Assembly: GCA_905250025.1 (NCBI GenBank)
Contig: CAJNOJ010000100.1
Span: 124,001-188,000, forward strand
Length of the DNA: 64,000 nucleotides
Source of the DNA: Adineta ricciae
Lineage: Eukaryota; Rotifera; Eurotatoria; Adinetida; Adinetidae
Direction: 5' to 3'
Below, piece by piece: positions 1 to 64,000 of this stretch. Within the stretch, counting starts at the first letter, position 1. Each line of letters opens with the position of its first letter. The position numbers were made by a program, and so were the translations under genes. The notes under the pieces were generated by a model that was given only the letters and a program-made list of their open reading frames with translations, ran no database searches and was not told the DNA's origin.

Positions 1-1348
1 ATTCTTGATGATCATGAAAATCCTCGAACACAAGCACATGGTGGCGCGGCTTTAGTCAATTTTGCGGAAGATTGTCCACCACGACTTTTGATCGAACACT
101 TACCGCAAATTATTGAAAAGCTTGAACAAGTGCTCAATCGAAAATATCAAGAAGTATAACTATCTGCTTTATCATTTCAATGTAAAATCCTTTCATTTTC
201 AGCTCGTTCAACACAATCGTAAATTGGTTCTTGAACAAATTGTCACAACACTTGCAGCCATCGCCGATACAGTTGCACAAGATTTTTCACCCTATTATGA
301 TCGGTTAGCATCGATTTATTTGCTAACGAAATCAACCTATGTTTTCTCGTTCAAGGTTTATGCCACAATTGAAATATCTGTTTAAAAACGCAGTTACACC
401 TGATTATCGAATGTTACGCGGGAAAACAATGGAATGCATCAGTTTAATTGGTCTAGCTGTCGGAAAAGAAAAAGTTCGTAGTTGTTGTTTATCGTGGAAA
501 TCTAGCGTAAAGCTTGCTTATCTTCTGATAGTTTATCCATGATTGTTATGAAATTATGCAAGAATTGGTTAAAACCCAAGTTGATTTCGAAAATTTGGGC
601 AACGATGATCCACAAGTGTCGTATTTGATTGGCGCTTGGACACGTATATGTAAAATCTTAGGCAAAGATTTTGAACAGTACTTACCCATTGTCATGGGAC
701 CGGTTTTGAAAGCTGCAGCATTCAAACCTGAGGTCACTGTGTTGAATGAAGATGAAACCGATGTTGAAGAAGATGATAGTTGGGAGGTCTTAAATGTTGG
801 CGATCAAGTATGAGTAATCAATCTTAACGTAATTGTCATTTATGTATGTTTGTTGTTCGTTAGGCATTTGGTATTAAAACAACAGGTCTTGAAGAAAAAG
901 CAAGTGCTTGTTCAATGCTTGTTTGTTATGCAAAAGAATTAAAAGAAGGTTTTGTTAATTATGTCGAAGAAACAACGAAGCTCATGGTTCCACTTCTTCG
1001 ATTCTATTTTCATGAAGGTTGTTGCTATGACATGCAATGATGAGATTGAACATCAAGATTGTTTTTCTTTTTCATTGTTATAGGTGTTCGTGCTGCAGCT
1101 GCTGAATCCTTACCACATCTACTCGATTGTGCGAAATTACGTGGTGATGATTATGTTCGTCAAATGTGGCAATACATGAACAAGGAATTATTCAAAGCTA
1201 TCGAAATTGAACCTGATCATGAAGTTCTTGGTGAATTATTTTCATCCGTCGGAAAAGTAAACTTCGATATCGATTATTTATACAATCAGTTCTCCTCTCT
1301 TTGTTTAGTGTATTGAAACATTGGGTGTGTCAAGTTTATCTGCTGATG
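1..1348 (+). CDS. IPO5: Importin-5 (RanBP5/Kap-beta-3), central part, open at both ends
   Basis: Seven exons read cleanly: 1-153, 203-303, 356-473, 532-807, 864-1017, 1084-1256 and 1309-1348. All are joined by GT..AG introns of about 50-65 bp in consistent phase. The protein follows vertebrate importin-5 closely through the central HEAT repeats, with blocks such as [20 protein letters not shown], the [12 protein letters not shown] block, the [14 protein letters not shown] block, [11 protein letters not shown] and [18 protein letters not shown]. Importin-5 is a karyopherin-beta that carries ribosomal proteins and other cargo into the nucleus under RanGTP control. The 5' part lies outside the window. 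The 3' part stops at the single N at 1349, after which an unrelated repeat begins. No stop or frameshift is visible, so this looks like a working gene cut by an assembly join. The identity is confident. Confidence 0.92.
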
Positions 1349-1349
1349 N
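1349..1349. other. Single-N assembly join 1
   Basis: One undetermined base separates the importin-5 exon on the left from a diverged copy of the 8.24-9.4 kb repeat on the right. The coding sequence stops exactly here. A join between contigs is more likely than a biological breakpoint. Confidence 0.6.
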
Positions 1350-2171
1350 TGCTAGTGTTTAGAGATACATTACTTTTATCGATATATTCTTTTTCTCTTT
1401 CATTTCTATTTTGTTATGATTTCTCTATTTTCTTCTCATATCTATTTTTGGTCGCCCGATCGAACAGAAGGGAAACACAAGTCGATAACAGGTTTTATTT
1501 TTCTTTTGTTTATTATGGTTTTCTATTTTGTAAAACGAAAGCGTTGATGTATATGGAAGAACTAAGAGAGAACAAAACAAACAAATCAGATGAGATATCT
1601 TAAAAGAACGTTGAATATGAACAAATAATTTCCTCTTTATTTCAATGGCAAGGTTCAATCTTATATACATATGTTAATGATATTCTCGTTTGAATAATGC
1701 AAATAGTACATGTTAATGGAATGTCCTACTGGAACGAAAACATTTCATAGGACTGTCATAAATCTGAATGATTCCATACATTTATAACACAAATGAATAT
1801 CCAGTTAATGAACTTATGACAAGCAATGTGGTCTTTTGTAGAGCTGCTGGAATACCTGTTCGCATTAAAAATAGTAGAGCAACTGTCACTATTTCGATGA
1901 TGATTTCAAGGACGAGAAAGATCACAGCAACTCGAAAGAAAAGCAATCGTTTTTGGCAAGCGAAATCAATAATAATATGAATGAAACTCGTAAGGATGAT
2001 ATACAATGGAACTCCAGTAATGTAATATCGACCAAGATGGCTAATATGAGATTCATATTGTGTGTAACCATCATTTGTATTATGTATGAAATGAGTAATA
2101 ATAGCAAAACGGCATTTATGCTTTTGGTCGACAGATTATGGTTGAAATATTTTTGTCAAGAGGGTACTTGA
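1350..2171 (-). pseudogene. Diverged, frameshifted copy of the four-TM protein gene at 8.9-9.4 kb
   Basis: The segment aligns by eye with 8236-9400, including its 3' flank (GTCGCCCGA-CGAACAGAAG, the CATTTCATAGGA stretch and the inverted coding part). On the minus strand the hydrophobic protein is recognisable in pieces in at least two frames (for example RTGIPAALQKTTLLVISSL at 1782-2006 and a second frame at 1922-2107). The reading frame is therefore broken, unlike the 154-codon copy at 8922-9386. This copy lacks the 299-bp MITE present at 8331-8629, so it preserves the empty insertion site. Nothing suggests it is still coding. Confidence 0.7.
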
Positions 2172-2659
2172 TCGACCTGATATTTCGCTGACACAACATT
2201 TCCTGAACCGAACGCTTTGACACAAAAGCTAAATAAAGCTCGAACGATCGTAAATTATCAGGTCAATTTGTATAAGAACTTCACCTTAAATGAGGAACAT
2301 ATGAGACAATATTCATCTATCATGTGACACTATTAGTATCGTAGATCATTCATATTCATTTAAAATACATTGGAGATGACAAAGGTAAAAATCAAATTTG
2401 TTTTTTTTCGGGTCTGATTTAATCGATGGTTGTCAAAAATCGTTAGTTGAGAATGATTGTAGATATGTTGGGAAATAGTCGTGGTGGGTCAGTCTAGACT
2501 TCGCAACAACGCGATAGCTTAACAATAGCTTACAACTTTCCTCTCGCCAGTGAATGACAGTGAGTGAATCCTACTATCAATCTATTTGCTGACGAAAGTT
2601 TTTTCACAAAATGTATGTCGACGAAAGTGTCTACCGATCAAAAACTGGATTCGATTATA
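2172..2659. other. Non-coding stretch between two degraded duplicates
   Basis: About 490 bp of AT-rich sequence with no convincing reading frame or splice chain. I see no motif I can name. Confidence 0.4.
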
Positions 2660-2938
2660 TATATTAATTGTGTGTTCTCGGTTCGATATCCTTATTGTTT
2701 CTACGAAAACAAAATGACATGAGACAGATTTTCGTCAAGAGATCGAACCCGACCCTCGAGCAGTGAATGGCACAATGACCTTGATTGTAATGATGGCCGA
2801 GGCATCGAAGTAAGACAAGGACCTCGATGTGTACGTGATGAAGCGTTTGCTAGCGACAATTGTAATCAGCAAGGTTCCGATTTCTCTTGTCGAACTTCAC
2901 TCATACGTGAACTCACTGATCCTGATATTCTTGTTTAG
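2660..2938 (+). pseudogene. Truncated 5' copy of the EGF-GH43 gene
   Basis: The segment aligns by eye with 12861-13140, the beginning of the GH43-like gene. Landmarks include the TTTTCGTCAAGAGAT block, the EGF-like region and the CTTCACTCATAC-TGA block leading to the DPDI motif. The start codon is not preserved, several EGF cysteines are lost and stops are present. Directly after the equivalent of codon 90 the similarity jumps to sequence matching 15968 onwards, so the rest of the hydrolase and the S1/P1 nuclease gene are absent. It is a dead, internally deleted duplicate. Confidence 0.75.
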
Positions 2939-3278
2939 TGAAAACAGAAGTTTTCTGATGCTTACCTAAACACACACAATACTTTTATCTTTTACGTAAA
3001 AGATTGGAAATCTGCTTGTGAGTTTGGTTGTTGGTACATTTCAATGATCAAAGCTATATGTGTTTATGAGCAGTTTTTCTACACCTATAAGCCATAGTCT
3101 TGGGGAACTAATTAGATCATACAGTTTGCTCGAAAAAGAACAAAGTTCATCAATCACCCAGAAATACCTGAACCCGAGTTTTGAAGAGATGTGGTCGATC
3201 ATTGCTATCGATTATAACATGGACCATCGGATCAAAGGATCATTTGGAGATGTCTTTCTTTCAGGAACACATTAGTGA
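2936..3278 (+). repeat. Diverged copy of the 15968-16316 non-coding segment
   Basis: Shared blocks run in the same order in both places: AAAACAGAAG, TTCTGATGCTTA, AACACACACAA, GAGCAGTTTTTCTACACCT, CAGTTTG-TCGAAAA, ATCAATCACCCAG, and GAACA at the end. In the right-hand locus this sequence lies upstream of the S1/P1 nuclease gene. Here it is fused directly to the truncated GH43 fragment. Confidence 0.7.
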
Positions 3279-3535
3279 ATAGAAAGAGTAGAGAAAAACA
3301 AACCGAGTTATGTCTACACTTACCGCCCTCTTGCACTAACTCTTTTATTGGTAGACAGAATGAAATCAATGTGATACAATGATTGGCGATCGAATGAACA
3401 TCGATTATCTCGAAACTCATTGTTGGTTGATATTGATCACTCTGTGAATGTGTTCGGCATGCACATTATCCCTCACGACAGACGATTTCAATCGGCAAAT
3501 TCATATTAATTCAAATTCATTTCATACTCTTCACG

Positions 3536-5505
3536 ATGTTTGCGGTAATGATAATATTTTTCAAAATCAAACGTAATGATCATTCTATTGCAGCTAACAC
3601 TCGATCAATTTTCTTCACGTCTGTCTAATTCAGATCCTTTTTTGAACGACATTATTGAACGCGCACTGATCATTCTCAACCACAAACAATTTCAGGACAA
3701 AATTCTCAACGAATTATGCTCGAAAGTAGTCAAAACTCGTTCAAGTGACTGTGAAAATCTTCGACAGTTTGTCCAAGATGGTTGTTCTCGATTGAAAATT
3801 GAAGTTTGTGTCCAGATGTTAAATGTACCCGATGCTCTGATGCAATGTGAAGCAGGCGGTTATGATGAAAACAAGTCATGTACCATATTTATCAATCAAT
3901 CGGTAGAATAAAAATATTTTTGTCTCAAAATTCATTGTAGTGATTATTCTAGTGGTACAAACGCATTTTGCAAATTGAACCGAATGAAAAAGAATATAGT
4001 TTTCATGTTGTTCTCGGTCTTATCAAGCTAATTCGTGAAGTTTGTTATTGTTGTACTAATGTTTTTTGTGCATTCTCTTCCATAGTCAATGCTGAGGAAA
4101 ATAAGTAAGCTTTGATTATTTCCCATCAATATATTTCACCGTTATTTACATTTCTGAGTAGAACCAAGATAACGCCATTTTCGATTGGACGTAAGATTGT
4201 GCAAACGTCACCCCAGGCGAAAGTCTCACCATCGAAAAGAAAATCAAAACACGGTAAATCGAGTTAATTCTGAATACAGATTTTCGTACTCTTTCCAGTT
4301 CGGAGTAATAACACAGATGAGAATGAATGATTGTTTAAACGAAATGGTCATTTGTACATAGCGTTTGAAAAAATGGATTCACTTCAAGGAAAGCTAGAAC
4401 TCTTCTCTCATTGATAGGAACAGCAATATCGAATCGAGCAAAGAAGTCAAGAAGAGAAATAGGCGACATGGGATTTGGTGGGGAAGAGCTATTATTAGGT
4501 GGGCGATTGTTTCCCATTATGAACGGAGCAAACAAGAATGAATTTAAGGTATGTGACATAGAAAATTAGTGAACACGACAAAGAAAATTTCTTAAGTTTA
4601 TGGGCCTGCGTGTCGATGTACACGATCGATCATCGATCCCAATCAAAAAGGCAGAGCTTGATTTCAACTTCATCAATCAGTTCTTTGATCTTCCCAGGTC
4701 GATCATTCCGGCGACTGGATCCGTTGAAATCTGAGCCGGTTCCGGTACAGCTCTTCTCGATTCCGGCACAGTTTTCGCCGATTCCAGCAAGTTCCTTGCC
4801 GCCGGATTCCGGCCGGAGTTGTACAGCAAATATCCGATCAGTTCCTGGCTGTCTCCAGCTCGAAGTTTGCAGGAAATGGTCGGGAAATGACTGGAACCTA
4901 CGTTTGAATTTCCGGCCGGAATTCGGCGGCAAGGAAATGGCCGGAAAACGAACCTAACCGGCCGGAACCGACCGTGCCATAATAACCTGGGTTGGTCAAT
5001 TGAAAAGTAAGAGTATTCATATGGATATTTCTGACCTAATCTATTCTAGGTATCGACAATTTCGATAACTTCAAAGTTCCATTCGATCAATTGTTCGACG
5101 CAAATCAAACAACAGAAAGCTCATCATCTCATGCCACTCCAACTCGTGGTAAACGACAAAAACTAAATCATGCTCATTCTGATTCTTCTCTATGTGAGTA
5201 TTCTAAACAGAAGAATAAATAGATGGAATTTGGCGATTATTATTTTTAGCATCATCAAGTTCTGCTAGTGCGAGTTCGATCCATATGGATAACTTATGCA
5301 ACATTGATCCAAATGATCCAAACGTTTTGTACCCACCATTTTATATTCCACCTCCAGGTTTTGTTCCGCGCTCACCGAATTCAACAGAAGATGAAGATGA
5401 TGACGACGAACCATATCGTGTTAACGGAATGCCGCCGGGTTTTCGAGGTTATTTTCAATTATTTTGCTATATTTATCATTGAGTTATCTGATTCCTGTAG
5501 AATAA
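3536..5505 (+). CDS. Unrecognised 302-residue protein, seven exons
   Basis: A phase-consistent model is 3536-3544, 3594-3902, 3953-4104, 4162-4253, 5050-5193, 5250-5447 and 5501-5505. It totals 909 nt with a stop at 5503-5505. The N-terminal 150 residues are mixed helical sequence with several cysteines. The middle is basic and serine-rich, with a possible nuclear-localisation patch (SPSKRKSKHG, later GKRQKL). The C-terminus has a serine run, a proline-rich YPPFYIPPPGFVPR stretch, an acidic run and a final PPGF. The composition suggests a nuclear protein, but I recognise no family. The fourth intron is unusually long (4254-5049) because it holds a MITE. The tiny first and last exons are the least certain parts. 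Confidence 0.6.
4693..4991. mobile_element. MITE-like element, family A, copy 1
   Basis: This 299-bp element begins CCCAGGTCGATCATTCC and ends TAATAACCTGGG, so the perfect terminal inverted repeat is only about 8 bp (CCCAGGTY). It is flanked by TT on both sides, a likely 2-bp target duplication. It is GC-rich with CCGG-containing repeats, unlike its surroundings, and matches 8331-8629 except at a few positions. It lies inside an intron of the 302-residue gene. It has no transposase and must depend on an element elsewhere. Confidence 0.8.
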
Positions 5506-5666
5506 GTTGACAATAATGGATAGTGAACAAATTCATTCAATCAATGAACGCCAAAATATCTTCCGCCAGCCATTAATGAAGTTTTTACGTTCTGTCGTCA
5601 TGTTTGTATACGATCTACCCTGTTTCTTCTCTTATTGATCAGCCTCTGTGTCGTATTGAATAAACA

Positions 5667-5822
5667 ATGCAACAAAAAGATGATTTCGAAGAATCACGTC
5701 GTCATTTGACTTTGGAAGTTTTGGTTACTCTTTCTGAAACAGGAACTGCTATGATTCGGAAAGTGGTCGAAAAAGATATGGTGCCGTTTCAGCGAAAGAC
5801 TTTTCATCTAAGGTTTTTGAGC
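5667..5822 (+). pseudogene. Importin-5 N-terminal fragment, out of order
   Basis: The reading frame contains SRRHLTLEVLVTLSETGTAMIRK, matching the importin-5 HEAT-repeat block known in vertebrates as [22 protein letters not shown]. In a real gene this block precedes everything in the 1-1348 piece, yet here it lies 4.3 kb downstream of it. Similarity fades after about residue 45 and no neighbouring importin exon is found on either side. It is either a duplicated scrap or a product of misassembly. Confidence 0.65.
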
Positions 5823-6249
5823 GAAAAACTAATTACGAAAAATATTTGAGTGAGATCTATAAGCCAAAAGCTTTTTGAGGAACAATTTTCATTCTGCGCA
5901 AAATGTTAAGAATGAATGGTTACGTGCGTAGAAAGAACTTTTCATGGAAATTCAATGTGCATCTATATTTCACTCAATTTCAGGAAAAGATCTAGCACAT
6001 GAAATCCAGGCTATATGCGAAAGTGTCACTCGAAATACAAAACATTTGTTCAAACAACATAGTCAGCGAACTGACAGAAAATTTTGAGACTAATGTAGAT
6101 AAACCATAGTGACGGTGTAAGTGGAATACCGTGAAGAGAGGTCATACACACCTCTCATCGTCACATCTATACCATCACACCTTCATCCATATCCATACGC
6201 TCATCTTCACCCAGATTGACACCCTAACTCTCACCCATTCACTTTTAGT
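5823..6249. other. Short coding-like scrap and low-complexity sequence
   Basis: A frame near 5984-6087 reads GKDLAHEIQAICESVTRNTK before a stop and resembles part of an exon, but I cannot assign it. From about 6130 to 6240 the DNA is a C/A/T-biased low-complexity run (repeated CATC, CACC and CATAC units). Confidence 0.3.
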
Positions 6250-6564
6250 AACATATACTGATTCATATTTGACTTACTTCGATATATTAGTTCCACATTT
6301 TTATTCACTCATACAATCTACACGATCAATCTCAGATCGTCAGTGGGCATTATGTGTATTTGATGATGTTATACAATTTACCGGTGCACATTCACATCGT
6401 TATGCACAATTCTTTCTCTCACAAATGGCTGAAAGTCTCGCCGATCCATCAGCTGAAGTAAATCAAACTTTGAACACATTTTTAAAGATCCATGGTTCTT
6501 CTCTCATAAGATTCGTCAAGCTGCTGCCTATGGTTTTGGTGTTATGGGTATGAATGGTGGTCCT
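6250..6564 (+). CDS. IPO5: Importin-5, later HEAT repeats, partial
   Basis: The frame reads YFDILVPHFYSLIQ and then DRQWALCVFDDVIQ. After a 53-bp intron (6458-6510) it continues IRQAAAYGFGVMG. This corresponds to the importin-5 block LPWFEQLLPLIVNLI, DRQWGLCIFDDVIE, VRQAAAYGLGVMA, which in the protein lies about 50 residues after the point where the 1-1348 piece ends. It stops at the N at 6565. It may be the continuation of the first piece, separated by an inserted 4.9 kb block, or the same region from another allele or paralogue. Confidence 0.8.
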
Positions 6565-6565
6565 N
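6565..6565. other. Single-N assembly join 2
   Basis: One undetermined base separates an importin-5 exon from a second fragment of the four-TM gene. The importin frame is open up to this base. The pattern is the same as at 1349. Confidence 0.6.
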
Positions 6566-6720
6566 GACGATGATTCCAAGAACGAGGAAAATCACAGCAG
6601 CTCGAAAGAAGATCAATCTTTTCTGACAGGCGAAACCAATGATAATATGAATGAAACTTGTTATGATGATATACAATGAAATTCCAGCAATATAGTATCG
6701 GGCCAGATGACTTATGAGAT
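6566..6720 (-). pseudogene. Short fragment of the four-TM protein gene
   Basis: The first roughly 120 bp are nearly identical to 9110-9228, covering the hydrophobic centre of the minus-strand gene. The match then weakens and ends near 6720. Such high identity over a short stretch beside an N suggests an unmerged contig overlap or a very recent duplication. Confidence 0.7.
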
Positions 6721-8235
6721 TTTATATCGGCGTCACCGCTTATCCAAGGTGAGAGAAGTTGCTATTTTTCTAAATTTCTCTTTCGATGATCTGTTTTGTT
6801 CTGTCGTGCGAGCTCATGTTCAGCTGCTGTTTATCTTTTAAATCCTGGATTCCGGTCAAAGATATTCCGAGAGGAAGTATCCCATTGTTTCTCACTACTT
6901 CCATTCTGTAAAATGGTCACGCCAACTGTGTGACTGAACTCGATTTCTATCGGTATGAAAAATACCGAAATCTTTGCAATGCAGTGCTTCAAATTTTTGT
7001 CCACAGGTGCGTTTCATCAACCTTCTGATCACCTAATGTGACTAAAACATAGGTGACTGAAAAATCCTTTAACAAGTATCTCTTGTGTTGCGAGAAGGGT
7101 ATGATCCGATTGAACACTTTTATTGAAAAAGAGAAATGGCCATAAGCCGCAAAAAACTTTCGAGCGAGCAAATGGCATTGTCGACGTGCGTTCCTAGTCG
7201 TTACAGACCTCTTCCAGGAGTTTGTTGATCGGCTCCACTTTATTTTTATACTCCGTCCACAAGAGTTTACCTTCAAGAAAATCACTCGTCAATTGAAAAA
7301 GCAGTTTCACAAGTTCTTCGCGATCCATCTAGAATCAAACGCAGAGAAAAGGTCACACAGAATTCCAACAGCAGAAGAGCGAAGGACAATGGGATACTGT
7401 AGACGTCCTACCTGCTTCTCTGCTATGGTTGCTGGTGAAGTGATGCCATGAAATGTTTGTTCAAGATGGATTATTTCAGGGAAGTGTGAAGAGGATATTT
7501 AAACAAAAGATGATGTACAACGCTCGACTGATTAGTCAACGGAGAGGGAACGAAAAGTCTATCAATTAGCCTACCTAGGTCGAAGAATCCAGTCCGGATC
7601 CTGAGTATTTTCTGAGCGTTTCCAACTGGAAAATAATAGATTTCCTGCAGGTTTTCGTCGGATATGAGTGGAGTATTGCTTCCAAATTTGCGGGATGTTG
7701 TTTCGTCTGGTGACCTAGCCAATCCCGCTTGTTGTTGGTGATGCATAGACAGAGACCAGATTCAATCCCACCGTTGACTAAATAATGAAAAACAATCATG
7801 TTTTTTCAAACTTCGATCGAGCGGTAAGTAGACAATGTAGCTGAAAAAGATGCAGAAAGGATAAAAGAAAGAGACTTACCATTGTACGGGCGCGAGAAAT
7901 TATGAAATAAGTTGGAAATGTGCGGTTGAATAGTCATCCTGACTTCTGTAAAGTAGTGAATGTTTTCTTCTCGTCGTTCTTTTTCTTTCTCTCTTTTTCC
8001 TCTGCTCCTGCATGCCATTTATTCTCATAGTCACAATCGATCACTGCATTCAGATGGACGAATGTTTGATCATTTTCTCGATAGACCTGAATAAATGGTC
8101 AGCGTTCGAACTCAATTCTTTGTCATCTCCTTTCGCGAGACAATTTTGCATTCCGGAAATGAGGGATGTTTCTACACATCCTCACCTATGCAATGAATAC
8201 GGTGGTACCATCTTAATATAAGTCATCACCATACA
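6721..8235. other. About 1.5 kb with no assignable gene
   Basis: Several short frames exist, mostly on the minus strand. None forms a spliced chain I trust or resembles a known family. The most coding-like item is the 44-codon frame listed separately at 7194-7328. A C/T-rich tract occurs near 7960-8005. Confidence 0.35.
7194..7328 (-). CDS. Possible 44-residue peptide or exon remnant
   Basis: The frame starts MDREELVKLLFQ and runs through FLEGKLLWTEYKNK to a TAG stop. Composition and hydrophobic spacing look like an amphipathic helix from a real protein. Beyond the stop, coding-like sequence can be followed only with frame changes. I do not recognise it; a remnant of a decayed gene is as likely as a small gene. 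Confidence 0.25.
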   Translation of the reverse strand: MDREELVKLLFQLTSDFLEGKLLWTEYKNKVEPINKLLEEVCND

Positions 8236-8330
8236 AATGTTTAGAAATACATTACTTTTATCGATACGCTCTTTCCTTTTCTCTTTCATTTCTATTTTGT
8301 TATGATTTCACTATTTTCCTCTCATAGCTA

Positions 8331-8629
8331 CCCAGGTCGATCATTCCGGCGACTGGATCCGTTGAAATCTGAGCCGGTTCCGGTACAGCTCTTCTCGATT
8401 CCGGCACAGTTTTCGCCGATTCCAGCAAGTTCCTTGCCGCCGGATTCCGGCCGGAATTGTACAGCAAATATCCGATCAGTTCCTGGCTGTCTCCAGCTCG
8501 AAGTTTGCAGGAAACGGTCGAGAAATGACTGGAACCTACGTTTGAATTTCCGGCCGGAATTCGGCGGCAAGGAAATGGCCGGAAAACGAACCTAACCGGC
8601 CGGAACCGACCGTGCCATAATAACCTGGG
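8331..8629. mobile_element. MITE-like element, family A, copy 2
   Basis: This is 299 bp with the same ends as the copy at 4693-4991 and only a handful of differences, so one or both moved recently. It is flanked by TA on each side. The diverged paralogous segment near 1430-1450 lacks the element and reads straight across, preserving a single TA. That empty site shows the boundaries and the 2-bp target duplication directly. Confidence 0.85.
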
Positions 8630-8921
8630 TATTTTTGGTCGCCCGACCGAACAGAAGAGAAACACAAGTCGATAACATTCTTTCTTTTTCGTTTGTTTAT
8701 TATATTATGATTTTCTATTTTGAAAAACGAAAGCACTCACGAATGTGGAAGATCTAAGAGAGAACAAAACAAACAAATCATATGAATTGTGTCTTAAAAG
8801 AGCGTCGAATGCAAAAGGAATAATTTTCTCTCACTATTTCAATGACAAGTTGAGCATTATGTACATATGTTAATGATATTCTCGTTCGAGTGATGCAAAT
8901 AGTACATGTTACAAGAATGTT

Positions 8922-9386
8922 CTATTTGGATGAAACGATTTCATAGGAGTGTCGTAATTCTGAATGATAACTTAAACTAGCAATGATGCCATACATTTGT
9001 AATACGAATAAATATGCAGTTAGTGAACTTATGACAATTAATGTTGTCTTTTGTAGAGGTGCTGGAATGCCTGTTCGCATAAGAAATACTAGGGCAACTG
9101 TGACGATTTCGACGATGATTCCAAGAACGAGGAAAATCACAGCAGCTCGAAAGAAGATCAATCTTTTCTGACAGGCGAAACCAATGATAATATGAATGAA
9201 ACTTGTTATGATGATATACAATGAAATTCCACCAATGTAGTATCTGGCAAGATGACTAATATGAGATCCATACTGTTTGTAACCATCGCTTGTGTTGTGT
9301 ATCCAATGAGCAATAATAGCCAAAAGTATACCAGTTGCAATATATATGAGGAGAAATACCCAAAAAAATACACGTTGACAGTACAT
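8922..9386 (-). CDS. Small four-TM membrane protein, 154 residues
   Basis: The uninterrupted frame starts MYCQRVFFWVF and has four hydrophobic segments at roughly residues 6-27, 47-74, 79-103 and 110-135. The loop between the first two is polar and holds HISHLARYY. There is no signal peptide beyond the first membrane segment and no motif I recognise. Topology resembles small tetraspan proteins of the MARVEL or tetraspanin size class, but the hallmark tetraspanin cysteines are missing. Degraded copies lie at 1350-2171 and 6566-6720, so the family multiplies or is copied by assembly in this region. The start at 9386 gives the first TM as a signal anchor; 9391 is an alternative in another frame. 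Confidence 0.6.
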   Translation of the reverse strand: MYCQRVFFWVFLLIYIATGILLAIIAHWIHNTSDGYKQYGSHISHLARYYIGGISLYIIITSFIHIIIGFACQKRLIFFRAAVIFLVLGIIVEIVTVALVFLMRTGIPAPLQKTTLIVISSLTAYLFVLQMYGIIASLSYHSELRHSYEIVSSK

Positions 9387-9400
9387 TGCATATGTTAGTA

Positions 9401-10009
9401 TGATGCAGTTTATACGTAGACATATACGATTAAATACCTCAAGGATACATAGAGAAGCATGGTCTCTCCTGTTCTCCTTTTTTACTCTTTCGTCGTCTTA
9501 GTTTGAATGTAACTGAATTACATTGTACGATGATGGGTAAGTTGTAGGCGTTTCGTTGTTCTAATGTTTCATATAACAGAGCGGAGTAAAACGTTTATTG
9601 TACGGTAACTCGAATACGATAGATGTGACAAGCGCAATGATGAAAGATCTGTTCGATTTTACATTCCGTTATATCAGCTGGTTCTACTATATTCCGTGAT
9701 CAAGAACAATTTCATACAGAGTTGTTCCGAATTTATCAGTTGAAAAATTCATCGATGCTATCCAAGATGAATTTGAAGGGCTTTTACCAAATCAGAACGT
9801 GATATATATTTCGACAAACTATAAAGCTTAGTCATACGACTGATTGATAATCAAAGCATGTATACTCTAGATTTCCTTTGATGTTTTTGAGAGTACTACC
9901 GATGATAATCTACTTTTATAGGATATCGTTCTGTGATATATATTTGACAGTTAGTATTTTTTAACAAATATCAATTGAATTGCATATTTTGAAATAAATC
10001 AACCAACCC
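9401..10009. other. Mostly non-coding, with one coding-like scrap
   Basis: A short plus-strand frame at about 9719-9831 reads RVVPNLSVEKFIDAIQDEFE and ends at a stop. It looks like part of an exon of unknown origin. The rest is AT-rich with no other support. Confidence 0.3.
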
Positions 10010-10960
10010 TCATTCAAACACACGAACAAGTAGACCGTAGGGTACAATAGATGCTCGCATGACAGTAAAGTATTCAATTTCACTGTTGGGAATAATTGGA
10101 CATATACGTTTGGCACCTGCGCCAATCGTTTCCGATTGAATTGTATACGTTTGAGGTTGTTGTCGACATTGAAGGACAATTTTGGCTTGATACAATTTTC
10201 CTGAAGGTGATTGGAAAGGAACCGATCGGCTGTAGACATCACACCCTGAATATGCAATAGTCGGTGATGTATATACTTCGTATTTGTCTGGAATATGGCC
10301 ATTAGGTATACGAATTTTATCTCCACTAATAGTTCGGTCTCCTGGAATCAGAAATTGATGGTGTTCGATAATCGATTTTGCTGCTTCCGGCTTCGTACCA
10401 TGATAGCTTACAACCCATTTATTCCAAATGTCCTCTACTGCTGCTTGTGCCTGATCAACAATCAATCCAAAACGAACCCATCCACGTGGAATAACATATT
10501 TCGAACCTCCTTCTACCAGGAAATCTCTACTAGTTATTGAATAACAGTTTTCGCAATAGCATCGATTATATTGTCGATTGAAAAGTCCTTTCGAAATTCC
10601 CAATGTAAGCATATACCGTAGACAAAGCGTAAAATAAGCACAAGGACGAAATGTCGCAGAACTTGGTGGACGAACGAAATCTACTTCCGAACATCTGCGT
10701 CGATCTAAAGCGGGCGAACGGCTTCTGTCACGTGATTGCGGTTCACTCTTTCTATGTGGTAGACTGGCAGCTAGTTCAAATGGGCGTTTCGGAGCAGAAG
10801 ACGAAGAATCTGACTTTGCAACTGCAGCTGATGGAGCGTCATCGGAAGCGACATAGAAGAATTTTCTCGAACATTTGCATGTTTCACAAAATGCAGTTTT
10901 ATTAAGCAGTGGTTGAGATGTTGATTTCGATGTTTTACATATAATGCACTTGTACAGCAT
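10010..10960 (-). CDS. Zinc-binding protein with a C-terminal HGT (PARP-like?) domain
   Basis: One open exon of about 316 codons. An N-terminal CIIC..CETC pair suggests a small zinc-binding knuckle. An S/R/P-rich linker follows, then CYCENC and a C-terminal domain of about 200 residues. That domain contains RGWVRFGL, SYHGTKPEAA, a PGD turn, VYTSPTIAYSG, IVLQCRQ and a final GLLVRVFE. HGT followed by a Y-containing strand resembles the nucleotide-binding HG(T/S) and Y motifs of PARP-type ADP-ribosyltransferases, but this is inference. I chose the ATG at 10960 because upstream sequence looks like an intron end; an in-frame ATG at 11011 is possible. It is transcribed away from a paralogue at 11388. 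Confidence 0.65.
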   Translation of the reverse strand: MLYKCIICKTSKSTSQPLLNKTAFCETCKCSRKFFYVASDDAPSAAVAKSDSSSSAPKRPFELAASLPHRKSEPQSRDRSRSPALDRRRCSEVDFVRPPSSATFRPCAYFTLCLRYMLTLGISKGLFNRQYNRCYCENCYSITSRDFLVEGGSKYVIPRGWVRFGLIVDQAQAAVEDIWNKWVVSYHGTKPEAAKSIIEHHQFLIPGDRTISGDKIRIPNGHIPDKYEVYTSPTIAYSGCDVYSRSVPFQSPSGKLYQAKIVLQCRQQPQTYTIQSETIGAGAKRICPIIPNSEIEYFTVMRASIVPYGLLVRVFE

Positions 10961-11387
10961 GATATAAAGATCTAAAATTACAAGGATATATCTTTCACTG
11001 AATTTTATCAAAAGAAAAAGTCAGAATCGGTCCTAATCAATGTGAAGAAGTCAATAATAGAATTGCTTTCGACGTGCATAATGTACTTCTATAATGCATT
11101 GATAACTTTGCATGGTCTTGTTACCAGGAACTATTTTGCGATGAATTCGATTATTCATTTGTTTATTACGTCAGCTAGTAAAAGTTTTGCCTTTTACACC
11201 ATTTAAAACAGTTATCACATATATTTTTACATTTTCTCTGAGAGAATGAAACACTGATAAGCATTGTCAGTTGTAGAATAGAAAAACAAATATTTCAAGT
11301 TCTGCTTGTTGTCTAGGAAGTTGATAAAAGCATCTAAGAAAGCAAAGCAAATCGCGCAGGAAGAATCACACTCAGCAAAGACGGATC
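10961..11387. promoter_or_regulatory. Shared upstream region of a divergent paralogue pair
   Basis: About 430 bp lie between two outward-facing genes that share the HGT domain. The region is AT-rich and contains no other gene. It must hold both promoters, though I see no single clear core motif. Confidence 0.4.
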
Positions 11388-12545
11388 ATGCCTTCAATTT
11401 ATAGCTCGAATTTTGAAAACGACACTTTGCCGACCCCTTACGCAAACAATAATTTTACAACGGAAATTGACCTCCGATTTACGATACCACTGACATTCAA
11501 AGCGTTGACAACTTCAAGTAAGATTCTCAACGAACGTGCGGCTATTTATAAAATGGAAAATATTCTCTAATGTAGCACTATTAAGAGCATCAAAGAATAG
11601 TCTTAGCGGTGGTGCAATCGCCGGTATAGTGATCGGCGTGATCATATTTGTCATTATTTTATGTGCTTTAATATATTACTTTAATAAACGATTGAAATCT
11701 TGTAAGTTTTCTTTCTATTTTTATGTTGAAACTTGTATCGAGTGTAAAGTTCAATTTAGCTGAACAACGATCATCAACTAGTGTTGCGCTTCCATTAAAT
11801 CCGGCTCCTCCGGTTGTACCTCAGGCAAGTCTTCACCCGTGAGTATACAAAGATCGATTTTTTATATTGCTTTTATAATCGCATTTTATCTATATTTATT
11901 CATCGAACTTTCAGTGTGCCAACTGCACCGAAATCACCAAAATCTACACCAATATTTCATTGCCGAAAACCAATCTGTGATGCTTACCTCAAACAGTTTA
12001 ACATTTCACTTAAGTTTTTCGAATCGAAACATAACAAATGTTTCTGTAGAAAATGTCATAATACGTCGACTCCGAACATCGAATGTGGATCTTGGTGCAA
12101 TGAACTACATGGTTGGACTTGTTTCGGCCTATCTGTAAATGAAGCACATGTGAAGCAATGGCATATCTTTCGTGACTGGAAGATCAGCTATTATGGGACA
12201 ACACCCGATCGATTGTTCTCAATCATACGTAATCGTTTCATTCCGTTGGATGGTGAGGTACTTCAAGACGGAATTAAGTTCAGCAGTGGACATTCAGATA
12301 CTTCATGTTGGAATACGTCACCATTCCTAATATGCGCTAGTCAACCAAAGTTTAGTCCTGGTTCAAAATTTCATGCACCTGATGGAAATAACTACAATGT
12401 TCAAGTAGTACTGCAATGTAGACAAAAACCAGATACAATTATTGGTGAGACAGACACAGCACCCAAGAAAAATACTGTATGGAAAACACAAGCACGAAGC
12501 GCCATAATTCCAATTGCACTCCTTATTCGATTACAGAAACAGTAA
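11388..12545 (+). CDS. Single-pass membrane protein with the same C-terminal HGT-type domain
   Basis: Four exons fit in phase: 11388-11517, 11576-11701, 11760-11838 and 11915-12545, giving 321 residues. Exon 2 encodes a glycine-start transmembrane helix (GGAIAGIVIGVIIFVIILC) followed by KRLKS. A proline-rich linker comes next, then CRKPICDAYLKQFN and HNKCFCRKC, and the C-terminal domain with GWTCFGL, SYYGTTPDRL, SSGHSD, NTSPF, VVLQCRQ and IALLIRLQ. It is a paralogue of the protein at 10010-10960, but the HGT histidine is a tyrosine (YYGT) and the second tyrosine region is changed. If the domain is PARP-like, this copy is probably inactive. The membrane segment is absent from the neighbour. 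Which face of the membrane the domain occupies cannot be told. Confidence 0.75.
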
Positions 12546-12860
12546 CGTATATTTAATATACTAAGTAAAATCCTTACCGCTGATTTTGGAGGTGCGATTT
12601 ACTGACCTCTTCTTTTTTTTCAATGAAAAGTATTGTTGTTTTGGAAACATAATCTTGTTTTGCGAATGAAATTGAGTGCAAACGAAACAAAATTAGTTTT
12701 TAACTTTGCAACACACCACTAATCTCTTACCTTAATAACCGAAATATAAATCCCTTCATTTGTTTTGAAAATAAAAGACGTCAACATGCCATATAATACA
12801 TCAGCAAAGGCCTAGTTCTTCATACACATATATTTTTATTATCAGCATATAGTTGCTAAG

Positions 12861-14597
12861 ATGAAATATATTTGTGTGCTTCTCGTTCTTTTTTTCATCG
12901 TCTCTACGGAAACGAAATTGTATGAGACATATTTTCGTCAAGAGATAGAATCCGAGAGTCGAGCAGCGAGTTGCAATGAACTTAGTTGTAATAATGGTCG
13001 ATGTATTGAAGAAGCGCAAGGACCACGGTGCATATGTGACGAAGGTTTTGTTGGCAGCAATTGTGATCAAGAAGGTTCTGATTTTTATCATCGAACTTCA
13101 CTCATACATGGACTTGCTGATCCTGATATTCTAGCAGTGAATGATGATCTATTTTATTTGACAGGCACATCCGATGCTTTCGTTTTACCAATCTATCAAT
13201 CAACAGACTTAATCAATTTTCAATTAAAAGTTACATACAATCCATCGACTATTGATACTATATATAATTATTGTTTCATTTGGGCACCTGATCTTTCGAA
13301 ACGTGGTACTGGTTATGATTTATATTTCTCTGCTCAACGTGTTACGAAAGGTGCAGCGTGTCCAGCTAGTGGACAAGATGTGACAACATTTCTTGCTAGA
13401 GCTATTGATGATAATCTCGTCTTTAGCGTACCGGTGCTCGTTGATTTTGGACCATCAGCTCCTAAAGGAAGAATTGCTGCAGGTTGTAATGGTGATGGCT
13501 GTTTAAAAACAGTTCGAATCGATGCTGCCGTAGTCGGTCCAGAAAATGATCGTTGGTTTTTTTACGTATGGTTTACAGCAGGCAATAATATAGCTGCATT
13601 TCCCTTTTCCTCGCCAACAAGTATGATAGCGAATGCGGGACCCGCGTCTTTCTCTATTCCAACTAGTGACGAAAAGATTAATGAAGCACCTGAAGTATTT
13701 TGGCGCGATGGACAGTACTATTTCTTTATTAGCACAGCGTTCTTTGACAGTCAATATGCTATGTTCTACGTAATGTCGCCCACGATCGCTGACTTGACCC
13801 GTAAGCGCGCAGTACGTACACATTCAGTTGCACAACGAAATTCTGCTGGACGGCTCGTTCAAACTCATGGACATAATTCTATAGTAATGCGACGAGGTCA
13901 ATTCTTCAATGTATTTCACCAAGGTGTTTTTGACAGCTCAGGACGAATGATCCGACGAGATACATTTAAACAACGCATTGCATTCCGATCGGACGGATCT
14001 ATACATACATTGAATACTATCAATATTCGTTGGACTCAACTTCCACTATATCAATATTCGATCGATATTGTCAAGAAAGATGGGTCTTCGGTAGGTCCTT
14101 GTATTGCAGTCGGACGTATTGGAGCGACGCTTGAAACAACTTATACAGGTATATGTCCAGATGGTGGTAATCAACTGATAGATAAAGGTGACATTGCCGC
14201 ATTTCGATTATTCTATTCGATGAACCAGGTGTGGAAAGATTTCGTCGAAGTAAAATACGATGGAGTCTCAGATCAATTGGCCATTTATTTGTCAGGCGGT
14301 ATCACAAAACAAGTTGCTCTTCGATGGAACGAACGTGTAACAGGTACACGACATTCTCTTGATATTCGTCGTAAAAATGGAACCTGGATCGCTCCATGCG
14401 TTAGCGAAGCAGTTATCGGCACTCAAATAGAATATGTTTTTGATGGCAATTGTCCAGCGGCAAAAGTGTTCGTCGAACCTCGTGATATAACGTCGATTCG
14501 AATATGTTCTGCGGTAAATAATGATTGGGCAAAAGCAATATGTGGTAGTGTCGATTATAATGGAAGCACAATTCATGTCTTTGTGCGTATACCATAA
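12861..14597 (+). CDS. Secreted EGF-like / GH43-type glycoside hydrolase
   Basis: An intronless 578-residue frame. A signal peptide covers residues 1-18. An EGF-like domain has cysteines 38, 43, 48, 57, 59 and 68. A five-bladed propeller of GH43 type follows: ADPDI with the putative general base D87, WAPDLSKR at 141-148, the modulating aspartate D221 in VRIDAAVV, the putative acid E275 in NEAPEVF, and GHNSIV. Two tandem repeats of about 80 residues close the protein (each with a PC...GxxGxxxE...G.CP pattern), of no family I know. GH43 enzymes cleave arabinan, xylan and related plant polysaccharides, which suggests digestion of algal or plant material. Lack of introns among intron-rich neighbours suggests horizontal acquisition, with the EGF domain added. 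A truncated copy lies at 2660-2938. Confidence 0.85.
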   Translation: MKYICVLLVLFFIVSTETKLYETYFRQEIESESRAASCNELSCNNGRCIEEAQGPRCICDEGFVGSNCDQEGSDFYHRTSLIHGLADPDILAVNDDLFYLTGTSDAFVLPIYQSTDLINFQLKVTYNPSTIDTIYNYCFIWAPDLSKRGTGYDLYFSAQRVTKGAACPASGQDVTTFLARAIDDNLVFSVPVLVDFGPSAPKGRIAAGCNGDGCLKTVRIDAAVVGPENDRWFFYVWFTAGNNIAAFPFSSPTSMIANAGPASFSIPTSDEKINEAPEVFWRDGQYYFFISTAFFDSQYAMFYVMSPTIADLTRKRAVRTHSVAQRNSAGRLVQTHGHNSIVMRRGQFFNVFHQGVFDSSGRMIRRDTFKQRIAFRSDGSIHTLNTINIRWTQLPLYQYSIDIVKKDGSSVGPCIAVGRIGATLETTYTGICPDGGNQLIDKGDIAAFRLFYSMNQVWKDFVEVKYDGVSDQLAIYLSGGITKQVALRWNERVTGTRHSLDIRRKNGTWIAPCVSEAVIGTQIEYVFDGNCPAAKVFVEPRDITSIRICSAVNNDWAKAICGSVDYNGSTIHVFVRIP

Positions 14598-14687
14598 CGA
14601 AGAGAATTGATTTCATCATAATAAAATGTATCAAGTTTATTTTATTAGTATAACTTTAGCAAAAGATGTTTAAAAGAAATTAAAAGA

Positions 14688-15830
14688 CTAAACAGTTGAA
14701 AACGATTTACTCTGTTGTTGGTTCGCAGATGATCGTTTAGGTGTTGATTCCTTCTTACTTATGAAACGATAGTTTAATAATAAAATAAGTAGAAGAATTT
14801 GACTGACGATAGCAACAATAAGTGCTGTCGCTCCAAAACTAAATTTCTTTGATTTGTTATTCACCCCGACCGTTTGGACAATTTTATTGATAACGGCTCC
14901 CAGTCTCACTCCACCTTGAATCAATCGTTGTTCAACAATAGGCATTCGTGTATTGTAATATGTTTGACCGAGCTCGAATTCTTTTGATACGCTCATTGGT
15001 TGATTGTTTTCATCTCGGTAGACGAGATCACAGTTGAGTTTGGCATCTTCAGCAATCCATAAGGTTGCACAAGCAAGATAACGTGATTCATCAGATGAAG
15101 AACAGTTCGTCCAATCGGATATATTTTGTGCATATTGGGTTTTCATTTGTTTAAGTAAATATTCAAGATATAACGCTGGTTGAGAATGAAAATCTTGTGT
15201 TATACGACGTTCGATCATAACTGTATCCCAAAGTGAATGAAGATTCGTCTGTTTGCTGAAAAAATGACCTGTAGTAGGAGATGAGAGAGAAGTTCAACAT
15301 ATTGTTGTTTAAAATTATTTACCTCGAATGCTATTACCACCTCGATCTCCTTGAAAACCGGCATGTAATGGTTGGTGTGCATCTCCAATGAAATGAACAA
15401 GAAATTTCAATGCTTCTTGACGTTGTACATCATCTTGTTGGGAATCTGCTAATCGCTTCGTGTAATTTTGAATTGAACCATCCACACATTGCTGTCCACT
15501 TGACCAATTGCAATCTGCTTCTCGATCATAAACGCAAGCCCAATCTTTGGTATCAACAAAGTGCAATTGCTTCGACCATTGCCAGTTAAGATAATCAACA
15601 GGATTTGTATCCGGATAGAGTATAAAATCAGGCCACGACGATAACATACTGATGTTTCCGGATGTATACCATGGCAAGTGATTACGAACGAATGTTGATG
15701 ACTCATCAGTTAGAAATGTTTGAGCTATCGAAGCAACTAAAGCATGACCGTCACTACCCCAACCGTGTACTGAATTGTATGATATTAGGATACAAAGCAG
15801 TATTGTTGTGGACGATAAATATGAAAACAT
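14688..15830 (-). CDS. S1/P1-type nuclease with a C-terminal membrane anchor
   Basis: Two exons, 15323-15830 and 14688-15268, join in phase to give 362 residues. A signal peptide ends before W24, so the mature protein starts with the tryptophan that ligates zinc in P1 nuclease. All nine P1 zinc ligands have counterparts with matching spacing: W24, H29, D68, H90, H146, D150, H156, H180 and D184. Motifs include WPDF, HFIGDAHQPLHAGF, DRGGN and NLHSLWD. The family degrades single-stranded DNA and RNA and removes 3' phosphates. Near the C-terminus is a hydrophobic helix (about residues 315-342) followed by a basic tail, so this copy should be tethered to a membrane with the nuclease outside the cell or in a lumen. 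That is unusual for the family. Confidence 0.9.
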
Positions 15831-15967
15831 GTTATTCTTATGATGATAATGCTTGAAATGTATTCATCAGTGAGTGTTGATATTTTACAGGTAGATAATA
15901 ATTCAAGATTAATTTGTGGTCCAAAATACAAAAACATATTCTATGAGATAGCTTCATCATCTGCTCT

Positions 15968-16320
15968 AGTGAAAACAGAAGACTTTCTTCTGATGCTTAT
16001 CTAAACACACACAACACGTTTATCATTGATGTAAAAGAGTAAAAAATCTTCCTGTTAGTTCGATAGGTGATACATTGAAATGATCAGAGTCATATTTGCT
16101 TATTGAGCAGTTTTTCTACACCTGTACGTCATAACGTTGAAGAAATCAATAAGGTAACTGAAACATGCAGTTTGTTCGAAAAGGAAAAAAGGTTTATCAA
16201 TCACCCAGCGACCTCTACAATCGAATTTTGAGGAGGTATAGTCATCCACTGCTATTGGTCGTAGCATGAACCATCGAAAATCATTTGTGGGCTTATGCCA
16301 GGAACATGTGAGTGAAATAT
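15968..16320 (+). repeat. Non-coding segment duplicated at 2936-3278
   Basis: It lies upstream of the S1/P1 nuclease gene and matches the left-hand copy over about 340 bp with clear divergence. It shows no reading frame in either copy. It may be 5' flank or an old repeat carried along in a segmental duplication. Confidence 0.65.
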
Positions 16321-16508
16321 GTGATCAATAGTCTATTTCATGATTTTTCGAATATTACTGTGAAATTAACAGTGTGTGTGAAGATGAATCACGACTATTT
16401 GTCTTTGCGTTTTGCTCTAATCATGACGTAATTTGTATTCTTGCACAACGTTTTACCATAATTGTAGCAATTTTCTTCTTCAGACATATTTTGTTGCTTT
16501 AAAATAGA

Positions 16509-16817
16509 ATGAATCTTTCTCGACCGCAGTCAAATAAGGTCGAACATGATACACTGTCGATTATATCCCAACATATGTATGCCAAGCATCGAAATATTTT
16601 CATTGGCATCGGTACAGTTGTTGTCACTGGTATAACGACATTTATTATACTTCGTAATTACACGTATAACACTCGCGATCGTCTGGCTAAAATTCGTCGT
16701 GACATTCAAGATGTTAAACCTGGTACTGAATCGGTTTTCGAAGCTTATCATGAGAAATTAAAAAAACGCCAAGCGGAAAAAGAACTTCGACAGAAAGAAG
16801 AATCAGAAAAACATTGA
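16509..16817 (+). CDS. Small single-TM protein, 102 residues
   Basis: The frame starts MNLSRPQSNK. It has one hydrophobic helix at about residues 30-50 (IFIGIGTVVVTGITTFIILR), then a basic, charged helix ending in a lysine/glutamate-rich tail (KLKKRQAEKELRQKEESEKH). The layout resembles small mitochondrial inner-membrane or ER assembly factors, but I cannot name it. Its stop is only 102 bp before the start of RANGRF on the same strand, close enough for a shared transcript in an animal that uses spliced-leader trans-splicing. An acceptor-like TTCTTCAG lies just upstream of its start. Confidence 0.6.
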   Translation: MNLSRPQSNKVEHDTLSIISQHMYAKHRNIFIGIGTVVVTGITTFIILRNYTYNTRDRLAKIRRDIQDVKPGTESVFEAYHEKLKKRQAEKELRQKEESEKH

Positions 16818-16919
16818 TATTGTTTCCTTTATTGTCCGTAGATTTGTCTTAGAGAAAAAATTTTTCTTTTTGTCTGTCCTTTTTTTAGATTTTTTATTTG
16901 TTTCTTTTTGCATTTCGAT

Positions 16920-17740
16920 ATGACACGAATTAAACGTCCTTTATTTGGTGGTGCTATTCAAGCATGTCTACCTGATCGAAGGGTCGGTGCGAGGTATGTG
17001 AACGTGGAAATAGTTTCGTAGGAAGTTCATCGATGTGTTTGTTTTTTCATCAGTACACTTCGACTCGTACCGAACAACCAAGAAGTTTTTATGCATTCCG
17101 ATTCAGATCAAAGTATAATCGTAGAAATTCTCGAAAGAGTCGATGAAGTTTCGGAAGAGAATGCAATCAAGTGAGGATACCGATTGAATGAAAAAAAAGA
17201 GGCATCTACTCAGTAAATTTAGATATCATTTTGATGCATTAGCAGAAGCAAACGATGCACAGAGTGGACAAGATCACATTGTCGATAAAATCGAATCAAT
17301 TCCAATTGATTCTCTCAATGTTCAACGGTAATGCAGAAGTTCTTGCTCGAATAGATTGAATATTCTCTTTTGGATTGACAGACTAACATCTGCATGGTAT
17401 TTATTCGGTCGACAACAAATATCCAAGTATCACGAACAAGCAAAAAACATCGTTCATCTGCATCTCTGTCTTCTTCGTTTGGGTGATGACATTGCAACCG
17501 ACATTCTGATTTCATTTAATGATCCAGCTTTTGTCAAGTGAGTTTCATCATAAAGGAGTCTCTTTACGACTAAAGATTTTGATCTTTTTCAGCACACAAA
17601 GTAGTAGCAGCGATCAACAAGTTCAAACTGGCTCTCGATGGACTTTGGACGATTTCAAAGAATTCTTCTGTTCATTAGAAATCGTTGATTATGGATTATT
17701 CGTTCCGACAACAACAACAAACGATGTTGATATGTCTTAA
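16920..17740 (+). CDS. RANGRF: Ran guanine-nucleotide release factor (MOG1)
   Basis: Five exons, 16920-16993, 17054-17170, 17223-17327, 17382-17537 and 17593-17740, join in phase to give 199 residues. The start MTRIKRPLFGGAIQACLPD and the blocks RLVPNNQEVF, DQSIIVEILERV, YHFDALAEAN and FDPAF-like FNDPAFV are diagnostic of MOG1/RANGRF. The protein binds Ran and promotes nucleotide release, supporting nuclear transport; in vertebrates it also helps traffic a cardiac sodium channel. Introns are 45-60 bp. The serine/glutamine stretch SSSSDQQVQ in the last exon looks like a lineage-specific loop. No defects are visible. Confidence 0.93.
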
Positions 17741-18564
17741 CTTTGTTGTTGATTTGTAATTTTCAAGTGAAACAAGAGTGTCTTCGTTGGATTTGTTATT
17801 TTATCAATAAATTTTCCTAACCAAAATGTATTTCTGTATTTACAGTGATTAATCAGATAAATTTGATTACGTAGTATTGGTAGTTGGACATCCAATCCAA
17901 GTTTCGCATGATTTTGTAATGATTTCCTCCGAAAATAACGTGTAATCATGATATTTTTGTTTTCATTTCGAGATCTTCTCTATATCATTAAAAATCTTTC
18001 GTAAAGAGAAGTCACATTTAAGAAAAATAGAGCAGACGAAGAAATAGTTTCTCTCACTCCGTTCTTTCAGAGAAAGAAGTCCTGGAGAAAAACAAGTTCC
18101 TGATGACAAAAACAAACTCGTTCTGCATCTCACATGCGTCTATTTCATGTGAGACGTTAGTCTTATTCTACAGCACGTTTTTTTTTCTTTTCTGCATTAA
18201 GATTACCCCGCATATTTTTCTCTCTCCCTTCATATTCTCCTATTGAGTATAGATGACTTGAAGTGCACTGACATGTCGATTAATAGCAGATGAAAAAAAA
18301 AACTATTGAGTATTCCGAAATGAAGATCATCATCCAAGCTGAAATCTGCAAGTCAATGTAGAACGATCTCTAAAAAGCCGAGAGAAATGTTCGGAGAGAA
18401 GAAAAAAAGATTGTTTTTTTCGGTTCAAGGTTAACTCATCGACACTGTTGTTTTTTTGTTTTCATAATATATGTCCGAAACACAACTATCGAAGGAGTGC
18501 CTAGTTTTTTTTCTTCCTCTTTTTTTTTCAGTTCCGATTTCAGCGTCAAGGTCAATGCTATTCC
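17741..18564. other. Intergenic, T-rich
   Basis: About 820 bp with poly-T and C/T tracts and an apparent polyadenylation region just after 17740 (AATAAA near 17806). No gene was found. Confidence 0.4.
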
Positions 18565-21154
18565 ATGCGTCGTAAACAACCATTATCGATTGGAAAAACT
18601 TCACCAATGTTGTTCGAACAATTACCCGATGAAATCTTATTAATTGTGTGTTCATATTTAAGTTCATTTCACATTACTAAAGCGTTTAATGATTTAAATT
18701 ATCGATTAAATTGTACAATTAATCAATACAGGCAACATCTTGATCTGCGTGGCTTAGATTTACGACAATTTTATTTCTTTTGCAAAATGCTTCGCGTTAG
18801 CTTTGGAAAGCAAGTTCGCTCGATAACTCTATCTAATGCAGCTCCATCCGTTCGACAATTAACATTATTTCGTAAGCAAATCGAGCCATTTGTACATTTG
18901 TTACCGAATTTAGAACGATTAATACTTCTTGATTATTATGACGACGAATTGGATCTCTATTTACCTTTGATCTCTGTATTGAAGAATCTTAAAGAATTGA
19001 AAATCGTTTTCGTTAAGAATAAAAATGAAGCAACATTATGTAGTTTAATTAGTCAAATGTTAACAGATAATTTTGTGTATTTTGATCATTTACCGAAACG
19101 TCGCAAACGTGATTTTTCTATCCTACAAAAATTATCATTAACTGGAACCGGTTTTCTAAAATTAACGCCAATTTACAATGAAACTATTACACATTTAACA
19201 TTAGAGATTGATAATACCGATGATCTTGTGGAAATTTTTGCAGGTTTTGAACATTTAAAGTATTTGAACGTTAATATGAAACAATTAACAATTCTGACGT
19301 CAAGCATGTGAGTACCTGACGAAAGCTTTCATTTATTCTCAATAAGAAACACATTCATTATAAGCAAATTTTCCTTTTCATTTTATTTATCAGTAGTAGA
19401 CTGTGTCAGATTGACATCCTCTTCTATTCGCTCGGATGCGTAAGAAAGGCTGGGAAATGCACAATATTACCGAGTGGAAGATAGGAAATCATGACATAGT
19501 TTTCTAAACGAGTGTGTGTTTTGAATAATTATCTCGAATCATACCTAAAAGAATAAGACTAGGTGACAAGATTATTTTGATATCATCTGTCTCATGTTTT
19601 TTTACGTATCTTTTCCTCGTGCGTCAAAACACAACCTGACTTTTTTTGAATATGAACGACTCAATATGCTTTCATATGTCATGATCAAAAATACTTATTC
19701 TGACGACAGGACGGAATCGACAATAAAATTTTGTTTATTCGAATGACTTTTGCAGCGACAGACGCAAAGTATCACACATAAATGTTCTATGTTCTTTCAT
19801 TTCTGCATGTGTTGACAGCTTCAAGAATTTACTGTGTAAAGATAATTTACGACTGAATGAATACAATGTCGTGATGTTTATTAAATTTCCCTGGGAAAGA
19901 ATACTGAGTTCATTCATGGAATAAATATATTTCTATCGTCTTTTTCTTATTTAGTTACGACATTACATCTGATGAACGGAAAATTCAATGTTTATCATTA
20001 ACAGATTTTCATTTTCAAACTAAATGGCAACCTGAAAATTTAACTTTTACTCATTTCGTTGCGATATTGAATTGTGTACCTAATATCCAACATTTATTTT
20101 GTATACTAAGAACTGAATTAACTCAAGATAAATTTATTCATTCAGATTATATAGTTGTGGACAAATGGCGTGCGTTGTTTCATGAACTTCGTTCGTTGAT
20201 CGATTTAACATGCACAATCAAATGTCCATTGAAAGCATCGAACTATACCGAATGTGATTTTCTTCGAATCAATGCAAATGTCTCTCGTGCTTCCCAGCAA
20301 TCTATTGATATTCACCTATGTTATAACAACGAAATCATGAATAATGTTAAAAATGATGTATGAAAATTTTTTTCTTTCGATTTCCATTTTCCTCAGTTGT
20401 TTTTTGTCGATATTTTTAGTTAACCTTGGAACTTGATATTCAAGATTTACACAAAATGACTGGATCACAATTAGCACCTAAACTTATTCGTAGTCATGAA
20501 TTAACTTTATATAGTGATTTTTTCGTTGATGACGATAAACTTCTGTCAACATTTCCTGATTCGTTATCATTACCAGATCATCTTGTATTTTCTCAAATTC
20601 GAAGTCTTGATTTACTTGGTGAATTTCCAAGTATGAATAACATATTTCTCGTTACATTTGTGGAGCAACTCATTCGTCGATCGCCGAATCTTCAGTCCAT
20701 TGGATTTTTTCTCTATTGGGTGGAAAACATGACCGATTTAGTTCTCAATTTTCTTCGTCCATTAAAAAATTACTTAAAACAAATTAAGAAGTGTTATCTT
20801 TATACAGAAGGTGATATTGATGAAAAATTCGTCTCAGAACTGGCTTGTTTAATTCCATCATTAACGTTATTATCCGTCAAGATCGATTGGTATTGCAATA
20901 CGGCGGAAGTGGTGAATTTGTGTTTGTTGCACATGAAACATTTAATACATTTAGAAATGGTTTTAGAAGAAATTCCGGATTATTTAGATGAAGATTATAT
21001 CGATCGAATCAAAATGGAAAAAGAAATTGAAACATTGGCGATGGCACGTGATACACGTGAATGGCTGAAACGAAATACAATTTTAGGAAAAAAATCTTTT
21101 AATAGGATATTTCGTGCTGAGAAAAATGGAAATGATTTAAAAATTTGGCTTTGA
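18565..21154 (+). CDS. F-box protein with leucine-rich C-terminal part
   Basis: Three exons, 18565-19307, 19955-20357 and 20420-21154, join in phase to 626 residues. Residues 15-48 (LFEQLPDEILLIVCSYLSSF onwards) form an F-box, which recruits SKP1 and hence a cullin-1 ubiquitin ligase. The rest is rich in spaced leucines (LPNLERLILLDYY, LKNLKELKIVF, FEHLKYLNVN) typical of irregular leucine-rich repeats. Large families of such F-box proteins occur in rotifers; the substrate is unknown. The first intron (19308-19954, 647 bp) is much longer than its neighbours and contains a minus-strand shadow frame of no clear meaning. Confidence 0.8.
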
Positions 21155-21612
21155 ATAAATCAAAAAAAGATGTCTATTTTTCCATGAAAATAAATCTTTC
21201 TAGTAAAACAAAACGTCTTTCAGAGTAAACATGCATACAGTGTATAGAAAATAAATCCTCTTTATGTTTAATATTTTTCCTTCAGTAAATAGTTACTTTT
21301 GCCATGTCTTCACATTATCTCATTTTCACTTATTCATCATATCTAAATTTATGAATTTAACCCCAAAGATCGACTTTACTCCATATTACAATATTGATAA
21401 AGTAATGCTTAACATCAGTTTGAGTTCTTCTTTTTTTTTTACCATTTTGGTTACTATGGATGAGTAATTAAACGGTGTGTTAAGGGTTGTGCAAAGAAAG
21501 GAAAAAAAGAGAAAAAAAGAAGTCGGTTTTTTCCTACGTAGAAACCTATGCAATGATTACTAATATAAAAGGAGAAGAAACGCCAATATTCAATTACAAA
21601 AATTAGTGCAAG

Positions 21613-23487
21613 ATGATAGGAAGCACACATGACATAATTAAAACGACGTTCAACTTACATTCAAAAACAAATCGTCGTTTATATTCTGGAGATAAATATC
21701 CATTAACATATTTACTTGATTATCAGACAATTCACGAATATTATTATTCAAAACAGCCAACTTATGGGAAACGTTTTAAGATTTCATTTGCTTTACTGAC
21801 GACATTTGTTCTGATATGTACAATAGTTTTTCGAGTGCACATCTATGCCTACAATTCATTTTTTGGTCCATTTCATCTTGATTTAAATGGTTTTATTCAA
21901 CATGTGAAAGATTATGATAATGGTCAATCGTGGTTTAAAAGAATTGAATATATTCAAGTTGAATTAGGTCAAAATAACATCCAAAATCCATCGAATACAT
22001 ATGAAACTCTCCGGAGGTATTCGGATCCTTTCACACGGCGGCGTCATATAGCAACATATAAGAAGACGAAAACACCTGCAATCTATGTTAAATTACCGAC
22101 ACGAGCACAAACGCGCTTTCATGAACGTCTTCCATTTGATTTTTCGTTGTATTCCGTCCGTACATTACGGTGTATTGTTAGCAAGCTTTCAAATGGCTCT
22201 GAATCAGTGCATCAAACATGGATTGAAAAATCTGAATATGTAAAATATATCAATGAACAATATTCGAAGAATTCTGTTCAATTTAATACATTAGTCATAT
22301 CCAAATGTGGTATTGTTATCGGATATCTCTATCGACCACTGTATGAAAAGGCTTTTTATCCTACAAGAGAACATTCATTTTCCTCAAAAGATATAGCCTT
22401 TGATATGACACATCAATATTTCTCGTTCTATTCATTAGTTATTGTTACTTTTATATTTCTGTGCTTATTTCTTATACCTTTATCTTACTTGATATTATAT
22501 GTGAATAACATTACTTGTCGAACACTTCTCCGTAGATATGGCTTGTTCTCATTTCCTTTAGCTTTGTCACAAGATGTTGTTGACGAACTTTGGTTGTTAA
22601 ATATCGATAAACCAGTACACGAACAATTATTGCAATTGGATGAAATGATCCAAGGCACTAAACATAAATTTCAAAATCAGTTGTTTATTATTGAAAATCA
22701 ACTGGGCGAACTATTTGTTGTCCTGCTCCGAGTTCATCTTCGAAAGACGGTATTTCTAGAAGATAAGGCATCACCATTTATCATTTGTCCTGTCACTAAT
22801 ATAAACAAAATAGTTGAAGAGACAGGTATCTGCTATGGAATAGATTTATCATGGATACCATGGACGTCCATAATGACTTACGAGCACAATTATTCAAATT
22901 GGTTACATTTAACACTAATGGAAATCAGCGATTATTACAAGAAGCAGTATGTTATATCTGTTGTTTAATCTATTTTGACTGTTTTGTTGTATTTTTACAG
23001 ATACCAATATCGTCTTGAACATGAACATGAAGTAATGCCGCTATTCTATTCAAACTTTTCAAATTTTCAACGGCAACGCAAGCCAAAAACAGAACAGGAA
23101 GTGAAATTCGAAAAATACGTTCACGAAGAAGAAAATGATCAACGTTTAAAACGTGAGCGACAAAGCTTCTATGAACGTCTTACGAATCCGACAATTTCTG
23201 CTTCACCTCAATTTATTGCAAATTTTCGAATGAAAGAAAAAACACAAGTTGATACGACGATGGAAAACGAAGGTAATGAATGCGTTATTTGTTTAGAGTC
23301 TTTCAAACAGGGTGATTCATACGAAGAATGGCCATGTCCGTCTCCGATACCGCACATCTTTCATTACGATTGTATGTTAGACTACTTACGAAGTAAACAT
23401 ACGTGTCCAATTTGTCGACATCCAGTCGAACCTTCTCAATTCCGTGATGATGGGGTTTTACAATTTCTTATGAGATTCAATACATGA
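21613..23487 (+). CDS. Two-TM membrane RING-H2 ubiquitin ligase
   Basis: Two exons, 21613-22946 and 23001-23487, give 606 residues. A first membrane helix lies at about residues 56-78 and a second at about 277-303. The segment between should be luminal. A long cytosolic part ends in a RING-H2 finger with CVICLESF, C-P near WPCPSP, HIFHYDCMLDYL and CPICRHPV. This C3H2C3 arrangement binds an E2 enzyme, so the protein is probably an E3 ligase anchored in an internal membrane. The luminal domain matches nothing I know. An E2 gene lies 350 bp downstream in convergent orientation, and an F-box gene lies upstream. Confidence 0.8.
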
Positions 23488-23839
23488 AATCATTATTTTC
23501 TTTAATTTATCTTTTCAAATAAAGTCAAATCTCTAAAGAACGATGTTATTTATAAAACAATGTATTTGGGTCTAACCGAAACGAAACGGAACGTAATTTA
23601 ATCAGAAACTTTCTTAAAATTCACATGTATACATATATATAGGAAATGAAAAACTGAATTTTTAAATCAAATTTCTATGAGTTGTGATATAATAAACAAT
23701 GTCTATCTCAATACTTGAATTCAGTATATCATAAATTTTATGATGGATGCATTGCCATGAATTTGATTGGCGTTGGTATAACTCAAAACACTTGCTAGGG
23801 AATTAAAGAATTCCATTCAAAACAAAGGAAAAATCTGGA

Positions 23840-24280
23840 TTACATCGCATATTTTTTCGTCCACCACGATGCTACTTCATTGAATTTCTCACGATCTTCC
23901 CGATAGTACAAGGCAGCACGTGCATTATATGGATCATCTGAGTTAGGATCAGTCAATAAAGAACGTATTCCAGATAGAAGACTTTCTATAGACCACGATG
24001 AATTCCATTGTGATTGCAAAATATCAACGCATATCGCACCTGTTAAATGAATGTTTGGATGGTAGATTTTTGTCTTAAACCGAATGTCTGGAGGACTAAA
24101 TGGAAAATCACGTGGTATTCGAATATCAAGACGAAAATTTCCATATTCATAGGGACTATCTTCCGGACCGATGAGTATTGCTTGCCAATGATATATATCA
24201 TCATCTATAAGTGTTACAGTACAATATTTTGAATTATCTTTTATAGACTTAAATTCCTTCATAAGACGCTTGGAAGTCAT
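23840..24280 (-). CDS. Ubiquitin-conjugating enzyme E2, UBE2D-like
   Basis: An intronless 146-residue frame spanning the whole UBC fold. The HPN tripeptide is at 74-76 and the catalytic cysteine is C84 in GAICVDIL. Class hallmarks include YHWQAILIGPEDSPYE, FPFSPPDIRFKTKIYHPNI, LLSGIRSLLTDPN and the C-terminal YAM, close to UBE2D/Ubc4 in length and sequence. The enzyme passes ubiquitin from E1 to RING ligases. Lack of introns, together with changed residues in otherwise invariant positions, suggests a retrocopy or lineage-specific paralogue that stayed functional rather than the housekeeping gene. Confidence 0.92.
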   Translation of the reverse strand: MTSKRLMKEFKSIKDNSKYCTVTLIDDDIYHWQAILIGPEDSPYEYGNFRLDIRIPRDFPFSPPDIRFKTKIYHPNIHLTGAICVDILQSQWNSSWSIESLLSGIRSLLTDPNSDDPYNARAALYYREDREKFNEVASWWTKKYAM

Positions 24281-24728
24281 TGTGAGCAGTACTGCTTAAG
24301 GTGTATTCGTAATTTATTGCATCATATTCTCTACTGACGCACTGTGTAGATATTACATATGATTGTGCAAGAACAGATGGTTGCTATATAGAGGTTGTTA
24401 GCGGTCCTTTTTTGTTTTCCACAGAAAATGTCGAAATTAAATGATCACCATAAAATCTCTAAATTTGGATCCGAATAAATCCAACTGAAAATGATGAATG
24501 TCATACTTTCATAAATTATCAATAGAGTTACACGATTTCCTGAGAACATCTCTACACTTAAGATAAAATTGATTGAGGAATTGTTCATCGTAAATAGATT
24601 TCAAATGGATCGCTGACATACTGAGCTGCACAACACGTTTCTCATCCATTTTCACATCATCATCGTCCAATCACCACATGTGATACTCTCGAATATTCTA
24701 TGCGCCTTTTCTCGATTCTATCAAATCT
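24281..24728. other. Intergenic between E2 gene and tandem duplication
   Basis: About 450 bp of AT-rich sequence without a coding frame. It probably contains the E2 promoter on the minus strand. Confidence 0.4.
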
Positions 24729-24781
24729 ATTTTTACTTCTGGCGTATTCATCCATAACACCAACAAAAACACATCATACAA

Positions 24782-24850
24782 TGACGTCAATACCTATTCT
24801 AAACTGGCTTACCTCATTGACGTAGTCCTACCCATCATACTATATATACT
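24782..24850 (+). promoter_or_regulatory. CRE and TATA promoter of small gene copy 1
   Basis: A perfect palindromic cAMP-response element TGACGTCA lies near 24783. A half-palindromic TGACGTAG follows at about 24818. A TATA box (ACTATATATACT) lies around 24838-24850. The spacing of CRE, CRE-like site and TATA is kept exactly in the second copy. The layout predicts a strongly inducible CREB/ATF-type promoter with a start site near 24870-24880. Confidence 0.6.
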
Positions 24851-24932
24851 CGTCGTGTTCTCCCTAATCTCCATTCATTCATACTACTGCTTTCTCATCA
24901 ATTCACAAATCTTCCTCAATTCAAACTACAAA

Positions 24933-25175
24933 ATGTTCGCACCATCAGTTGTTACTGCTGCTACTGTTCCAATCAACAGTTGGAATAATGATTATCAAAC
25001 TGTTGGTTATGGAAACTATGGATATGGTATTTATACACAAGATGTCGAAGTTCATCGAAATCCATTCACTGGACGTGTGAATATCGAACGTGAAGTCGAC
25101 TTTGTTCCTATCGGCAATCATTTTCAACCATATACTGGCTTTCCAGCAGCCATTCGTCAACACTATCACATCTAA
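24933..25175 (+). CDS. Small tyrosine/glycine-rich protein, 80 residues, copy 1
   Basis: The frame starts MFAPSVVTAATVPINSW, continues with a YQTVGYGNYGYGIYTQ stretch and ends IRQHYHI. I chose 24933 because the in-frame ATG at 24855 lies only about a dozen bases after the TATA box and would be upstream of the expected transcription start. There is no signal peptide or domain I know. It might be a structural or stress protein. It differs from copy 2 only at the last residue (I versus T) and in untranslated sequence. AATAAA follows at about 25253. Confidence 0.65.
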   Translation: MFAPSVVTAATVPINSWNNDYQTVGYGNYGYGIYTQDVEVHRNPFTGRVNIEREVDFVPIGNHFQPYTGFPAAIRQHYHI

Positions 25176-25262
25176 ACGAGTATAGAATAGCGGTGATATA
25201 ATCTGTACCATAGACTTTTTTTATTTGTATTCTTTTTTTTTGTACGAAGCACAATAAAAGAT

Positions 25263-25869
25263 ACTCACACTGAACAAAAGCCACTATTCCTTTTCCACAA
25301 AAGTAGAAATATACTATGTGAACATTTACTACGATGTGATAAAAATATAATATGAAAGATATTACTCACGTTTACGCATTGGTCTGTTATGTTAGAGATC
25401 ATATTTCTGTCAACATATGAATTGAACAAAAATCTGAAATGAACACATTCATATACCGAAGAATAAATTGAACAGTATTGGATATTTCTGCCGATATTGA
25501 TATGTCTGACTCGTCGTATTGGCGAGGTGAAACGTTCACACAAAACCAGAATGAAACGAGCATCTTTTATTGCTTTTTTTTCGATAGAATTGATCTGACC
25601 ATACGATTTTTGATTTCCAGAATATAAAAGAATGCCAAATGATCTCTATATTGCAACTCTATTTGTCTACAATGTTCTGCATGAAATTCACAGTTATTGA
25701 TTAATGAATAAAGAAATTTTTCATTATATTTGCGTTTCTTGTCTTTGAAATCATTATTTTAACAAAACTTCATTCATTGGTCAATCATTAGGATGGAAAT
25801 ATATGAAGTACACAAATATTATATAACAATCTACAAAAGTACTTTCGTTCTTGTTCCTGTCAAATACCA
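25263..25869. other. Spacer between the tandem copies
   Basis: About 600 bp not shared with the duplication. A minus-strand 92-codon frame here lacks any supporting feature and I do not call it a gene. Confidence 0.4.
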
Positions 25870-25922
25870 ATTTTTACTTCTGACGTATTCATCCATAACA
25901 CCAACAAATATACATCATACAA

Positions 25923-25990
25923 TGACGTCAATACCTATTCTAAACTGGCTTACCTCATTGACGTAGTCCTACCCATCATACTATATATAC
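25923..25990 (+). promoter_or_regulatory. CRE and TATA promoter of small gene copy 2
   Basis: TGACGTCA, TGACGTAG and the TATA box recur at the same spacing as in copy 1. In this copy an additional TGACGT-like TGACGTATTC occurs at the left end, where copy 1 has TGGCGTATTC. Confidence 0.6.
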
Positions 25991-26073
25991 TCATCGTGTT
26001 CTCCCTAATCTCCATTCATTCATACTACTGCTTTCTCATCAATTCACAAATCTTCCTCAATTCAAACTACAAA

Positions 26074-26316
26074 ATGTTCGCACCATCAGTTGTTACTGCT
26101 GCTACTGTTCCAATCAACAGTTGGAATAATGATTATCAAACTGTTGGTTATGGAAACTATGGATATGGTATTTATACACAAGATGTCGAAGTTCATCGAA
26201 ATCCATTCACTGGACGTGTGAATATCGAACGTGAAGTCGACTTTGTTCCTATCGGCAATCATTTTCAACCATATACTGGCTTTCCAGCAGCCATTCGTCA
26301 ACACTACCACACCTAA
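26074..26316 (+). CDS. Small tyrosine/glycine-rich protein, 80 residues, copy 2
   Basis: The protein is identical to that of copy 1 apart from the final residue (threonine). The start was chosen by the same argument about the TATA box. Retention of an intact frame in both copies argues that the product matters, but two nearly identical sequences carry little information about selection. Confidence 0.65.
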   Translation: MFAPSVVTAATVPINSWNNDYQTVGYGNYGYGIYTQDVEVHRNPFTGRVNIEREVDFVPIGNHFQPYTGFPAAIRQHYHT

Positions 26317-26401
26317 ACGAGTATAGGATAGCGGTGATATAATCTGTATCATAGTCTTTTTAATCTTTATTCTTTTTTTGTACGAAGCACAATAAAAGAT
26401 A

Positions 26402-27216
26402 ATAGTATCTTGCATAACATAAAACTTTTGTGAGCGAAGATATGAGTTTCAATGCATTCTAATAGTTGCCCTAAGAGTTAGGAGAATGAGTGTGCTACCT
26501 TGAATTGTAAATATAATCAATATTTTCGTACAGTTACTAGATGCTATTCAAATTATTGTCATATAGTCATATAATACGATTGTCTTGTTGTTGTTGATCA
26601 AGTATGTTATTAGAGATAATAGAAAGACATTCTGCATCTAAATAAGACCTATATTCTTTCGTCTTCCATATATTTATACGTATTATGCATAGATAGAAGA
26701 TCTTCCGAGATGTATAATTGCTTTTTCATGCTTTTCTTTCTGAATAGGACTATGATGACCTCCATAAATCTATGATATGATTATGTATGCGAGAAGAACT
26801 TCAAAACTTATTTTTTTCCATGGTATGCTACCAACCTTTGTATAGATTACACAGAACTTTGTTCGAGGTAAATGTTTTTGGACACTCTCAATTGAGTTTC
26901 TAATAACGTAGAATACATTAGAAATATAGAACCAGCTGATCAAAATCAGGTTAAAAGTGCATCCATATAGATTTAATTTGGCGAAGAAAATGTCATGTAG
27001 ATAACGAGTCATCACGTTTTGATCTTTATGATACTTAGATAACTGACATGAATTATTAATTACGGTGGCTGAATATATGATGAGAAGAAAATAACGTTGC
27101 ATATCTCAATATAATATAATATCTCATCCTATTCCTACGCTCCCAATGTTACTAGACGAGTTTCAAATTCTCGACTTATATGATTTCATTTTCAAAAAGA
27201 ACACAAATGAAAAGAG
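26402..27216. other. Intergenic with one weak minus-strand frame
   Basis: A 110-codon minus-strand frame at 26770-27102 begins with a signal-like MQRYFLLIIYSATVINNSC, continues with DQNVMTRYLHDIFFAK and contains a second hydrophobic helix. The N-terminus could be that of a ligand-gated channel or small secreted protein, but no family motif follows. I leave it as a weak candidate. Confidence 0.3.
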
Positions 27217-28476
27217 TCAATTGACAAGAGTTCCATTTGGAAGTATCGAACCTTTCAAAGATGCTGTTTGCCTTAATTGTTCTTTCGTGATAAAAACATC
27301 TTGAAAGTCGCTATCAATAAATATGGCATTTAATAGATTTGCATCAGTAAAATTTGCTCGATAAAATATACATTTCTCACACCGAACATTTCTCCAATCA
27401 GATGCGAATAAATTCGCTTGCGTAAAGTTCGCTCGTGTAAACACACCATATTGAATCGATGCTTCAATAAAATTTGCGTTGAAAAAAGTACTGTCTTCCA
27501 TTTTAGTATAGTCAAATATTGCTGAACCAAATGCAGTTAATGTAAATTGACAGTGTGTGAAAGACGTGTATGTTCCATTGACACGAAACAGTATGGTACT
27601 ATGAAAATCAATATTCTCACCAAATCTCGACCGATAGAGGTTACTATCAGATAAATCAACGAAGTCCATGAGTGAATCTTCAATAACTGCATTGATCAAA
27701 TTCGTTCGTCCCATGAAAGAAAAACTAAAATTACATGAAACGCACGCGAATGATTTCATGTCGGCATTTCTCAACAGTGCATGTTCGAATGACACACGTT
27801 CATATTTGACATGGAGGAATTTTGCAGATGTTATATCGCTGTTTCGAAAAAACAATGTAATATCATTTGAACCATCGAAGCCCAATACATCATAAAACTT
27901 CACATTATTAGAGAAAGAAAAATCAGCATAATGAAGAATAGCTTTGTTGAATTTTGCTCCATGTAAAGTAACATTTCGAAAATCCGCTCGTATCATGATT
28001 GCACCTTCGACGTTCAGATGAATATACACTGGATTGATAAATTTGATAAATAAACATATATCAGTGAAGTTTGCATAATCCAATGATATTACGGATGGAT
28101 CAGTAGGTAAATCATATGTTATCAATTTGGCATCGTATAATAACGATAGAAGAAATTTTCGACGCGCAGGATCGATTTGATTTAGTGCGACAGTTGTAGA
28201 AGAACGAGCAATTAAGGAGGCTGATGAAGAATAATTGAAAAATAGACCATGTTTTTCCACTAGACGACTTAGAGTTTTTTTATATTCTCGAAGAACTGTA
28301 TCTTGTTGTTGGCCATCTGCAATAGAAAGATCCTGATTACGATGTTGAGTAGAAATCGCTAAATCTCGATTATTTTCTAAGATTGTATAGACAACGATAG
28401 CAACTGGAACACAAAATGTAAGAAGTAATTGAATCCAATCAAAACACGTGGGTTTGTTTTTTCGATCGGCCTGCAT
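27217..28476 (-). CDS. Membrane-anchored pentapeptide-repeat protein
   Basis: An intronless 419-residue frame. A single N-terminal membrane helix lies at about 13-33. A Q/D-rich helical linker follows, with a segment containing RRKFLLSLLYDAKLI. From about residue 145 to 405 there are many A(D/N)(F/L)xx pentapeptides (ADFRN, AKFNK, ADFSF, ANFTQ, ANLFA, ANFTD, ANLLN), which fold as a four-sided right-handed beta-helix. Proteins with this helix-plus-pentapeptide layout are numerous in bdelloid rotifers and otherwise typical of bacteria. The function is unknown; some bacterial pentapeptide proteins mimic DNA, but the membrane anchor argues against that here. Confidence 0.8.
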   Translation of the reverse strand: MQADRKNKPTCFDWIQLLLTFCVPVAIVVYTILENNRDLAISTQHRNQDLSIADGQQQDTVLREYKKTLSRLVEKHGLFFNYSSSASLIARSSTTVALNQIDPARRKFLLSLLYDAKLITYDLPTDPSVISLDYANFTDICLFIKFINPVYIHLNVEGAIMIRADFRNVTLHGAKFNKAILHYADFSFSNNVKFYDVLGFDGSNDITLFFRNSDITSAKFLHVKYERVSFEHALLRNADMKSFACVSCNFSFSFMGRTNLINAVIEDSLMDFVDLSDSNLYRSRFGENIDFHSTILFRVNGTYTSFTHCQFTLTAFGSAIFDYTKMEDSTFFNANFIEASIQYGVFTRANFTQANLFASDWRNVRCEKCIFYRANFTDANLLNAIFIDSDFQDVFITKEQLRQTASLKGSILPNGTLVN

Positions 28477-28773
28477 TTTGTTTTGATATGTGAATGTCTC
28501 TTGACATATTTATATATTGTACTAGTTGAATATTCAATTCGAGATCAAATTTATACTGACGTATTTTGTTTTTTCGTCAAATATTGATCGATCAATGACG
28601 AAGCTGTTCTCTTCTAATCCACATCATATTTCTTCCTACATTCAAATAAACATCTGAACAATCGATTCACAGACGAAAGAATTATCAAGACAACCATAGA
28701 TAAATTTTTTTTTATTACTTTGGAAAATATGCTGGAATATTAAAAGTAACATTTAGAAAAAATAAAAAGCGTT
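28477..28773. other. Short intergenic region
   Basis: AT-rich sequence upstream of the pentapeptide gene and downstream of the small minus-strand gene. Nothing further is seen. Confidence 0.35.
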
Positions 28774-28989
28774 TTATTCATGAGGTTTTCCACTATGTTC
28801 AGCTGTACATCCTGGTTTATCACAACTTCCTCGTCGAGCAATGTTTGGTAATGGCGGAGTTAATCCTTCTCCTGAACTCGGATGCATTCCAACGGTATTA
28901 GTAATCGAATTCATACCCGGCGGTGCTGCTTCAGTAGCGATTTTTGCATCGGAGATCGCAGCTTTGACGTCACCTTCTGCTGAGGACAT
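28774..28989 (-). CDS. Small soluble protein, 71 residues
   Basis: The frame starts MSSAEGDVKAAISDAKIAT, is rich in alanine, glycine and proline, and ends with a cysteine/histidine motif CDKPGCTAEHSGKPHE that could bind a metal. Composition is unlike the AT-driven shadow frames nearby, which supports a real gene. I do not recognise the family. A clear A-rich 5' leader follows upstream on the minus strand. Confidence 0.5.
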   Translation of the reverse strand: MSSAEGDVKAAISDAKIATEAAPPGMNSITNTVGMHPSSGEGLTPPLPNIARRGSCDKPGCTAEHSGKPHE

Positions 28990-29701
28990 TTTTACTTAAA
29001 TGAATGTTTGTAGTGCATAGTGTGCGATTATTTAGAGAGAAAGAAAAGAAGAAGAACAAAAAAAAAGGTGCAAATATCACTAACGTTAGACAGTACAACG
29101 CAAAAGAGTATCCAATAATAACTTAATGAATCATTCAGTTTGCTTATAGATATAAATGTAACTTCGTCCATAGCAAAACACGAGATGTCATCTTCGTCCA
29201 GACGGTCTCATCAAGAAGAAAAATCACTGATCTCGAAAGCTATCAATCAATGTTTACAGTTCATGGTTAAATTTCTTGAAACAAATATTTGCACTACAAT
29301 CCAGATATACTAACAGATAAATCACTGTCGATTGTACCTTTTCTTCCGGAGAAGACAAATTAAATGATAGAAGAATGTATTTATTTATTTATTTATTTCT
29401 CATTAATCGACTAGAGTGTTGTGAAGCACAATAAAAAAAAGAGACGAATAGAAAAGAGAAAACAAAAAGAGAATGAAAAGAACCAACGAAACAACGCGGA
29501 ACAAAGAGAATACAAAGAATGATGTAAGTCTAAGGAAGTGTTCACTTATTCGAGATCACAAATGGTTTTGATATTTTTCTTTCCTAGAAATTCTTGTGAC
29601 CTGAGATAAATATGACACTTGAAAACAGTTTTGGCGGTGACACGTACATACCAATGAGTATATCAGACACAAGCCAAACATTCGAAAGTAAAACAAACAA
29701 T
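28990..29701. other. Intergenic with simple repeats
   Basis: About 710 bp with a (TTTA)n microsatellite near 29380-29400 and a purine-rich tract around 29430-29520. No gene was found. Confidence 0.4.
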
Positions 29702-32700
29702 TCAAAGAATGTATGAGATGCTTAGAGCGAAGAGGAGAGAAAAGAAGCAAGTCCAAGTCGTTTGAATAGACCGATTTGATGATGAGCGTGGCTTATCACA
29801 ATAAAGCCATTCAGTATTGATCGAACGTGGATAATCAATCGCTGATTCCATACTTGTATCATTTAAACGCCAAAATTCCAATCCTTTGAAAAAATATGTC
29901 GAACCTAAAAACGAATCCAAATGAAAGCGCTTGTCTAAATGAGATTTTCAATATCTATACCAGATATATCAACAAAAGCGTCATCTAATGGTACATCAAT
30001 TCCTTGCCACATTGTCATATCTCTTGGATAATCATACGTATTAACACGATTCCATCTTTCATCTAATGCCCAATAAAGATTAGCTGAAACAAGATAGGCT
30101 TGACGATTGAATGACCAGAGAAAAGCGGCATCGATATGATCAACATGGGTTGGAAGGCCCAGTGAAGTTAAATTACGTGGATAGCTGAAACCATTACTTT
30201 CAATCGATATTTTATTATCTTCGAAGATCCAATATTGACGGCCTGAGAAAAGCATTAAACGTCCATCGGCACGTTCGTAGGCTGCATCGATTTTGCTCAA
30301 ATTCTCAGGTAATCCCAACCAAAATGCATTATTAATCATCGGTGATAATGGATCTAAACCACGTCGATCATATTGCCAAAAGTACTAAATTGAATACAAA
30401 AGATAATTTATATTGATACAGAGAAGAGAAAAATGTTTACTTGTCCTTTGAAAATAAATAGAACTCCTTTGTACATTGTTAACGCATCATAATAGCCATC
30501 ACATAAATCTAATTTTGAACGGTCTATTGAATTGATTTGACTTTGTTGTTTTGAGGCTTCCGCTTCTGAAGGTGTTACGGGAGTAGTTGGATATTGAACG
30601 ATTGTCGTCGTCGTTGTCGTTGTCGTTGGTATGAATGAAACATGAAGAGAAGTTAACGTTGTAACTGGACTCATGGATATTGTCGTTTTGAGTGTTGTCG
30701 TAGTTGGTATTGTTGCTGTCGTTGTTGTTGTTGGCGGCAGTGTTGTTACTGTCATTTCGATTTCACTGATAGTCGATGTTTCTGCAGTAACTGTGTAATC
30801 ATGAGATTCTTTTGAAATTTGATCAGGTTCAGGTGTTACAATTCCTGATGGAGGATCTAAAAGCAAGAAACATTCATTTTCTCTGTTCAATTAATACATT
30901 CCACTTTTACCTCCATAGAGTCTACGGATAGCAGCAATATCATCATTATGCAATTTAATATTATTTGAATAACCACGATAGTAAGGAAACATAATTGCAT
31001 CGGGAATATTCGAATGCATTAAACCCAGTGAATGTCCCAATTCATGAACAGTTACTGAGAACAAATCCACTAGAACACGATTACCTAAATGAATGATACG
31101 CTCTTTCCTTTTCTGTACTTACTCAAACCATATTCAAGTTCACGATAGGCTGACCAGTCTTCGTCTTCATCGTAATGTACATCTCCACCGAGATGTTCTT
31201 CTGGATAAAATGCGTGTGCTAAAACAGAACCTGGCAAACAATCACTTCAATTCAAATGTCTTTCCTAAATGAGATATTGACCTTTGCCATCGAATTGATA
31301 GCCATCTTCATGATAACCTTGAGCAAATAAGAATTCGATATCGGGATGTTCTTCATCGTTAGCTTGTCGAAATCTTAATTGACTTGGATAAGACCAAATC
31401 AATAGTGCATCGTAAATCGCTCGTTCGACTAATTCGCGCGACATATCAGTTGTATAATTCATAATTCTAAAACAAAAAAGCGGGTTAAATTATTCATTAT
31501 TTTTTCTTCAAATTCATTTGTATGAATTGGCCAAGCGAAAAGACGCGTAGTATCTATGATCTTTCTCATCGGGAGAATTCCGGCGATGCATCAGTACATT
31601 ATCAAAAGTCGCCGGTACATTCGGAGGATATTTTTGAAAACTTGAATGAAAATCTCATTGAACTACGAAGTAAACCTTCGAAAATTCTTCATTTTTCTTC
31701 GAAATTAAACTCCGTTTGTTTAAAACTATACAACGATAATTCGTATCCCTTACTATTTAAACTGAAAACAACTCAACCGGATATAATCGCTTCGCAACCA
31801 GCTCGTGGTTTTATCCCACCCAATTCATCCGTTCAATGTTTTCTCACTCCGATTGAATTGACGTCAGAAATTCTCCTCGTTGTTCAATACGCACAAATCC
31901 TAAATCAATACGATGATTATTCCACTCAATGGAAAAATTTGAAATCTAATCACATCCACATAAAGAAATTTCAATGTAGTTTCTCAAAAGAAAACACTCT
32001 CGCCAAAAGACAAACATTATTCAAACCGATCTTATTTACAATAGCAACAATAACTCTTCTGACAAGTTTTATTTATTTTAGAAATAAATAATTAGTTGTT
32101 TATTCTGACCTAAACAAACTTACTTATAGGTTAAATAAGTTTTTGCCCATTTTTGTCCTTGTAAAACATAACGTCGATGACGACGATTACCATAGGTATG
32201 AGGGCGTGGGAGACGATTAGAGTCTTGATCTGCCAGACCACATCGAGGACGTCGAATTAAATCAAGCGTGGCTTTGTCTAATTTACCCTAAAGAAAACAA
32301 TCGCAGGAAATTTTAATGAAACAATAATAATCTTGAATATACAGTAACAGGAATGGTGGCAAATGTTTGCAAACGTTTAATAGCCGAACGAAATTCTTCA
32401 TCGGTTCGCATTGCTCGTGTTTCCAAATCCGAACGCGGTAAATAGCCATAATTACTTAGATATGTATGCTTGATATGAAAAAGAAACACATAAAGTGAAG
32501 ACAAGTTGTGTTAACAAGAGAAAATCGACTTACTAATTCACCTAAAACAGCTCTGTTCTTGTCGTCAAATATCGAATGTCTTCGATCTTTTTTCATTAAT
32601 TTTTCTCTTGATGTCGTGAATTCTCGTTGATCACTATCGAAATAAACAGATCTAGAACTGACTAATCCGACGAGAAAAACAACGACAACAAATAATTGAC

Positions 32701-32728
32701 AATCCAAGACGATCAAGCCACAGGGCAT
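29702..32728 (-). CDS. Matrix metalloproteinase, nine exons
   Basis: Exons on the minus strand: 32534-32728, 32343-32468, 32124-32287, 31282-31466, 31123-31230, 30911-31084, 30441-30856, 29961-30384 and 29702-29904. All join in phase, giving 664 residues. In order they encode a signal peptide; a peptidoglycan-binding-like prodomain (YLSNYGYL...FQ-like helix); the cysteine switch PRCGLAD; a furin site RRHRR; the catalytic domain with [12 protein letters not shown] and a downstream Met-turn-like IMFPYY; a Thr-rich hinge of about 90 residues; a hemopexin propeller; and a hydrophobic C-terminus suggesting a GPI or membrane anchor. MMPs cleave extracellular matrix and surface proteins. Intron 3 is long because it houses a gene on the other strand. 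Confidence 0.93.
31522..32091 (+). CDS. Tail-anchored MSP/VAP-like protein nested in an MMP intron
   Basis: An intronless 189-residue frame lying wholly within MMP intron 3 (31467-32123) on the opposite strand. Residues about 50-135 resemble an MSP domain: [20 protein letters not shown], then [20 protein letters not shown] and [12 protein letters not shown], as in VAP proteins. A C-terminal hydrophobic helix (about 168-185, [18 protein letters not shown]) is followed only by RNK, a typical tail anchor. VAPs sit in the ER and bind FFAT motifs at contact sites. The N-terminal 45 residues are not part of the usual VAP plan. Confidence 0.75.
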   Translation: MNWPSEKTRSIYDLSHRENSGDASVHYQKSPVHSEDIFENLNENLIELRSKPSKILHFSSKLNSVCLKLYNDNSYPLLFKLKTTQPDIIASQPARGFIPPNSSVQCFLTPIELTSEILLVVQYAQILNQYDDYSTQWKNLKSNHIHIKKFQCSFSKENTLAKRQTLFKPILFTIATITLLTSFIYFRNK

Positions 32729-35700
32729 AGTCACTACTGAAATTGAAGTAGTGCATCACCACTATTGACCAAACATGTCCACTTGTCTCTTTCTATAAAT
32801 ACAAATAAATATCTTTTAATTAGGTCATGAGAAAGAAAGAAGGAAATAATCGGAAGGGATTCTACTTTGATTTGACCTTAATCTCAGAATTTCTCTGCTT
32901 TCTGTTTCCCATTGCAATCTGTTTTTACTTTGCTTTTCATTAACCTTGACACACACAACGAACAGATCTGATCATTTGGGAAATATTTTTATCATTTAGA
33001 TTCATTCTAAAGGATCATTTCTTCATTTGTTCTCCCTCTCGCTCTGTCGTATGTTGGAATTCTAATCATATGATTTGATTTCCAAGACCGGATATTCATT
33101 TGAACAAATCCGAACAATTACTTACTTTTTTCTCTTAATAATTTTCAACGAACAACTCAATCACAAAGAAAAAAAAAGACTCATTCCTATAGTTCATTTT
33201 CTCAAGTGACTCAAATGCAGAAACAGAAAAAGAACGTTGCTAAACATCAAGGTGAAAATCAAATTCTATACGATTATTAATTCTTCAGTCTAATCTTTAC
33301 TTTTCTGTTCGATTGAAAAAGGCAATAATTTTTCCGTTTACCTGAGAATATCTCTGAACAAATGTCAATAGAAAATCGATACGTATTATACTTGTTCTCT
33401 TAATAGCTCTTAGTTTCTATCTAAACGAGTGCATTTGCTTTATATAATGTATCACCATTTTGCGTCAAGTCACGTCTCACAGCAAGTATTTTCCTGTTTT
33501 TTTTTTCATCTTATATCGCCCTTTCTCTCATTTACTCACTCGTACTGCATCTCTTTTCTATTACTAATCGACAAGCGACTCCTTCGAGACAGATAGCCGA
33601 AAAAACCGACCCGTACGCATAACACGTCGCTTACTAAATTATGATCACATGCGGAACATTGAGCATACTATTTGATCTAACAAAACAACTAATAATTGTT
33701 AGTTTTGCTAGTGGAATACAAAAAGTCAGTGTAGTAATACCCCGCCCTTCTTTCCTTCTTCGAATCGTTAATTTGATGAGAGAAAAAGGGAAAAAAGAAC
33801 TGACGCCGCAAGTCGACTATCATTCAAGGTCATTCAAACGTTTTCTCTCTTCTGATTATGCATATTATTATATGTTCATTGAAAGCAAAGAAAAGAAAAG
33901 GCGAAGTTCATAACTATTTATGCAATAGTGACGACAAGTCTTATCTACTTTCTTTGTATGCTTTGATTTCCACGGAATTTTCACGCACTCATCAATCTCT
34001 GGACGAAAGAGTAATTTAATGAGTCATTTTCATTTTCCTATTTACCAATCAACCAAACAGAACAAGAAGACTGAATCACTTGCAACTTCTCTCCTGGTAA
34101 TATCTTCGGTATATGAACGATAATGTGCTGTAGGCTAAAATCTAATTGAACTTATCGACGAGAAAAGTGACGGTTTCGATAAAAATTTTCACGAGATGAT
34201 TATTTCATAAGATCAATCTCTTACCTAATCTTGCTCATGTTTCTCTTTTCTATTCATTGTGTAAAATAAATAACTTCAAAAGAGAAATCTAACTATTAAC
34301 TAGACTCATTAATATCCCAATAGTTGACCTTTCTCCGTAGCGATAGCTGAATAACAATGATCAGTATGGTAGAACAATCGTTACATTTACCTTTTCATAT
34401 GACGACGCAAAAAAAGAAATAAAGACATAAACAGTTCTATGTGCGACAGTTAGAAGGTCACTAACGAAAAGAGAAGAAAAAGAAATCGAGGTTGATTATT
34501 TGAACTGTATGATTTTTGAAATGAAAAGAAAAAAGAGAAGAAAAGAATGAAGCGATTTGATGATCAAGTTTTTTTCTTTTTTCAAGTAATCAAATGAGAA
34601 AATATTTCTAAATCCGCTTAGATCTGCTTTTTTCTTGCTGTATGTCATGTGAAAATACATATTGTTTCAATGCATATGTATATATTTTTATGATAACGAC
34701 TATTTTGCTTGGAGATGATATTTGCATAATCTACAAATACACGATTGTATGCCTACTGTTTTCATAATGATTAGGATGACTGTATAAATTTATCAACTAT
34801 TATGTTATGATGCTAACTACATCAACGCTCTTGACCTTCATTCATATTCAATTCTTGTAATATTTTCAATGCTGTCAAATGATTAATATTTTATAAAAGA
34901 AAAAGAAGAGAGAATTATCTTTTCAGTTAAATTATTCACAGATTTCACCTGAAGCAAAAAAGCTGATCAGCGTCACTACACAGCTATCTAATTGGTAAAA
35001 GGTTATTCTATATACATCGATCTATTGACTAGTATGATACTCGATTCTACAATTACACTATTTATTAAACAACGAATGAGAAAGTCAAATGTCAACAGAT
35101 GTTACATGATGAATATGCCTACCGGAGAACGATTGAGACAAACGGGCGATTATTAATCGATTTAATTGTTTCGTTTGTTATCTTCTTTGAAACAGAATAA
35201 AGAGAGACGTCTTCAAGGTTATTGAATTGTTAAATAGTCTCTTCTACGGTTACTCGTCGCACAAATACATTCATTCACACACTCATACGAGCAATCATTA
35301 CGAAAGAATCGAATAAGAAGAGAGAGAGAGAGAGTATGTGCAGAATCGCGTAGCTATGAAGTTTTTCTCCCTCTCTCTTATCTTTCTCTCATTTCTATAT
35401 CCACTTTCTTTCTCTCGTTTTTTCTCTTCTTACTTAGCCAAACCGCAAAATGTGTAGCTGTCTATGTTATAGTTGTTGTTGTTATTCTTACTACTACATC
35501 ACGACTGGTGATGATGAAAAGAAGAAAAAGAATGATTAGCAGACTGTCTTACGACAGCAAGCGAGAAGAACAGGAAGACAAGGCTTTTTTTGTTACATTA
35601 AAACTTCTACTTCATGTTGAAGGTTTTCATGCCTGTCTCAACCGATTTGTTTTTTCTTCATTTTCTTTTCTTTTCAAATGATCTAATTTCTTACGAAATG

Positions 35701-36527
35701 AAAGTAAATCTCAAGTTCGCACGCCTGAATGTCTATCAATCGGTTGTCATCAATTAAAGAACTGAATAAAAAGAATGAAAAGAATGGCGCTCGAAGATTT
35801 TCATGATTGATACGTGATTTGTGCTTTTTGAAAGAATGAAGTTGAAACTTACTACAGAAGAGCTCACTTTGAATTTTCCGCTTTGAGTTTCTCCAGGAAA
35901 GGTAAGTGTGAATGTCAATCAAAAGAATAACAAGTGATGAAAAAAAAGAACAAGAAAAGACCTTATAGTTTGAAGTATTTGCAGAATGAAATGAAGAAAA
36001 CTTTCTTTTCTTCTTCTTCTTCTTCTTTTCTCTCTTCTTCGTCTTCTCGTCTTGTCAATCCTTGATAAAGAATAGATGAAACCACTCAGACGGCGTCAGG
36101 CGAAAGTGTAATCATAACAAAATATTAATGGGATATTTTATTCGAATAAGAAGAAAATCTTCTTAGAAACCTGTCAATGATCTTTTTGATGAACATAAAT
36201 CATTCTTTCTCCGTTCTGTTTTCTAGAGAATTTTACTCTTATCTATGTCATTTGAAAAATCACTCAACTAATTTCTCTTCCAAATAAGAAATTGAAGGTT
36301 AGACTTGTAATTGGCAGTCAAATATGTTTATTTAATGGAAATGATTTTTGACGTAATCCAACCAATTAAAATAATTTCATTATACGACCGTTGCTGTCTG
36401 TGATTTAGTTTCGGAGACTAAGAAGATTAATCATAGAATCTTTTTTTTTTGTTGGCAATCTCGGAGTAAAGAATAGCTTTGTACAAATAATATTTATTAA
36501 TCTCTTCGCTTTATTTGGGAATATCAA
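32729..36527. other. Large gene-poor AT-rich region
   Basis: About 3.8 kb with no convincing gene on either strand. It holds poly-T and C/T tracts, an (AG)n run near 35318-35334 and a (CTT)n run near 36007-36027. Short frames (for example 33641-33913 plus, 35683-35922 minus) lack splice partners and known motifs. It may contain regulatory sequence for the MMP gene, whose 5' end faces it. Confidence 0.45.
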
Positions 36528-36851
36528 TCATGTTCTATGAGAAGAATTGTTGATTAAAATCGAAAAGAAGACTGCGATGTTACCTTGATCATCGATATCC
36601 GGTGTGCTACGATAATCTTCTTGTTGATATTGATATTCAATGATGTTTGATGCTTGATGTGGATGAGGAGTTATTATCCAACAAGTAAGTAAAGAGAAGA
36701 CAGTAAAAAGAGGCAACAGAATCGACATAATGATAATCAATTGTTCCCCACAATCAATTTGTACAGGAAATGTTTCTGAATAAATAATATTGACATGTAC
36801 TTTATAATAGGAAAAGATTTTATAGATAACAAACCCATTCAATTCAAGCAC
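36528..36851 (-). CDS. Weak candidate: one-TM protein exon
   Basis: A 107-codon minus-strand frame contains FPVQIDCGEQLIII, then a hydrophobic helix (MSILLPLFTVFSLLTCWII) and a polar tail with YQYQQEDYRSTPDIDDQ, after which a donor-like GTAAC appears. It could be a terminal exon of a membrane protein starting at an acceptor near FPVQ, but I found no matching upstream exon. Unrecognised. Confidence 0.3.
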   Translation of the reverse strand: MLELNGFVIYKIFSYYKVHVNIIYSETFPVQIDCGEQLIIIMSILLPLFTVFSLLTCWIITPHPHQASNIIEYQYQQEDYRSTPDIDDQGNIAVFFSILINNSSHRT

Positions 36852-37539
36852 ATATTTTACAGCAAAATAAAACGAGGGAAATTAAGATTTCTCAAACAAA
36901 ATATTTTCTTTCAAATATTTTCGATACAAGCTACTCAGCATGCAACGAATTTGTCTGTCGCTCACATAGAGTAAGCATCTAACCAGTAGTGAGACCAGGG
37001 AGGGGAGACTGAGACCTTGTCTCTAACTCAAAATCCTGATTTCGCCACTGCATCTAACAATATGTGAAATATATTATTTTCATGAACGTGCTGAAATGAT
37101 TTCCATATGACTTTGACGTCGATGTGACGAGAAAACGTTATAGAAAATATGTTAACATTTATCATAATCGTTTCTAATAGATCAGTAGGTATAACATATC
37201 CTAGAGTTCCTTCAATCAAGATTGCTAAATATTACTGATATGTCGATTAGGATTGTCAAATTCTCTTTCTTCATTTTTCAAAGAACAATTATCATTTCCA
37301 TTAAGATGAGATATTCATTTTGTCAATCGTGTCAAAAAAAACTATCCGTGATCACAATGTAAACAAACTGATAATTCAATAAATTTATTGAACATCTCTT
37401 ATTTCATCAAAATTTTGCTTAGAGACAAACTACGTGATAAAGATGTTCTATTAATCTACTTAGCTCCTTTATTTACGAAAAAAAAACAAGAAATCTAATG
37501 CAAAAAATGGAACAAAAAAATCTCCAATAAAAAGTGCTT
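36852..37539. other. Intergenic AT-rich sequence
   Basis: About 690 bp; nothing supported. Confidence 0.35.
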
Positions 37540-38671
37540 TTAATTTTCAATAGTTGATTCACTAGTGATATCAATATCATCTGACATCAACGGCATGTCC
37601 GTGGAAATTTCATCTAAGTGCAGTTCCTCATCGTAAACGAACCTATACATGTTGATCCACATTTCTCTCTTTGATCCATGACTTCTGAGTATTGATTCAG
37701 CAATTGAAACTTTTGGTGCTTCATGAACAAATTGTTCGCTTATAATTTGATAATAGGAACCGATGAAACCGAGTGATTATTCTAAGTATTGTTTTTCTTC
37801 TTTTGAGGTGATTAATGAGGACGATTGACCAGTATGTAAATCATTTAAAAATTCCGGTAAATATTTGCAAATATCATAATACTTTGTATAATGTGAAACT
37901 GGAACTGCAGTCAGGTTTTCGAACAGATTTGAATATTTTTTGACTGAATAGAGACGAAATTGCTTCGGAATCCAACGCAATTCCGTCACCAGGACCCCTA
38001 TCGGATTTCGTCGGATGGTCGGATCCAACATCGGCTTTGTTGACCTGGGACGCGTCGATGAAGATACACCAATGACTTTGTTAATGTACTAAGTGAGTGA
38101 GTTGATGTTTGTAGAGATTGAATTTTCAAATCTTGAGTTTCAGTCTGTTAATACGATCTGCTTGATTTTTAATTTCATTTCTCAAATCAAAGTAATGAAC
38201 ATCTTCATTGTTAACCATTGGTTCTACGGTAACCTTTGTATTGTTGTCTTGGTTCAGTTCCTTGTTTCGTTGTTATATTTCGGTTTGATATGTGAAAAGA
38301 ATAGAAGAAAAATTTTCTTCATTTGTTCTTATCCATTCTTCAACTGTTCGTGAACCATTGATCCTTGGGATAATTGACGGAGGACCAAATAAAGTCGAAT
38401 CAATATCAACTTTGATGCATTCATTTTTAGTCCGATTTTTTAAAGATTCACTATTTAATAATTCATTGATGGTTATTGACGGCCGAGCAAAGTATATATT
38501 GTCGTGTTCAACAATGATGAATCGAATCGGGATAAAATTTGGTTCGAAATCTTCTTGAATTTGTTTTAATTCTTCATGGCGAATATCAACATCTTGAACC
38601 GCTTTAGTGATCTTTTTATTCACCAGTTTCTTATTTAAATGTTCTCGCATACATTCATCACGACTACTCAT
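37540..38671 (-). pseudogene. Decayed gene interrupted by a MITE fragment
   Basis: The 5' part (38273-38671) reads MSSRDECMREHLNKKLV onwards for 132 codons with no defect. It is followed by sequence that can be read only by changing frame (for example DVHYFDLRNEIKNQADR). A MITE end then lies at 37961-38049. The 3' part reads RWIPKQFRLYSVKKYSN down to EEKQYLE, meets an in-frame TAA, and continues open for another 81 codons to STIEN and a second stop. No family is recognised. A frameshift, a nonsense codon and an insertion together mark it as a pseudogene. Confidence 0.6.
37961..38049 (-). mobile_element. Truncated MITE-like element, family B
   Basis: The last 89 bp match, in reverse complement, the left end of the element at 61800: GGATGGTCGGATCC, an ATCGG-TTTGTTGACCTGGG terminus and the GAATCCAACGCAATTCC block. 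The other end is missing, so this copy is truncated or internally deleted. It lies within a decayed gene. Confidence 0.7.
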
Positions 38672-39508
38672 TGGTGAGATAATTCAATTGGAATTTTTGG
38701 CAATTTTAGCAATAACTATATGAGAGTAAGACAGAGAATAAATATTCGTTTATAAATGAGAAATGAATGAAAATGTGTCCTTACTTATGGTTTCCGATTA
38801 TTGAATGAGACTTTGAAAATATTTCTGCAAGATTTCTTTATTAGAAAAACATCGACAAATGCATACTAATGTAAAGTGACGTGATGAATTAAGGGGTCAA
38901 ACACAAAGACTAATTCAAGGTGAATTAAAAAACATCATTGGTTATTTTACATATCAACGTGAATTGTATCGGTTAGTTCAGTTTTATTTCGTTCTATCTG
39001 TTTGTTTGACTTCTAACAACAATAATTCAATTTTGATTTCGAAAGGAATAAATAGATAACCGACAGTGAGCGTTATCAATATCTGTGAAGCATTGGTTTT
39101 ACTGCATCGTGATTAATAATAAACATTATCAAAATGACATGTTGCTTTTCATTAAGTCTTCAATATTCCATCGAATATATGTTTATTGTTTTAATTGAAT
39201 TATTCAACTTTATTTGGTTAACATTCGTTTTTCTGCGATGAATTCTTTATGACTATAAACGAGGTAATGAGATCGGTTTAGCTAGAATGTTACTGATTAC
39301 TCTCAGATGAAGTTTTCTACAGTTGATTGACTAGGTTCTAAAGTTCTTTGTGTAGGTATATATCCTTCTCTCTACAATTACACGTGGTTTCAGCGGTGAA
39401 CTTTACTCGAGTTGATGATGGAACTCCATTCGATCACAAAGAGATAGAAGTATATATTCTGTTATATTCATTTAGTATTTCTACAAGAGAGGTCGGAGAA
39501 GAAATCTC
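38672..39508. other. Intergenic AT-rich sequence
   Basis: About 840 bp without a supported gene. Confidence 0.35.
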
Positions 39509-40489
39509 CTAAAAGAAATTTCTCCAGTGTCTTGTGATATTGTCAACTATTTTTACAAATTCTCTTCTAAATGTTTTGGATATGCAAAGTTGAATATAAA
39601 ATGAGCTTCCGTAATTCACATAAAGCAAAACCCGAACAATATGTAAAATAAATTTTTCCCATGCGCGTACTGATACAGATTTCGCAGAACTTTGAGTAGA
39701 CGTAAAAGCTATGTACATCCAATAACATGAGTGTGGAATTGTTAGAATACTAAGAACGAGTATTTGAACTGAAAGACTTTTAATTAATTGTTGTTTATCT
39801 CGTCTAACTGGAATGGGAGTCATCGTGGATGGATTGACCAGAATTCGAGATTGTCGTATATTTTTGAGCGTTAAAATCCCCAAGATTGACATTAACAACG
39901 GAGGTAATAGACTGTAAAAGTTTAACATAAATATAGCAAAAAACATATTATAGGTAGTATCATTCGTTGTGCAAGTCCATGATAGCTGGTTATGCACATC
40001 CAGTTTATAAAAATACTGATAATAAACAAGAACGTGTATATGTACTAATAAACATGATACTATTGTTAGCCCAATACATTGAATGGCCATTCGGGTTGAG
40101 CAAATTTTTTGACGTTTCAATGCTGATTGATTTGTAGAATAGAGTCTGTCGATCGATGCACAAACAAAATACCAACTCGATATCGCAAATAGGGTATATA
40201 CAAGGTATGTTCGAATTTTACAATAGACATTCGAAGCTCCATCGAATATGTCAAGTTGAAAACCGTCATCTAACATTCGAGTTAAGAGACCAATGAAAAA
40301 CATCACTAAATTATTTACTGATGCAGCAAGAAAATATAAAGAACACGATTGTTTGACAAATATACCACGAGAGAAGATGATTATATTAATGGAATTTCCT
40401 ATGATTCCTGTTATGAATATCGCCAATACTATCCAACGATTCAAAATAATAGCTGCCAAATCCAACGTGTCAATTAATGATGACGTCAT
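39509..40489 (-). CDS. Rhodopsin-like GPCR, 326 residues
   Basis: An intronless frame with seven hydrophobic helices. TM1 carries the GN motif (IIGNSINIIIF). The conserved cysteine pair is probably in VYCKIRTYL and WTCTTND. The DRY motif after TM3 is DRL (ASIDRLYST). The usual TM7 NPxxY is replaced by VNYGSSFYIQL. The fold is of the peptide-receptor-like rhodopsin family common in rotifers, and the ligand is unknown. Short loops and an intronless gene are typical of expanded chemosensory or peptide receptor sets. No truncation is seen. Confidence 0.82.
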   Translation of the reverse strand: MTSSLIDTLDLAAIILNRWIVLAIFITGIIGNSINIIIFSRGIFVKQSCSLYFLAASVNNLVMFFIGLLTRMLDDGFQLDIFDGASNVYCKIRTYLVYTLFAISSWYFVCASIDRLYSTNQSALKRQKICSTRMAIQCIGLTIVSCLLVHIHVLVYYQYFYKLDVHNQLSWTCTTNDTTYNMFFAIFMLNFYSLLPPLLMSILGILTLKNIRQSRILVNPSTMTPIPVRRDKQQLIKSLSVQILVLSILTIPHSCYWMYIAFTSTQSSAKSVSVRAWEKFILHIVRVLLYVNYGSSFYIQLCISKTFRREFVKIVDNITRHWRNFF

Positions 40490-42399
40490 TTTGTATATGC
40501 CTATAAATGAACTTATTGAGGAGCGTGAGCAGTACAGCCACTAAATACTTTAACAAAAATGTGTTAAAAATTCATATAGTCTGCTGTACTTTTACATAAA
40601 ATAATATTCATTATTAATATATTTTCTTAAAGACCAAACTATACTAAACAAAGATCTCTGTTGTTGCAGACTACGAGATATTCTAGCGCTGAAGAACATT
40701 TCATATGTGGAATTAATGTGGAGAATTGTCGCCTTGTAAAAAACCTAAAAGTTGCTTAACGAGTGAAAGCACATGGATTTCTTTTTAATAGAGTAAATCA
40801 GTAACAGCGTTTTAAAGAAACAACAAAAAATATGTAATTATGACTTGGTCTTTTCAAAAGCCTTTTGTATTGTCAGAGAAAATGAGCTCACAACAGCCAA
40901 AAAAACCAAGCGTATCATTCTTTTGTTCAACATTTCAAGTTTACCACTCAGAAAAATTGCGCATATATATCCTGTTACGGAGATTAGGTTTTTCAAAGTA
41001 AGCATTATGATAAGCTCTAATTTGATATGGTGACATTTCTATAAATACTTTCATATTTTCGTTATTGTTTTTAAAAAATCGTTCAATCTGAAAGTCGTAT
41101 GTTGTGTCAAGTATGTTGTATTCTGAATAACTCCTTTAAGAAAATGTTTGGTTCCCTAAGATACATGTGATGAATACAAACTTCAATTTAAACAGTTTAC
41201 TGTTCTTTGCCAAGTTTTCAGATTTGAAGACGAAGAAAACGTAGAGATATGGCAGTGCTATCCCTTTCAACATTAAATTATTATTAAAGTTTTTAATGAC
41301 AACTAGCTATGAATATTGCATGTCAATAAATTTAGTAGACGAATAAGAACTAAAACTATAACATTCACTGTTGATTATTGATGTAGGAGGATTTTTTACA
41401 CGTTTACTAATTAGATTGTAAAGAAACTCATTTAAGAAAGAAAATTGTATAATCGACTAAAGAATAACAATCAAAACAAATTGTTAGAACATTATGGAAA
41501 ACTTTCACGCTAGATTATCTCAGCGTAAAACATATGATTTTTAACAAAGACGGCTGAAACCTATATTAATATCTGTAAAAGTGTTTTTTATAATTTTCTT
41601 TATTTTTGTAATTTATGCGTGAATAACGGTGTATCTGATATGCATCCTACTAATGCACATCTGTAACCATAGAACAGTAGTTTATACTAAGATCAAAGAA
41701 TACGAAACCGACTGCACTGAAACCATTTAATTCTCAGAGTATACAAAAAATTTACGCATGAAATAAAATTTCTTACTTGATATATTACAGTAAAATTATG
41801 TGTGAAACGATGGTTTCCAGTACATGAGAGTCTTCATAAGATTTCATAATATAAACTGGAGAGATTCTGCTATCAATTCTCGAGACATTTCATTAAAAAG
41901 ATGCAAGCTTTTTCTTGGTTTTCTAGCCGACAATCCATTTAATTACTGCATAACTCATTTGATCAATACGTCAAAATTACTATTTTTGCTCATCATAGGA
42001 TATGAGGGTGTGCCACATCAAGAAAAGTCCCTTCCGGACACCAGCTGTTGGAGTCACTCTGGGAGCTCAAAGTGCATTCGACAGTCATTAGTTGCGATCA
42101 CCCTGGATAGAGAAGATCAACAATTGTGAACTAATTCTTAGATTTCATTGCGATAGTAATTAGGGCCGTATTTATTTTTACATAAAATATCTGTCGATTC
42201 ATTTTCTAAAATACGCAATTCGTCGCGTTTCTTCTCCTTGGTATATTTAACAGAGCTAGCTTGTATTCGTTCATAGTATGCCTAGATTGCTAGTAACAGC
42301 ATGATGACACGCGACTTTAAAAATAACCTTTGCATACAAACGTGCGTAAATTGATTCCTTTTTCACGAGGTTTCTGTGAATATAAAGTGAGGAGAAACG
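40490..42399. other. AT-rich non-coding region
   Basis: About 1.9 kb with no convincing gene; the 101-codon frame at 41824-42129 has no recognisable feature. Composition is uniform and AT-rich. Confidence 0.4.
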
Positions 42400-43020
42400 A
42401 AAAGATCTGCCAGTATTTACAATTAATTCCTTGACACCCAAGAACTATTACATTGCTTTTATAATTGTTTGACACTAAAACGCCATACGTGATATTTGCC
42501 TTTTTGAAAAGAGTGGTGTCTGACGAATTATGAGAGTGACTGTCTATGTCTTTCGGCATGATGGTGTCTTGTGTCATCTGCGCACCCACAGTCGTATCTT
42601 TACCTTTACTGTATACAGCTTATATCGGAATGGTCACACACAATTAAATAAAGAGGAAAAAATCAGTGCTTGATGAAGGAGTTACACAAAAATCATCGTC
42701 CCGCAGGTCTTTGCTTATGTAAGCTGCTTTTTATTTTATTTATATGCAAAAGAGGTACAGTACTGCACCTTATTTGTGCTATAATCATTTCAATAGCTCT
42801 TATGCTTCAGCTTTATTTTCTCTAAAAAGATTCAACTGAATTGAATAACTTTTATTTCTCGTCGCATGCTTCTTTTATACAGATGAACCAAAAATACACA
42901 ATGCAACCAACTTAAGATGTAAGTGGACGACATATTGAACAAAAAATAACACAGAAACGAACAAATGTAGTATGGATTCAACAGAAAAGAATGAAATTAA
43001 TAAAACATTCGGATGAACAG
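42400..43020 (+). repeat. Dispersed flank repeat, copy 1
   Basis: Blocks such as GCTCTTATGCTTCAGCTTTATTTTC (shared in part), CTCGTCGCATG and TACAGATGAA, and the CACTCTTTTC-AAAA block, recur in reverse complement at 61199-61800 and more loosely in direct orientation at 46505-46760. In the other two places the repeat is the 3' flank of a coiled-coil gene, so this copy may be the 3' remains of a third, lost gene. Confidence 0.6.
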
Positions 43021-45111
43021 TAAATGTATTAATATCTGGACGAAAAAAATGTTGATCTATACCAATTTATTGAGCTTTTATACGAATATTGATCAGACGA
43101 AACTGTATTTATGTATTGTGATCAGGAGAAGAATTTGAATCATCGGCCAGCTTTGATCGCAAGTGCTGTTGATTTTCTAATTATCTCAAGTCGTGAACTA
43201 ACTAACCAATGCTCTAAGGTTAGAAACTTACTTGTCAAGATCATTGACATCACTTTTAAGTTTACATATTTGATACGTCAATCAGCTTTTGTTCGCATTC
43301 TTATCGAATGAGTTATCTTAAAATAAAGGGATGAGATATTGCGAGTGCCCTCTACATGTTCAATTCCTCCCATGTGCTCTAATGCAATCAAATTGTCACA
43401 CAATTGCGCCTACCTGCGACGCAGCCTTGGTAGTTTGTCGTAAGTGTGCCACAGTCGTTAAAAATAGGTAACACGGGCTTCTTCATGCCTAACATTTCAC
43501 ACTTTTGTGCGTGTCGCCATTGTAAAACACCCTCGATCTTAATGTATCTTACAATAGCTGGAAAATCGATACCATTTCTTTCGAAGACACATTTTTATAA
43601 CGGGGTGGACAATGTGTTCTTTTTCTTTGTTAGTCATGATATCTTTTGAAAAGCCTTCATAATAAGATACGCAAAATATTTTATACAGAAGGTGCTAGTA
43701 CATAATATGCTTTTCCAGGACAGTCGCTATTTTGAATCTACGGCATGAGCATAAATTATAGCTTATAGATCATAAATATATAACTGACTTACAGCATCGT
43801 TCCAAGTACTCATCCTTTACAATGCTCAAGAGTAAACAATAAATCCATAATTTTGGGAGGGGGATGAGAACAAATAAAACGACATAAATTGCAGGCGGGT
43901 AATGGTGGCAATACCTAGGTGATTTACAATCTGACTTGTATTTTACAGCACATCTCAAATACAACATAATATTCATAAATTGTTGCTTTCCTATTTATCT
44001 TCTACGTATATATATATGTAAAGATGAAAGTTTGTCTGTCTGTCTGTCTGTCTGTCTGTTTGCTATGCATTTAGTTCCTGTAGTAGCTATCGTCATGAAA
44101 CTATCCACAGTGCTTCCTTGAGTTCACAGGAAAGTCGACATCTACTTTGTCCCAAAAATAAAATCAATTACGCGTTTGCTACAAGCAATCTATGGGCCTA
44201 ACCAATAGGATTGTAGAATTTCAAAAAATGGAGTAAATCGATTGCAAAGGCAGCCGAAGGCCGTTTGCGCGTTCAAAGACAACAATCCACATGGTCTGCC
44301 TGTGCATGGGCGTCCTATACACGCTACAAGCAACCTACGAAACTCACATATAGCATTGTAAGATTTCAAAAGATTAAGATAAACGTTGAGAGGTGGGTGA
44401 ATGCGAAGGATATAAGGTGTGAAATGACATGGGAGTGAGATTGAGGTCGATAAGTGAACTGCTAAAGTGGAGAATCAATATCAGAGAAAGAGGTAATATT
44501 AATCTTTGTTCCAGAAATTAATTTCGGCAACTTTTTTGCATAAAGAAATATAACCGAAACTGCTGTTTCATGCAATGCACGGCGGAAAAGGTAAGGACCA
44601 CAAGTGTAGAAATTTAAAGTGTACTGATTTTCTATCTGCTGCAGCTTTTCGACAGGTGAGATGTTCGACATAGGCATTTCTTATTTGCCACCGGATACTC
44701 TCTCTCTCTCTAGCACGCTATATTTGGAGATGTAGATAGCATGCAAGCAGAACGGTTACTGATTAGCAGTATTGGATCCCTAATGGATCGTCAACGACAA
44801 GCGTACGTGATAGATATATCAAGTCACAACCATTCTAAAACGTTAGGCAGTAATAACAAAAAAAGAGAAATTCCGGCGATTAATATTTTAAAAGAAATCG
44901 ATATCGATAATAATGAATTGATAAGATGAAGTTGGTTTGTCTTCGATAACACTTATATTATTCTGCGCATAGTGATTAATGATAACGATTATAAAACTAT
45001 CTTCATATTCATATCGCTATAAGGAATCAGCGTTAGCTCAAAATCTTTTATTTTCTTGTAATATATGTGTAAAAGCAAATATCACGATTTATATACTGAT
45101 TAGTGTGTCAA
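43021..45111. other. Non-coding, with internal direct repeats near 44.17 and 44.32 kb
   Basis: Two diverged direct repeats of about 60 bp (44170-44232 and 44318-44383) share GCTACAAGCAA-CTA and ATTGTA-ATTTCAAAA blocks. Short frames (44462-44677 minus, 44741-44929 plus) are unsupported. Otherwise AT-rich. Confidence 0.4.
44033..44060 (+). repeat. (TGTC)n microsatellite
   Basis: About seven TGTC units preceded by ATATATATATGTAAAGATGAAAG. This AT-run, GAAAG, TGTC-run combination occurs near the ends of some invertebrate Helitron-like repeats, but no other Helitron end was found. Confidence 0.6.
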
Positions 45112-45934
45112 TCAACTGGGTGAACGATGGCCTGCAATCCATTCCGATAGAGCTTCAGGATTTCGTGTCTAGAACAGTATGGAAATGTTCGATACAAATA
45201 TTTACTTCAATATAATTTCTTACTTGAATAAATACCGTCCCTGGGCCGGTAAATCGGCAAACTAGCCCTTCGCCTGCATGCATTCCGCTGATAATTCCGC
45301 CACCTGATCTTTCAATAGAATATGGACAATTCCATGCCACTAAATGGCCATTATCAACAATCCACTGTTCTCCGTCCCTTAGATTTCGTTGAATAATTGC
45401 ACCAAGTGATGTAACAAAAAGAATTCCAACACCAGACACACGGTTCACAAAAAGTCCTTCGCCTGAAAACATTCCTTTGCCTAATCCTTGAGATTTGGTT
45501 TCTTTAATAACACCATCGGTCATTGCTAGAAAACCACCTCGACCAACACTCCATTGAATAGTTCCGTCCAAATGAATCGGAATGATATCGCCCCTGGAAA
45601 AATAAGTAATATTATTAAAGAACAAAACGAAACCATTGTCTATTTACCAAATAGGCGGCGCAAATAAAATTTCACCGGGACCGGTATAAGTTGATTGACA
45701 CATTTCACCACCAGTGAGCATCTTTTTGAATGAAAACTTCAATTTTCCCTTCAATGTTATTTGTGAACTCATAGCAACCATTGCTCCTGGTTGAGCATAG
45801 AACGATATATTCGGAGACAGTGTGACTGATAAAATCGTATTTGTATCCCGATGGTCAATTTTGAAAGAGCCTCCATTAAATCGACCCGTCATGTCATTCA
45901 AACTAATTTGCGATGCGTCTTGACTTGTTGCCAT
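45112..45934 (-). CDS. AIM24-family protein, 237 residues
   Basis: Three exons, 45648-45934, 45224-45593 and 45112-45168, join in phase. The family pattern is clear: YAQPGAMVAMSSQI, YTGPGEILFAPPIWGDIIPI, VGRGGFLAMTDGV, GLGKGMFSGEGLFVNRVSG, LFVTSLGAI, VDNGHLVAWN, GPGTVFIQTRNPEALSEWI. These beta-strands form the double-stranded beta-helix of AIM24 (TIGR00266/DUF124). Yeast AIM24 is a mitochondrial protein needed for normal inner-membrane organisation; bacterial members are uncharacterised. I see no clear mitochondrial leader, so location is uncertain. The short last exon was missed by simple frame reading but completes the family C-terminus. Confidence 0.88.
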
Positions 45935-46504
45935 TATTCGATCTGCTTCCGTTTATTAATGTAGCGTGCAATTTAATGTATGTGTTACGTACATATATAT
46001 ATATACAGAAATGAGTCAACTGAATACGTCATAAACCACTAAATTCACTCTGTTGATGACTCCTGTCAAACAAATTTACATACGCAAATCCTTTTCTTTC
46101 TAGAAGTAGGCGGATTGACTTAATATGAAGAGAAAGAATTGACATCATCGGTATTCGAGCCTGTGTAAATAAATATACAGAAAAATAGTAAAGCAGCACT
46201 TTTCTTTCGGTCAACAACGGTTGCTACTTAGTGTTCAGCAGGTCATTGCACAAATATCTAATCGCTGCCTGGTATAGTATTGAGCAATGTTATAATTCAA
46301 TTCAGCAACATAGTATACACGAAGAAAATCGGTTACGTAATAAATAAAAAGATATTTAACAGATTAGAAGACACAGTATAATAAAAACGTTAGGTTCCGA
46401 GCGGTTATGTTATGAGACGATAAATCTAACACACATCCTGATAGGTGACTCCAATAGGATCCGCTTAAAGGACTTTGCTGTGCCATTAACTTTTTCTTCC
46501 TCCT
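45935..46504. other. Intergenic AT-rich sequence
   Basis: About 570 bp; an (AT)n run near 45994-46006. Nothing else is supported. Confidence 0.35.
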
Positions 46505-46760
46505 TGAATATATCATAGTGGTACTAATACATCATATGCTTCGGCTTCTCTAACAAAGTAAAGATAAATTGATGGTTCTTGTTGCGTGTATTTTACGCTA
46601 CTGATAAAAAAAGATACACAATGCAAAAAGTCCAAGAAACATGAGGAAGGACAGATCATACAAGATATACAATTAATTGAACAGAGTACAACAAGTTTGT
46701 CAATACATAATAGATGTGTACAGTAATGTTCAATAAGACATGAGTTTCATAATAAAAATC
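46505..46760 (+). repeat. Dispersed flank repeat, copy 2 (3' flank of coiled-coil gene)
   Basis: It shares ATGCTTC-GCTT-TCT and GATACACAATGCAA blocks with 42.7 and 61.4 kb in diverged form. It lies directly downstream of the coiled-coil gene at 46741-47031. Confidence 0.45.
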
Positions 46761-47031
46761 TTTGAGTACGATCCGGCGATTTAGATTCGTCGTTAGAACT
46801 AGATGTTACTTGTTGTTGCTCTTCCAATTGGCGACTCAATTCTTTTTTATCTTTTGTTTCAGGTCGTGTTCGACTTCTGAATGTTTTTGACGTCACACAT
46901 CAATTTCTCTACCAATTGTTGCACGGTTTCAATGTGTTTTTGTTGTTCTCTTATTATCTTCTTAAGCTCACGAGTTTGTTCATCCGCTGATTCTGTTCGT
47001 TCACCACCATTGATGGGTTGTTTATTCTAAA
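46741..47031 (-). pseudogene. Coiled-coil protein fragment with a frameshift, left paralogue
   Basis: After an acceptor-like TTTACTTTAG the frame reads ELKKIIREQQKHIETVQQLV, then EKLMCDVK. The remainder KDKKELSRQLEEQQQVTSSS, ending SNDESKSPDR, is in another frame. Removing one A from a five-A run would restore it. It is paralogous to the plus-strand fragment at 60629-60965. A leucine-zipper-like heptad pattern is clear; the full protein is unknown. The upstream exon is missing or displaced by the MITE at 47094. Confidence 0.55.
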
Positions 47032-47093
47032 GTAAAGTGAGAAATGAATGAACTATACATGTTAGATATAAACTTAAATTGGTTTAGGAAGAA

Positions 47094-47251
47094 CCCATGG
47101 GTTACGAGGCCACGTTTTTCTTATTCCATCGAGAATACAACTCAGGACAATCGTTCCTTGAAGCAGGATTTCGTAACCGGAATACTGCTTCCATGAAATC
47201 TCCGGAAGGTCCTGGAACTGACCGGTTTTGGACCGGATCGTTTGACATGGG
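47094..47251. mobile_element. MITE-like element, family C
   Basis: 158 bp with ends CCCATGGGTTACGA and TCGTTTGACATGGG, flanked by AA on both sides. The termini resemble those of families A and B (CCCAGGTCRAC), and the interior has a palindromic ACCGGT/CCGG motif. It is therefore probably a relative moved by the same type of transposase. Confidence 0.55.
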
Positions 47252-48145
47252 AATTCACTATTAGGAATACGTTAATTTCATGTTCACACAATATCAAAAT
47301 CCACTCATACTTCATTTTTATTTATAAATTGAACATTAACATTCGTTGTAAAATAGTTTCAGAGCGTTTCTATCTGAAAGCGAATGAAGTAATAGAAATC
47401 CGCTGTATCTTTTTAAAACACATTTTATTCTGATAGAGTAGTTCAATATTCATGTTCTTTATACATAAATCGACTCCTTTTGTCCTTCGTTGTTCGTCAT
47501 ATTATTTTATCTACGGTGTCTTTGTCACATACAGACATCTCTTCCTATGAACGGCGCTAAAAATAGAGTGTATGTTTCGAATCATTTTCGTCAGTGATTA
47601 ATACGATAAGCACCTGAACTAGAGGTATGACCGATACTTCTTTTCATGTTGTATAAAGAATATACGAGATCTGCTTCTACTTTCATTACTATGGTTGTTG
47701 TTAGAATGCAGACATTGACTAATCTACTATGGAAAAGATCCACAAGTATATATTAGAAAATTGTTCAAGTTATTTTCTTCCATGAAATCTGTGCAACAAG
47801 AGATTTGTTTATTTATGAATATTCTTCATAAAATATTATAAAGAAATACTGTCATGAGCTGAGATGTTGATAGCACAGCTACTCCGTCTATTGTACTGCT
47901 ACTACAACCTGTCAGACGCTGTTTCGTTTTACTATTGCCAAGGAGAACGTAGATGATTCATCACATATCATAAACCACCCATGATCATTGAATATACTAG
48001 TCATTTAACAAAGGGCGCTCAATTTTGTTCAATTTATTAAAAATAGATCAATCTAGTTTATCAAAGAATAATAAAAAAGAAAAGAAGAGAAATAGCACAT
48101 AAAATCACAGTCTTGCAAGAAAAACAGAATATTCAGCGTAATTGA
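47252..48145. other. Intergenic between MITE and ART-TPR gene
   Basis: About 890 bp of AT-rich sequence, no supported gene. Confidence 0.35.
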
Positions 48146-51100
48146 CTACAATTCAGTTGAATTTGTATCAAAAAGCCCTTTGAGCATTTGTTTCCGCTTT
48201 ATTGTTACGATATAAGCACGGTTTTCTACCACTTCTGGATGATTCGGAGGTAAAGTTTTTAATAGCTGTTCAACTGATCTTTCTGTAGATGCAATAGCCT
48301 CTTCAAATCTTCCTAAACCTGTATATGTTGTTGCAATGTTGAAATGTGTTACTGCAATGGTTGGATGATTTTCTGGTAGTGCCATTAATTCAATTTCTAA
48401 ACTTTTTAAGTAGCATGGTAACGCATCAGCATATTGTTCTTGCCGATAATACATAGAACCTATGTTATTATAGAGTGATGCAAATGACGGATGAGTGGCA
48501 GGTAAATATTCTAATTGACAGTCTAGAGCGCGTCTAAAATGGACAAGTGCATCACCGTATCGATGCATTTTATTGTAAATATTCCCGATACTATTGTTGA
48601 ACGAAGCTAGTGCTTGAGGATTTCGAGGTTGAACAAGACGTTGAATTTCGAGAGCTTTGCTATAATATGTCAAAGCCAAGTCTAACTTTTCTTGTAAAAG
48701 ATATGCGTCAGCCAAATTATCGTAAGTTGATGCAAGATCTGGATCATTTGGTTGATTAATTTGTTGAAGGATTTTTAATGCACGTTCAAATGACTTAGCT
48801 GCTTCTTGATAATTTCCCTGCTTCAATTGTACAACTCCAATATTATTTGAATACGATGCAATTGCGTTCAAATTCGGATTTTGAGAATTAATCTGTACAT
48901 CGAGCGCTTTTTGATGGTATTCGTTTGCTTTATCATATTCTTCCTGACGAAAATACATTGAACCGATATTATTATATGTTGGAGACAATTGTACTGAATC
49001 AGCTGGAACAAAGCGAAGAAAGGTCGCTAATGACAAATGGAATAACTCGACAGCACGTTTATGGTCACCACGTGCATGACACGTTGCACCAAGTATGTGA
49101 CACGATGCTGCCACTGAACCTTGAAGATTTGGGTCGGTTTTCAATGTTTCATCATCAAATATCATTTGAACTAGTTGTTCTGCTCGTGCTTGTTGTCCCA
49201 TCAGCATCATTAATTTAATCAAAGTAACAAATGGTGCAGCGCCCTTCACTTCGTTGCGTTTGGCTTGCAGGAGTTGTTGTAAAATTCGTTCATTTTTAAT
49301 TTCCACTAACGTTAAATAAATGGATGCAATATTATTCTCATTTTGATGAACCTTCTCGATTTGTATGATTCGTCCCATCAGACCGATATTTAATAGAACA
49401 TCATTGTCATCATTAACTCCGTAACGAAGTGAACTTGTATTCGCATACTTTGTATTAGATGTTAGATTGAAATGAAGAATAACAGGAATATATTCTTCGG
49501 ATAAAGTCGGGAGGCTTCGTGCAATTTGAATTGCTTTCGAAAGATCAGTTGTTCCAGATAGAAATTGACTAAAGACAAGTAAATCGTTAGTTGAAGAATT
49601 TTTTTGTAAATCTTCAAGGTCATTTTGATGAATTGTTTGACCAAGATAAACAAGAAAATCTTCTCCTGTTGGAATCGATATTGATTCATTGGATATTTGG
49701 TGATATAGATGCTGAATAAATAAACGAAGGTTGAATAGAACATCAGCTTCCGGTACACGAAGTGCTTTGTTCAACATCTAAAGATAAAATAATAACACCG
49801 TTTAGTGGTTAATTTCATCTAAGTTTACTTTGGAAAGAAAACATTGTCTTGTAAACCACCAAATAGCTCGACTTTTTTCATAATCATTTTCGAACTCATC
49901 AATAATCACTAATTCAGCATCATTTCCTTCATATTCTTGGCGAGAAAAGCTAATCAATTCTTTCAAAGCAAATTCTGTTTCTTCATCATCAAGAATAACT
50001 TCACTAATTAGTTGACAATAAATAAACATTGGATCTGCCATAGAAGAGCTCGATGGTATATTCATATAAGCGATTAAATCACGTGTAATATCATTGATGT
50101 CGCGAGCAACTTGTTTGTAAACTTCTTCGATGTCTTGACAATATCCTTTGACTTTCGATTGTTTATCAGAATTGATTTGTTCATGATTATCATCAACTAA
50201 GATGTAAACTGTAAAAACTTGTTGTAGATCTTTAATGCGTGACAGAATCGAAGTGCTAAATGCATCCGAGAGAATGAAAATAACTTTTTCATTAGATACT
50301 CCATTGATAAAAGCCGTGCAATCATCGACATCATCGAAGACTTTTATGAAATTTACTAGACTACGAAGATGTTTTATAGTTGATTCATCGGGAGGAGTAG
50401 AATGTAAATACACAAGAATAAAATATTCCACATTGCCTCTTTCTCGAGGACCACTGCCAATGATCGATTCTGGACGTTCAACTTGTTGTTCTAAAGGATA
50501 TTCCACATCTATTTGTAAAATGCGAAACGATTTCAAGTTATCACTTACGTCGCATAATTCCGAGTCGTGTCAATAATGCTTGCGTTGCATCATCTACGAT
50601 CGATGTGTGAGGAGCAGAATTATTACTGAGTGCAGACATTGGTTGCATTAATTGATCGCTTTGATTAGTATCGACGTGTGACGATAATGTTCGAAGGAAT
50701 TGAACAGTGACATTAGATTGATTCGATTCGTGTTGATGATGATCATCATTATCTGAATCAGAGTGAGAATCTAAAATAAGGAAAAAAAATAGTCTTTGTT
50801 TGTATATTCATTGTTGTGAAGAGAAACCTTTCTTCTTTTGGATATTTAATGATTCTGATTTTGTGTTTCGTGGACTTTCCATGGTTTCTTCATGTGTGTC
50901 CAACGGTGTTTCGTATGCAGAATCGAGTAATTCGGAAACAGATAACATTGCTGATAGTTGTGGAGGACCTAAAAGACACAAAATAATTTTGCTTTTTATT
51001 TTAGAATTGATAATCGATTGAATCAAACCGTATATTCGTTTCGGCGGCAACGGCGGCGCTGTTGACTGTGGTGTTGGCGATTCAAGATCTGTTGACGGTA

Positions 51101-52667
51101 AAGTCGGTAGAAAACTTGCTGAAAATTCTTCGGCGGAGTGTGATTTTATCGGTTGTGTTTCCGATAGCTCAGAAATGTCTGCCGAAAACCCTTCGCTTAC
51201 TAAACAGAAAAAAATCAATCGGATTTCACTAAGCGATAAAATCAAACTGACAGGCTTTGTCGTTATCACGTGAAGGAATTGTGAGTGTTGTTGGTTTCTT
51301 TCTCTGAAATAAAATAAGAGACAATTATCTTGAATTGATTCAAATTGATTTCAATCAACAAACTTCAGTTTTTCGATCATTGGAGATCGAATGTGAATCT
51401 GAGTGGATACTCTCGGCTTTTCGTTGTCGATTATTTAATGAAATAGGCGGCTTCGATTTACGAGTTACCTGGATGGAATTTAAACCTTTTCTTTTCGTAT
51501 TTAAACAGAATATCCTACTTGAACAGTTTGTTTTTCACACTGCTCTAGGCTCGTTAATGATGATGATGATCGTTTTATCGTTGCATATGAATGATTTCGT
51601 CGTGGTGCAGGAGATGGACTTGATGAACTCTAAAACAATATATCGATAGACTACATTTCCTTCGAAATTATGAACACAGACTGATGAGCTATTCAATTCA
51701 CATCTAAATAGAAAACAGATTTTCAAGAGAAGCTTTTCGTTGTCAAACTGCGTACTCATGGCAAGGTTGTGAGCCGACAACACGTTCAATGCAGAAAAGA
51801 TGATTTTTATCTTTACTTATCAATGAATGTTCACAACAAGCAATCATTCGATCTTCAAGTGAATCATTGATGAAAAATTCGAAATGAATTCTTCCATCAT
51901 TATGATAACGTTTCGATTTCAGTGTTAATCGATCTTGAAAGAAAGAAATTTATAATGAGAAAGATTCACTTGAAAATCAAGTCACTTACCTCCATATTTC
52001 AAACAGCCTTTGAAAACTGTTTTCCCACGTTGAACAATCATGATTTCATCGCCATGCTTATTCGCTTTGGCATTGCGATATGTGATTGTCACTAAAGAAC
52101 ATTCTCTTGATTCACTATGCTAAAAATTGCCAAATCGAACATGTTAATTTCAAAGATCTCAACAACGAACTCGATTCGTCCGATGGCGATGACTGTAACA
52201 TTGAGAACTGCTGCCCGATCTATGTCTTGACTACAGTTAAAAATAATGAAAGTTTTGAATACAATAAAAAGAGAGAGTTCAGTTTACTTGTTCTTCACGA
52301 AATCTTGACGGATCGTACCGATATTGGCTGTCTCGACTGTATGACTGTGACCGACTATTTCGTCGTTCGGAATACTAAATCGAAATTTGAAACATACCAT
52401 ACGGAATAAAAGTGAATGTTTAACGAACATCACGCATTATCGATTGAAAATGTCGTCGAAGTTCATTTTCACGTTGTCTTTCAATATCAATTGCTCTAAA
52501 GGGTTTTATGAATAGAGATCCTTTACTTCAAATTCTCCAACATACTGTTCGAGTAAATCATTCGTCAACCGACGCCGTAGATAATAATCCATTCCTTGAG
52601 ACAAATCTAGATGTATAGATGCGATGGATTCATTAGTAAAGTCTTCGAAACGGTCTAAATCTATAAT
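48146..52667 (-). CDS. ERICH3-like (DUF4590) / ART-like / TPR fusion protein, left copy
   Basis: The 3' exons are firm: 51029-51199, 50828-50968, 50549-50770, 49829-50508 and 48146-49777 join in phase. They give a Ser/Pro-rich linker (GPPQLSAML), the bdelloid N-terminal domain (RGNVEYFILVYL...), MLNKALRVPEAD, an ADP-ribosyltransferase-like domain (VYLGQ, FSQFLSGTT, NDVLLNIG) and about seven TPRs to residue end FDTNSTEL. Upstream, a DUF4590 domain reads VTITYRNAKANKHGDEIMIV, VFKGCLKYGD, HFEFFINDSLEDRMIACCE and LFCIERVVGSQPC, as in ERICH3. Before it are SR-rich exons and the helix RAIDIERQRENELRR. Small exons at about 51.3-51.5 kb link the two parts. The 5' end and a single-base frameshift near 52525 are uncertain. 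Confidence 0.7.
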
Positions 52668-52775
52668 AAAATCGAAACAGAATTTTTTGTTCTCTATAAA
52701 GAGAGCAACTATCAAAACTATTTTCTTTCCTTCTCTTTGTATAGGAATATTGCACGTTGTTCTACAGTCGACCAC

Positions 52776-53781
52776 ATACTTCTATTCACTATACAACATT
52801 GAAAAAATACTTCGAACAGAACGCAAGAAAAAGGAAAATGAAGGTTCCTCCAGTTTTTTTTTCTCTTCCAAAGCAAATAGTTTTAAAGTTACACAGCTAT
52901 GCTTGTCTCTTTTTTTGATGATGATGATGATGAGTGTTGTTTTCTAGAAAAATAACAGAATAATAAGGAGAAACATGTACAGTTATGATGACCTTCGGAT
53001 ATCAGAAGAAATAAAAACACTGAGAAAAAACTCATGAAAATATGTTTTGCGAAATAGACTGATTTTTCACGTTATTCGAAACAAAGATGTTGACTTTCCA
53101 AAAAATCGACTGAGACTTGCTACTAGAAAATCATGCATAAGATTTAATATGTTACCAAAGTGATTTTCAGTCTTTATTTCAGGCAGATTAATATTTGAGC
53201 AACAATTTTGCTTTTGATAAGAGGCACGTTTTGGACTGTCAGACTGTATATTAATATTGAAATGTGATTTTTATCTAAGAGACTTGTCAGATTTCACTTC
53301 CTAGCGAGAAAATTCCAACGTGAGATCTTTTCATTAAAATTTACTTGTCATCTTTTTATGATTGGTTACCTTTTCACCGTGATAGATAAAAGAATCATCC
53401 TATAAACATGTAAATTATATAGACTCAAGAACTGTTAATATTGTATGTGAAAATGTTGTTTCTTTTCGAAATTATGCGTATTAAAACGAGGAGCCAATTT
53501 ATTAGAAATACTCGGCGATATAGTATCTTCGTCGAAGACTTTCATATCTCAAAAGATGCCACTCATATTCATAGACGTGTGTGTAACGAAGGTCAGTACT
53601 GCATACCGTGAGGGTTTTTATCGTTCTTACATTATTTACTGTCTTATTTCGTGTTGTTATTTTTCGCCAGAAGCGTAGCTACTAAGTCACACGTTATTAA
53701 AACTACAAGAAACGACAGAACGTGGAAAAGAGAAAAAAACAAAAATATATCGTCACAATTTAGATTGAATATGTGCTAATC
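52776..53781. other. Centre of the inverted gene pair, non-coding
   Basis: About 1 kb of AT-rich DNA between the left fusion gene and the RFFL gene. Short (GAT)n run near 52917-52933. No gene was found. Confidence 0.4.
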
Positions 53782-54811
53782 ATGTCAACCAATACTCCTG
53801 AAGAATTGCCCAATTGTGAACAATGTTCTCAGCAATATAATCTTTTTCGGCGAAGAGTGAGTTTTTCTTTATCAGAATATTCAAAAGAAAAGAAAACACA
53901 GATAAAAATGGTATTTAGAAACAATGCCAACTATGTGGACAAACATTTTGTTCCAAATGTACATCGAAATCTATACCTTCAACTAAAAAACGTGCTTGTC
54001 CAATTTGTTTATTGATTATTAATGATCGTACTACTCATGAGCAGTTAGGATCTATTCGTATCAAACATCTTCGCGCATATTTAATCTATTCGAAAATAAT
54101 CACCTCGAATCGTTTATTAGAATCATGCTTTGAAAAACAAGATTTAATCAATTTAATTCAATCGAGAAAACAACAAACACCCGATGAAACATATGTTTTT
54201 GTCCAAAGACCGAATGAAGATGTAAGAAAATCTTCGTTTAGGTCACGGAATATATATTTCTTTGAGGTTTTTAGATACCAGCACCTACCCCTACGATAGA
54301 AATTCCAAATAATGTTCAACCACAGCCTGAGTCAGTTCCTGAACCATTGCCTTCGCCACCACCTTCTATGCCAATTCCTTCATCATCAAAGATTGCGTCA
54401 ACTCGGAAAACATTAGCTGACTTGTCATCATTAGAATCGATTCAAGAATTAACTGTTGGTCAATTAAAAGATGTTCTAAATCAAAATTTTGTTTCATATA
54501 AAGGATGTGTTGAAAAGCATGAACTCATTGCTAAACTTCAATTGTTATACCGAGACAAACAACAACAGAGTGAATCCAATACATCTAGTAAATCTATTTT
54601 TCATATCAAATTTCGATTCATTTTACTTGTTATAGTATCAAATGGACAATCCGATGAAAATCTTTGTAAAATATGTATGGACGAATCTATTGATTGTGTT
54701 TTTCTTGATTGTGGTCATTTATGTACATGCATTCGATGTGGAAAGCAATTATCGGAGTGTCCACTTTGTCGTTCATATATCGTTCGAGTTGTCCGTGTTT
54801 TTAAGAGCTAA
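53782..54811 (+). CDS. RFFL/RNF34-like RING ubiquitin ligase
   Basis: Four exons, 53782-53856, 53919-54221, 54275-54587 and 54636-54811, join in phase to 288 residues. A FYVE-like zinc finger opens the protein (CEQCSQQYN, CQLCGQTFCSKCTSK, ACPICL). Two SAP-like helical blocks follow (IRIKHLRAYLI and ELTVGQLKDVLNQNFVSYKG). The C-terminal RING reads CKICMDESIDCVFLDCGHLC, then CIRCGKQLSECPLCRSYI, ending RVVRVFKS, almost the same as the end of vertebrate RNF34/rififylin. Those ligases target caspases, p53 regulators and endosomal cargo. A proline-rich linker lies between the second and third exons. It sits between two divergent paralogues and is not itself duplicated here. Confidence 0.92.
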
Positions 54812-55432
54812 CAAACTTTTCTTCGTCTTTCATTTCAACGAACAAAAATATAAATAAATTTTTCAAGTCTGAATCCTTCTCGTTCAAGACGATGTGGTAT
54901 CATATACTGTTTATTTTTAAGTTGTCATTAACAACAATACAATTCGAAGGCCGTTTATTTCTTTTTTTCTCTCTCTCTTTCTCTATTGATTACATCAAAA
55001 CTTGTTTTCTTTCTGGCTATGTAATAGAAGAAAAATAAAGAAAAAGAACAGAAACCACTAGCCGTCATTCATTTTTCTTTCTTTTGCTCCATTAACATTA
55101 CAGAAAAAAAAACACAGAAGAAGAGAAAGGAAGAGAATGTGAGCAATACCTTTTTCTTACATATGCTTCGTTATTTAAAATGAGTAAAAAGGATTTATGT
55201 GTGCAATCTAGCTGCGTTTATTCTACGAAATTTCTTTAAGTACGGAAAAATATTTACGATATTAGTCATCCGACATCTTTCTTATCACTAATATTCATAA
55301 ACACGTGCACAACATTCGTTTGTTGTAAGTTGGAAAAAGGAAATGAGAGAGGACAGAAGGGGAACGCTTAACATTTTTATTTTGATTTAACTCGAATAAA
55401 TGGAATATTTCAGATTTTCTTTGTAAATTTGA
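54812..55432. other. Intergenic, C/T- and A-rich
   Basis: About 620 bp with (CT)n and poly-A tracts. It contains the RFFL polyadenylation site (AATAAA near 54850) and the promoter of the right fusion gene. Confidence 0.4.
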
Positions 55433-58191
55433 ATGGCTTATTCGCATGAACATCGACGTCAACGACGATATCGCCATTCGCCATCATCTTCACAAAGTGT
55501 CATGTCATCGCGAGATGATGAAGAGCTCGAACAAGATATTATCGAACGGTATGAACGAAAAGATGCCCTTCTGCGAAATCAAATAGGTTTTATGTCGTTT
55601 AGAGCTTTAGAAATTGAAAGAAAACGAGAAAAAAGTTTACGCCGACAATTTGAATATATTGTTCATAACGTTAAAGTTTGTATTTCTTTGTCAGGCAAAT
55701 GAACACATGTGTTGTCTTTCTCTCTCTCTCTCTTAGAAATTAGAAAGACGCCGATATCAACGTCATCGTACACGATCGCCAACATATTATGATAGTTCAA
55801 GTGGCCCGTCTTATCGAAAAAGTTCACATTCTGTATGGAAATAATCGAGAAAATATCTTTTTTTGTAAACAGTACTGTTCGTTTAGTATCGAAATTCGTC
55901 ATCCGAACGTTATTACGAATCGAGTTATTCGCGATCAGCATCAACATCCAGACAGACGATTCCATGTCAAGTGACAATGGTTTATCGGGGCATAGGAAGT
56001 GAAAGACATGGTGATGAAATTATGGTCTTACAGGAAAATATCATTGTTTTCAAAGGATTCCTCCGTTCCGAGGGTTCGTTGTTCGAAAGATCTTTTGAGA
56101 AACTGTAATCTTTTGGTTTTCAGAACCATTTAAGTTTAAATTTCAGCGGCGTCATCGACAATTGTTTGTTAGGCTGGAATTTTTTATTAATGAACTGTTT
56201 GAATGTCGACTATCAATCGACTGTGAAAGAAAACAAGTCGATGAAGAAAACGAACTCTTTCAATTACAACATCTTGAACCGTTAAAACGTCATCAAAGGT
56301 ATGGATTGCATTGTAACATTTCTTCCTTTCTTAATATGAATTTCCGTTCCAGACGTGACGAAGATGATGATCGAGAACGAGATGTCAAAAAACCAGTAAG
56401 AAAAGAAATACCTTCAAGCACTCGACAACCATGTAAGTTCGAGATTGAAATGTTTTCTTGAATGAAAAGGATTTTGACTTTTATAATCCAGTAGTGAATG
56501 GCGATAGAAGTCCAACCGTTGATAATGAACGAGATCGCCATAAACCTTCATCGAATCAAGTAAAATTTCTTTTTGTCAAAAGTATTCTTTCACGGAATGA
56601 AACTTGGCATTTTATAGACACCAGGAGAACAAAAGAGAACAACACGGGAAAATTCGTATACAAAACAACAGTCTCGACGTAGCCCCAGTCCACCAAAATC
56701 ATCCTGTAAGACGTCCCGCTTTTCAAATGTAAAAATTTTAAAATAAATTTACGTTTCTTCAGCAAAAAGATCCAATGGATCAGCAACTCAGGTAAGTTTT
56801 GTTTTCAAAAATCACAAGTACAACTAAATTTGTTACATCAGTCCAATGCATCCAACTCAAAACCATTAACCAGTCCTGCAAAAAGTTTGTATTAAACTCT
56901 TTCTTTCTTGCGGAAGAAATCCCTTCTTTCTCTAGAACCCATACTTCCCAAAGCAACTAGTTCAGATGACGATAATGTCAAAACACCAGTAAGACAACTA
57001 GACAAATATTGTTGTTTTTCACCATTCAAACTTTTGTTTTTCAGGTGAGAACCACTCCAACCAAACCAAGTTATGGTAGATGAGTTTTGCCTTGGTAGAA
57101 ATATTTGCTTCGATGTGTTTTCTGTAACTAAAGGCCCTCCACAATTATCAACATTTGCTCGTTCTGGTTCGGAATCAAATTCCGAAGAATTGCCTAATTC
57201 TACTCTACAAAACAACGAGAAAAAACCTCCGACAACAGAATCACCCAAACCATCGGAATCTTCCCCAGAAAAGAAAGATGAAAAAGTAGATGACGACGAC
57301 GACGAAGAAGAAGAAGAAGAAGGCAGCAGCGGTGGTCGTGGTGGTGCAGGTTTTGGCAGTTTTCTCCAGTTATTACAAGCTGTGTCCGGCGGTGCTATTC
57401 GTGTTCCATCAACCAATGATGATGGAGACGGTGTGCAGGGATTACTCGCTCGATTAGGAATTATAAACCGTAAGTTGGATGTGTGCCCTTTGAATTGACT
57501 GTTGTTGCGTGATGAATATAATTTAGAAACAAGTTCTCGAAATAAACTAGCGAATTTGACTCCTCGACAAGAAGGAAATGTTGAAAATTACCTTCTTGTT
57601 TACTTGGATTCGTCGCCACCGGATGATCCCATTGCTCAGCGACTTCGTGGTCTGATAAATTATTTCAAAGTGTTCGATGATCCAGATGATTGCGTCGCAT
57701 TCATTAATACAATCATCAATGAGAAGGTGATATTCATCGTCACGGATGCGCTCGGAGATCCTGTTGTATCACGCATTCAAGACCTCCAGCAACTATTTGC
57801 TATCTATGTTTTGTGTCAAACAGAAGAACAAGCAGACAATTGGTCAACGAATCAACCGAAAATTCGTGGAATTTACACGGATATCAATGAAATTCTTGTC
57901 AAAGTGAGAGACGATATCGAAGCTGATGAAAATAGTTCGTTAGCATTTACACACGCATTACCAACAACTAATGTAAAACAAGAACCATATTTTGTCATCA
58001 ATCAAATCATTAAAGAAATCATTCTCGATTCCGACGAAATGACTGAAGCCAAAAATGAGCTTCTTCATTTCTGCCGGACAGAATATAAAGATAATCCTGA
58101 ACAATTAGCTTTCATCGAACAATTCGAAACGAATTATCAAAAAGAAGATGTTCTGCAATTCTTTCAACAACAACAACATTTTCTATACAAA
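55433..58191 (+). CDS. ERICH3-like (DUF4590) fusion gene, right copy, 5' part
   Basis: Thirteen exons fit in phase: 55433-55669, 55737-55832, 55887-56073, 56124-56298, 56353-56432, 56492-56559, 56618-56705, 56763-56791, 56842-56884, 56936-56988, 57045-57075, 57134-57469 and 57527-58191. They give an Arg/Ser-rich start, the helix RALEIERKREKSLRRQFEYI, SR-rich linkers, and DUF4590 (VTMVYRGIGSERHGDEIMVL, VFKGFLRSEEPFKFKFQRRH, LEFFINELFECRLSIDCE). Next come small Ser/Thr/Pro exons, GPPQLSTF, an acidic run, and the bdelloid N-terminal domain (EGNVENYLLVYLDSSPP, RIQDLQQLFAIYVL). After LYK a GTTAG donor is cut by the N at 58197; the same donor continues correctly at 62537. Every junction from DUF4590 to the ART-TPR part is in frame, which supports one fused gene. 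Confidence 0.75.
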
Positions 58192-58196
58192 GTTAG

Positions 58197-58197
58197 N
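58197..58197. other. Single-N assembly join 3
   Basis: About 219 bp before this base are identical to 62319-62536 and the following intron start. Sequence after the N is unrelated. This looks like an unmerged contig overlap; the true continuation of the gene is probably at 62537. Confidence 0.65.
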
Positions 58198-58669
58198 TAA
58201 ATCGAGTGGACTGAAAGTATGCAAAGTATCATCATCTAAGTACAAATAATTTTACTTTCAATCAAGATATTTGTGCACATTTAGTCTCCATTTGTTTATC
58301 AATACAGCATCCTCAACGGATACAACTGTGTAGTAATAGTCTGTACGTGATGTTCGAAAAAAATATATAACCATAGGATACCGGCTATAGTCAAGCGTAT
58401 TAGTATGATAAATAAAACATTATGTTCGATGTCTAGAGGCGTAATAATTAATAACTGATCTTCATCAACGAACTTTGAACTAATCTCCATGCACCTGACA
58501 ACAGGACTGAACTTCTTTCTGGTCTTTTAGCTTTGGTAAGAAACATGCCTGTGAAATAGGGCTTTCCAATGGTACTCAAGGAATTTTTTGAGAGCTCATA
58601 TACGATGATCAGAAGGATCCGAGCGATTTAAAGATAAAAAGCGAAATATTTCCCTCAAGTGCAATCTAC
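58198..58669. other. Non-coding start of the inserted block
   Basis: About 470 bp without a supported gene. A minus-strand 63-codon frame at 58299-58490 is not convincing. Confidence 0.35.
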
Positions 58670-59155
58670 ATACGAAAACCATTATCTGCACTCGTAGAAT
58701 TGAATGTATCACAAGTAGAAACAAATCTCGATGGCCTTCGTCGCAAACTCATTCCTATTCCATTAATCAAGAAGCAGTTCACTGTTCCTATAAGGTAACT
58801 TTTCGGACATCTACTCGATCGAGTACAAAATGGGAGAAGAATTCCACAAGTCATTCAAGTCACACGAACACAGCTACCAATCGTACCTGCCTTCGCAATA
58901 ACTACATATAAAGCACATGGACTCACGATGAACAAAATTGTAGTCGATCTTCAAATTCCATTTCAGACATTGCAAGTAGTGTCAGTATATGTACCACTCA
59001 GCAGAGTGAAGAGAGCGGAACATATAGTCATTCTTCGACCTTTTGATATGAAGGTTCTACCAGTACGACCTTCTCTTGCTCAAGACGCTAGACTGAAACG
59101 TCTAGATGAACTTGACAAAAAGACAAAACGAGAGTGTACCTTTTTCATTTCGTAA
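58670..59155 (+). pseudogene. PIF1-like (superfamily 1) helicase remnant
   Basis: One frame reads ALVELNVSQVETNLDGLRRK, then a TAA, and continues through RTQLPIVPAFAITTYKAHGL, VVDLQIPFQ and SVYVPLSRVKRAEHIVILRP to a stop. PAFAITxxKxxGLT is helicase motif V and YVxLSRVxxxExxxIL is motif VI of PIF1/RecD-type helicases. Such C-termini occur in Helitron Rep-Hel proteins and in PIF1 paralogues. The N-terminal motifs (Walker A and B) are absent and an in-frame stop is present. It is a dead fragment, likely from a transposon, although no Rep domain is visible to prove it. Confidence 0.65.
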
Positions 59156-59627
59156 CTATGTGTAAATCGATACTTTGCTAATAGTCTAGTTTCATGGTAG
59201 GCATATAAAATGTAATATAATTTGAAATGATCTTAAAATAATTATTTATAAATGTTCATTTCCTTTATCTCTATTTACACTTATGTTAATTATTATATAA
59301 TTGTCTGTTTTTCGGCCATTGTACCAAATATTGCCTATCGTGCTTTTTCTGCTTCGTTTTTTGATGTAATCATCCATAATCCTTCTAATTGTATTGGTAT
59401 TTCTTGAAAATATCTAATCTATATGGAAAATAAACTTATATACACAATAATGCATTAAAAATATAACATCCGCAAGCGACATTTCTACGAGAAAGAGCTA
59501 AACGAATCTGCCTCGACAAGCGTTACTTGTCTTCTTATCAAAGAAATACTATCAGTTGTTAACAAAATTCTAACTTTGATAGGACGCGTCAAAACTCTTC
59601 TCACATTAATTCAGATCATGAAATACA
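59156..59627. other. Non-coding AT-rich sequence
   Basis: About 470 bp; nothing supported. Confidence 0.35.
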
Positions 59628-59820
59628 CTCTAAAAAAATAGGAGCTTCACCGAACCTGTATCGAGGGGAAGATCCTTTGAGGTTCCATACCGATTTACTG
59701 AACCGAAAAAAGTTTGATACATTGTGCGCCAATCATGTTTTAGTTCGACAAATCGATATGGAACTCCAGAAGATCTTCCCTTCGATAAAGGTTCGGTAGA
59801 GCTCCTATTTTTTCTAGAGC
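59628..59820. mobile_element. Foldback (hairpin) MITE
   Basis: About 190 bp made of two inverted arms of roughly 70-75 bp. The left arm runs AAAAAATAGGAGCT-CACCGAACCT onwards. The right arm, read in reverse complement, repeats AAAAAATAGGAGCTCTACCG and continues with TATCGA-GGGAAGATC and GTTCCATA-CGATTT. The loop is about 45 bp. No frame. The arms differ at several sites, so it is not newly made. Confidence 0.75.
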
Positions 59821-60628
59821 TTAAGAAAAGGTGTATGCAATTTCATGAGTTAAATTGAACACTGCTGAACTAAGTCCAATAAATAATAATGATCTTCGAT
59901 TTTAAACTAGTAAACACTATTTCAGGAAGCGATGTACAGGAAATATCCGTATCTTCACCGCAGTCTAGAAAGCCCAAAGGCGCAATCAATATGACTCATC
60001 TTCTTCCTGATGGTAGACGCCAATGTAGAGTTGTAGGCAATGACGATGACGGGCCAATTGAAAGCTTTACTTTATGATCTTATGTATGAGAGTCTTCTTC
60101 AGCCTAGGATACACGCCACTGCTGCAATTCGTTTTATTCTCCGATGTTCCCGTAAGAAATACAAGTACTCATTTATACACATATACTTTATGGAAGAAAT
60201 CATCGGTTTTCAGCAACTTGTGCCTGATTCGTTGATTATTACGGCGTTAATAAATCCTTTCTATTCCATTTAATTAAAACACGAAATATTGTTGAAGTAG
60301 ACATTTAAATATCTACAGAATTTAGTTGATTGAAAATGAACGTTCAATAGAAATAGCAACAAAGGACAGATTTCTATTCTTAATACGCCTGACTTACTGG
60401 AAAAACATATCATACACTAGCGTTCTCTGTCCTTTTTTCGTGTTTTCCGCAAAAGTTATTCAGAGGACATCATGGCTTAACAAAGAACTCATTGTCACTG
60501 TCAGTTTGACTATAAAAATTATCATAAATTTGAATTTGCCATCGGAATTTGAAAACATGTGTCGTGAAAAGGTATCATTTCTGTTTTTTTAGTTATTGTA
60601 TAGATACAAATTCTCAGCGAATCTGATA
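59821..60628. other. Inserted block, unassigned
   Basis: Short frames at 59889-60077 (KLVNTISGSDVQEISVSS) and 60326-60592 look weakly coding but have no recognisable motif or splice chain. Confidence 0.3.
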
Positions 60629-60965
60629 ATGACTACGAGCGCAAAGGTGCTAACTGTTAATAACGATGAGGTACAAAACGTGTAGATATTGATCACAATC
60701 CTTTCATTTTGCTTATTATAAAACAAGCCAGTGGACGAAAATGGGAGCAAAAGTGCATTGTTTGAGTACGTACGGAAACTGCAAGATGAAATCAATGATC
60801 GAGACAAGCAAATTGCCAGCCTTCAAGCACTGGTCGATAAGTTAGCTAATGACTTAAGACAATCCAAAGAAAATTGAAAGAAATGGAAGAAGAATTAGCA
60901 AACCGACAACACTTGCAAACAAAGCCAAGCGATAATTCGAATTCTTCAATCGATCGTAATGCATA
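60629..60965 (+). pseudogene. Coiled-coil protein 5' fragment with frameshift, right paralogue
   Basis: Exon 60629-60670 (MTTSAKVLTVNNDE) joins exon 60728 onwards (VDENGSKSALFEYVRKLQDE, IASLQALVDKLANDLRQ). A TGA follows SKEN, but the next frame continues KLKEMEEELANRQHLQTKPS, so one base is missing in an A-run. At 60966 a MITE begins and the coding sequence is lost. It is homologous to the minus-strand fragment at 46741-47031. The heptad pattern indicates a parallel coiled coil like the N-terminal zipper of some kinases, but identity is unknown. Confidence 0.6.
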
Positions 60966-61154
60966 CCCAGGTCAACGAATCCGATGAAATCCGATAGGAT
61001 TCCTGGTGACGGAATTGCATCGGATTCTGACTGGAAAATCCAGTCATTTGTTGCAAATTTTATGAGCGTTATTTTTAGCTAAGTTCGATGATGACCCTTA
61101 GAAAATTCATAAAATCCGCGTTTCGGATCCGAGTATGGGATTTGTTGACCTGAG
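60966..61154. mobile_element. MITE-like element, family B, copy 1
   Basis: 189 bp with ends CCCAGGTCAACGAATCC and GGGATTTGTTGACCTGAG, flanked by TA on both sides. The interior is rich in GATCCGATCGGAT-like palindromes. It truncates a coiled-coil reading frame. Confidence 0.8.
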
Positions 61155-61198
61155 TAGGTACAATTTCACTGGATCGATATCTACATAAAGGCTAGTGT

Positions 61199-61799
61199 GT
61201 TGGTTCAGATCAATAATTCCTTCGTTGATGCAAACTTTGATTCTCAATCATGCGCTTGATTCATATTCATTCTTTTGTGTTGAATTCATCTTATTACTTG
61301 ATTTCTGTGTTTTTTTTTTGTGGAATATGTTTCTATTCACGTATTCAGTTGATTGCATTGTATATTATTGATTCATCTGTACAAAAAACATGCGACGAGG
61401 AATAAAGTTTTTCAATTCAGTCGATTTGTTCTAGAGAAAATAAAGCTGAAGCATAAGAGCTATTGAAATGATTACAGCACAAATAAGGTGCAGTATTGTA
61501 CAACATTCCTATATAAATAAAATAAAAAGTCGGCCTCTGGTCCCTAGAGTTCGACGGGATCTCTTTTTTTCATCCCGGTCCCGATCCCATTGAAATATTT
61601 TTCCGGCATTTTGATAATGACATCATTGTTTACTGATAACATGTGCCCAAATTGTGACCTTTACAAAATAATCTCTCGGTATTAGAATAGGGAGGGTCCC
61701 GATCCCGACAGACTTTACTAGTCCCAACACAGTTGTCATAATGAGCACTACTCTTTTCAAAAAAGCGAATTTCACGTATTATTTATAGCGTTTTACAAT
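61199..61799 (-). repeat. Dispersed flank repeat, copy 3 (inverted), with a GATCCC-rich insertion
   Basis: 61320-61532 and 61743-61795 match, in reverse complement, parts of 42400-43020. Between them, 61546-61740 is unrelated, with GGTCCCGATCCC motifs near each end, and may itself be an inserted short element. The repeat lies just downstream of a coiled-coil fragment, as copy 2 does. Confidence 0.6.
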
Positions 61800-62119
61800 C
61801 CCAGGTCAACAAATCCGATGCTGGATCCGATCGGATCTTACCGGATCCGACCATCCGACAAAATCCGATCGGATATCTGGAAATGGAATTGCATTGGAAT
61901 CCGACTAGAAAAATCCCGTCGGTTGTTGCAAATTTTATGAGCAATCTTTCTAGCTATATTCTATGATGATCCTTAGAAAGTCCAGGAAATCCATGTTTCG
62001 GGTCCGACGAGAGCCGATCGGATCCGAGACCGTCGGAATCCAATGCGATTCCGTCACCAGGATTTCATCGGATCCGTCGAATTCCTGTAGGATCCGAGTA
62101 TGGGATTGTTCGACTTGGG
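61800..62119. mobile_element. MITE-like element, family B, copy 2
   Basis: 320 bp from CCCAGGTCAACAAATCC to GGGATTGTTCGACTTGGG, flanked by AT on each side. It consists largely of repeated GGATCCGAT and CGGATC units. It inserted into the dispersed flank repeat. Confidence 0.8.
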
Positions 62120-62137
62120 ATCTTGAGGGTGCCTTGA

Positions 62138-62318
62138 GAAAAATATTTGCTTCGATGTATACGCTTTCACTAAAGGTCCTCCACAATTATCAGCATTTGT
62201 TCATTCCGGTTCGGAATCGAAGTTCGAAGACTTGCCTACTTCTACTCCGCAAAACAACGAGAAAAAACCTCCGACAACAGAATCGCCCACACCCTCATCC
62301 TGCTATCTATGTTTTGTG
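62138..62318 (+). pseudogene. Internally deleted copy of the fusion gene's linker exon
   Basis: 62138-62297 matches 57097-57260 with about one change in ten, giving GPPQLSAFVHSGSES and PTTESPTPSS. It then jumps to 18-20 bp matching the CTATCTATGTTTTGTGTCAAA region at 57799 and again to the segment matching 57979. The frame is lost at each jump. It represents another, diverged paralogue or a collapsed assembly. Confidence 0.6.
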
Positions 62319-63768
62319 TCAAACAAGAACCATATTTTGTCATCAATCAAATCATTAAAGAAATCATTCTCGATTCCGACGAAATGACTGAAGCCAAAAA
62401 TGAGCTTCTTCATTTCTGCCGGACAGAATATAAAGATAATCCTGAACAATTAGCTTTCATCGAACAATTCGAAACGAATTATCAAAAAGAAGATGTTCTG
62501 CAATTCTTTCAACAACAACAACATTTTCTATACAAAGTTAGTCGAGGAACTTCACTCACTGTTCAACAACTTCTTCTCTTCAATTTAGATGTTAAACAAA
62601 GGCTTTCGCATACCCGAAGTTGATATTCTATTCAAACTGCGTTTGTTCATTCAAAATCTTCATCAATTCATTATTGCATCATCGAACAAGTCAACCTCCT
62701 TCTCAGAACCAATTCACTTCGTCCGAAGATCATGGAGAGATTCTTTTTGAAATCGATGTTTCCAATAGCAATAGTTATATGCTCGTCGACGAACAAGTCT
62801 TAGTTACATTTGGTTTAGTCACACGAGTCATAAGTATTGACAAAGATAAGAACGGAAAGACAATTGTACACTTGACAACCATTACTGGAGATGATCGACA
62901 GTATGACAAGATTATTGAGCCAATGAGAAAAGAAACACGTGCGCCGCATCCATCACTTCGAATTGTGAAATTGTTTGTTGAACTAGAACAGTATTCCTAT
63001 GCAGTTCACCTCGGTCAAATTTTGTTAGCGGACTCTCCGACGGCGAAAAAAGATCCTCTCTTGGCATTGGCACGTACTTATCATTCATTGGGAACAGCGT
63101 TGTATGAAAAAGAAGAATTCGATGAGGCACTCTTTATAATCAAGAAATCTCATGAGATTTACTTACGATTTCTTCCTGAAGATGCGCCGCAGTTATCACC
63201 AACATGGAATAATATGGGTTCGATCTATTTACGACAGGGAAATACTGAACTAGCATTGGAATATCATCAACGTGCCTTGAATATTCAGTTGAAATCACCT
63301 AGCCCAGATCTTCCATCGATCATCTCCTATTCAAATAATATTGGCGGAGTTTACTTAAAACTAGAACGGTATGATGAAGCACTTGTTCACTTTAAACGTG
63401 CCTTACAAATTGAAGTACAAACTCTACCGAAAAATCATCCAGAACTAGCAGGAACTTATCATCGCATTGGTGGTGTTTACTTTCGACAGAATAATTACGA
63501 AAAGGCACTGGAATATTACGACAAAACCCTCGAAATTGAACTGGCTGCTTTACCCGATCGTCATCCCACAGTTGCTGTCACGTATCATAATCGTGGCACA
63601 GCTTTAGAAGGTCTAGGCAGACTCGAAGAGGCTGTTGAAAGTGCCGAGAAAGCTGTAGAGCGTTTATTGAAGACTCTCCCGAAAGACCACACGCAAGTAC
63701 GAATGAATCAAGCGTATGTCGATCGATTAAAACAAAAACTATGGGTTAAACAATTGTTTACTACTTAA
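62319..63768 (+). CDS. ART-like / TPR 3' part of the right fusion gene
   Basis: Exon up to 62536 repeats the end of 55433-58191 exactly. After an intron (62537-62588) it continues MLNKGFRIPEVDILFKLRLF. The first half of the ADP-ribosyltransferase-like domain, including the R and S motifs present in weakened form at 48.1-49.8 kb, is missing, and the frame shifts by one. From about 62690 the frame is open to 63768: ILFEIDVSNSN, VDEQVLVTFGLVTRVISI, then about six TPRs (WNNMGSIYLRQGNTELALEY, SNNIGGVYLKLERYDEALVH, YHRIGGVYFRQNNYEKALEY) and a stop after KQLFTT. The TPR array should bind other proteins. Whether the frameshift is real or an assembly error is unresolved. Confidence 0.7.
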
Positions 63769-64000
63769 AATCACTTTCACTCGTTTTATTCGCAACTATT
63801 TCTAGAAATAAACCAGATTTGTTTTGTTTTTTAATCGATTATCGAATGGATTTTTCTTGTGATAATAAACTCTTTTTTATAATAGACATCAATCCTAAAT
63901 CAACAAGTCATGTCGATTGAATTTTCCTTTCTTACTCGGCAGATATTTCTAGAGAGTTCGATTGCAGGTTGATCTATATTGGAAATGAATCGACGATTAT
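63769..64000. other. 3' flank of the fusion gene
   Basis: AATAAA occurs within the first 120 bp. Nothing else is seen before the window ends. Confidence 0.4.

Follow-up and report, generated by a model that had tools for sequence, protein, structure and literature searches.

Two divergently oriented genes of the bdelloid rotifer Adineta ricciae, lying in the 64,000-nucleotide stretch of DNA analysed here (the window), combine a DUF4590 head, a domain known from ERICH3 (C1orf173), with a tail of the bdelloid ART-TPR type. We are confident that this fusion is real and constitutes one gene. As judged from sequence, the fusion family is known here only from bdelloids, and no published description of the DUF4590/ART-TPR combination was found.

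The left gene begins with an ERICH3-type coil and the DUF4590 domain; a linker of 291 residues leads to a CheY-like fold, which is followed by a degenerate ADP-ribosyltransferase (ART) domain and TPRs. Its exons 1–14 (52592–49829) are 95.2% identical to the A. ricciae protein P0005 over 685 residues in a spliced alignment. Introns in the spliced alignments are 50–60 bp long; their GT..AG borders are imposed by the aligner. The left gene and its parts are as follows.

48146–52592, minus strand: left composite gene, 15 exons (spliced alignment, codon-model chain and open frame)
52592–52546, 52495–52429, 52374–52288, 52230–52171, 52119–51990, minus strand: exons 1–5 (spliced alignment to P0005)
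51933–51756, 51703–51682, 51629–51519, 51468–51364, 51303–51252, minus strand: exons 6–10 (spliced alignment to P0005)
51199–51029, 50968–50828, 50770–50549, 50490–49829, minus strand: exons 11–14 (spliced alignment to P0005)
49777–48146, minus strand: exon 15 (codon-model chain and open frame)
52429–52592, minus strand: ERICH3-like N-terminal coil (AIDIERQRENELRR; motif by eye)
51756–52119, minus strand: DUF4590 head, two exons with a phase-1 intron inside (Pfam PF15257)
50549–51703, minus strand: linker exons, ending in ..YGPPQLSAMLS.. and ..LTRLGIMR (identity to bdelloid proteins)
49829–50490, minus strand: CheY-like domain and the helices after it
49282–49777, minus strand: degenerate ART domain, borders approximate (hhalign, motif table)
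48149–49090, minus strand: TPR repeats, borders approximate (Pfam TPR_12, E 5.6e-51)

The right gene runs in the opposite direction. Between the two composites lies a RING gene, which matches Pfam RNF34L-like_3rd (E 2.4e-14) and RING (E 3.5e-13) at 54275–54808 and has no Pfam match in its first piece.

53764–54811, plus strand: RNF34/rififylin-like RING gene, not part of either composite
55604–58194, plus strand: 13 exons of the right composite gene, reaching from the head through the CheY-like domain (spliced alignment to P0067)
55604–55675, 55737–55832, 55887–56073, 56124–56298, 56353–56432, plus strand: exons 1–5
56492–56559, 56618–56705, 56763–56791, 56842–56884, 56936–56988, plus strand: exons 6–10
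57045–57075, 57134–57469, 57527–58194, plus strand: exons 11–13
55887–56298, plus strand: DUF4590 head, without the CCE and CxxC motifs (Pfam; cysteine motif scan of P0067)
56353–57469, plus strand: linker exons with an acidic run and, as in the left copy, GPPQLS after a phase-1 intron
57527–58194, plus strand: CheY-like domain exon, 42% identical to that of the left copy
58197, no strand: single N at the break in the right copy
62140–63768, plus strand: additional copy of the tail of the right gene, truncated at its 5' end, its ART part carrying a deletion and a frame change

The 13 exons of the right copy join in phase, as an earlier note on this DNA had read them, and their product is 99.8% identical to A. 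ricciae P0067 over 642 residues. The 5' end is provisional, and the gene may include additional sequence from about 55433. P0067 continues past the CheY-like domain into TPRs. The note had carried the right copy intact to 63768, which was not confirmed: beyond 58194 come the N, about 4 kb of other sequence and then the tail copy. The 225 bp preceding the N recur at 62317–62541 with 99.6% identity. The tail copy has TPRs (TPR_12, E 2.9e-40). It was compared with P0067 and with the locus C611 (L029 8253–6958); its match to P0067 skips from residue 677 to 707 with a change of frame. The right copy's tail in the window is damaged or misassembled. C611 was rejected as a possible intact allele of the right gene, because no head was seen upstream in the stretch read and its linker has stops; P0067 was then taken as the right-type reference. 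Codon-model chains misplaced some exons of the right copy, and the spliced alignments to P0005 and P0067 were preferred; these cover the two window copies, the models of C307, C283, C172, C355 and C114 being provisional.

In both copies, DUF4590-like sequence lies upstream of ART-TPR-type sequence on the same strand, in agreement with the note. Individually, the DUF4590 exons of the window score weakly (19.9 bits, E 7e-4; 17.1 bits, E 5.5e-3), and neither is listed in a genome-wide Pfam search. When the profile was run on spliced heads, a check akin to one that the note had proposed, the left one reached 25.9 bits (E 9.6e-6), just below the Pfam cut-off of 27 bits, and the right one exceeded it at 31.6 bits (E 1.7e-7). 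Scanned whole, the right-type P0067 falls just short (26.7 bits), the left-type P0002, P0004, P0009 and P0010 score 29–42 bits, and other fused proteins score up to 67.5 bits. Sub-threshold scores of single exons, the left head and whole P0067 are what a chance similarity would give, but the E-values of the spliced heads already refute it, and with the higher-scoring relatives and the common phase-1 intron they leave it a negligible probability.

That intron is the same as ERICH3's in position and phase, and it also fits the gene models of C57 (ERICH3-like) and C172, as worked out by hand. ERICH3 further shares with the fusion an N-terminal coil: an AIDxERxRExxLRR-type motif, recognized by eye only, occurs in left-type proteins as well as in the left model, and resembles one in the C57 model (AIDMERARQAEIKRK). 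Most fused types keep the ERICH3-like CCE and CxxC motifs in DUF4590. The remaining part of ERICH3 is absent, and a CheY-like/ART/TPR tail takes its place; with the whole-length ERICH3 architecture lacking, the fusion is not an ERICH3 orthologue. The same genome carries 18 DUF4590 units, of which 12 lie directly upstream of ART-TPR sequence on the same strand; the other six are separate genes without such a tail, and the models of two of them (C57, C88) are ERICH3-like. A search of PDB sequences with the DUF4590 head alignment returned nothing at E ≤ 1.

There are at least seven fused types in the A. ricciae genome. Of ten bdelloid protein matches, eight contain DUF4590, and their alignments with the left model cover 93–100% at 44–75% identity; of the other two, P0005 is partial with a head and P0008 has none. 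Single proteins with DUF4590 and TPRs, all of them predictions themselves, occur in A. vaga, A. steineri, A. ricciae, Rotaria socialis, R. sordida, R. magnacalcarata and R. sp. Silwood1, and two more groups of single-protein predictions lie beyond the ten-match set. In P0069, P0070 and P0072 DUF4590, ART and TPR all exceed their Pfam cut-offs. The gene order that the note suggested seeking in other bdelloids is thus present in both Adineta and Rotaria, and the join looks real and old because two rotifer genera have it. The left linker is 94% identical to that of A. ricciae P0005, 68% to A. vaga P0002, and 45–53% to P0003, P0004, P0006 and P0007; with P0009 and P0010 it aligns in part, at 36–37% identity. 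Furthermore, the left and right copies share four phase-matched introns, of which one interrupts DUF4590, one marks its end and the other two precede GPPQLS and the CheY-like exon. Together with the single proteins of other bdelloid annotations, these bear out the note's view that the composite gene is a single one and predates the duplication.

Database proteins being predictions, annotation pipelines could have merged two neighbouring genes kept in order, but this is very improbable. Between DUF4590 and the CheY-like exon there are only coding exons and introns of 50–60 bp, the linker is kept between genera with the same introns in the same phases, and between C307 and C283 the dN/dS of the linker is 0.30 in frame as opposed to 1.31 and 0.96 out of frame. 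The ratio is uneven (0.86 in the DUF4590 exon and 2.4, on nine changes, in one linker exon), the identities of exons (0.85–0.96) and introns (0.73–0.98) overlap, and, should the exon borders of C307 hold, C283 contains an in-frame TGA.

Bdelloid ART-TPR proteins have a CheY-like region, an ART fold and TPRs in the same order as the fusion but lack the ERICH3 head. Some of them are labelled NAD(P)(+)--arginine ADP-ribosyltransferase in UniRef. The large exon directly after the linker is in both copies a CheY-like fold rather than ART; the ART-homologous part begins in the next exon. Pfam ART matches neither the left ART region nor P0067. In profile comparisons (hhalign), left-group ART matches the head-less ART profile with 99% probability (E 7e-18; control region 0.1%), and all four fused groups compared (left, C114b, C307 and C172 types) reach 97–99% (control <1%). 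The TPRs belong to the superhelix type of kinesin light chain and LGN/Pins, which are among the solved natural chains nearest to the left TPRs; the kinship is by repeat type only, and designed consensus TPRs outscore both by sequence. A whole-protein AlphaFold model of P0002 built on 10 sequences was poor (mean pLDDT of 52), and only its TPR part was used; the absence of other folds from the fold search carries no weight.

The note's ART-TPR reading needs a correction, in that the ART part of neither window copy has kept the catalytic motif. The left ART reads YLGQ/LSGT/NDVL, with VYLGQT at the place of YRGQ in head-less copies, and C611 and P0067 show YRSQ/YAS/EQVL for the right type; R-S-E is complete in neither. 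Among 27 fused rows, which are interrelated and include near-copies, R-S-E is complete in one, corresponding to one of seven fused types. Of 16 head-less genome loci, 15 have it complete and the remaining one misses the R region. The head-less sample is partial: it consists of these 16 loci, the ones nearest the right copy among the 150 scored, and of C482 (two) and C425 (one) in addition. Within 1.5-kb flanks of the 16 loci no DUF4590 scores above 11.1 bits (E 0.075), while the window copies give 41.7 and 58.5 bits with the same profile, which was built partly from them. That six of the seven fused types have lost the full catalytic motif, as read from sequence, is new here. An improbable alternative is that in all types the head targets a working arginine ADP-ribosyltransferase. 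The C114a type does keep R-S-E (all three places in 4/4 database proteins) and reaches Pfam ART, R is kept in C307/C283, C114c, C611 and P0067, and the last E in C307/C283, C114c, C172/C355 and P0002. Types keeping R or E could therefore have weak ART activity. However, all 11 left-type rows have L for R, all eight C114b-type rows and both C172/C355 rows lack R, and the STS triplet is missing in 26/27 rows.

In the tail tree, a single starred clade (100/99) gathers 24 of the 28 fused rows, and two head-less C482 rows also fall within it; this tree left out P0062, P0063, C611, L023, L025 and P0005. In the first tail tree P0062 and P0063, labelled solo, fell inside the fused clade; they may represent fused genes predicted without their head. 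P0074, a prediction without DUF4590, lies inside the C114a group. Constraining all fused rows to one clade gives AU p = 0.051, which neither demonstrates a second joining nor rules one out, and in the head tree (31 rows) a split that sets the fused heads apart from the rest appears in 48% of bootstrap trees.

Our tentative reading, to which we give somewhat less than even chances, is of a bdelloid fusion family whose head would anchor a non-catalytic scaffold tail at cilia, with the C114a type still active. A duplicated ERICH3-type gene would have donated its 5' exons (coil and DUF4590) to a bdelloid ART-TPR gene, the product being one polypeptide of coil, DUF4590, linker (acidic in some fused types), CheY-like fold, ART fold and TPR superhelix. 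ERICH3 is ciliary in vertebrates (PMC6848114), and the head might dock the protein where ERICH3-type proteins act, in cilia or ciliary transport; this role is proposed because of the head's ancestry alone. The TPR groove of the scaffold would take a partner, and the C114a type, its R-S-E intact, would probably still ADP-ribosylate targets at the same place.

Alternatively, though this seems unlikely, the ART-TPR family could be intracellular sensors of infection or damage in which the head is bait rather than a ciliary tag: foreign factors would attack the ciliary host piece, and the degenerate ART and TPRs would relay the signal. The family is large (150/772 and 149/800 first-look candidates scored, from lists of 153 and 151 matches), forms tandem clusters (C114, C482), shows loss of the catalytic motif among its fused members and includes one head-less pair within the fused clade. 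Plant receptors with integrated domains show this pattern; in plant NLRs with integrated decoys, as in the fusion, a host-protein domain is added to an expanded, perhaps sensor-like family. Against this, the left-type head and linker are kept between genera, and the NB-ARC/LRR architecture of plant NLRs, or any NLR-type ATPase, is absent from the Pfam tables of the ten fused proteins scanned whole (P0002, P0004, P0009, P0010, P0034, P0039, P0067, P0069, P0070 and P0072). It is more doubtful still that such sensors, given the head at least once in what became a pseudo-enzyme lineage and perhaps again in the C114a type with its active-looking ART, are animal integrated decoys guarding the ciliated corona. 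If they were, the surface where filter-feeding bdelloids meet microbes would be protected by decoys.

The fusion links two formerly separate things, a poorly understood ciliary protein domain, DUF4590, which has little functional description, and a large bdelloid gene family. Fused copies are mostly without the motif and the sampled head-less copies have it, and they thus offer a direct contrast for ART-TPR function, one that also bears on the choice between location tag and bait for the DUF4590 head.

The window (C100:124001-188000 of the 130-Mb genome searched) carries two composites arranged head to head, with an RNF34/rififylin-like RING gene between them at 53764-54811. Each has an ERICH3-type head containing DUF4590 (PF15257) and an ADP-ribosyltransferase (ART)–TPR tail:

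52592 to 49829, minus strand: first 14 exons of the left copy (codon-based chain and spliced alignment to the A. ricciae prediction P0005)
49777 to 48146, minus strand: last exon of the left copy (same gene plan)
55604 to 58194, plus strand: 13 exons of the right copy (spliced alignment to P0067, 99.8% over 642 residues)

The codon-based chain and the spliced alignment give concordant plans for the left copy. Its introns are 50-60 bp long, and their GT..AG ends are no extra evidence because the aligner required them. The encoded order is an ERICH3-like coil, DUF4590, a 291-residue linker, a CheY-like fold, an ART-like fold and TPRs. Elsewhere in the window, two apparently related ORFs of the SYHGTKPEAAKSII / SYYGTTPDRLFSII type (10010-11020, minus; 11799-12545, plus) have no Pfam match at E <= 0.001. 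An EGF and glycosyl hydrolase family 43 protein (12816-14597, plus; Pfam E 1.6e-24) was perhaps acquired by horizontal transfer. A dispersed repeat forms a near-identical pair (4562-5045 and 8245-8704) with both strands open, and a similar sequence is seemingly present in L029 and L030, two other stretches read.

Judged by sequence, head and tail very probably form one gene, not two, as the earlier note had proposed. The entire plan is found in single predicted proteins of several bdelloids. The first 10 of 33 public predictions matching the left model are from bdelloids: eight (P0001-P0004, P0006, P0007, P0009, P0010) contain DUF4590 and cover 93-100% of the model in alignments with 44-75% identity. 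The partial prediction P0005 includes the head, and P0008 (R. sp. Silwood2) is without it. For the left linker, identity is 94% with P0005, 68% with A. vaga, 45-53% with P0003, P0004, P0006 and P0007 and, where only part of it aligns, 36-37% with P0009 and P0010. Two further searches found DUF4590 in six of 35 matches (P0034-P0039, Adineta and Rotaria) and in five of 23 (P0069-P0073, Adineta), groups named C114b and C114a after fused genes of contig C114; P0074 (R. magnacalcarata) has no DUF4590 in its prediction, and other matches are head-less ART-TPR proteins, bdelloid or metagenomic. Spliced alignments place four introns of equal phase in both window copies.

Between the near-copies C307 and C283, the linker's dN/dS is 0.30 when read in frame, against 1.31 and 0.96 for the two alternative frames, rough values since they rest on 200 codons and 46 changes only; the ratio is uneven, reaching 2.4 in a single linker exon and 0.86 in the DUF4590 exon. 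DNA identity by itself does not separate exons from introns; gaps occur in none of 13 exons and in three of 12 introns. In C283 (L033), the exon matching L034 6613 has an in-frame TGA where C307 has TTC, given that the C307 exon border is right; the codon-based chain of C283 splices this exon otherwise.

The right-copy exons join in phase, as the earlier note described, but its reading of one intact gene up to 63768 finds no support: the copy breaks off at N at 58197, and 62140-63768 is a truncated tail copy in which the P0067 match skips from residue 677 to 707 and changes frame. The 225 bp preceding the N recur at 62317-62541 (99.6%). A form with an unbroken tail exists, as shown by P0067, a partial A. 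ricciae protein that carries on through an ART-like domain to the TPRs; the break in the window reflects either an assembly error or a damaged copy. The 4 kb separating break and truncated tail hold a weak helicase match (58799-59155, plus; Pfam Herpes_Helicase, E 4e-5, below its cut-off), perhaps transposon debris. A degraded right-copy relative on C611 (L029 6958-9189) has a tail of ~95% DNA identity and stops in the linker, with no DUF4590 seen upstream; additional partial tail copies lie elsewhere on C611.

A PF15257 profile search of the genome gave 20 stretches, grouped into 16 units. With tblastn (E <= 1e-4, 9.5 kb around each), ten are followed by an ART-TPR in the same orientation (six of them on C114, and single units on C283, C307, C355, its tail cut by an N, and C172), and six have no ART-TPR match (C57, C88, C196, two on C4, C265). 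Both window units fall under the search threshold; counting them, 12 of 18 have ART-TPR, and these 12 are not independent because the C114 units include near-copies with N gaps between. On C114 (127001-147000; L031/L032), three fused-gene types (a, b, c) form a tandem array, apparently present twice with N runs, perhaps two haplotypes joined by assembly. The A. vaga orthologues of C114a and C114b have consecutive locus tags (I4U23_003985, P0072; I4U23_003986, P0039), and this cluster therefore looks conserved.

Both the coil and the DUF4590 of the fused head match those of ERICH3-like genes in this genome. A shared phase-1 intron interrupts DUF4590 in the models of C57, C172 and the two window copies, and more of the N-terminal part of ERICH3 is seemingly retained in the C307 composite (an AGLI-type stretch, by eye). 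Among 19 fused database proteins scanned, 18 have a CCE motif (not P0067) and 17 a CxxC motif (not P0036 or P0067). In a tail tree of 49 rows, one clade (support 100/99) holds 24 of the 28 fused rows. A head-less pair on C482 is nested in it, which suggests that the pair lost its head. These genes (L045 66-2057, L046 51-2042) have degenerate ART motifs and no DUF4590 head, and a further ART-TPR frame terminates ~160 bp upstream. The C114a group, which consists of four fused rows plus P0074, is placed with active-looking head-less genes. Constraining every fused row to one clade carries a cost of 6.9 log units (AU p 0.051); the fusion may have arisen once, with changes afterwards, or twice.

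Searches of open-licence PMC papers found no published description of this architecture, nothing on ERICH3 together with rotifer and no paper on bdelloid and ADP-ribosyltransferase as joint terms. Among these papers a single one names DUF4590, while 15 combine bdelloid with ADP-ribosyl and 10 combine rotifer with ADP-ribosyltransferase. Databases already contain the architecture, since the composite proteins are publicly available with automatic names.

Gene structure, domain order and motif loss are established at the level of sequence. TPR superhelices bind peptides. Passages of an A. vaga desiccation and radiation study (PMC10809525) do not name the composite genes, nor do those of a report listing ADP-ribosylation among genes under-expressed in flight (PMC12220480). 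In vertebrate cells, ERICH3 is found at cilia and influences their formation as well as ciliary transport (PMC6848114). An ERICH3-type head would place the scaffold-type tail at cilia.
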